32,057 nt of DNA from Endozoicomonas sp. G2_2. Lineage in GTDB: Bacteria; Pseudomonadota; Gammaproteobacteria; Nevskiales; Salinisphaeraceae. The DNA is taken from assembly GCF_017744135.1 (NCBI RefSeq), contig NZ_JAGHQU010000022.1:1-32057 (forward strand). The letters are read 5' to 3'. A program made the position numbers and the translations under genes. A model generated the notes under the pieces. It made no database searches, was not told where the DNA came from, and saw only the letters and a list, made by a program, of their open reading frames with translations. Within the stretch, counting starts at the first letter, position 1; each line of letters starts with the position of its first letter. This document shows, piece by piece, positions 1 to 32,057 of the stretch.

Positions 1-1072
1 CTAGTGACTCGGGGGTGTAGACTCCGCGGTCGCCTAAGGTCGGCCCGCCCGGCTGGACATAATCGACTCGGCCGCTTACGTTTGAAATAACCATCCCACG
101 CGCCGGCGTCCGGACAGGGATCGTCACCCCGACGTCGAAGAACGGCTGCAGCATGGCGGTGACCAAGCGATCGCAGATATGCCGAGCCTCCAAGCTATCA
201 ACGCAGCTAAAAACGATGTCGGCTTCGGCGACGGCTTCGATGGCATCTCGTTTGCTGATATCGCTCACGATAGGCCTAACACGCGTACTTGAGCGAATAC
301 GATTTGCAGCATTCGCAAATACGTCGACCTTTAGGACATTCTCACTCGCGTCAGCCTCCGTTGTGTTGAGTATTCGGTTCAAGTTTTTCTGTTCCACGCG
401 GTCATAATCCACCACGATCAATTCGCCAACACCCATGCGAAGCAACTGCTCGGCGACAACACTCCCCGTACCTGACACGCCCACCACCGCCACGCTGAGC
501 TTGGCCAACACGGTCGTCATTCCCTCACCGAAAGCCATGGTGTGCTTACACGGTTTCTCATCATCATCCCAGCAGAAGCGAAGGTCATTTCCGTAAATCG
601 CGACCAATTCCACAGCGTGAGCGCTCATCGTGCGGTCGTAGACTCGAGCTTTGATCTCGCCGCCGGGGACCATAATGGCGCTCCCATGCCAAGGCTGATG
701 TTCGTTGCGACCGACTGGACCTGCCATGATCAATGACCGGATGACTTCTTGGTCTGACTGATCGTCTATATGTGAGAATTCGTACACACCCGTCGGATGT
801 GAATGAAGCAAGAGAATAGACAAGTCATCCCCCTCTGCGGCAGCCAGCGCCTGGTCAATATATTCACCAGGCCAAGTCAAGTAGGAGGCCGTTCGATGAC
901 ACTGTTTATGGGGGACCTCAACGACATCACGGACGAGCAGTTTTAGCCCTGCACGTTCGACACGCGAACAGAGCAGAATAGCTGCGGCCTCCTTCCCATC
1001 GCCGGGGAACAGGTGCCTTTCTAGTCGTCGATGAGTAACACCTGGTAGAACGAGTGTGCGGGGCCGAATCAT
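1..1072 (-). CDS. JAB (JAMM) deubiquitinase-E1 (ThiF) fusion, 3' end outside window
   Basis: I translated this frame directly; 357 codons are present and it leaves the window without a stop. The N-terminal domain is a JAB/JAMM metalloprotease with every signature residue: Glu28, then H90-S-H92-P, seven residues from Pro93 to Phe99, Ser100 and Asp103 (the HxHx7SxxD pattern). The second half is a ThiF/MoeB/E1 adenylating domain with the nucleotide loop GVSGTG at 198-203, then IVVDYDRVEQKNLNR at 219-233. In this family the JAB half cleaves ubiquitin-like proteins and the E1 half adenylates their C-termini. The ATG at 1072 overlaps the stop of the upstream multiubiquitin-E2 gene (ATGA), so the two are translationally coupled. 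The true catalytic Cys of the E1 cannot be assigned with certainty; Cys residues occur in FSCVDS and HICDR. Family assignment is firm; the target is unknown. Confidence 0.9.
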   Translation of the reverse strand, partial: MIRPRTLVLPGVTHRRLERHLFPGDGKEAAAILLCSRVERAGLKLLVRDVVEVPHKQCHRTASYLTWPGEYIDQALAAAEGDDLSILLLHSHPTGVYEFSHIDDQSDQEVIRSLIMAGPVGRNEHQPWHGSAIMVPGGEIKARVYDRTMSAHAVELVAIYGNDLRFCWDDDEKPCKHTMAFGEGMTTVLAKLSVAVVGVSGTGSVVAEQLLRMGVGELIVVDYDRVEQKNLNRILNTTEADASENVLKVDVFANAANRIRSSTRVRPIVSDISKRDAIEAVAEADIVFSCVDSLEARHICDRLVTAMLQPFFDVGVTIPVRTPARGMVISNVSGRVDYVQPGGPTLGDRGVYTPESL

Positions 1073-2175
1073 GCCTCAATCTCCCGACCTAAGGCTTCAT
1101 CTACAAGACCCAAGTGGGTTGCGACGTTGTCACGAGTAGGAGACCAGCGATTAGCAGCATTGCGGTGGCGCGACCAGCGTTGGAACGACACGCCAACAAT
1201 AGTCTTCCGACCATCCGTAGCAGGCGGGGCTTTCCCGTTTTCGTGTGAAAGCGGGGGGTCACAGTAGAACATATCAATTTGCGCTGACGGATAAGACCGT
1301 GGAATCTCCAGCGCGAGACGACAACTGGGCACGTTGTAACCTCTGGGAACAGCATAGTTTTCGATTATCAACCAGCGGCGCCCACCCTCCGCGATGGTCT
1401 CCCAGCAATAGTTCGATGCCGTGAAAAAATCCTCGTCTTTTGGCAATAGTGAGAAGTCACGGCGGGGCGACTGTCCGTCACCGTTATTGACCTCTTTCGG
1501 CCGCAACCACAAGCGCTCGATTCCCGGCTGATCAAGATCGATGACATCGTCGAGTTCGACCGCGCTATGCGGCTTGCCTTTCATTTTTAAAACGATTACG
1601 CATTTTTGAGAGGTGTCGAAACCGGCTCTCACAAGCGCGTCTCGAACGATTACGTCTGGGTGATCCCATTCGGTAGGCTCACCTTGTACATCCAACCGCC
1701 ACTTCCGCTCACGCGTATAAAAGCGCTCTACGCCGGCACCGCTCAAATCTACTGACTCTCCGTGTTCAAGCTCTCGGTCAGGTTCATCTCGCAGTTCTAG
1801 CCAAACCGTTCGATTAGAGGGCACACGGCAAATCCGACGGATCGTTTCAAGGTCCAGTGGACCGGCCCAAGCGTAACGGTCGTCGTCAAAGACGAAATAA
1901 GAGACATGGTCCGCACGAATGGCCAAAAACTCGATAGCGGATCCATTCTTAGGAATGCGAGTCACTTCCTCCAACCCGATCTCTCGAGTCGGCCCCGTCT
2001 CAGGCCATAGCAACAGCGCAAACTCTGTATCGGGCCTAAGGTCTGCAGCGGCTATCACTTGCCGGCCAGTCGGAGTGCGGTCGGTTAGCGATACGGGCTC
2101 GCCATTGACGTAGACCCCCGACTTTTCGTCAGACACGTGGTTGGAAGAAGACTGACCGTTTTCGAAGCTGCTCAT
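1069..2175 (-). CDS. Triple ubiquitin-like (multiubiquitin) protein fused to a prokaryotic E2-like domain
   Basis: The 368-residue protein has three tandem beta-grasp-like repeats at roughly 20-88, 92-157 and 159-226. Each ends in a similar strand (EFLAIRAD, ERFYTRERKW, ERLWLRPKE), as in the Multi_ubiq family. Residues 245-368 resemble the prokaryotic E2 family E: LPKDEDFF near 244, VPRGYNVP at 276-283, IPRSYPSAQIDMFY at 291-304, FQRWSRHR at 331-338 and a terminal helix with THLGLVDEAL. Such proteins occur in bacterial ubiquitination-like operons with E1 and JAB partners, which is exactly what follows here with a 4-bp overlap. GGAGAA lies 9 bp before the ATG. The repeats end in charged linker sequence, with no exposed Gly-Gly. 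Cys residues in the E2 part are 257, 285 and 305 only; none lies after residue 305. Family is confident; mechanism is inferred. Confidence 0.85.
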   Translation of the reverse strand: MSSFENGQSSSNHVSDEKSGVYVNGEPVSLTDRTPTGRQVIAAADLRPDTEFALLLWPETGPTREIGLEEVTRIPKNGSAIEFLAIRADHVSYFVFDDDRYAWAGPLDLETIRRICRVPSNRTVWLELRDEPDRELEHGESVDLSGAGVERFYTRERKWRLDVQGEPTEWDHPDVIVRDALVRAGFDTSQKCVIVLKMKGKPHSAVELDDVIDLDQPGIERLWLRPKEVNNGDGQSPRRDFSLLPKDEDFFTASNYCWETIAEGGRRWLIIENYAVPRGYNVPSCRLALEIPRSYPSAQIDMFYCDPPLSHENGKAPPATDGRKTIVGVSFQRWSRHRNAANRWSPTRDNVATHLGLVDEALGREIEA

Positions 2176-2201
2176 CGCTCGTTCTCCAAATTTGTATCGT
2201 T

Positions 2202-2221
2202 TCGTTCGTTATAACGAACGA
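2202..2221. promoter_or_regulatory. Perfect 20-bp palindrome, candidate operator between divergent operons
   Basis: TCGTTCGTTATAACGAACGA is a perfect inverted repeat in the gap between the ubiquitin-like operon and the XRE-ImmA pair. On the minus strand a TTGACA hexamer lies at 2254-2259; with a 17-bp spacer the -10 would be the weak CATGGT (2231-2236), so the palindrome would cover the start of the leftward transcript. A rightward TATAGT lies at 2281-2286. Binding by the adjacent XRE protein is an inference from position and symmetry. Confidence 0.6.
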
Positions 2222-2314
2222 CTGGTGAGCACCATGACTGCTGCGAGCCATTCTGTCAACCGTTATTTTTTTGTTCGGTATATAGTATGGTCGCCATCCT
2301 TCTTAGGAGACCCA

Positions 2315-2641
2315 ATGGCAACATCAATCGGAAAAAAAATACGCTCCCGGCGAAACGAGCTCGAAATGAGCCTCGACCAACTCGCAAAGGCTACGGGGTC
2401 TAGTAAGGGATATCTTTGGGAACTCGAGAATCGGGAAAAGGCCAATCCTTCCACCGATAAACTCATCAAGATTGCTTCCGCACTGCGCGTTACAGAAGAG
2501 TTCTTACTGGATCGATCGACCGAGGTTGATCCAGAAACCGGCATGCTCGACGAAGCGTTTTTCCGCCGCTACAAACAGCTTGATACTAGGGCGAAGAAAA
2601 AGGTTCGTCAGTTTTTGGACTTTTGGGATGACGAGGACTGA
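2315..2641 (+). CDS. XRE-family helix-turn-helix regulator
   Basis: This 108-residue protein starts at the ATG preceded by TAGGAGA (2304-2310). A longer upstream frame to 2192 exists but runs through the promoter region and is unlikely. Residues 2-60 form a typical Cro/C1 HTH: IGKKIRSRRNELEMSLDQLAKATGSSKGYLWELE followed by NPSTDKLIKIASALRV. The C-terminal 45 residues are charged and end in FLDFWDDED, a short tail of the kind that ImmA-type peptidases could cleave. It is followed after 2 bp by the ImmA/IrrE gene. Paired XRE-ImmA regulators (for example CapH-CapP of CBASS systems) repress a neighbouring defence operon until DNA damage triggers cleavage. That role is inferred here from the divergent layout. 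Confidence 0.88.
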   Translation: MATSIGKKIRSRRNELEMSLDQLAKATGSSKGYLWELENREKANPSTDKLIKIASALRVTEEFLLDRSTEVDPETGMLDEAFFRRYKQLDTRAKKKVRQFLDFWDDED

Positions 2642-2643
2642 GC

Positions 2644-3531
2644 ATGCCGACCGGAAGCCCGATTGCCGAAGCCAATAAGATTTCTCAGCTGCTTCGAGCG
2701 CTACCTGACGAGGAGCGCTTCCCTGTCGATGTAGAAAGGGTGGCCAAGGAGGTGAGTAGAGTTCGATATGCGAACGAGCCTATCGTCTCGATTGAGCCCT
2801 TCGACATTAAGGGAGTCGATGGCCTCCTCGCTCAACACCCAAGTGCTAAGAAATGGAAAATCGGCTACAACAGCCAAATTCAGTCCCCGGGCAGAATCCG
2901 GTTTACGTTGGCCCATGAGTTTGGGCATTACATTCTGCACCGGCAACTGCGGAATCGGTGCCAGTGCTCACCTAAGAACATGTATGAGTGGGATGAGCGG
3001 AATATAGAGGCCGAAGCGGATGTGTTTGCATCGTTCCTGCTCATGCCGCTAGACGACTTTCGCACCCAAGTGGCTGGGCAATCACCGTCCATAGAAATGC
3101 TTCGCCGTTGTAGCGATCGATATGGGGTTTCGTTAATGGCGGCGGCTCTAAAATGGACAGAAATCGCAACACAGCGCGCGGTGGTGGTTGCCGTTCGAGA
3201 TGGTTTCGTACTATGGGCGAGATCAAGTCGTAGCGCCTTCAGATCGAAGGTTTATCTTTCGTCTAAGAAATTCACAATTCCAATTCCGGACGAGTCGGCT
3301 GTAAATCAAGCTGATGCTACTAGCGGGCCTATCACCGGCAAATTGAGGGCGAACGCATGGTTTAGTAACGAACCTAGCGACGTTGAACTGATCGAACACG
3401 CAATCGCATTTGAAGGCGACTACCCGTACACGCTAGGTTTGCTACTTCTGCCGGACGAGAGCCCTCGCTGGGAGTCACCTGAGAATGAGATCCTCGCTCC
3501 CGTCTACCAGTCTCTTCAGTGGCGGAAGTAG
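2644..3531 (+). CDS. ImmA/IrrE-family metallo-endopeptidase
   Basis: This 295-residue protein has the zinc motif HEFGH at 91-95 in the context RFTLAHEFGHYILH. The downstream helix EAEADVFASFLLMP (122-135) supplies Glu124 as the probable third ligand and carries the family's FAxxLLMP signature. The start lies 2 bp after the XRE stop, so the two genes are coupled. Members cleave HTH repressors, as ImmA does in ICEBs1 and IrrE in Deinococcus. The C-terminal half (about 170-295) has no motif I recognise and may be a sensory domain. It converges on the gene ending at 3601, and I see no terminator in the 69 bp between them. Confidence 0.88.
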   Translation: MPTGSPIAEANKISQLLRALPDEERFPVDVERVAKEVSRVRYANEPIVSIEPFDIKGVDGLLAQHPSAKKWKIGYNSQIQSPGRIRFTLAHEFGHYILHRQLRNRCQCSPKNMYEWDERNIEAEADVFASFLLMPLDDFRTQVAGQSPSIEMLRRCSDRYGVSLMAAALKWTEIATQRAVVVAVRDGFVLWARSSRSAFRSKVYLSSKKFTIPIPDESAVNQADATSGPITGKLRANAWFSNEPSDVELIEHAIAFEGDYPYTLGLLLLPDESPRWESPENEILAPVYQSLQWRK

Positions 3532-3600
3532 GCAAATTCCTCCATCGGTACGTCCGTTATTGGGAAAAGTCGAAGGCTAAATTTATAAAAGAGAAAAGAG

Positions 3601-4563
3601 CTACGTTTCAAGCTGGCTCGCCGCGGGATCATCGATCTCGCGCAAGTCGTAGTAATCTCTACTAGCTCCGGTAGCCACATTCGTCACTCTCGTACGATTG
3701 AACAAAGCGCTTAACCGCTGCCCGATGCGAAGTCCCTGTACTCGCGGAAGCATTGTCTGCGGGAAGGTGGCTCTGATCACGTTACCTTGACCGCCGTCAA
3801 CTTCTATTCGTCCATTCCTGCCGATAAGATGAACAATACCTTCTATTTGAATAACTTCGCGCGTTTGAGCTGAAATTTGATGTAGCCGATCTGATAAAGC
3901 AGCAATAGTTGTGGCATTTGCCGTCCACTCGTATTTCGAGTGATCGGGCGCCCGCCACAGAATCGATGCCTCAAGCTGAGCTTTTTGCAAAGCATCAATT
4001 AAGTTCGTCAATTTTTTAGTACCACGATCTCCCAGAGCATGTACCTGTGCCATCAAGGCATCCTCCTGTTGGAAGTCGGTAAGTAACGAAAAAGTAGTTT
4101 CCAACGTGTCTTCGAGAAGACTGCGACCAAGTATGTCCGGATTCGTTTTGCCCGTGATGAACACGCGAGTAGATCCAGCTGCAAGCCCACCGAATCGCAA
4201 TCCAAGCATTTCCTTGAGCTCTTCACGGAACGGCCCCCTCGCTTCTAGCCCGCGCTCATGTCTACTTGCTGTGGCGTACAGAAATCTAGCGATATGGGTT
4301 GCTAGGCTACCGAGCAGGTCGAGCGGCAAAGTCCCATTCTGAGCTTTCTGCCCCGACAGCCGTAACTCCACGACTTCAACCTCGCGCTGCGCCTTTGCAT
4401 GCGCTAGCTGCTGCTGAAGGTCGTCTACGTGGTTACGCATTGATCCCAGGGCAATTTCCTGCGCAAAGTCTTCAGGCGCTCGTTCGTACTGCGCCTCAAG
4501 AACCCTAAGATGCTCGGTAGCGTTTTCGAGTAGGTTCTCAGTGCGACTTATATCAACAACCAT
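3601..4563 (-). CDS. Uncharacterised protein with N-terminal coiled coil, partner of the nucleotidyltransferase-like gene
   Basis: I place the start at the ATG at 4563, giving 320 residues, because it overlaps the upstream gene by 11 bp; a start at 4608 would add 15 residues and lengthen the overlap. Residues 1-75 are heptad-like and rich in Glu, Gln, Leu and Arg (ENLLENATEHLRVLEAQYE, VDDLQQQLAHAKAQREVEVVEL), so a coiled coil is likely. The middle is mostly helical. The last 80 residues (IVHLIGRNGRIEVDGG to RVTNVATGASRDYYDL) look beta-rich and might be an OB- or SH3-like fold. I do not recognise a family. The coupling suggests that it works with the DUF6932-like protein, possibly as the effector of a toxin-antitoxin or defence pair; this is unproven. 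Confidence 0.7.
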   Translation of the reverse strand: MVVDISRTENLLENATEHLRVLEAQYERAPEDFAQEIALGSMRNHVDDLQQQLAHAKAQREVEVVELRLSGQKAQNGTLPLDLLGSLATHIARFLYATASRHERGLEARGPFREELKEMLGLRFGGLAAGSTRVFITGKTNPDILGRSLLEDTLETTFSLLTDFQQEDALMAQVHALGDRGTKKLTNLIDALQKAQLEASILWRAPDHSKYEWTANATTIAALSDRLHQISAQTREVIQIEGIVHLIGRNGRIEVDGGQGNVIRATFPQTMLPRVQGLRIGQRLSALFNRTRVTNVATGASRDYYDLREIDDPAASQLET

Positions 4564-5068
4564 TGCAGCCCACCTCGATAATACCTTTGGGCCGGCCTTC
4601 CCTATCATGGCCGAAGAGTTCGCGCCAATACTGCTCCTGGTCGGCGTTGTCCGCTAACATCAGGTAGACATCGCAGCTGTATCTCTGTTTCACGTGTTGC
4701 CGCTCGGTAACAAAGATCTCTCTCAGGGCACTCTTCTCCTGCACACTGAGCGCGTTGAGATGACTACCTTCCACTATTACAACTAGGTCAACATCTGCAG
4801 GCTCAGGCTTGCTTGATAGCAAAGAGCCATCTACCCAGACTTTAAATGTCGTGCCTATTAGCTGAACCAAGTCCTCAAGGAAGGCGTGCAGCCTAGAGAC
4901 TAAATACGCTCTACGGCCCTTCCTGTCGGTGAACGAGTCAACGAGAATAGGTTTCATATCAGCCGCCGCCATCGGATGAACGCCAGCATCCAACAGCGGC
5001 TCGTACTCAATCGCCAAAGCCCTATGTCCTAAGTCTCCGAACCCCTCCGCTACAATGCTCGAAAGCAA
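4553..5068 (-). CDS. DUF6932-like protein with a nucleotidyltransferase-type GS...DxD core
   Basis: This 171-residue frame begins with TTG at 5068. An early segment, LLDAGVHPMAAADMKPILVDSFTD, resembles the GIHxxT...F opening common to DUF6932 proteins. The core FKVWVDGSLLSSKPEPADVDLVVIVEG (about 75-101) carries a GS followed by a DVD pair, the metal-binding pattern of the minimal nucleotidyltransferase fold. The family is poorly characterised; related small nucleotidyltransferases act as antitoxins or toxins in HEPN-MNT and AbiE-type pairs. The downstream coiled-coil gene overlaps this one by 11 bp. Position beside the ubiquitin-like operon supports a defence-island setting. The start codon is uncertain; the fold call is moderate. 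Confidence 0.7.
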   Translation of the reverse strand: MLSSIVAEGFGDLGHRALAIEYEPLLDAGVHPMAAADMKPILVDSFTDRKGRRAYLVSRLHAFLEDLVQLIGTTFKVWVDGSLLSSKPEPADVDLVVIVEGSHLNALSVQEKSALREIFVTERQHVKQRYSCDVYLMLADNADQEQYWRELFGHDREGRPKGIIEVGCNGC

Positions 5069-5175
5069 GCGAAAAAAGCAAACGCTACTGTTTTACCCTC
5101 CAGCAAGGTGATCAAGGCCCGCTTTTGGCCGATTGCGACCCAAAGCAGTCGTTCTGCCCTATGGGGTTGGCTTGA

Positions 5176-6096
5176 TCAGTTTGGGAGAATCTTGCGTATC
5201 AAACGTCCATCGACCGCTATCAGCCCGAACGCGATCAGCAGCATCCCCATGTAATCAACGGGTGCTAAAGTCTCTCCCAGCACCAGAACACCGAGCAGTA
5301 TGGCTGAGGCAGGGATCAGGAAGGTCACTAGAAGCAGGTTGGTCGCGCCAGCGCTGGCAAGAATCCGGAAATAGAGAATGTACGCCAAGGCGGTCGACAG
5401 AATGGCGAGGCTCGCTATCGCGGCCCACACCCACGCAGACGGCGCATGGGTATCGATGGGCCAGTCGAAGGCAATGACCAGTGGGACCAGCAGCATCGAC
5501 GAGGCCGTGACTTGACCGGCAGCGGTTGTCACAGGGCTGATATTCATCGCCCTGAAGCGTCGACCGAATACTCCTGCAAATGCGTAGGATATGGCTGCAC
5601 CCAAGACGGCAAGCTGGGCGGCAACGTGTCCACCCAGATAGGTTAACGCATCGCCCCCGATCATCAACACCACGCCAACAAAACCGACGATAACGCCTAG
5701 GATCTTGTTCGGCGTGCTGCGTTCGTCCGATAGCAGAGTGCCAGCAACGACGACGGTGAATAGCGGTGTGGTTGCGTTGAGGATCGATGCCAGTCCGGCT
5801 CCGATCTCCGTCTGGCCCCAGACGATCAACGAGAACGGAACCACGTTGTTTAGCAGCCCCATAAGAATGAAGGCTCCCCAAATCCGCGTATCACGTGGTG
5901 GGCGTAGTCCCGTGGCGAACGCAAAGGTCCAGAGCGCAATCGCTGCGACACCGACGCGCAAGAGCACGATCGTCAATGGTGGCAAGGCATCGACCGCGAT
6001 TTCGACAAAGAAGAACGATCCGCCCCACAGCAGCGACAGCGCGACCAACATCGCCCATTCGCGGCTTCCCATCGATTGATTGATTGTCGGTGGCAT
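5176..6096 (-). CDS. EamA/DMT-family transporter
   Basis: This 306-residue integral inner-membrane protein has about ten hydrophobic helices arranged as two EamA repeats. The first repeat contains LSLLWGGSFFFVEIAV near 18-33 and NNVVPFSLIVWGQTEIGAGLASILNATTPLF near 83-113. The second contains LSTALAYILYFRILASAGATNLLLVTFLIPASAILLGVLVLGE near 232-275. Members export amino acids and other metabolites by drug/metabolite-type transport; the substrate cannot be told from sequence. It is a single gene, 107 bp from the nucleotidyltransferase-like gene and followed upstream by the insertion sequence. A long-spaced inverted repeat in its upstream region may be regulatory. Confidence 0.9.
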   Translation of the reverse strand: MPPTINQSMGSREWAMLVALSLLWGGSFFFVEIAVDALPPLTIVLLRVGVAAIALWTFAFATGLRPPRDTRIWGAFILMGLLNNVVPFSLIVWGQTEIGAGLASILNATTPLFTVVVAGTLLSDERSTPNKILGVIVGFVGVVLMIGGDALTYLGGHVAAQLAVLGAAISYAFAGVFGRRFRAMNISPVTTAAGQVTASSMLLVPLVIAFDWPIDTHAPSAWVWAAIASLAILSTALAYILYFRILASAGATNLLLVTFLIPASAILLGVLVLGETLAPVDYMGMLLIAFGLIAVDGRLIRKILPN

Positions 6097-6116
6097 ATTG
6101 TCTCGCCTCTGACGTG

Positions 6117-6203
6117 GTGAGTATTGCGAGTATTTTCATCAAAGCCACCGACGTAGTGCGCTCGTAATCTTGCGGTCTCATTCAGACTCCACCCAATACT
6201 CAC
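6117..6203. promoter_or_regulatory. 10-bp inverted repeat (67-bp spacing) upstream of the EamA gene
   Basis: GTGAGTATTG at 6117-6126 is matched by its exact reverse complement CAATACTCAC at 6194-6203. The pair brackets most of the promoter region of the leftward transporter gene. A second GAGTATT occurs at 6129-6135 in direct orientation. Paired operator sites that support looping would look like this; no regulator gene is adjacent, so the reading is tentative. Confidence 0.35.
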
Positions 6204-6263
6204 TAGCGCCTGGGTCTAGAGTCAGAACGGAAGATCGATGCTTGGCAAATGAGGTCCGCTTCT

Positions 6264-6284
6264 GGCCCAGGCTGTGTGAAAACG
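6264..6284 (+). repeat. IS left inverted repeat
   Basis: GGCC followed by CAGGCTGTGTGAAAACG. It matches the right end at every one of 21 positions. Confidence 0.88.
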
Positions 6285-6328
6285 CCCCCGCCGGTTAAAC
6301 TTCTCGCAGGCTATTAGCGGAGAGCCGG

Positions 6329-7768
6329 ATGAGTCGTTTCGTGACCGGTGCGGACCGTTCGCAGAGCGCGCTGCTGCCAGCGAGCCTCGACGACTACGTC
6401 ACCGAGGACAATCCAGTCCGGGTGGTCGACCTCTTTGTCGATAACCTCGACCTTGCCGATCTCGGATTCGAGCGCGTCACCGCCCAGGCCACCGGTCGGC
6501 CCGGCTATCACCCGGCCACGCTTCTCAAGATCTATATCTACGGCTATCTCAACCGGGTGCAGTCCAGCCGGCGGCTGGAACGCGAGGCCCAGCGTAATAT
6601 CGAGCTCATGTGGTTGACTGGCCGGCTCGCGCCGGACTTCAAGACGATTGCGGATTTCCGTCGAAACAATGGTCCAGCGATCCGACGTGTATGCCGTGAG
6701 TTTGTGATGCTGTGCCGTCGTCTCGACCTGTTCTCGCAGGCGCTGGTCGCTATCGACGGCAGCAAGTTCAAGGCCGTCAACAGCCGCGATCGCAACTTCA
6801 CCCGCGCCAAGGTAAAGCGGCGTATCGAACAGATCGAAGCCAGTGTGGCGCGCTACCTGTCAGAACTCGACAGTGCCGATCGTCAGCGTCAAAGCGAGGT
6901 CACCGAGGCCCGTACGACAAAGCTTCGGGACAAGATCGACACGCTGCGATCGGAAATGCAACGTATGCAGGTTATGGCGAAGGCTGTAGAGGCCGCACCC
7001 GATCAACAGATCTCATTGACTGATCCGGATGCGCGCTCCATGGCGACCGGCGGCAAGGGGTCGGGGATGGTGGGCTACAACGTCCAATCGACGGTTGATG
7101 CGGAACATCATCTGATCGTCGATCATGAGGTCACCAACGTCGGCCATGATCGCTCGCAGCTACAGCCGATGGCAGATCGAGCGCGTTCAGCCATGCAGAC
7201 CGAGACCCTGGCCGCGGTCGCCGACCGCGGTTACTTTAACGGCGAACAGATCGTGGCCTGCGAGAGGTCTGGCATCCAAGTCCATGTGCCGAAGCCGCAG
7301 ACCTCCAACAGCCAGGCCAGAGGCCAGTTCGGCAAACGCGACTTCATCTACGAACCCAATAGCGACACCTATCGTTGCCCGGCCGATCAGACCCTGATCT
7401 GGCGTTTCAGCACGGTGGAAAAAGGCCAGACGCTGCATTGCTACTGGAGCTCAGCCTGCAAAACGTGTGCAATCAAGACGCAATGCACGGCGGCGGCGCA
7501 ACGCCGCGTCAAACGCTGGGAGCACGAATCGGTGCTAGAGCGCATGCAACAGCGGCTGGATCGAGATCCAAATCTTATGCGGATACGACGGCAAACCGTC
7601 GAACATCCCTTCGGAACGCTCAAGCACTGGATGGGCTCGACTCATTTTCTGATGCGCACACTCGCGCATGTGCGAACGGAAATGAGCCTGCACGTGTTGG
7701 CCTATAACCTGAAACGCGTGATGCGGATCATCGGGATCGGGCCGTTGATGTGGGCGATGACTGCCTGA
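6329..7768 (+). CDS. IS1182-family DDE transposase
   Basis: This 479-residue protein has the N-terminal DUF772-type region (TGRPGYHPATLLKIYIYGYLNRVQSSRRLEREAQRN), then the catalytic core. Asp143 lies in LVAIDGSKFKAV, Asp299 in AVADRGYFNGEQI and Glu425 in QTVEHPFGTLKHWMG, which gives a complete DDE set. A long helical insertion with a coiled-coil look (about 160-225) separates the first Asp from the strand GGKGSGMVGYNVQSTVDAEH. A Cys cluster, CYWSSACKTCAIKTQC (371-386), is typical of the family. No frameshift or internal stop is seen, so it should be active. It is the only gene of the element. Confidence 0.93.
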   Translation: MSRFVTGADRSQSALLPASLDDYVTEDNPVRVVDLFVDNLDLADLGFERVTAQATGRPGYHPATLLKIYIYGYLNRVQSSRRLEREAQRNIELMWLTGRLAPDFKTIADFRRNNGPAIRRVCREFVMLCRRLDLFSQALVAIDGSKFKAVNSRDRNFTRAKVKRRIEQIEASVARYLSELDSADRQRQSEVTEARTTKLRDKIDTLRSEMQRMQVMAKAVEAAPDQQISLTDPDARSMATGGKGSGMVGYNVQSTVDAEHHLIVDHEVTNVGHDRSQLQPMADRARSAMQTETLAAVADRGYFNGEQIVACERSGIQVHVPKPQTSNSQARGQFGKRDFIYEPNSDTYRCPADQTLIWRFSTVEKGQTLHCYWSSACKTCAIKTQCTAAAQRRVKRWEHESVLERMQQRLDRDPNLMRIRRQTVEHPFGTLKHWMGSTHFLMRTLAHVRTEMSLHVLAYNLKRVMRIIGIGPLMWAMTA

Positions 7769-7930
7769 GCGCGATAGTGCCCTGTTAACGGCGCGATCGA
7801 AGCGGCCAAAGGCGGATTTGGCGACGGGTCGGAAGCCGGACTAACTGGAATGTCCGTTCGCTCATCACCGCAAAAGCTGACCGAGCAGGGCCACACGATG
7901 CCGTATTGAACTCGTGCGCACCGTTTCATG

Positions 7931-7951
7931 CGTTTTCACACAGCCTGGGCC
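7931..7951 (-). repeat. IS right inverted repeat
   Basis: It is the exact reverse complement of the left terminal repeat. The 163 bp between the transposase stop and this end hold no gene. Confidence 0.88.
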
Positions 7952-8065
7952 GATAGCGGACACACGGGCTGATGCTTCGAGATACCACACTGTTCCGCTT
8001 GTATGGACGCAACAGAGTGAGTTGATAATCTCTAGCGGCAATATATTAGAACGGAGGCTCGGCTC

Positions 8066-8092
8066 GGCCACAGCCCCGAAGCTGGCCTTTTT
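8066..8092 (+). terminator. Rho-independent terminator, rightward
   Basis: GGCC-A-CAGC pairs with GCTGGCC around a CCCGAA loop and is followed by five T. It lies just after the recG-like stop, so it would end rightward transcripts coming out of the insertion sequence before they run antisense into that gene. Confidence 0.55.
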
Positions 8093-8106
8093 AACAAGGC
8101 CTCGTT

Positions 8107-10224
8107 TTACTGCGATCGATCGGCTGCCCTGCTCTTGCGATCGAACTCAGCCCAGTATTCCTGCTCAAGCTCGGCCGTGATCTCCGGCAGGATCTCGCTC
8201 GACAGCTCGTGATTCTCGAAGGGCGACTTCGGCGCCTTGCCCGATTGAACGTGCCCTTCGCTGGTGGTGTCACCGCCCCCGCGAATCAGCAGATCCCGTT
8301 CTGCGAGCACGAATCCATCGGTGATCCGGCAGAAGTAGCTCAGCCGCTTGTGCAGCGGACCCGATGGCTCCTCCAGTAACAGGAGATCGCAGTAGCCCGT
8401 GCCGCCGGCGCGTGCGACGCGGCCGCGCAGCTGGTGAAGCTGACTCATGCCGAATCGATCCGGCTGCACGACCACGATCCGCTCGGCTGACGGCAAGTCG
8501 ATGCCGACCTCGAGTATCGCGGTCCCCACCAGAATCTGAGCGTCACCCCGGCGAATGGCTGCAATCGCCGCGTCATTCTCGAGCTGCTGCGCTTGGTCGC
8601 CACCGTGGGCATAAACCACCTTCCCAGGAAACAGACGCTCCCACACGTCGATGCTCTCCCGCAGGGCCGGCGCCACCGTGCCATCTTTCAAGACCGCGCC
8701 TTTGTTGAGCCGCGGGTATACGACGAGCATCGTCTGTCCCTGCTCAATCGCCTGGCGTAGGTCGGCGACGAGCTGCCCGCGCTGTGCTGGCATCAGAAGT
8801 CGATGCTCGAAGGTCTTCTCCACATGGGTCTGTGACAGGCGCGTAACGGCCCATTCGCCCGATTGCGCGAGCGCCGTCGTGCGAGGGATACAGGTCGCGG
8901 TGCCTTCGAGCAGATGGCCGGTGGCACCGGCCGGGCTTTCTCGCTGCTCTTTTGACATGAGCTGCTGCTCGTCAACCAGAACCGCGTCCAGCGTCTTGCC
9001 CAGGCCGGCGACCGCCTGCGTTCCGACCCAGATTTTCGCTTCGGGATCACCGCTGCGTCCCTCTCCCGTGACCAGGCCGATCGCGTGGCCAGGCAACCAG
9101 GCTTTCAGCTTGTCGTAGTTCTGCTTGGCCAGCAGCTGGCGAGGGGCCATCACCCCGACCGTGCCCCCACTGGCGGCGACGGCCGCGGCGGTAAGCGCAT
9201 AGATCACGGTCTTGCCGGTACCGACATCACCGGAGAGCACTCGGCGCATAACCGGGCCCTCGCACATATCCACCACGATCTCTGCCACCGCGGCGTACTG
9301 CTCGCTCGTCGGTGAGAACGGCATATTCACCGCGAGCTCGGTCAGGCCTTCGACCGTCGTGTAACGCGGGTCGGGACGAAAGATATTGCCCTGCGGCTTG
9401 AGTCGCATGTGTCGCCGGCGTGCTTTGACCGCCTCGCGCACATCCGAGGCACGAACGGCGACGGCCGCGACTCGATCAACTCGCGTCAGTGCCGCATCGA
9501 GTTCCTCTTGAGACGCTGGAAAGTGAATCGTGGTGAGCAATGCCCGGATGCTCTCCCGCGCGTTCGCAATGCTGGGATCACCGAGCGCGACACGTCGGCT
9601 GACCTGATCCTTGAGACCCCGGTCGAGCAGACGCTTGGCACTCGCCGACAAATAGCTGCGAAAGCTCTCGGGACTGCGCACCTCGCGGATGAACTCGTTG
9701 TGCAGCTTCGCCTGCTCCAGGTAGCTCCCGCCCACATCATCAAGGTGCTCGCGCGCGAGCGAACTCCGGGTCATGTGATGAATGTCATAGACCGGCCGCG
9801 GCTGACCGGTGCGGCTTGCCGCCATGGGTTCCGGATCATGGATATGCCAATCACGCCCCTGCCTGTAGACCGGTCCGAAGAAGGAGGCGCGCTTATCGTG
9901 CAGCTTCGCGAAGACCTTCCGGAGTCCTGGGGTGTCGAAGCTGATCGTGACGCTGACGTGGTGGCCATGGTGGTCGACGATCCGGGGCCGCCATTGCTCG
10001 TCGGTAATATCCGGGCACTCGAAACGGCCACACAGGGCCAGCGTGTCACCGTCGCCGGCGCTCTTTCGCAATGCCACGGCAAGATCGAGACCCTTCAACG
10101 ACGTGAGGGCCGCCGGGATCACTTCGTAGTCACCCGGGATCATGAGTGTGCGTAGGCGACGGGTGCTTCGTTGCTCTTCCATGAGAGATAGATGGCGATA
10201 TCTATCCCCACAAAGCCCCCTCAT
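8107..10224 (-). CDS. RecG-like superfamily 2 DNA helicase
   Basis: This frame encodes 705 residues (691 if the start is Met15 at 10182). The helicase core is clearly RecG/PriA-like: FSPTSEQ at 303, Walker A GDVGTGKT at 332-339, motif II DEQQ at 418-421, GTATCIPRT at 441-449, VGTAILEVGIDLPSA at 566-580 and QLHQLRGRVAR at 595-605. Classical RecG has DEQH and TATPIPRT, so this paralogue is diverged. The N-terminal 300 residues would hold the wedge/OB region (ALCGRFECPDI near 63-73), only weakly similar to chromosomal RecG. RecG remodels stalled forks and branched junctions; a plasmid-borne version might serve plasmid replication or recombination. It stands alone and leftward, divergent from the sigma-factor operon. 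Confidence 0.82.
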   Translation of the reverse strand: MRGLCGDRYRHLSLMEEQRSTRRLRTLMIPGDYEVIPAALTSLKGLDLAVALRKSAGDGDTLALCGRFECPDITDEQWRPRIVDHHGHHVSVTISFDTPGLRKVFAKLHDKRASFFGPVYRQGRDWHIHDPEPMAASRTGQPRPVYDIHHMTRSSLAREHLDDVGGSYLEQAKLHNEFIREVRSPESFRSYLSASAKRLLDRGLKDQVSRRVALGDPSIANARESIRALLTTIHFPASQEELDAALTRVDRVAAVAVRASDVREAVKARRRHMRLKPQGNIFRPDPRYTTVEGLTELAVNMPFSPTSEQYAAVAEIVVDMCEGPVMRRVLSGDVGTGKTVIYALTAAAVAASGGTVGVMAPRQLLAKQNYDKLKAWLPGHAIGLVTGEGRSGDPEAKIWVGTQAVAGLGKTLDAVLVDEQQLMSKEQRESPAGATGHLLEGTATCIPRTTALAQSGEWAVTRLSQTHVEKTFEHRLLMPAQRGQLVADLRQAIEQGQTMLVVYPRLNKGAVLKDGTVAPALRESIDVWERLFPGKVVYAHGGDQAQQLENDAAIAAIRRGDAQILVGTAILEVGIDLPSAERIVVVQPDRFGMSQLHQLRGRVARAGGTGYCDLLLLEEPSGPLHKRLSYFCRITDGFVLAERDLLIRGGGDTTSEGHVQSGKAPKSPFENHELSSEILPEITAELEQEYWAEFDRKSRAADRSQ

Positions 10225-10239
10225 GTGAACCGACTAGCG

Positions 10240-10397
10240 GTCTTTGGGGCCAGCTAACTCTGTTTCGCTACACGCGGCCGCGCTTTCCTGATTGTGCGCC
10301 GAGACCATCTGGTCACGGTACGGGAACCGGCCACTGGGACGGTTGCACGACCCAGTATCGGGAACTGCCCGAGCCCGGCCCACTTGGGCCGGGTTTT
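10240..10397 (+). ncRNA. Possible small RNA ending in an intrinsic terminator
   Basis: The 312-bp gap between the recG-like gene and the sigma-factor gene holds no credible protein. It contains a compact GC-rich structured stretch (for example ACTGGG at 10333-10338 pairing with CCCAGT at 10351-10356) that ends in the strong rightward terminator at 10374-10397. No rightward coding region precedes that terminator, so a short independent transcript is implied. The 5' end is a guess and no promoter is clear. Confidence 0.3.
10374..10397 (+). terminator. Strong rightward intrinsic terminator
   Basis: CCCGGCCCA and TGGGCCGGG form a perfect 9-bp stem with a 2-nt loop, followed by TTTT. It lies 140 bp upstream of the sigma-factor start and has no gene before it on the same strand. 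Confidence 0.7.
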
Positions 10398-10504
10398 ACA
10401 TGCCAGCGGTTTGCTCCTGTGAACGTCCTTTAAGGGGCATGCCCTCGTTTCGTCTGAATCATGCCGAAGAGCCGATACGCAGCCCTTGCGGCGCGCTATG
10501 CGGG

Positions 10505-10533
10505 GATCAGCCTGCGAGCAAAGGAGGCTGATC
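10505..10533 (+). promoter_or_regulatory. Stem-loop embedding the Shine-Dalgarno of the sigma-factor gene
   Basis: GATCAGCCT (10505-10513) pairs perfectly over 9 bp with AGGCTGATC (10525-10533) around an 11-nt loop. The ribosome-binding site AAGGAGG (10521-10527) spans the loop and the 3' arm, and the ATG follows at 10537. The fold would bury half of the Shine-Dalgarno, so control of translation by temperature or a trans-acting factor is plausible. That function is inferred. Confidence 0.55.
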
Positions 10534-10536
10534 GCC

Positions 10537-11628
10537 ATGACGAATTTTCCCGAACAACCCGACGCTTCGCGCGACCAGCGCGAGCACTATTTCCGCCAGG
10601 CTGATCGAGCGTGGGCTCGTGCCCTGACATGGGCGATTCAATGCGCGGCCGGGCGTCGCGCGCTGTATGACGTCCTGGCCTCTCGTTGCGCCGGCGAACC
10701 CGACTCGGGCATCTGGTTTCACTCCAGCATCTCGGTTGTCGCGGATGAGCTGTCCACGCTGAATAACGCGCAATGTCAGTGCCTACGAGCTGACCGTCGT
10801 CTCGCTGACCGCCTGCGGATCACGATGGATGGGATCTCGGCTGTGCTCGAGCATCTCGACGAGCCGATCCACGAAGAGCTGATGGAGCGCGTGGAGAAGG
10901 AACGCGCCCGTGGCCATGCATGGCTACACCGCCTCGTCATCGCGAACCTGTCGCTTATCGATTTCTGGATGGCCAAGCATGTGCGCGCGCACCCCCAAGA
11001 TCGCGAAGACATCGCCCAGGCGGCCCGCCAAGGACTCGTGCGTGCCAGCCAGCGCTTCGACGTCGAACGGGGCTTCCAGTTCGCAACATGCGCGTTCCAG
11101 TGGTTTCGAAGTTACGCGACCCCGCTGCGTGATAGCGCGCGATCTCAGGTCTCGACATCCCGCACCGACTGTCGCAATTTGCGTCGCATTCACGCGATAC
11201 TCGATACGCAGGGGCTATCGGATGCCACTTCACGCCAGGCGCCCTGGTTGGCCCAGCAGCTCGACTTGCCCGTTGCCGAGATCGAACAGCTGCTGAAGCT
11301 CGACCAGGCAGAGATGTCTATGGACGCGATCGAGTACAGCTCGGTACCGGTCGCGATCGCGACTGAAGACACCGAGGAGAGCGTCATCGCACTCGAACAG
11401 ACCAAGATGTGCGAAAGCGTTCTGGCTACCCTCGACAAGGCTACTGAGAAAGTTATGCGGATGCGCTTTGGACTGGGTTGTCCCCGCCCGTTCGAAGCAC
11501 ATGAGATCGCACGGCAACTGGATGTCTCGGTCGAGCGCGTCCGCCAGATCTACAACGCAGGCCTCCGGGCCCTGCGCGAAAACCATCAAGTCCAGTGCAT
11601 GACCATGCCCGTGGCAGCGAGCGCCTGA
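10537..11628 (+). CDS. Sigma-70 family RNA polymerase sigma factor, plasmid-borne
   Basis: This 363-residue protein starts at the ATG 9 bp after AAGGAGG. Region 2 spans about 129-200: LVIANLSLIDFWMAKHV aligns with the 2.1 helix of RpoD-type factors, DREDIAQAARQGLVRASQRFDVERGFQFATCAFQWFRSYAT with 2.2-2.4. Region 3 is about 213-262 and region 4 is 293-348 (LATLDKATEKVMRMRFGLG, then the HTH EAHEIARQLDVSVERVRQIYNAGLRAL). The layout is that of group 2/3 sigma factors with an unusual 128-residue N-terminal extension (AWARALTWAIQCAAGRRALYDVL) that has no motif I know. It probably directs RNA polymerase to plasmid promoters. The next gene begins inside its stop codon (TGATG). Confidence 0.87.
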   Translation: MTNFPEQPDASRDQREHYFRQADRAWARALTWAIQCAAGRRALYDVLASRCAGEPDSGIWFHSSISVVADELSTLNNAQCQCLRADRRLADRLRITMDGISAVLEHLDEPIHEELMERVEKERARGHAWLHRLVIANLSLIDFWMAKHVRAHPQDREDIAQAARQGLVRASQRFDVERGFQFATCAFQWFRSYATPLRDSARSQVSTSRTDCRNLRRIHAILDTQGLSDATSRQAPWLAQQLDLPVAEIEQLLKLDQAEMSMDAIEYSSVPVAIATEDTEESVIALEQTKMCESVLATLDKATEKVMRMRFGLGCPRPFEAHEIARQLDVSVERVRQIYNAGLRALRENHQVQCMTMPVAASA

Positions 11629-12107
11629 TGTCGATTGTAGAAGTGGCGCTGCCACCTGTGCGCGAGCCGTGCTCAGCAAAGATATTCATCGGCAACACCG
11701 TCGTTCTGGCGAACGAGGCGCGGGTGTTGGTGTGTGCGATCGACGAGACATGGATCACCGGAATCGTGCTTCAAGGCACTGTCGGTAACGGCTACCCGGT
11801 CATGGTTCAGCCCACCGCGGCCGCCCGGTTCCGGCGCCATGCCGTCGCCTCGCGTTTCGGGGATGTCTCCTTCGATTTCAATGTGAACATGGCGCACGAC
11901 GCACGCCAGGATGTCGTACTGCGCTGCAGGCGAACCTCTCACAACGAGATCGAACTCGAGCCCATGGCCACCCGGCGGCGTCCGATGCCCTCGATCGAAG
12001 CCCAGGTGAACGCTTTGGATCGCGTCTTCGGTTGCTGGAGCACGCTCTGCGAATTCGGCCTGCAGCGCGGCGCGCTGCCGAGTTTCAGCGATCCGCGCCA
12101 TGCCTGA
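11628..12107 (+). CDS. Hypothetical protein coupled to the sigma factor
   Basis: This 159-residue protein begins at the ATG at 11628, which shares its A with the last base of the sigma-factor stop. I do not recognise it. The sequence is soluble-looking with alternating strands (AKIFIGNTVVLANEARVLVCAIDETWITGIVLQG near 13-46; GDVSFDFNVNMAH near 77-89) and a helix near the end (EAQVNALDRVFGCWSTLCEFGLQ). There is no signal peptide or membrane segment. Tight coupling raises the possibility that it modulates the sigma factor, but no anti-sigma motif is visible. Confidence 0.65.
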   Translation: MSIVEVALPPVREPCSAKIFIGNTVVLANEARVLVCAIDETWITGIVLQGTVGNGYPVMVQPTAAARFRRHAVASRFGDVSFDFNVNMAHDARQDVVLRCRRTSHNEIELEPMATRRRPMPSIEAQVNALDRVFGCWSTLCEFGLQRGALPSFSDPRHA

Positions 12108-12208
12108 CGCAATTTCCTGATCGTTGTGAGCCGATTGCTGGTCGGCCCGGCCCTTTAACGGGATAGACCCGCATTACCTGCGGCCCTGCCCTGCCGGAGA
12201 CCTCAATC

Positions 12209-12727
12209 ATGGCGCACGATGACGACAGCGACGATCCGAAGTTCGACTACCAAGACCCCAGTATTTCCAGTGCCGATAACCAGGTCATCTGGAAAGGATC
12301 AGCGGGCCAGATCGTCAATCTGGGAACCTACCTCCTCTGCGCGACGGCAATCCTCGTCCTCTGGGTGCTCATGCCAGGCAGACTGGCCACCTATGGCAGC
12401 ATCGCGATCGCCGCGATCGCCGGTATTGAGTTCGCCAAGATTCACCTGACGCGATACGAGCTGACGAGCGAACGCCTCACCAAGCGCTGGGGCATCCTGA
12501 CCACACGCATGTCACGTGTCGCGCTCTATCGCGTCGAGGACTCGGGGACAATCTCGCCCTTTGTGATGCGCCTGTTCGGCCGCGGTGTCGTCTATGTCAC
12601 GAGCAGTGATCGCTCGGACCCGGATCTCAACTTGCTGGCTGTACGCAATCCAGAACCTCTGGAGGACTTGCTGCGAAAGACCTATGAGCGCGCCAGGGGG
12701 CGGAAAGGCACCCGTGTCATTGAGTAG
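12209..12727 (+). CDS. Bacterial PH-domain (bPH2) membrane protein
   Basis: This 172-residue protein has an acidic N-terminus (MAHDDDSDDPKFD), two adjacent membrane helices (about 36-55 LGTYLLCATAILVLWVLMPG and 58-76 YGSIAIAAIAGIEFAKI), then a beta-rich domain. That domain carries the YdbS/bPH2 signature: RYELTSERLTKRWGILTTRMSRVALYRVEDSGTISPFVMRLFGRGVVYVTSSD. Proteins of this family sit in the inner membrane with the PH fold in the cytoplasm; their functions are largely unknown. It lies 101 bp after the previous gene, and GGAGA (12197-12201) serves as its ribosome-binding site. Confidence 0.82.
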   Translation: MAHDDDSDDPKFDYQDPSISSADNQVIWKGSAGQIVNLGTYLLCATAILVLWVLMPGRLATYGSIAIAAIAGIEFAKIHLTRYELTSERLTKRWGILTTRMSRVALYRVEDSGTISPFVMRLFGRGVVYVTSSDRSDPDLNLLAVRNPEPLEDLLRKTYERARGRKGTRVIE

Positions 12728-12789
12728 GTGCTTGGGCCCGCTCGCTGTTCGCGATACATAGAGCATTAGAGACCCCGACATCCTCACCT

Positions 12790-13161
12790 ATGCCCGCCAA
12801 ACCAACACCCGGACTCCACCACGATTATTCGCTGTTCGTAGTGAACAGCGAACTCCTCGATCGTGTGGCATTTCGTGCCCAACCCGGGCGTGTCACGAAG
12901 GTCTGGATTCAACTACAGGATGGCGCGCAGCACCTGTTTCGCCGTCTGAATGCCGACCGTGTCTTTACGATGCTCGAGTCTGAAAACCCGGACGCGCATT
13001 ACCGACAGTTGGTCGAATGGCTGACGCCTGAGAAAGCACTCATCGACCTTCCGAAGCGTGGCATGAGCTGTTCTTCGACGATGCGTGAGCGCACGTATCA
13101 GGGGCATTTCAAAGATCGAGAACCGGCCACATCCGCTGCACCATGCTTGCTCGAATTCTGA
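12790..13161 (+). CDS. Hypothetical protein, 123 residues
   Basis: No family is recognised. The predicted soluble protein has a beta-rich first half (YSLFVVNSELLDRVAFRAQPGRVTKVWIQLQDGAQHLFRRL) and a helical segment near 73-85. Its 3' end overlaps the following lipoprotein by 19 bp in another frame. The ribosome-binding site is weak. A perfect 10-bp hairpin occurs in the coding sequence 38 bp after the start, which may affect expression. Confidence 0.55.
   Translation: MPAKPTPGLHHDYSLFVVNSELLDRVAFRAQPGRVTKVWIQLQDGAQHLFRRLNADRVFTMLESENPDAHYRQLVEWLTPEKALIDLPKRGMSCSSTMRERTYQGHFKDREPATSAAPCLLEF
12828..12852 (+). repeat. Perfect 10-bp stem-loop inside the 5' coding region
   Basis: TTCGCTGTTC pairs with GAACAGCGAA around GTAGT. 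A related CGCTGTTCGCG sequence lies upstream at about 12742-12752. It is not followed by a T run, so it is not a terminator. Confidence 0.4.
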
Positions 13162-13487
13162 TGCTGACCCTGGCTGCAGGCCTGCTGGCCGCCTGCGGCG
13201 CACCTGAACCGGACGCCCTCGATCTGCGCCAAGCACTACGGCTGCGGCTCATCGATGAGGCACTCGGCGTTACCAACCCGAGCAAACGCCCGAAATCGAT
13301 CGACGAGATCCAGATCCAGGACGTGGTTATCGATCGCACCCAGGGATTGCCCAGTGGAGACTACGACCTCTGGAGCGTCTACGGCATCACGTATCGAAGC
13401 CAGCAGAGCCGGCAAACCGCTATCGTGACGCTGACTCCCGATAATGGGGCATGGCGTGTCCTCTCGATTCGCCCGGCGACCCCATGA
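13143..13487 (+). CDS. Small predicted lipoprotein
   Basis: This 114-residue protein begins MLARILMLTLAAGLLAACG, a classic signal peptide with lipobox LAAC and Cys18 as the lipidation site. The residue after Cys is Gly, which does not block transport to the outer membrane. The mature part has a helical start (DLRQALRLRLIDEAL) and a beta-rich end (YDLWSVYGITYRSQQSRQTAIVTLTPDNGAWRVLSI), suggesting a small sandwich fold. No known family. It is coupled to the next lipoprotein by an ATGA overlap. Confidence 0.75.
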   Translation: MLARILMLTLAAGLLAACGAPEPDALDLRQALRLRLIDEALGVTNPSKRPKSIDEIQIQDVVIDRTQGLPSGDYDLWSVYGITYRSQQSRQTAIVTLTPDNGAWRVLSIRPATP

Positions 13488-13852
13488 AACAGGCCATCGC
13501 CCTGTTGGTCGTACTGCTCGGTGTTGGCTGCGATAGCTTGTCCACATCAGCCTCGGAGATTCGTCACGCCCTGCTGGTCAACGAGCGTATACAGCTGGCG
13601 AAGTCCGCCGACCCCACGGCTATAGAGGCTGCTTCGATCCGCGATCTCGTCGTACATGGCTCGGCACGTATCGGCACTGATGGGCTTGAGGCGCGCGTAA
13701 CCTATACCTCGGTTCATGCAGATGCATCGATCCGCCGTGATCGTCGAGTCTTTCTACGCAGATCAGGCCCTCACTATGCGCTTGTGGGCCAATGCAGGTG
13801 GGCCGATAAGGGCAGCTGCGCACAGTTACGCCGCCGTGCCAGCGCCGGGTAA
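13484..13852 (+). CDS. Second small predicted lipoprotein
   Basis: Starting at the ATG that overlaps the preceding stop, this 122-residue protein begins MKQAIALLVVLLGVGCDSL, with lipobox GVGC and Asp following the Cys. Asp at that position is the inner-membrane retention signal in enterobacteria, so the pair of lipoproteins may sit in different membranes. The layout (SEIRHALLVNERIQLAKS, then strands AVTYTSVHADASIRRDRRVFLRRSGPHYALVG) parallels that of the preceding gene, which suggests a diverged duplicate. Function unknown. Confidence 0.75.
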   Translation: MKQAIALLVVLLGVGCDSLSTSASEIRHALLVNERIQLAKSADPTAIEAASIRDLVVHGSARIGTDGLEARVTYTSVHADASIRRDRRVFLRRSGPHYALVGQCRWADKGSCAQLRRRASAG

Positions 13853-13928
13853 ACGAGAAATTCCTTGCGGCTTACCAGCTGCGGGGCAGGATCAAAGGTG
13901 TCCATAGCTCACGCGGAGACCCCTGCCC

Positions 13929-14252
13929 ATGAATTACGGCTACACGATGATCAACGAATCCCTGGCGATCGCACCCATCACATGCGAGGTCGGCTGGGAA
14001 GTGTGCGGCGTGGACGGCAACATGCTGCATCTGACCCGTGACGGTGACGAGCGCCGTATCGAACTGCCGTTCTACGACGAAGGCGGCTGTGAGGTCGTCA
14101 CCTATCGCGTCGACACCGGGGAAGCATTCGAGGATGTCCACATGCTCATTCCCCACGAACAAGGCCAGATGGTCTGCGATGTCACGGCGGACTGGTCGAA
14201 AGGCCAGCTATTCGCGATCGCTCGTTTGAGCAAACCTCACACCGCCCGCTGA
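13929..14252 (+). CDS. Hypothetical protein, 107 residues
   Basis: A small, acidic, probably beta-rich protein (SLAIAPITCEVGWEVCGVDGNMLHLTRDGDERRIELPFYDEGG) with four Cys and no signal peptide. No family recognised. A GGGCAGG/CCTGCCC pair just upstream (within about 13885-13929) could fold near its start. It converges on the M48-type gene with 1 bp between the stops. Confidence 0.55.
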   Translation: MNYGYTMINESLAIAPITCEVGWEVCGVDGNMLHLTRDGDERRIELPFYDEGGCEVVTYRVDTGEAFEDVHMLIPHEQGQMVCDVTADWSKGQLFAIARLSKPHTAR

Positions 14253-14253
14253 T

Positions 14254-14841
14254 TCAATCACGCATCATCCGGCGGCGTATCAATGTGCCGAGCCGCCGGG
14301 CTTCGCGCGGTTCGAGTGTCATAGGTACCCAGGCCTCAGCTGCCGCGATATTTCCTTCGAGTCGCCGGCGCCGGGACAGGTCGTCCGGCGTCTGCTCGAA
14401 TCGACTCAACAGATTGATCGCCCCGTGCGGGTCAAAACCAGCAAGACGCATATAGAAGACGCCAAGCCGATCGGCGGCGTCTTCCTGCGTGGCACTCCGT
14501 ATCGCGCCACCGGGCGGCGGGTGGCCTAAAGCCAGATGAGAGCGTTCGTGCGAAAGGATCGCTGCGATTTCGTTGTTGCTCAGACCGGCGACATCGTGAT
14601 GGTACGCAACACGGTGATGGGCGTGATCCACATAGGCGTTGATCCCTTCGGCCTGGACACACTCCAGGGACCAGCCGTCACCCGGCGCCGCCACCACGGC
14701 ATTGATTTGCCGCCATACCGTTTGAGGGGTGCTGTCGTTACAGGGCGGAGGCGAGGCCCATGCGCCCCCTGCCCCGGCCACCGATAGCAGGATCGCAGCG
14801 ACCCCACGACACACGGCGCAGGTGGTTTCTCGAAAGATCAT
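14254..14841 (-). CDS. Exported M48-type metallopeptidase-like protein
   Basis: With the start at 14841 the protein has 195 residues and a signal peptide (VCRGVAAILLSVAGAGGAWA, then SPPPC). A longer frame to 14889 lacks a better ribosome-binding site. The zinc motif is HERSH in NEIAAILSHERSHLALGH, and the downstream helix QEDAADRLGVFYMRLAGFDP supplies the third ligand Glu/Asp, as in the M48 and Ste24/BepA-type peptidases. It is much shorter than usual M48 proteins and has no membrane helices after the signal peptide, so a periplasmic minimal peptidase is likely. It is divergent from the secreted protein that starts at 14910. Confidence 0.75.
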   Translation of the reverse strand: MIFRETTCAVCRGVAAILLSVAGAGGAWASPPPCNDSTPQTVWRQINAVVAAPGDGWSLECVQAEGINAYVDHAHHRVAYHHDVAGLSNNEIAAILSHERSHLALGHPPPGGAIRSATQEDAADRLGVFYMRLAGFDPHGAINLLSRFEQTPDDLSRRRRLEGNIAAAEAWVPMTLEPREARRLGTLIRRRMMRD

Positions 14842-14845
14842 CTTC

Positions 14846-14861
14846 AGGGGTTGCGGCGCTC
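14846..14861 (+). repeat. 16-bp repeat, copy 1, upstream of the secreted-protein gene
   Basis: AGGGGTTGCGGCGCTC occurs here and again, identical, at 15660-15675 upstream of recA. Each copy lies about 50-60 bp before a rightward start codon, the distance expected for a promoter or an activator site. Confidence 0.5.
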
Positions 14862-14909
14862 TATCGGGGGGCGAGAGTGAGATGGCCATACACCGATGAA
14901 AGCACTGCT

Positions 14910-15650
14910 ATGCGAAGCACCTCCTATCCTCTGGGCCATGCACTGACGCTGGGTATTGCGTTCGCTTGCGGGTCGTCCTTGGCGCTTGCCGCCGATCCTC
15001 CGGTTGCCCCGGCCGATGCACCGGACCTGACCGGCGCGACTCATCCCGAGCGTTTGCCCTATGGCGTGGACTTCGTTGCCCTCGGCGATCCGGTCACCGG
15101 CGAGCTGCGGCGGCTACTTGAAGGATTCACGCACGAGATCGAGGGCGACACCCAGCGGTTCACGCAGGTTGCCTTCGATCGTGATGAAAAGCACACGATA
15201 AAGCTCACCGTCGAAACGACACGGGCCTCTGCTGCTCAAGAGCCCACGGTCTTTCGGGTCACGCGGCGCGTCACTCTGGCGTGGCCGTCCGTCACCGCGC
15301 ATGAGCTGATGGCCGACGCACGCAACCGCCACGGCGGCAAACCGACCTGTGAGAGCTTCAAGCGTGAAGCGCCATTCGGTACCGGGACGGCACAAACCGT
15401 GGCTGCTTTTGTTCGTGGCGGTCTGTTCGGCCAGCCGTCCGATACGCATGCCGATGGCGTTGCGAGCGATACGGGGAATACCTGCCTCTGGGGTGCTGCT
15501 GAGCTGGTCGATCACGGAAAGGTCACCTGCGACGGCGCCTGTCTGACGGCCACTGTGGTCTACCCCACGCCGAGCAAGAAGCTCCTACGGATCGACGAAC
15601 TCGCCTACGACCCGAGCCGCAATCCTGCCGGCCACAAAATTTCGAAATAA
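14910..15650 (+). CDS. Secreted protein of unknown function
   Basis: The frame is open from 14760, but the ATG at 14910 gives a proper signal peptide (HALTLGIAFACGSSLALAADPP), so I start there: 246 residues. The mature protein has four Cys, two of them in a CDGAC loop near 207-211. It alternates strands and loops (VAFDRDEKHTIKLTVETTRASA; PTVFRVTRRVTLAWPSVTAHELM). I recognise no family. It lies 84 bp before recA and shares a 16-bp upstream repeat with it, so the two may be co-regulated. Confidence 0.65.
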   Translation: MRSTSYPLGHALTLGIAFACGSSLALAADPPVAPADAPDLTGATHPERLPYGVDFVALGDPVTGELRRLLEGFTHEIEGDTQRFTQVAFDRDEKHTIKLTVETTRASAAQEPTVFRVTRRVTLAWPSVTAHELMADARNRHGGKPTCESFKREAPFGTGTAQTVAAFVRGGLFGQPSDTHADGVASDTGNTCLWGAAELVDHGKVTCDGACLTATVVYPTPSKKLLRIDELAYDPSRNPAGHKISK

Positions 15651-15659
15651 ACCGCAATT

Positions 15660-15675
15660 AGGGGTTGCGGCGCTC
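15660..15675 (+). repeat. 16-bp repeat, copy 2, upstream of recA
   Basis: Identical to the copy at 14846-14861. It sits in the 84-bp gap between the secreted-protein stop and the recA start, 59 bp before the ATG. Confidence 0.5.
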
Positions 15676-15734
15676 AAGGCGCGTCCGAGTCTGGCTGTGC
15701 CACGACAAACACCGTCACTTCCAAGGGGTGAAAC

Positions 15735-16793
15735 ATGACCATGACTGAAGACCGATCGAAGGCACTGAGTGCTGCACTCAAAGCGATCGAGAAAAGCTAC
15801 GGCACTGCCGCTATCTACAAAATGAAGGATGGGCCGAACGTCCAGGTTGATCGCGTTTCATCCGGCCTCATTGGGTTGGATCGCGTCATCGGCGGCGGTC
15901 TGCCGCGCGGCCGTGTCTTGGAAGTCTACGGCCCGGAATCGTCTGGCAAAACGACCATCGCCCTGTCGATCGTCGCGGCATTTCAGCGCGTGGGCGGCTT
16001 GGCCGCATTCATCGACGCAGAACACGCACTCGATCCCGTCTGGGCCGAAACCCTCGGTGTTGATGTCGACGAACTGCATATCGCACAGCCGGATACGGGC
16101 GAACAGGCGCTCGAGATCGCCGACATGCTGGTCCGCTCAGGTGGTATTGACGTTGTCGTGGTCGATTCGGTCGCGGCGCTCACGCCCAAGGCCGAAATCG
16201 AAGGCGATATGGGTGACTCCCATGTGGGGCTGCAAGCGCGTCTCATGAGTCAGGCACTGCGCAAGCTCACGGGCAACATCAAGCGCACCGGCACGCTCGT
16301 GATCTTCATCAATCAGATCCGCATGAAGATCGGCGTGATGTTCGGGTCGCCGGAAACGACCACAGGCGGAAATGCACTCAAGTTCTACGCCTCGATCCGG
16401 CTGGACGTGCGCCGCGCAGAGCAGATCAAGGAAGGCGAGAATGTGATCGGCGCGGTGACGCGGATCAAGGTCGCCAAGAACAAGGTCGGCCGCCCGTTTG
16501 GGAAGGTCGAACTGCCGCTCTACTTCGATTGTGGCCTATGTCCGGCGAGTGATCTCATCAACCAGGCACTCAGCGCCGGCGTGCTCGAGAAAAACGGCAG
16601 CTGGTATCGCTTTGACGGCCAGCAAATCGCACAAGGCCAGGCCGCACTGCGAAAGCGGTTGCTCGACAACCGCGATCTATACGATGCCATGCGCAATCGC
16701 GTGCTCGGCAAGGACAACCCTTCGGCGAATGACCCCGCCGCCGATATGGCCGGCACCGATGCCGGCAAGGAGGCTGTGGTCAGCACGCAATAA
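15735..16793 (+). CDS. recA: RecA recombinase, plasmid-encoded
   Basis: This 352-residue protein is co-linear with bacterial RecA: Walker A GPESSGKT (66-73), [42 protein letters not shown] with the Walker B strand, the L1/L2 region ([37 protein letters not shown]) and the C-terminal domain. RecA forms ATP-dependent filaments on single-stranded DNA, promotes strand exchange and activates LexA cleavage. Departures from the usual sequence ([15 protein letters not shown] in place of the MGD...V..ISTGSL-type stretch; [16 protein letters not shown]) mark it as a diverged paralogue. I see no LexA box of the CTGT-N8-ACAG form upstream, unlike chromosomal recA. GGGGTG precedes the ATG as ribosome-binding site. 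Confidence 0.95.
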
Positions 16794-16810
16794 CAACGAC
16801 ATCGATGCTC

Positions 16811-16830
16811 GGCGATGCCACGGCATCGCC
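16811..16830 (+). terminator. GC-rich hairpin after recA
   Basis: GGCGATGCC and GGCATCGCC form a 9-bp stem with a 2-nt loop, 17 bp after the recA stop. There is no T run, so it may stabilise the 3' end or pause polymerase without being a full intrinsic terminator. Confidence 0.45.
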
Positions 16831-16895
16831 GTGTCTCAGAAGGTACTCCTCTCCAATCCCTTTACTGGTTGAACCCACGAAACTAGGAGCGCGAT

Positions 16896-18323
16896 ATGCG
16901 AACTCTGAATATGAAGCTCATCACTCTACTCATCGCCATGGCGATGACCATGACCGCCTGCGGTGGTGGTAGCGGCGGAGGCGACGACGACGACGGCGGC
17001 AGCTCGGGCGGCGGCTCCGACAATGGCTCGGATACGGGCGGCGGCGATAACACGCCGGAGGTCAATTACACGACCAACGGCCTCGACGGCATCAACGGTC
17101 CGGAGGATCGCTCCAACAGCGGCGACGGCGCCTCCCTGACGCTGTTCAGCTTCGGCGTCGACCTCGACCATCAGGAGTTCGAGAACCTGACGGTGGCGGG
17201 CATGTTCGGTGCCACGGATGATGACGGTACGGAGTACATGCCGTCCGAAGACGACTCTGGCGTCGGCACCTTCTATGCCGGTCTGGTCGCCGGCCAGAAC
17301 GTCGGTGTAGCACCGGCTGTAACGCTGAACAACATTCGGGTCTTTCGTGCGCCCGATGACCGTGAGCTGGGTAACTCGCGTGAAGCACTGACGTTCACCG
17401 AAGCCAATTTCACGACCGACGTGCTGCTACTTACCTACGACGTGAGCGAAAGTATCGATAACGCGGAGTTCGATATCGAGTTGCGCGATGCGGTGACCTC
17501 CAATGACTGGGTAATCGCGCTCAGTGGCGGCAATGTCCCGGACACTGTGCAGACCCGCGGCACCTACAACTATGCCCACAACGCGGACGATCCCGAGTTC
17601 GGCGGCCAGATGATCGTTGTCGGTGCGACCGATGGGGACGGCAACCTGCTGGAAAACTCGGCCGCCGCATACGCGCCGAGTAGCTATACCGACGATCTGG
17701 GCGGTCACTTCATCGTTGCGCCGGGCCAAGCGGTTTGTTCCAGCGGTGTTGTCGGTGGCTCGTCGCAGTCGGCGACCGTCTGTAACTCGCTCACCGAAGA
17801 CGGCGATGAAACGATCGAGTCGAGCTATTACAACGGCTATGGCACCGGCCCGGCGACGGCGCTTGTCGGCGGTGCAGCGGCAACGATTCGTGGTCTGTAC
17901 CCGACGCTCGACGCTGCAACCGTGGTCGATGTGCTGCTTTGCTCCGCCGATGACCTCGGCGACCCCGGCTACGACGAGCTTTACGGCGCTGGCCTTCTGA
18001 ATGTGCAGGCTGCGATCACGCTCGGCCAGGCCATCGTCGACGGTGGTGATTTCGGCGACTGCGACGTACCGGAAGAAACGCAGGACGTGACCCCGCAGGC
18101 AAGCAACCGCACTGCCACTAGCGAGCCGGTTGCTACCGCCTCGGCACCGATGGCCTTTCAGCAGGCAACCGCGCCGGGCTATAGCGCCGCCGCAGCGCCT
18201 GCCGGCACCGGCATCAGCGACTGCACGGCATATATCCGTGACGAAAGCGGGATGCTGTACTTCCGCGATCGCCGCGGCAACTTCAGCCTGAGCGAAGACG
18301 GTTGCATGGCGCCGCTCTACTAA
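16896..18323 (+). CDS. Subtilase-fold lipoprotein lacking the catalytic triad (pseudoprotease)
   Basis: This 475-residue lipoprotein (lipobox MTAC, Cys22) has a Gly/Asp-rich linker at 23-55 followed by an S8 subtilase fold. The fold landmarks are clear: LTLFSFGVDLDHQEF (81-95), VGTFYAGLVAGQNVGVAP (123-140), VVGATDGDGN (241-250), GTGPATALVGGAAA (316-329) and LYGAGLLNVQAAI (362-374). The catalytic Asp of DTGVD is Ser85, the His of HGTHVAG is Val123, and the Ser of GTSMATP is Gly318, so all three residues are gone. The C-terminus has an Ala/Thr/Pro linker and a small two-Cys module (DCTAYIRDESGMLYFRDRRGNFSL). The frame is intact, which implies selection for a binding role. AGGAG lies 7 bp before the ATG. 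Confidence 0.8.
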   Translation: MRTLNMKLITLLIAMAMTMTACGGGSGGGDDDDGGSSGGGSDNGSDTGGGDNTPEVNYTTNGLDGINGPEDRSNSGDGASLTLFSFGVDLDHQEFENLTVAGMFGATDDDGTEYMPSEDDSGVGTFYAGLVAGQNVGVAPAVTLNNIRVFRAPDDRELGNSREALTFTEANFTTDVLLLTYDVSESIDNAEFDIELRDAVTSNDWVIALSGGNVPDTVQTRGTYNYAHNADDPEFGGQMIVVGATDGDGNLLENSAAAYAPSSYTDDLGGHFIVAPGQAVCSSGVVGGSSQSATVCNSLTEDGDETIESSYYNGYGTGPATALVGGAAATIRGLYPTLDAATVVDVLLCSADDLGDPGYDELYGAGLLNVQAAITLGQAIVDGGDFGDCDVPEETQDVTPQASNRTATSEPVATASAPMAFQQATAPGYSAAAAPAGTGISDCTAYIRDESGMLYFRDRRGNFSLSEDGCMAPLY

Positions 18324-18339
18324 GCGTCAGCCTTGATCG

Positions 18340-18375
18340 GGCGCGGTTCGATTCTGTCGATCCGCGCCTTTTTTT
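18340..18375 (+). terminator. Rho-independent terminator
   Basis: GGCGCGG (18340-18346) pairs with CCGCGCC (18362-18368), extended by TCGA/TCGA across a T-T mismatch, and is followed by seven T. It ends the pseudosubtilase transcript. Confidence 0.85.
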
Positions 18376-18395
18376 GTTCGTCTGAGGACGTTGCA

Positions 18396-19838
18396 ATGTC
18401 TGAATATGACCCATTCTCAAAGGTTGCCCGTCGAGATCGTCACCGGAAAGCGATCATCGGCCTGGGCATGATTGGCATTGGACTCTTGGTCATCTATGCC
18501 CTGCCGATGCTCACGTACACACGTTTCGAATTTACCGACAACACCACAACCACGACAGTCTCAAGCATCCAGCCTGGCCCTGCTGAAACCCAGCGCGAGA
18601 CTGACGGAGCTGATACAGCCGAGTTCGTGGCGTCACCGAGCTCTCCCCTTCCCCATGACACTGCCGCCACGCAGGCATCTGCTTCTGCAGCGCCAACTGC
18701 AAACGCAACGATCGAGAGCCAGACTAAGGCGTCATTGACCCTACAGCGTGACAGCTCGATCTCCCTGGATATCGAGCAGATCGCAGCGCAGCCGAACCAG
18801 CAAAACGGCGGCGCCGGCGGTCTGGCAGAGCCGGACCATGGCATTCAACCCTCGCTTGCATATCCCGAGCCAGTGATATCGATTGGGCCTACGACCATTC
18901 AACAGGCCGTTCCGGTTGGCGTCGATGAGGTGCCGGTAGCCACAGCGATCATGCCGCAAGCATCCAACTCATCGCCCCCTGTGCCCGTCAGTGGGCGCTC
19001 TGGCACCGCGGCGCATACCGACGACCAAGCAAGCGTGGCAGTCCCCTACAGGCGCCCTGCTCGCCCCGAACCGTCCATAGAAGCTGACCTTGTGACGATA
19101 TGCACTGTCCTGGGTAGACGGATCAATACGCCTGCTGACGAACTCTGCCCAGCTGACCGCACACTCCGCCTTGGAAGCACCGGGATGAATAATCCTGTGA
19201 TGGGACAGGTCATGAAGCAGAAGGACGCGGCACCGCGGGTCATGGTGATTGCGGGTGTATCAGGCACCCAGACTGGCAGCGTGGATACGTTGCTCCACTG
19301 GATCGACGATCTCGCGGCGACAAAGGACATCTCATGGCTGACGATCCCGATAGTCAACCCTGATGGGCTACTGGCCACACCGCCCCGCTCCAGCAATTTT
19401 CATGGGGTCATTCTCACCCGCAATCTGCCGACCAAGGATTGGTCTCATACGGCGACACTCGCCCAGCCTACGTCTCTGCGGGTATCTGGCCAGAACCCTG
19501 GCTCTCATGGTGGCTCCGAGTCTGAGGTCGCCGCTCTTGTCGCTTCGATCTCTGCATTTTCACCGGATTTGATCGTTGAGCTTCGTGCCGGCGATGGGCT
19601 GGTCACATTTCACGGAGATGGTGAAATCGCGGCGGACTGGGCGCCGTTGCTGGTTGGATACGAGCCCTATGAGCCGGGCTCACTCGCTCAGTATGCGAGC
19701 GGCGAAAGGGGTGTAGACGTCCTACAAATCAGCGTTCCGTCAGAGGACCACGCGCCTGCCCGTCGTGTTCGCCTTCGTATCCTCGACCATCTGCGCGATT
19801 TCGTGCGGACACGTTACTCCCTCCCCGCTCAGCCCTAA
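18396..19838 (+). CDS. Membrane-anchored M14 carboxypeptidase-like protein lacking zinc ligands
   Basis: The start at 18396 follows TGAGGA and gives 480 residues; a frame from 18333 would run through the terminator. Residues 17-40 form one membrane helix (AIIGLGMIGIGLLVIYALPM), and 45-230 form a Ser/Thr/Pro/Ala-rich linker. Residues 233-480 resemble the MpaA-type M14 fold: VMVIAGVSGTQTG (282-294), LTIPIVNPDG (315-324), HGVILTRNLPTKDW (336-349), GSESEVAAL (373-381), LIVELRAGDG (392-401). The zinc His/Glu of GxHGDE are Ser289 and Gln292, the third ligand His is Arg397, and the catalytic Glu of TxELP appears to be Ser446. Arg342 and Asn343 of the substrate pocket remain. Amidase activity is therefore unlikely; peptidoglycan-peptide binding is an inference. 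Its stop overlaps that of the convergent rep gene by 4 bp. Confidence 0.7.
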   Translation: MSEYDPFSKVARRDRHRKAIIGLGMIGIGLLVIYALPMLTYTRFEFTDNTTTTTVSSIQPGPAETQRETDGADTAEFVASPSSPLPHDTAATQASASAAPTANATIESQTKASLTLQRDSSISLDIEQIAAQPNQQNGGAGGLAEPDHGIQPSLAYPEPVISIGPTTIQQAVPVGVDEVPVATAIMPQASNSSPPVPVSGRSGTAAHTDDQASVAVPYRRPARPEPSIEADLVTICTVLGRRINTPADELCPADRTLRLGSTGMNNPVMGQVMKQKDAAPRVMVIAGVSGTQTGSVDTLLHWIDDLAATKDISWLTIPIVNPDGLLATPPRSSNFHGVILTRNLPTKDWSHTATLAQPTSLRVSGQNPGSHGGSESEVAALVASISAFSPDLIVELRAGDGLVTFHGDGEIAADWAPLLVGYEPYEPGSLAQYASGERGVDVLQISVPSEDHAPARRVRLRILDHLRDFVRTRYSLPAQP

Positions 19839-21361
19839 TTATCTGTTAGCGGCTCTGAGGAGCGCGTTTCCCGCGCGACCCTCCGCAAGCGCTCCAAGTC
19901 GATCTTCAAATCGACCGCACACGCTTCCCGGTCAGCATCGGTGCATTCGGGTAGGCAGTGCTCCTTAACCCAATTTCTCCAGAGTGATGAGACCCACGTC
20001 GAATTGCCGGTGGGATCCTCACGAAACATCTTCGCGATGAAGGGCGTCTGGCTGGTCTGATATTCACGGAACGCGTCCCACTGACGCTGCTTCTCGGTTT
20101 TATCGACTTGACCGATCCATTGCTCAGCTCTCCACTTCGGCAACAGCTCCTGCTCGAAACGGGCGAGCTTTTTCATAGCCTGTTGTTGCTCCTCCTCTTG
20201 CCGCCGATTATCACGCTCATTGCGGGTTTCGAAGTCGAGCACCTTCTGGGCGTCGGGTTGTTTGCCGCTGTAGTCACACTCGACAGCATTAACTGCCAAC
20301 CCAGAAATTCTGTTCACTGATTCAGGCTTTCGATAAAGCCTTTCAGCAACGAGATCGAGATTGCGGTTGATGTGATCATCACTGAAACGCGCGATGAGAC
20401 TGGACGCCCGAGAGTGCTCTATACCGAAAATCGTCAGCCGTTCGTAGGTTTCCGCGCGCGACTCCAGGGCATCCGTATCCAGCTGCTCAGAAACAGGGCG
20501 GATGGCTGGCATGGTCGGGCCTTCATATGAGGTATTTTCACGGACCTGAAACCTCACAGAGACAACCTGCTGGCCACGCCTGAAATACTCTGGCTCGACA
20601 AAGAGTTCGGTTTTGGTATTGATCTCTTTGACCGCTGGGGCAATCACACTACGTCGAAGCTCCTTGAACTTCTCGTAGCTAGCGGCATCCGAGATACCCA
20701 TGAGTTCACGGAATGTCTCCAGATCCCAAACCTTGGTCTGTCCCCACTCGCGATATCGTGCACAGTTCTCATAGAGACTCTGCGTATGACGAGACGTGAT
20801 CAGGTGCTGGATCGAGAAGTTCAGCCTCGCATAGACCGCGGGATTAAGAAGCTGATCTACAAGGTTGGCTGAGTACGAGTAGTAGAGAAAGCCATCCTTC
20901 TCGAAATCGTAGCCAGCGAGCCAAGCTGATCCGCCCCACCGCTTTGTTTTTGCGTCCTCAGTGATTGCCCACCTGATTTTTTTGGTGAGCAGCCGATCCA
21001 CGCAATTATAGATCTGCTTGTAATTGCGGCTGCCTGGCCGAAGCAACTCAACCAAGTCAGCAACGTAAATACGATGCATCCGCTGATGTTTAAGACTGTC
21101 CACAGACCCCATGCGGAGAGCATTCTGAAGCAGGACGTTTGCGAGCTGGATCTCGAGGAGGGTCAGCGGTGTCGCGCAATGAACCGCGTAGACGTGCTTA
21201 CGGAGTACAGTCGCATTGAGACTGATCGTCTCATTTTGCTCCTCCAGCAACGACATTGTCTGGCCCATCTCTGCCCGCTTGCCTTTATTTGATGGCAAAG
21301 CTAGGCGGCGATTCGTGACTCTGTCAACACCAACATACGAGCCGATGAGTGGTCGAATCAT
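19835..21361 (-). CDS. Rep_3-family replication initiation protein (first replicon)
   Basis: This 508-residue initiator has the two winged-helix arrangement of the Rep_3/RepB family. Landmarks are ATPLTLLEIQLANVLLQNA near 62-80, SRNYKQIYNCVDRLLTKKIRW near 113-133, TSRHTQSLYENCARYREW near 184-201, and FKELRRSVIAPAVKEIN near 227-243. The C-terminal 200 residues are an extension with a Gln/Glu-rich helix (NRRQEEEQQQAMKKL), beyond the usual 250-350-residue family length. The ATG at 21361 is preceded by AAGGA and lies inside the first iteron, which suggests autoregulation. Met32 at 21268 is a fallback start with no ribosome-binding site. Family members bind iterons and open the origin, recruiting DnaB. 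Confidence 0.88.
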   Translation of the reverse strand: MIRPLIGSYVGVDRVTNRRLALPSNKGKRAEMGQTMSLLEEQNETISLNATVLRKHVYAVHCATPLTLLEIQLANVLLQNALRMGSVDSLKHQRMHRIYVADLVELLRPGSRNYKQIYNCVDRLLTKKIRWAITEDAKTKRWGGSAWLAGYDFEKDGFLYYSYSANLVDQLLNPAVYARLNFSIQHLITSRHTQSLYENCARYREWGQTKVWDLETFRELMGISDAASYEKFKELRRSVIAPAVKEINTKTELFVEPEYFRRGQQVVSVRFQVRENTSYEGPTMPAIRPVSEQLDTDALESRAETYERLTIFGIEHSRASSLIARFSDDHINRNLDLVAERLYRKPESVNRISGLAVNAVECDYSGKQPDAQKVLDFETRNERDNRRQEEEQQQAMKKLARFEQELLPKWRAEQWIGQVDKTEKQRQWDAFREYQTSQTPFIAKMFREDPTGNSTWVSSLWRNWVKEHCLPECTDADREACAVDLKIDLERLRRVARETRSSEPLTDN

Positions 21362-21734
21362 TATTCCTTACACCCCTGGCATAAACCGGATCTAGCTGCC
21401 GCCCCGAAGCCACCTATCCACGGTTGATTCGAGATTTACCCTCGATCGGTCTTCCCATTATTTCTTACACCTCTAGCCTTGGCCGTGTTCGTGAATGAGC
21501 GAAGAAGAGCGGCCGATCGAGGACGACGCGTGTAGGTTTGCGCAGTTGAGGCGTCATAGTTTCTACGAACGAAAGCCGACACCCGTTATTTCTTACACCC
21601 CATCATTTCTTACACCTCGAGGCGTTATTTACTACACCTCGCCGTTATTCATTACACCGCTACCCATCATTCGCTACACCTGCAGGAGCGTGTGATCAGT
21701 ATTCGTTACACCTCGGTGCGTTATTCTTTACACC
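21361..21734 (+). repeat. Iteron cluster A (nine TTATTNNNTACACC sites): plasmid origin
   Basis: The 14-bp core TTATTYNTTACACC and close variants starts at 21361, 21458, 21586, 21603, 21625, 21645, 21667, 21699 and 21721, all on the plus strand. The last seven are about 17-32 bp apart, mostly 20-22 bp (two helical turns), as expected for initiator binding on one face of DNA. The copy at 21361 covers the Shine-Dalgarno and start codon of the rep gene. The intervening sequence holds no credible gene. Confidence 0.88.
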
Positions 21735-22088
21735 CAGATTTCTATAAGTTGCTGTTCTCTCTGTTAATTTCGGATCCGGAATATTTCAATGCTCTGCAAG
21801 AGAAAAGATAGAAACAACAGCAGAGCTGCTGCTGAAGACACTTTCACGAGAGGTAAGACAGAAGACAGGCGCGAGCAGTCTCGACATGCGGGCACCAAAG
21901 AGAGAACGAAGGGATAGTCAAGCACAGGGCTCTGTTTTACTTGACGTTTCTGTGAATCCTTTATTGACCACCAGCTTTGTTACGAGTAGCAACGGGGGTC
22001 ATCGGAGCGATCTATCGTTCTGACTAATCGTCTTGATCGCAGTGCTATGTTATTGATTATTCACCACTTCGATTGGATTTTCCGCCCA
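21735..22088. other. Origin spacer between the two iteron arrays
   Basis: There is no credible coding region here. It starts with an AT-rich stretch (about 21736-21790), contains a CAGCAG-AG-CTGCTG hairpin near 21820 and a TTGACG/TTATTGACC segment near 21950-21970, and ends with TTATTCACC at 22057-22065, one base away from a DnaA box. This would suit an unwinding region, but the exact DUE cannot be placed by eye. Confidence 0.45.
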
Positions 22089-22456
22089 GGTGTAAATGAC
22101 CTTCGCACAGAAATCTCCGGCCGGGTGTAAACCAAGACCACCAGTGGTGTTGCAGACCAGAGGCTCTGCCCTAGTAGGCAGGTTCGAGGATCAGTCTAAG
22201 TTATTGATATTACTCATCGACTCGCGGATTTTACGGCCAGGTGTAAACGAACTTCGCGGGGAAAATTCCAGCCAGGTGTAAACGACATTCGCGGCGGTTT
22301 TTCCGCCCAGGTGTAAACGACCTTCGCAACGGATTTTCCGTCCAGGTGTAAACGGCCTTCGCGACGGATTTTCCGCCCAGGTGTAAACGGCCTTTGCAGT
22401 GGATTTTCCGCCCAGGTGTAAACGAACTTCGCGAGGGATAATCCAGCGAGGTGTAT
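22089..22456 (-). repeat. Iteron array B: 35-bp tandem repeats with inverted TTTACACC core
   Basis: On the plus strand the core GGTGTAA(A) starts at 22089, 22124, 22240, 22275, 22310, 22345, 22380, 22415 and 22450 (the last as GGTGTAT). Spacing is exactly 35 bp within each run. Each unit reads roughly TTTTCCGCCCAGGTGTAAAC then GACCTTCGC. On the minus strand the core is TTTACACC, the same as cluster A but in the opposite orientation. Such opposed arrays typically titrate the initiator or pair origins for copy control. The array also opens spurious repetitive reading frames, which I do not call. Confidence 0.85.
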
Positions 22457-22572
22457 ACGGTGGTCGTCATGTTGATCCGGGCACAAATAACACTGCCTCA
22501 GCAGATCACAGTATTCCAGCGACGACTCTCCCTTTAAGCTCAAGAGGCGTGGTGAATACCTCTATGAGATGA

Positions 22573-22598
22573 CTGGGAGTTTCAGGTGAAACTCCCAG
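22573..22598. promoter_or_regulatory. parS-like site 1 (12-bp arms)
   Basis: CTGGGAGTTTCA and TGAAACTCCCAG are perfect inverted arms around GG, just beyond the parB stop. The inner AGTTTCAGGTGAAACT is the plasmid's recurrent near-palindrome, and this copy has the longest arms. Confidence 0.7.
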
Positions 22599-22616
22599 AG
22601 CATTAGCTCAGGCGCC

Positions 22617-23573
22617 CTACCCCAACTCAGCCTCAAGACGCTTGAGTAGGTCTTTCCACACCTGGCTAACTTGCTTCGGGTCATCCCAGTTCACGTCAGC
22701 GTAGTTGTTGTCGGGATCGATTTTTTTAACCATGTGTTCCATGACAGCCATGTTTTTTGTCGTCCCGAGCTTCGCTCGAGTCGCTGGCCGTCCACCACGA
22801 CTGGGCTTCTTCGTCTTACCCTTACGCTCCTGAGATGCTTGATGCTTACGCAGCGCAGCTACAATGTCGTCTGAAGCCAAAACGGTCGCACGAGGTTTAT
22901 CTGCGAGCTTTGCTACGTCGCGTCCCACATTCGGATGTGAGATGCGCCCTTCCTTTATGGCCTCAAGCACGTCCTGTGGCCCATTCAAGATTGCCCACCA
23001 ACGGAACGCATTCGAGCGTTCAAGTCCGAGCAGTTCAATCAGATCCGCACCCGTGTTGATCGGTTTGTCGTTCTCGCGACATTCGGCCATGACTTGCTGC
23101 AGACCTCGGAGTGTCCCCGCCATCGTGAGGTCGCGCCGTTGCGCATTCTCGAGGAGCTGCAGTACCGCGGCATTTGCTGGACGGTCGGCGTAGACCATCA
23201 CGTCCATTTCTTCCAGCTCAGCGAGCTGGCATGCCCACCAACGACGCTCGCCACCAATCAGTCTTACCGTGCCCCCACTCGATCGGTAACCGATGACCGG
23301 CTGTAGCTGGCCATCGCTTGCGATGGTTCTACTGAGACCGATGATCTTGTCGGCCTCTTCTCGCATAGCCTCATCGGTGATGGAATCAGGATTGCGCAGC
23401 TCCTCCAAGGTTAAGCTCAGCCCTCGCGCGTTATCAGGGTCAGGCCGGATATTGGAGAGCGGTACCTTTTCATGCCCGTGGGACTGACGAACCTCATGGC
23501 GCAGGTTTGCTTCGGTCCCTGTCAGCCCCGAGTTGGATTCGCTGATAATCGACGCTTTGCTCCGTTTAAGCAT
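22617..23573 (-). CDS. parB: ParB-family partition protein (CTPase clamp)
   Basis: I start at the ATG at 23573, which overlaps the parA stop by 8 bp, giving 318 residues; the frame further upstream lies antiparallel within parA and is not needed. The N-terminal ParB/Srx domain has VPLSNIRPDPDNARG (near 37-51) and the CTP-binding GERRWWACQLAE (near 109-120). An HTH region follows (NTGADLIELLGLERSNAFRWWAIL, near 173-196), then a basic linker (KGKTKKPSRGGRPATRAK) and a C-terminal dimerisation segment. ParB binds parS palindromes, spreads as a sliding clamp and stimulates ParA to segregate the plasmid. Eight matching palindromes lie around and downstream. Confidence 0.9.
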   Translation of the reverse strand: MLKRSKASIISESNSGLTGTEANLRHEVRQSHGHEKVPLSNIRPDPDNARGLSLTLEELRNPDSITDEAMREEADKIIGLSRTIASDGQLQPVIGYRSSGGTVRLIGGERRWWACQLAELEEMDVMVYADRPANAAVLQLLENAQRRDLTMAGTLRGLQQVMAECRENDKPINTGADLIELLGLERSNAFRWWAILNGPQDVLEAIKEGRISHPNVGRDVAKLADKPRATVLASDDIVAALRKHQASQERKGKTKKPSRGGRPATRAKLGTTKNMAVMEHMVKKIDPDNNYADVNWDDPKQVSQVWKDLLKRLEAELG

Positions 23574-24459
23574 CTGCGGTCTCCTTGGGGAACAGCTTGG
23601 ACTCGACGAACTTGCACCAGTCCTCGGCGATCTTCCTCGCGGGGTCACTGGGTTTCAGCTGAAACACAGAAGCAGGCAATAGGCCACGCACGTCGCGTTC
23701 CGCATAAGCAACACGGCTCGGAATGATTATCGGCGAGACGTACTGGCTCAGCCGCTCTTGGTTCATCACCTGCTCTAGCAATCCGTTGTGGAGGCTCAGC
23801 TGCTTACGATATTTGTTTATCTGAAGTGCAGTGAGTTCTAAGGGATGATTCTTCGACCGCCTGGACTGCTCCTCGATCACCATGCCGATGATAGCGTCGA
23901 GACCCGAGATGCACTGCTGTTCGAGCTCAACAGGGATGATTGTTTGTGTCGATGCACGAATTACGCCTCGCATGAGCGGAGATTCGTTGGGCCCGGTGTC
24001 GAACAGCACGAGGTCGTACATATCAGCGATGCCTTCGCTTCCGAAGAACTTATCGATGATTTCTTCAATCCGCGCGCGGATTTTCTTGTCCTCCTGTTCA
24101 CGGACGTAGACCAATTCACGACTATCCGCCGGCAGAATATCGAGCCGACCATTCTCGAACTCCGCAACGCCATATTCATGGATCTCGCGAGTCGAGTAGA
24201 AGATATCGGCGGACGATGACCTCCCAGTCCAGTCTGCGTGATCTTCGTTGTCTGGCGTGTAATCCGGATGAAGCGGTGGCCTTTTATGTCGGCCGTTGCC
24301 AATACGCTCCATCGGGAGATAGAGCTCACTGAGTGAGCATTGGTCATCGAAGTCGACTAGCAGAACCCTCTTGTTCTGCGAAAACCACTCGGCGAGTATC
24401 TTTATGAGTGTCGTTTTACCAACACCGCCTTTCTTCTGCGGTAGCGATAGTCGGATCAC
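23566..24459 (-). CDS. parA: ParA-family partition ATPase
   Basis: This 297-residue protein starts with GTG at 24459, with GGAGAG just upstream. The deviant Walker A motif KKGGVGKTTL is at 9-18, followed by VLLVDFDDQCSLSELYL (Walker A', about 32-48) and DLVLFDTGPNESPLM (Walker B, near 149-163). It has no N-terminal HTH domain, so it is like the small, type Ib or chromosomal-type ParA and should not itself be a strong repressor. A loop of about 50 residues (MERIGNGRHKRPPLHPDYTPDNEDHADWTGRSSSADIFY) is typical of ParA/Soj-related plasmid proteins that bind the nucleoid. It is coupled to parB. Confidence 0.92.
   Translation of the reverse strand: MIRLSLPQKKGGVGKTTLIKILAEWFSQNKRVLLVDFDDQCSLSELYLPMERIGNGRHKRPPLHPDYTPDNEDHADWTGRSSSADIFYSTREIHEYGVAEFENGRLDILPADSRELVYVREQEDKKIRARIEEIIDKFFGSEGIADMYDLVLFDTGPNESPLMRGVIRASTQTIIPVELEQQCISGLDAIIGMVIEEQSRRSKNHPLELTALQINKYRKQLSLHNGLLEQVMNQERLSQYVSPIIIPSRVAYAERDVRGLLPASVFQLKPSDPARKIAEDWCKFVESKLFPKETADA
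23651..23666. promoter_or_regulatory. parS-like site inside the parA 3' end
   Basis: GTTTCAGCTGAAAC (23652-23665) is a perfect 14-bp palindrome within the coding sequence, about 80 bp before the parB start. Compared with the intergenic copies it has GC at the centre and different flanks, so affinity may be lower. Confidence 0.5.
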
Positions 24460-24657
24460 AGTTCTCTCCGTTGACTAATAGTAAGCCCAGATCGCTTGAT
24501 TCGAGGCACATGAGCATCTGTTGCTCACAGGCAAGATGCGCCTCATGACACGCGCCGCAAGCCCCTTCTGCAGCTTTATTGCCGCTGATTTTGCAGAATA
24601 TCAGCGTTCAAAGCACGCAGAATATGTCGGCGCCCTTCCCTGAGTGTCACGCAAGAG

Positions 24658-24677
24658 CGAGTTTCACCTGCAACTCG
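24658..24677. promoter_or_regulatory. parS-like site 2
   Basis: CGAGTTTCACCTGCAACTCG; one arm mismatch (TGCAAC for TGAAAC) relative to the consensus. Confidence 0.6.
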
Positions 24678-24735
24678 GGGGCCAACATTACCCCTACTAC
24701 CAGCTCACGACACAGGCGCACACCGCATCACGGCC

Positions 24736-24751
24736 AGTTTCACCTGAAACT
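24736..24751. promoter_or_regulatory. parS-like site 3
   Basis: AGTTTCACCTGAAACT; 7-bp perfect arms around CC. Confidence 0.7.
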
Positions 24752-24847
24752 AGAAACCGTTTGTGCAACCCTGCCCCTGGCGTCGCAATCGAACCGTGGT
24801 GCGTTCGATCGCAAATGCTATGTCTCTCGTCTCGTGCAGCCATGCCT

Positions 24848-24863
24848 AGTTTCACCTGAAACT
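24848..24863. promoter_or_regulatory. parS-like site 4
   Basis: AGTTTCACCTGAAACT, identical to the copy 112 bp upstream. Confidence 0.7.
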
Positions 24864-24932
24864 CACACGCGATATACATGGCAACACCGGCTTACGAAAG
24901 GCATGTAATCATCCCGGTGGCTGTATTATGCA

Positions 24933-24948
24933 TGTTCTACGTGGAACC
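24933..24948. promoter_or_regulatory. Site resembling canonical chromosomal parS
   Basis: TGTTCTACGTGGAACC differs at two of sixteen positions from TGTTCCACGTGGAACA, the near-universal chromosomal parS. It has a different core from the plasmid's own repeats. Confidence 0.35.
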
Positions 24949-25044
24949 TTTTACAAGGCGTTCTTGGTCTCAGTGGATATCGCCTTCCTGGAGCCGCGCT
25001 ATCTATGTCTATGAGTCCACAGCGACCCGCTTTAGAGGGTGTGG

Positions 25045-25064
25045 CGAGTTTCAGGTGAAACTCG
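25045..25064. promoter_or_regulatory. parS-like site 5
   Basis: CGAGTTTCAGGTGAAACTCG; 9-bp perfect arms around GG, 44 bp before the recD2-like start, so ParB binding could also affect this gene's promoter. Confidence 0.7.
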
Positions 25065-25107
25065 AAGGCCGCATCGCGCTACGTTAGCTACGCACGAGGT
25101 TGGGCCC

Positions 25108-27282
25108 ATGGAGGCAAAACTCAACGCTACAGTCGAGCGAGTGATCTACACCAACGAGGATAAGAGCTGGTCGCTCCTGGAGGTTGAAGATCAGGCCGGC
25201 GCGCTCACGCGCGCCAGTGGCGCTTTAGCGGAGGCCGCTGAAGGAATGCGTTTGGTCGCATCGGGACGTTGGGACAGTCACCGCGGGGTTCGGGTATTTC
25301 GTGTTGATGAGCATCGTCTCTATCAGCCTAATTCGACCGCAGGGATTCTGCGCTTCCTCTCATCAGATGCGATATCAGGGATAGGTGTCGAGACCGCAAA
25401 ATCGGTTGTTGATCACTTCGGGGCTTCAGCCCTGGATGTCATACGTGGTCAGCCTGAGCGTTTGGCAGAAGTGCCTGGCCTTGGTGAACGGCGCGCAATC
25501 ACCCTTTCTAAGGCTGTTGCCGAGAATGCCGGGAAGATCGAAGCGAAGCTCTTTCTTTATGAGCGCTTCGGTACAGCGCGGGCAGAACAGCTATACCGCC
25601 TTTACGGGTCCGAGGCGCCGCGCTTAATAGGCGAGAATCCTTACCGGCTTATTCGCGATGTTGAGGGCATAGGATTTCAGACGGCCGACGCATTAGGCAC
25701 GAGCCTCGGATTCAGACGAAACTCGTTTGAGCGCATTAGTGCCGCTGTTTTACACGCCATACAGCAACAGATCCGCAGTGGTGCCACAGCGATACTCGTT
25801 ACTCGCCTAATGGACACAATCATCAAGATACTGGCAGTGCAGGCACCGGATGTTGGTCAGACGATCACGAGACTGTCTGACGAAGGCGCCTTAGTTTCAT
25901 ATGAAACTCGGCATCAAAGGTTCTACACACTGCCAGCTGTTGCCAGAGCTGAGTGCGCGATAGCAGAACGACTACACGAGTTGCTCAAGCATGAGTCCTG
26001 CATCGCGAATGCCAGTATTGAATCTGGCCTTGAGTCTATGAACACCAAAGCAGGGCGTGCCTTGACGAAAGAGCAGGGTGATGCTGTTAGTGCGGCCTTC
26101 ACGCATAAGGTCTGCGTGATTACGGGAGGTCCAGGCACGGGCAAAACAGCAGTGCTCGACACAATACGAAAGCTGCTGCACAGCAAGGGCGTTGTCGTTC
26201 ACCTTTGCGCCCCAACGGGCCTGGCTGCTCGTCTGATGCGTGACGCGACGGGGGGTGACGCTTCAACGATTCATCGACTGCTTGAATACGACCCGATCGA
26301 GGGCCTGTTCACGCGCAATGAGCGGCGGCCGCTGTCCGGCGGTGTTGTGATCGTTGACGAGTCCAGCATGTGCGATGTGTGGTTGATTTCAGCGCTGTTA
26401 CGCGCAATGACCCCTGAGTCGCATCTGGTACTGATTGGCGATAGTGAGCAACTGCCATCGGTCAGTGCCGGTTGTGTCTTGAGAGACGTTATGCAGAGCC
26501 AAGTCGCGCCAACGGTGCGACTGACCCATACGTTCCGCCAAGAGGCCGGGAGCCGGATCATCAGCTTGGCGCGCACGATCAGCGCGGGCCAGATGCCGAG
26601 ACTTGAGAGTGGCGAAGGGGTCATATTCCACGACGCCACGCACCCAGACGCGATATTGAACATCGTGGTCGATGAGGTGGCGAGTTTCATACGAAACTCA
26701 AGCCTCGATATTCGAGCGGATATTCAGGTCGTGACGCCGCGTAATCGTGGACCGTTATCTGTCAGAGAAGCGAACATCAGGCTACAGCGAGTCTTTAATC
26801 CAGCGCCACGCCTATCGTTCCAGCGTAACGGCTACACGTTCGGGGTAGGGGACAAGGTTATGCAGGTGGTGAATGACGCAGGAAGAGAACTATCTAACGG
26901 CGACATTGGTTGGATCCAGTCAATCACCGAGGACGGAAAATCGGCGCGCGTTGTAATGTCACATTGCACTGTCGAGTACGACATCACTCAGATGGGCCAA
27001 CTCGTCTTGGCCTACGCTGTGACGGCACATAAAGCACAGGGTAGTGAGTTTCCGGTGGTAATACTGGCCGTTGATCGCTCAAGCTATAAGCTGTTTGACC
27101 GAACTCTGCTCTATACCGCTGTCACCCGAGCGAAGCAGCAGCTCATCGTGGTTGGCGATGGGCGATCGATAAAGTCCGCGATCAAACGTGACCACAGCCT
27201 CAATCGAACGACGACCCTACGAGCGCGACTTGAGTCCGCGCAACGCGAAACGGACCGCGGTGGCGTGGCGTCAAGCAGCTAG
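25108..27282 (+). CDS. RecD2-like superfamily 1B DNA helicase
   Basis: I start at the ATG at 25108 (GAGG at 25095-25098), giving 724 residues; the upstream extension to 25039 would run through parS-like site 5. The N-terminus has the OB-like segment (LNATVERVIYTNEDKSWSLLEVED) and helix-hairpin-helix repeats (ISGIGVETAKSVVDHFG near 91-107; LAEVPGLGERRAITLSKAV; VEGIGFQTADALG). The helicase core has TKEQGDAV, Walker A GGPGTGKTAVL (near 346-356), VIVDESSMCD (near 417-426), GDSEQLPSVSAG, LTHTFRQ, GDKVMQ, AYAVTAHKAQGSEF and LLYTAVTRAKQQLIVVG. RecD2 proteins unwind 5'-3' and act in fork repair without RecBC. Two parS-like palindromes lie inside the coding sequence. Confidence 0.88.
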   Translation: MEAKLNATVERVIYTNEDKSWSLLEVEDQAGALTRASGALAEAAEGMRLVASGRWDSHRGVRVFRVDEHRLYQPNSTAGILRFLSSDAISGIGVETAKSVVDHFGASALDVIRGQPERLAEVPGLGERRAITLSKAVAENAGKIEAKLFLYERFGTARAEQLYRLYGSEAPRLIGENPYRLIRDVEGIGFQTADALGTSLGFRRNSFERISAAVLHAIQQQIRSGATAILVTRLMDTIIKILAVQAPDVGQTITRLSDEGALVSYETRHQRFYTLPAVARAECAIAERLHELLKHESCIANASIESGLESMNTKAGRALTKEQGDAVSAAFTHKVCVITGGPGTGKTAVLDTIRKLLHSKGVVVHLCAPTGLAARLMRDATGGDASTIHRLLEYDPIEGLFTRNERRPLSGGVVIVDESSMCDVWLISALLRAMTPESHLVLIGDSEQLPSVSAGCVLRDVMQSQVAPTVRLTHTFRQEAGSRIISLARTISAGQMPRLESGEGVIFHDATHPDAILNIVVDEVASFIRNSSLDIRADIQVVTPRNRGPLSVREANIRLQRVFNPAPRLSFQRNGYTFGVGDKVMQVVNDAGRELSNGDIGWIQSITEDGKSARVVMSHCTVEYDITQMGQLVLAYAVTAHKAQGSEFPVVILAVDRSSYKLFDRTLLYTAVTRAKQQLIVVGDGRSIKSAIKRDHSLNRTTTLRARLESAQRETDRGGVASSS
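25893..25908. promoter_or_regulatory. parS-like site 6, inside the recD2-like gene
   Basis: AGTTTCATATGAAACT is a fully perfect 16-bp palindrome in coding sequence (within LVSYETRH). Confidence 0.6.
26682..26699. promoter_or_regulatory. parS-like site 7, inside the recD2-like gene
   Basis: GAGTTTCATACGAAACTC has 7-bp perfect arms around ATAC (within SFIRNS). Confidence 0.5.
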
Positions 27283-27387
27283 TCATCCAGGCAAGAGCAG
27301 GCGTGTAACGTCGGTTACCCTTGTAGCGAACTACCGAACGCGCGGTTTTTGTATCCGTGAAAGCTCGAGTTGGTATCTGCAAGGACT

Positions 27388-27407
27388 GGTTTACAGATTC
27401 GTAAACC
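27388..27407. repeat. Inverted repeat GGTTTAC-N6-GTAAACC
   Basis: Perfect 7-bp arms around AGATTC in the 251-bp gap between the recD2-like gene and the second rep gene. There is no T run. It may be an operator or a weak hairpin; the gap holds no gene. Confidence 0.4.
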
Positions 27408-27533
27408 TCCATTTCAGATAATGCACTTACCACCGCAAAAACAACGGCATGCACTTCACGAAAGGGTAGGGTAGGGCGATTAATTTTCAGTGGTGCCACA
27501 GGCACTGTTGCAACGGTGGCTGCCTTGGGTAGC

Positions 27534-28805
27534 TCAGTCGTCGAACACGCATTCGAGCATGAAGCGGCGGAACTCGACGCGACGTATCTGATCGCGCGCG
27601 GTGGGCGACTTGAACAAGGTCATCGGATTTCTGGTGCGTGCATTGAGCCAAGTCTCGAATGACCTGTCCAGGCGGTCACGGTCGTGTTTGCTCATCTTCG
27701 CGAGGGCAGACTCGATCCGTATATCGGTCTGCTCATTGTGCTGTTTGAGTTCATCGTTCTTCCTGTCTTCGCTGGCCTTCTGGCTGCGGGACTTATCTGC
27801 ACGATGACGTTCGAGTTCTTCGAGGGCAGAGACGTTCACGGCATCACGCTCGATTGCCCAGATCGCGAACCCAGCTTTGTTACCGATGCCGCCGCGGTCG
27901 GCCTGGCTCCTCGCGTAAGAGAAATTCTCGCTGATCTGGCGTTCGGGATATGACGTGAGTAGGTCGCGCGCCTTTCCGTCTTGAATGCCGAAAGCACGCA
28001 GATCCAGCAGTAGACGTTCGCGTTTCTCGGTCAGCCGCAGTTTTCGTCGTTGTGGCTGACTCGGGCCGATCATCGGGCCGTCGTAGTTCGGATTCGGGGC
28101 CACCAGAAACTGCAGCTCGGTGATGCGACGTCCGACTCGTTTCGTGCGCATCTCGATTTGAATGCTTGTTGCCTCGTTGATCTGTTTGATCGCGGGCTTG
28201 ATGACCCGAGCATTCAAGTAACGAAAGTCTTGGTACGCCTGTGACTCGTCGACACCCAGGAGCTGTCGAAAGACATCGACCTCGATCCATGGCGTGCGGC
28301 CGGTACCTCGATAACGACTACAGTTTTCCCAGAGGGTGAGCGTGTGGTTGGCTGTGATGCGTGTCTGCTCGAACAGGTTGAGGCGTGTATAGACGTCTGG
28401 GTCGAGCAGCTCCTTGCGCAAGTTTGCCTCGATCGAATAACTGATGAAGCCGCGCTTGCAGAACATGAACGGGAAGAAGTGCAGGTACCCCGATTCTTCG
28501 TCGGCGCCGCGCGGGCGATCTTCGAGTAGACCGAAACGGACCGAGGCTTTTTCCATGTCCTCGATCGTCTCTCGGATGTAGCTGTAGTTGTTCGAAGCAA
28601 AACCCATGAGGCGCCGGAACAAGCGAACCGGCATTTCGAAGCTGGTCACATGAGCAGGCTGCAACGCTGCCCACCAGAACAGTACGTTCGCGGCACGGCG
28701 CTGATTCAAGCGCCAATCGACCTTGATGTGAATAGCTCGTGTTGGCTTGTTCAGGATGATGTGATTGTCGAGAACACCCTCGAGCAGGTCTGTCTGGTAT
28801 TGCAT
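27534..28805 (-). CDS. Second Rep_3-family replication initiation protein
   Basis: This 423-residue initiator is clearly related to the first. Shared landmarks are the N-terminal helix-rich block (DWRLNQRRAANVLFWWAALQPAHV), the YSYIRETIEDMEKASVRFGLLED segment, SYSIEANLRKELLDPDVYTRLNLFEQTRITANHTLTLWENCSRYRG and FRYLNARVIKPAIKQINEATSIQIEM. The equivalent block in the first initiator reads SANLVDQLLNPAVYARLNFSIQHLITSRHTQSLYENCARYREW. The C-terminal region is charged and helical (EELERHRADKSRSQKASEDRKNDELKQHNEQ). Repeats upstream differ in sequence from those of the first replicon, so this would be a second compatible origin. Start at ATG 28805; ribosome-binding site weak. Confidence 0.85.
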   Translation of the reverse strand: MQYQTDLLEGVLDNHIILNKPTRAIHIKVDWRLNQRRAANVLFWWAALQPAHVTSFEMPVRLFRRLMGFASNNYSYIRETIEDMEKASVRFGLLEDRPRGADEESGYLHFFPFMFCKRGFISYSIEANLRKELLDPDVYTRLNLFEQTRITANHTLTLWENCSRYRGTGRTPWIEVDVFRQLLGVDESQAYQDFRYLNARVIKPAIKQINEATSIQIEMRTKRVGRRITELQFLVAPNPNYDGPMIGPSQPQRRKLRLTEKRERLLLDLRAFGIQDGKARDLLTSYPERQISENFSYARSQADRGGIGNKAGFAIWAIERDAVNVSALEELERHRADKSRSQKASEDRKNDELKQHNEQTDIRIESALAKMSKHDRDRLDRSFETWLNARTRNPMTLFKSPTARDQIRRVEFRRFMLECVFDD

Positions 28806-28830
28806 CGGGCTCTAGCGAACGTGGGTTTGC

Positions 28831-29130
28831 CCCCGTTAAAGGGGTTTGGCAAGAAGCACCTGTCGGGGCAGGTTGCCGAACAAACTGGGCATGCGTCGAT
28901 GGTGAAAAAACGCCATATCCCAAATTCGTTCACATTTCGCCGATACGTCGCGGTAATCAGTGATCCCAAATCCGTTCACATCACACGTAAGCATTGGGCT
29001 TCTTGCCCGTCCCAATGATAGTCGACAATAAAGTCTGTCGGTCCGCAATAAAGTCTGTCGCAAAGAAAGTGCGTAAGCGGTTGTTTTAGTTGGCGATCAA
29101 ATTTTCCGACAAAATAGCGATAGTCTGTCG
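28831..29130. repeat. Candidate second origin: two sets of short direct repeats
   Basis: ATCCCAAATTCGTTCACAT at 28917-28935 recurs with one change at 28963-28981. CAATAAAGTCTGTCG ends two adjacent repeats at 29024-29040 and 29044-29060 (20 bp apart), and AGTCTGTCG recurs at 29122-29130. CATTGGG (28992-28998) and CCCAATG (29011-29017) form a stem between the sets. CCCCGTTAAAGGGG (28831-28844) is a near-palindrome just upstream of the rep start. The stretch at 29095-29150 is AT-rich. No gene is seen. Two repeat families suggest an initiator and a second factor, or rep autoregulation plus initiation. Confidence 0.65.
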
Positions 29131-29170
29131 CGAAACATTTGTTACGTAGCTTAGCCGTGAGAGCCGTTGC

Positions 29171-30068
29171 TCTCGCTCCTAAAGCGCTGTTGTGATGTCG
29201 CGACGCCAGATTCAGCGTGGAACGATGTCGTTTAGGGGTTTTGCTCTTGCCAGGTCAGCAGAGATAAGAGACAGCTAGGCGGTTATCGAGAAAACCGCCC
29301 AGTACGGGCCATCAGCCGACTCAAAATCATCGATCGGGCTGGCTGCTTGTCATTTCGACTCGGCGCGCTACTCTTCGGCCGGGCAGTCCGTGTACAACTC
29401 GAATTGCTTCCGCGCTTGATGTGGCAGCTGATGGCCGCAGGGGTCTGTTTGCCATTGCCGATGTTTCGATCAACGGTCGCTGGCCGCATCCACCGATAGC
29501 GCAGGTGGATGTCCGGCACGCGAGTACCTTTTCGGTCGTATTGTCGAGTTTCAGCGGTTATGAAAATTTCATCACCTACCTTCGAATTCACGGCGGTACG
29601 CTGGCTTCCGTTCTTTTCGATCTCGCACTGCAAACGAAGATGGTCTGGGCATGCAGCGGCTCGGTGATCGCATCGCGTATTCAGATATCGTTGGCGGATT
29701 GGCCGCATGAATCGGCGCGTCACTCGCTATCGGTGTACTAGCTCGAGGGCGCCGAACAGGCTCGTTGGGTCGCGTAGTGGGGGCTCTAGGAACCGACGAT
29801 ACGTGAATGTGCAGTTTGGTCAGCAAGGTTCCGGACGATCACTGCGACAGGGGCGGCCACACAGTCCAAGGTGTTGAAGTGTCTGCTGTCTCGTCGAAGG
29901 GTGAAGGTGAGATCGTTGCCATAGAGAATGACGGTTTCGGCACTTCTTGGCTGCACGCCCCCAGAAGCATTCTCGACCCCGTACGCTCTTTGAGATCTTA
30001 ACCGGGACGAATACGCAACGCGGCCGATTCGCTCGTCTGTCGTCGTGCAAGTAAAACCTTGCTACTTG
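29171..30068. other. About 0.9 kb with no supported gene
   Basis: Several open frames overlap on both strands (for example 29421-29741 plus, 29283-29723 and 29572-29826 minus), but none has a recognisable family, a ribosome-binding site and plausible composition together. The best on the plus strand has an aliphatic C-terminal half, but I cannot support it. It could hold decayed remnants between the second origin and the metabolic operon. Confidence 0.5.
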
Positions 30069-30431
30069 TTAAACCCAAACGTCGTTTTGTGCGGTTTGGT
30101 CATTAGTCGCATCTCCGGTGTTCACAACGCCGCGTGGCTCGACGATCAGTACCTTGACCTCGGTATCCGCAAAAGGCTTGTGTTCTACGCCTTTCGAAAC
30201 GACATACATTTCGCCGCTGGAAATATAGACCGAGCTGTCGCGAAAATCGATTCTGAGCTCTCCATCAAGCACGATAAAAACCTCATCCGTATCGTGGTGT
30301 CGATGCCAGACAAAATCGCCCTGGAGTTTTGCCAGCTTGAACTGGTAATCGTTCATTTCGGCAATGACTTTCGGTGCCCATTGCTCATCGAACAAAGCCA
30401 GTTTATCGGTCAGATTAATTGCATTAAGCAT
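30069..30431 (-). CDS. Cupin-domain protein
   Basis: This 120-residue single-domain cupin has motif 1 as VWHRHHDTDEVFIVLDGELRIDF (near 41-63) with the metal-binding pattern H-x-H-H-x4-E, and motif 2 around SSGEMYVVSKGVEHKPFAD (near 71-89) with the final His. GGAAGA lies before the ATG. Small cupins of this form are often isomerases, dioxygenases or sugar-binding proteins; the substrate cannot be read from sequence. It is the last gene of a leftward operon after the racemase-like and NIPSNAP genes, with 96 bp between it and the racemase-like gene. Confidence 0.85.
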   Translation of the reverse strand: MLNAINLTDKLALFDEQWAPKVIAEMNDYQFKLAKLQGDFVWHRHHDTDEVFIVLDGELRIDFRDSSVYISSGEMYVVSKGVEHKPFADTEVKVLIVEPRGVVNTGDATNDQTAQNDVWV

Positions 30432-30527
30432 ATTTTTCTTCCGCGCTTTAAAAATTATTCTCTATTTCCGGGCACCAATGAAGCCCGATATCCTAGAATT
30501 AAATACTCTTCGGCGAGGCCTGAGACA

Positions 30528-31217
30528 CTATGCTTTCTGGCCCTCGGAGCCTTGTAGTTCCCTCACGATGGCTTTGAGGTGCGCTTCGGCGCAATCGAGG
30601 ATAAGAGTACGCTCTGACTGGCCATCAAAAACGAGCGAAAGGTCGGTCCCGCCCAAAATGACGGTATCTACTTGTTCTTGCTGAACAAGATAGTCGTATG
30701 CGTTTTCGATGAGCGAGCGCTCATCATCCTGCGTGTAGCCGCGCGTTGCCATCGACACATACGCTTCATGCACGTGATCGGTGACGCGAGCCGGCAGATG
30801 CACAACTTCAGCCTTTGAAATTCGACCGTAAAGCGCCGACGTCATCACGCTTCGCGTACCCAAGATGCCAATCTTCTCGAAGTGTTGCGCCTTGATTTCG
30901 TCGTTCACGGCATCGATGGCATCAATGATGGGCAACGGCAAATTGGCTGATTCGTCCGTAAAACAAAAATGTCCGCCGATAGCCGGGATAACGATGGACG
31001 TCGCCCCCGCTGCTCTTAAACGATGAGAAATCGCGCGATAAACCGCTAATTGTGCTGTGGCGTCGCCCCGTGCTTGATTGTTCAGCAAGGTGTTGACGTT
31101 TGCGTGTGCCATGGTGAGCTCAAGCGGCAGGTCGCGTTCGCGGGTGCGGCTTATAAGCTCACGGTAATAATTGACGGTAGCAGCGGGGCCGAGCCCTCCA
31201 ATCAATCCGATATGCAT
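30528..31217 (-). CDS. Asp/Glu racemase-family protein lacking both catalytic cysteines
   Basis: This 229-residue protein opens with IGLIGGLGPAATVNYYRELI and has the two-lobed layout of the Asp/Glu/hydantoin racemase family. In active members a Cys lies in a CNTAH-type motif and another in LGCTE. Here the matching segments are VIPAIGGHF (76-84; Cys position Ala79) and ILGGTDL (187-193; Cys position Gly190). Both general acid/base residues are therefore absent. The protein may catalyse another reaction or only bind a small dicarboxylate. The ATG is preceded by AAGGG, and it lies 51 bp from the NIPSNAP gene, so they probably share a transcript. Confidence 0.8.
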   Translation of the reverse strand: MHIGLIGGLGPAATVNYYRELISRTRERDLPLELTMAHANVNTLLNNQARGDATAQLAVYRAISHRLRAAGATSIVIPAIGGHFCFTDESANLPLPIIDAIDAVNDEIKAQHFEKIGILGTRSVMTSALYGRISKAEVVHLPARVTDHVHEAYVSMATRGYTQDDERSLIENAYDYLVQQEQVDTVILGGTDLSLVFDGQSERTLILDCAEAHLKAIVRELQGSEGQKA

Positions 31218-31268
31218 CTGAAATGCCCTTTTAATCTGTCTTGGCTGGCTTAATCGGCTATTGCCGCG

Positions 31269-31577
31269 CTATGCCTCGAACACAGGTCTCATGAATGATC
31301 GCTCATAGCTCAGATAACACTGTGTTTTTTCGTAATAGCGCATGGCGGCTTGGCAATCCGGATCGTCCGCCGCTTGCGTTCGATAGGCTTCGTAAGCTGC
31401 GAGCGTGGGAAATGAAAAGAGCGCCACTGCGATATTGTTTGGACCTTCGTGGGGTAGAAAATAGCCGTGGTGTTCGCCGCCAAAGCGTTCGACCAGTGGA
31501 ATCCAGAGCCGGGCGTAGTGTTCGAAATCACTCAGCTTGAGCGGATCGATGACATAACGGATATAGCAGGTCACCAT
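31269..31577 (-). CDS. NIPSNAP-family protein
   Basis: This 102-residue protein has the ferredoxin-like NIPSNAP pattern: YIRYVIDPLKLSDFEHYARLWIPLVERFGGEHHGYFLPHEGPNNIAVALFSFPTLAAYEAYRTQAADDPDCQAAMRYYE. Small bacterial NIPSNAPs are found in catabolic operons and their reactions are mostly unknown. GAGG lies about 9 bp upstream of the ATG. It is the first recognisable gene of the leftward operon with the racemase-like and cupin genes. Confidence 0.88.
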   Translation of the reverse strand: MVTCYIRYVIDPLKLSDFEHYARLWIPLVERFGGEHHGYFLPHEGPNNIAVALFSFPTLAAYEAYRTQAADDPDCQAAMRYYEKTQCYLSYERSFMRPVFEA

Positions 31578-32029
31578 GCGAAAACCTCGCTTTGTATCGT
31601 GCGTGTGTTCAAACGTGTTGTCGTGGCAAGGACTGCTCCGATCGTCCGACTCGACTCACAAGGCGATAACCGACATAGCCAAGGGCCCCCGGCTTTATGT
31701 TCGCCGCATGCCAATATCGGCCGCAGTACAGACAGCGGCCCAGCGCTTCGTCGATGGTGCGCGATAACGCTAGCGATAGAAGGGCGGTGATGCCGAACAG
31801 GACGCCACAATTCAGGGCGAGTAATCAGCGGTCGTCTGTCAGCGCAAGCATCGTGACGGCCGCGTCCAGGGTCATGGCCCAGCCCTTCAGATTGAGCAGA
31901 AGCGGCGCGGAACCGCTCGTAAACAAAAATCGGTTGGCGCATCTCGTCCAAGTCCGGATTGAGATGGCCCTCGAAGGCGACTCTTGAGGCCTGATACCGT
32001 AAATCGCCGTATGCGGCGATTCGCGTCAT
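31571..32029 (-). pseudogene. Probably degraded reading frame upstream of the NIPSNAP gene
   Basis: The frame's first 40 residues (MTRIAAYGDLRYQASRVAFEGHLNPDLDEMRQPIFVYERF) look native, but the rest is Arg/His/Ser-rich, as when a frame is lost. On the same strand a second frame then reads naturally (LLLNLKGWAMTLDAAVTMLALTDD, stop, LLALNCGVLFGITALLSLALS). That suggests one frameshift and one stop in a former gene. The call is tentative and I recognise no family. Confidence 0.25.
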
Positions 32030-32057
32030 TAGACTCAGTGCCGGAAGAGCCCGTGAA

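Follow-up and report, generated by a model that had tools for sequence, protein, structure and literature searches.

Positions 1–3531 at the left end of contig C14 of Endozoicomonas sp. G2_2 very likely hold a plasmid-type copy of the Bub (bacterial ubiquitination-like) operon, placed under a CapH/CapP-type repressor–protease switch and carrying an E1 gene that is interrupted by an insertion element (Table 1). The window, that is, the whole stretch of DNA analyzed, comprises 32,057 nt. C14 encodes two Rep_3 initiators, a ParA-type and a ParB-type protein, and is thus likely to be a plasmid-type replicon, in line with the initial annotation, which had placed the locus on a plasmid. In a plasmid search the C14 backbone had no close relative, the best matches covering 2% of the query. 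A search of 50,697 phage records gave no match, and in a scan of viral_contigs with two peptide patterns only, none of 26 candidates was confirmed.

The locus was compared with a chosen set of 38 related loci: 21 from plasmids, picked among the best 60 of 98 matches with nearly all near-identical Enterobacteriaceae entries left out; 3 from genome_contigs; and 14 from a 398-genome sample, in which 15 genomes matched and the window's own was left out. E-values within this set derive from profiles built on the matches themselves.

Table 1. Features of the Bub locus and its continuation on contig C7 (window coordinates unless prefixed with C7).
Feature	Position	Strand	Evidence or remark
Bub operon with divergent CapH/CapP-type pair	1–3531		left end of C14
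Target-site repeat, 7 visible bases	1–7	.	repeated on C7 just after the element end
BubCD, N-terminal JAB peptidase and ThiF/E1 adenylation domain; residues 1–357 present	1–1072	-	Pfam Prok-JAB 4e-9, ThiF 3.7e-29
BubA-BubB fusion, 368 aa	1069–2175	-	three ubiquitin-like domains, then E2-fold domain; Pfam Multi_ubiq x3 1.1e-23, Prok-E2_E 1.1e-35
Conserved ribosome-binding region of bubAB	2183–2191	-	ATTTGGAGA, invariant in 4/4
20-bp perfect palindrome, candidate CapH operator	2202–2221	.	downstream of the operon promoter's -35 hexamer
TTGACA, -35-like hexamer of leftward promoter	2254–2259	-	invariant in 4/4 aligned intergenic regions
Possible second operator half-site, candidate	2270–2282	-	upstream of the operon's -35, inside CapH leader
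CapH-type XRE repressor, 108 aa	2315–2641	+	HTH_3 1.5e-11; PADLOC capH 9.3e-25; PDB 7t5u 2.7e-13
CapP-type M78/ImmA metallopeptidase, 295 aa, HEFGH	2644–3531	+	Peptidase_M78 6.9e-18; PADLOC capP 3.4e-64; PDB 7t5t 5.8e-60
Remainder of E1	C7:120–443		on another contig, behind the element end
DUF6527, treble-clef protein	C7:455–811		profile match 2.1e-22; downstream of the E1 remainder, beyond the element

Composition of the operon

The triple ubiquitin-like–E2 fusion proposed from the DNA alone is borne out by the Pfam matches, as is its overlap with the E1 gene, whose frame starts at 1072 where that of the fusion ends at 1069. Structure prediction, suggested as a check in the initial annotation, yielded a poor AlphaFold model (mean pLDDT 49.3, 4-sequence alignment), and the ubiquitin-like and E2 folds are therefore assigned by sequence similarity to chains of known structure: PDB 9d59 across residues 26–232 (E 2.5e-39), BubB 9eav (6.3e-32) and BubA 9ea8 (1.4e-18).

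The second gene does encode the JAB and E1 domains attributed to it, but its frame is not whole and runs for 357 residues to the contig edge. Within the stretch present, the JAB motif residues Glu28, His90, His92, Ser100 and Asp103 are kept in 30/30 aligned relatives, and the ThiF motif residues are likewise invariant (30 ORFs with E < 1e-120 and <700 aa; seven weaker ones, L057–L059, L061, L062, L065 and L066, were left out). In relative L003, where E1 is whole, the match to Citrobacter BubCD extends over residues 9–462 (8.6e-134).

The initial view that two polypeptides make up the entire ubiquitin pathway is not supported: the E2 domain lacks a conserved cysteine (see below), and the comparison of gene neighborhoods adds DUF6527 as the third gene of the set. 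It is present in 35 of the 38 loci, missing from L063 (a 3.4-kb contig end), L064 and L070; the L067 match lies 1.4 kb away from E1. Cys55, Cys59, Cys97 and His100 of this protein occur in 32/32 aligned sequences (31 of the 35 ORFs, <200 aa, and the C7 copy).

The ubiquitin-like/E2 border and the E2-like domain

Alignment places a putative conjugatable glycine at Gly232, directly after the third ubiquitin-like domain, and we predict this residue to be the mature C-terminus. In all 23 ubiquitin-like–E2 fusions the domain border is marked by a glycine: Asn-Gly at 231–232 in the 18 proteins longer than 330 aa (window included), and Asn-Gly or Glu-Gly in the five shorter ones (L060, L079, L080, L084 and L085, where L079 is a frame-disrupted copy). 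Where the two parts are separate ORFs (six loci), the ubiquitin-like protein stops exactly at the glycine, as ..TEG, in four (L006, L081, L082 and L083). Eleven of 15 standalone ubiquitin-like ORFs (two L079 fragments left out) have no exact glycine end; nine of these end in serine, all in loci without an E2 match, and L067 and L069 carry residues after ..FG. Based on the border glycine in the fusions and the exact ends in the split loci, we propose that JAB probably processes the BubA-BubB fusion as a precursor.

Among 29 aligned E2 domains (28 ORFs and the window; the ten loci without an E2 match, L057–L059, L061–L066 and L070, were excluded), no cysteine column exceeds 13/29, and the domain is therefore not a canonical E2 (UBC). 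Since a conserved transfer cysteine is absent from both the E2 domain and the aligned E1s, we tentatively suggest, at somewhat under even chances, that Bub moves its ubiquitin-like protein without a thioester, either from the adenylate directly to the target or via a serine such as Ser335. In BubB, Ser335 adjoins His337, both being present in 29/29 domains. Oxyester chemistry has been discussed for Bub. That the domain is instead a normal thioester E2 using Cys305 appears unlikely: this cysteine is found in the window and invariantly in its three closest relatives, and recurs in 13 of the 29 domains, window among them, but it is missing from the other 16, the residues shared by all 29 are others (Tyr295, Pro296, Trp334, Ser335, His337 and Trp344), and PMC1779556 (Iyer 2006) describes the domain as being without the E2 cysteine.

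The CapH/CapP-type pair and the operon promoter

The divergent XRE and ImmA-type genes recognized in the initial annotation lie side by side and match the PADLOC capH and capP profiles. For the repressor, the matching PDB entry, 7t5u, is listed only as a helix-turn-helix protein, which we take to be CapH. CapH is cut near Phe82–Phe83, and the window protein has Phe-Phe at 82–83; CapP carries a cysteine switch. The peptidase has the HExxH signature of a zinc protease, its HEFGH aligning with 7t5t and 17 relatives. A divergent CapP-type protein occurs at E <= 1e-40 in 17 of the 38 loci, with two further weak matches; 14 loci show no CapP-type match, and other loci have other regulators on that side, for example a WYL protein in L002.

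The promoter region of the operon contains candidate operators. The palindrome is a probable CapH operator: gap-free palindromes with arms of at least 9 arose in 3/2000 base shuffles of the 190-base region, and its 18-bp core has a single occurrence across 32 kb, against a mean of 0.00 for 100 shuffles. The possible half-site differs by 1 mismatch from a pattern that was chosen after the sites were seen, and which has 4 matches against a mean of 0.69 in shuffles, a number reached in 1/100 of them. Palindrome and half-site frame the operon promoter, for which a scan of 1900–2600 found no full sigma-70 site. Such operator-like sites are partly kept in three relatives: an aligned half-site is present in L045–L047, of which L045 is from Rhodanobacter spathiphylli, and among 18 intergenic regions scanned the palindrome is found in the window and L047 only, L045 and L046, though close, having no palindrome with arms of at least 6.

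The pair might alternatively be a toxin–antitoxin module that stabilizes the cassette or plasmid rather than a transcription switch. PMC4963859 reads the homologous Synechocystis pair in this way and reports that 70% of PF14452 proteins adjoin such loci, and PDB 7t5t is labeled ‘CapP toxin’. We regard this as distinctly unlikely given (i) the PADLOC matches, (ii) the divergence of the pair from a cassette whose own promoter holds a palindrome, (iii) the regulators of other kinds found on that side elsewhere, and (iv) the account in PMC13373217, in which CapP, a protease activated by ssDNA, cleaves the repressor CapH and the two respond to DNA damage.

With the pair read as a switch, intact relatives most likely work as follows. 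CapH would keep the operon shut by binding sites around the bubAB promoter; by homology, ssDNA arising from damage or infection would activate CapP, which would cut CapH and turn the operon on. JAB would then cleave the BubA-BubB precursor behind the glycine that closes its final ubiquitin-like domain, and the ThiF domain would adenylate that C-terminal glycine of BubA. The E2-fold BubB, perhaps together with the treble-clef DUF6527 protein, may help to pass BubA to its target, from which JAB could remove it again. A role in defense is conceivable; in PMC13373217, phage protection by Bub operons is given as not shown.

The interrupted E1 gene and relation to known systems

On C7, one end of an element precedes the E1 remainder; 125 bases of the element abut the remainder directly, with an in-frame stop there. 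The same element is found at four other contig ends. Direct repeats link the flank of each of these five element ends to a further contig end (twice to C14); they are 9 bases long in three pairs and 7 bases in two, both of the latter with C14. From these pairings we conclude that, as assembled here, the E1 gene is interrupted by a multicopy element. This reading relies on the contig ends of the draft, where only the outer parts of the element are visible; the element has no match in plasmid records. An E1 that is intact in the organism, with the break as an assembly artefact at a repeat, is improbable. The assembly is a draft of 33 contigs and C14 shows no bases of the element, yet the junction on C7 and the paired repeats argue otherwise, and a Multi_ubiq search of the genome returned bubAB as its sole match, with no second such gene. 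With its E1 interrupted, this Bub copy is probably non-working, and the insertion also accounts for the location of DUF6527 on a separate contig.

The adjacent nucleotidyltransferase pair (5068–3601; DUF6932, PADLOC candidates PDC-M63A/B) adjoins the locus, but a part in the system, as in CBASS-like operons, is extremely improbable and was rejected, since the pair has no match in the DNA covered for any of the 38 related loci, reads convergently with CapP, and includes a partner of the DUF6932 protein that matches 2 plasmid records only. Type II CBASS was likewise rejected: no CD-NTase was found in the operon and the nearby nucleotidyltransferase is the DUF6932 protein. Bil (BilABCD) was also rejected, the ubiquitin-like part matching BilA 8u38 (2e-10) much more weakly than Bub.

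The closest solved system is Citrobacter Bub (PDB 9d59, 9ea4, 9ea5, 9ea8, 9eae and 9eav), which has the same three ubiquitin-like domains, E2-fold BubB and JAB-E1 BubCD, with matches spanning fusion residues 26–232 and 233–366; here, in contrast, E1 is interrupted and the regulator is CapH/CapP-like. The locus does not differ in kind from type 6e of Iyer, Burroughs and Aravind (2006), for which PMC1779556 lists multiple ubiquitin-like domains fused to a cysteine-less E2/RWD-like domain, a JAB-E1 and a treble-clef protein: three ubiquitin-like domains, JAB N-terminal to a ThiF-type E1 and, beyond the element, the treble-clef protein are all found, and the E2-like domain belongs to the cysteine-less family by its Prok-E2_E match, although the window copy keeps Cys305. 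The Synechocystis pSYSX multiubiquitin cassette with slr6056–slr6057 has the same cassette and a divergent HTH/ImmA pair, but there BubA and BubB are separate genes and the ImmA protein is a weak CapP match (5.9e-7). The regulators share with other CapH-CapP pairs the short XRE repressor and M78 peptidase divergent from the operon; here they would guard a Bub operon rather than CBASS. According to PMC13373217, 219 of 544 Bub operons carry CapW or CapH and CapP.

This is thus not a new pathway: the arrangement has been described in Iyer 2006 (PMC1779556), PMC4963859 (2016) and PMC13373217 (2026), and the XRE–peptidase neighbor of the cassette has been in print since 2016 (PMC4963859). The locus adds one more plasmid-type Bub system with a CapH/CapP-type switch, together with two predictions from its sequence: a JAB cut after Gly232, and an operator at the palindrome with its half-site. 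The inserted element suggests that the replicon tolerates the loss of Bub, a point relevant to the possible cost of carrying the system.

Identity of the operon and its promoter region

The genes at the left end of the window were compared with solved protein chains and curated models. The fusion protein matches the multi-ubiquitin protein 9d59 (2.5e-39), Citrobacter BubB 9eav (6.3e-32) and Citrobacter BubA 9ea8 (1.4e-18), and the E1 piece shares 52% identity, over its residues 3-357, with the complete E1 of the Rhizobium locus L003, which in turn matches Citrobacter BubCD (8.6e-134). The peptidase matches CapP 7t5t (5.8e-60); for the XRE protein the hits are the capH model of PADLOC (9.3e-25) and 7t5u (2.7e-13), an entry listed only as a helix-turn-helix protein. 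These matches identify the left end of the window as a Bub operon accompanied by a CapH/CapP-type pair. The Bub system itself is already known, its operon class (type 6e) being defined in the relevant passage of Iyer 2006 (PMC1779556).

Features of the window Bub operon and of two related loci
Feature	Location	Strand	Remarks
bubAB fusion, 368 residues	2175-1069	-	three Pfam Multi_ubiq stretches, then C-terminal Prok-E2_E domain
JAB-ThiF/E1 gene	1072 to window start	-	JAB peptidase domain N-terminal to ThiF/E1 domain
XRE protein	2315-2641	+	divergent from the two minus-strand genes
M78/ImmA peptidase	2644-3531	+	divergent from the two minus-strand genes
M78-UvrD helicase-PD-(D/E)XK nuclease fusion, ~1,130 residues	L058:7439-10825	-	directly upstream of Ubl gene
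M78-UvrD helicase-PD-(D/E)XK nuclease fusion, ~1,130 residues	L068:3253-6663	+	directly upstream of Ubl gene

The initial annotation had guessed the regulator pair correctly, and the domains it called (ubiquitin-like, E2, JAB and E1) are all found by Pfam. Its proposal of a whole ubiquitin pathway in two polypeptides is not supported: the third gene, DUF6527, lies out of view, E1 is interrupted in this copy, and the E2 is not a canonical one, as no cysteine is conserved among 29 aligned E2 domains. C305 occurs in 13 of these, whereas Y295, P296, W334, S335, H337 and W344 are present in 29/29. Absence of the E2 cysteine from this domain was already reported in the part of PMC1779556 concerned (Iyer and colleagues, 2006).

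Between the CapH gene and bubAB lies a perfect 20-bp palindrome (2202-2221). Its 18-bp core is found at a single place in the 32 kb, and 3 of 2000 base shuffles produced a gap-free palindrome whose arms were 9 or longer. The same interval holds a candidate half-site (2270-2282), its pattern picked after the sites were seen and equalled in match number by 1 of 100 shuffles. Alignment with three related loci (L045-L047; fusions 64-71% identical to that of the window) brings the half-site, the ribosome-binding region and a TTGACA hexamer into register. The palindrome is kept with a longer gap in L047 and absent from L045, L046 and the other 14 scanned regions, which have other palindromes or none, and the promoter scanner found no full sigma-70 promoter. 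These features support, short of proof, control of the leftward promoter by CapH.

Interruption of the E1 gene

The window is exactly contig C14 (32,057 bases), and at its start the E1 reading frame breaks off with 357 residues encoded. The absent C-terminal part was found on contig C7 of the same draft assembly (120-443), with DUF6527 after it; as judged by the alignment of relatives' E1, the C7 residues continue the last E1 residues of the window. On C7 the remainder is preceded by 125 bases, copies of which (99-100%) stand at four further contig ends, with an in-frame stop in the element immediately ahead of the E1 remainder. The two kinds of element end read as imperfect inverted repeats of each other. 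The flank of each of the five first-kind ends has a partner at another contig end, with which it shares a direct repeat, of 9 bases in three pairs and 7 in the two involving C14, which looks to have been trimmed by two bases per end. Both window ends (1-7 and 32051-32057) resemble target repeats of one multicopy element. From the recurring 125-base end and the paired direct repeats, C14 thus has the same insertion element at either end, the left copy lying inside the E1 gene. A Multi_ubiq search of the genome matched the window gene alone, so no second copy was seen. Read from the contig sequences, the window's Bub copy is interrupted. The target-repeat pairs suggest the contig order C12-C7-C14-C9-C2, ~310 kb in all.

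Elsewhere on this plasmid-type contig are a DUF6932 nucleotidyltransferase and partner (3601-5068, minus strand) matching PDC-M63A and PDC-M63B, two defence candidates of PADLOC; only 2 plasmid records match the partner. The contig also carries its own RecA (15735-16793), RecD2-like helicase (25039-27282), DEAD/Suv3-like helicase (8107-10224) and sigma-region-4 protein (10486-11628), and two Rep_3 initiator proteins (19835-21361 and 27534-28805).

Conserved residues and predicted processing

In an alignment of 30 E1 relatives, which leaves aside seven weaker ones, no substitution occurs at E28, H90, H92, S100 or D103 of the JAB domain or at the ThiF motif residues, R233, K248 and D292 among them. 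Within the adenylation motif C290 is nearly invariant (29/30), two cysteines are common in the JAB part (24/30 and 23/30), and no cysteine beyond the adenylation motif is conserved in these 30. In DUF6527, C55, C59, C97 and H100 occur in 32/32 aligned sequences, a set close to the metal-binding signature of Iyer type 6e.

The third ubiquitin-like domain closes with NG (231-232) in 18/18 long fusions; in the five shorter fusions the equivalent border is NG or EG. Where BubA is its own gene beside an E2 gene (four loci: L006, L081, L082 and L083), its C-terminus is exactly ..TEG, and the last residue of chain 9d59 is the same glycine. The fusion therefore looks like a precursor with a predicted JAB cut after G232. 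A terminal glycine is not general: among standalone Ubl ORFs it is missing from 11 of 15. Those of L067 and L069 run one or more residues beyond ..FG; nine end in serine, all from loci without an E2 hit (L057-L059, L061, L062, L064-L066 and L070), many as ..FNV....S. The serine-ended multi-Ubl proteins suggest other processing or a non-conjugating branch.

Distribution and neighbours of related loci

In the phylum sample of 398 genomes, 15 have a Multi_ubiq match (13 above the curated cut-off); the fusion protein matches 98 of 72,556 plasmid records and none of 50,697 phage records. Among 38 chosen related loci, a divergent CapP-type protein is present in 17 (E <= 1e-40) and a weak one in 2; five have a large upstream protein on the same strand with a weak CapP-like stretch, and 14 have no CapP-type match. 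Two of the five large proteins were scanned (L058 and L068), and both are M78-UvrD-PD-(D/E)XK fusions, which may unite a damage sensor with a protease in a single polypeptide. Similar large ORFs occur in L059, L060 and L070.

In four Rhizobium loci (L003, 9859-10467; L072; L074; L079), DUF6527 is followed by a gene whose annotation reads Clp protease proteolytic subunit; the L003 protein matches an SDH-type ClpP-like family. In L004, L071, L073 and L080, a small regulator and a GNAT or unnamed protein lie between the XRE and Ubl genes; the regulator is CopG-type in three, and that of L080 is annotated 'transcriptional regulator'.

In the passages concerned, PMC4963859 (2016) states that 70% of PF14452 proteins adjoin XRE-COG2856 loci, interpreted there as toxin-antitoxin pairs, and PMC13373217 (2026) places CapW or CapH+CapP with 219/544 Bub operons. 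Bub protection against phage is described as not demonstrated in that part of PMC13373217, whereas a passage of the review PMC12687455, naming Bil-type and Bub operons together, holds that such systems appear to be mainly phage defence.
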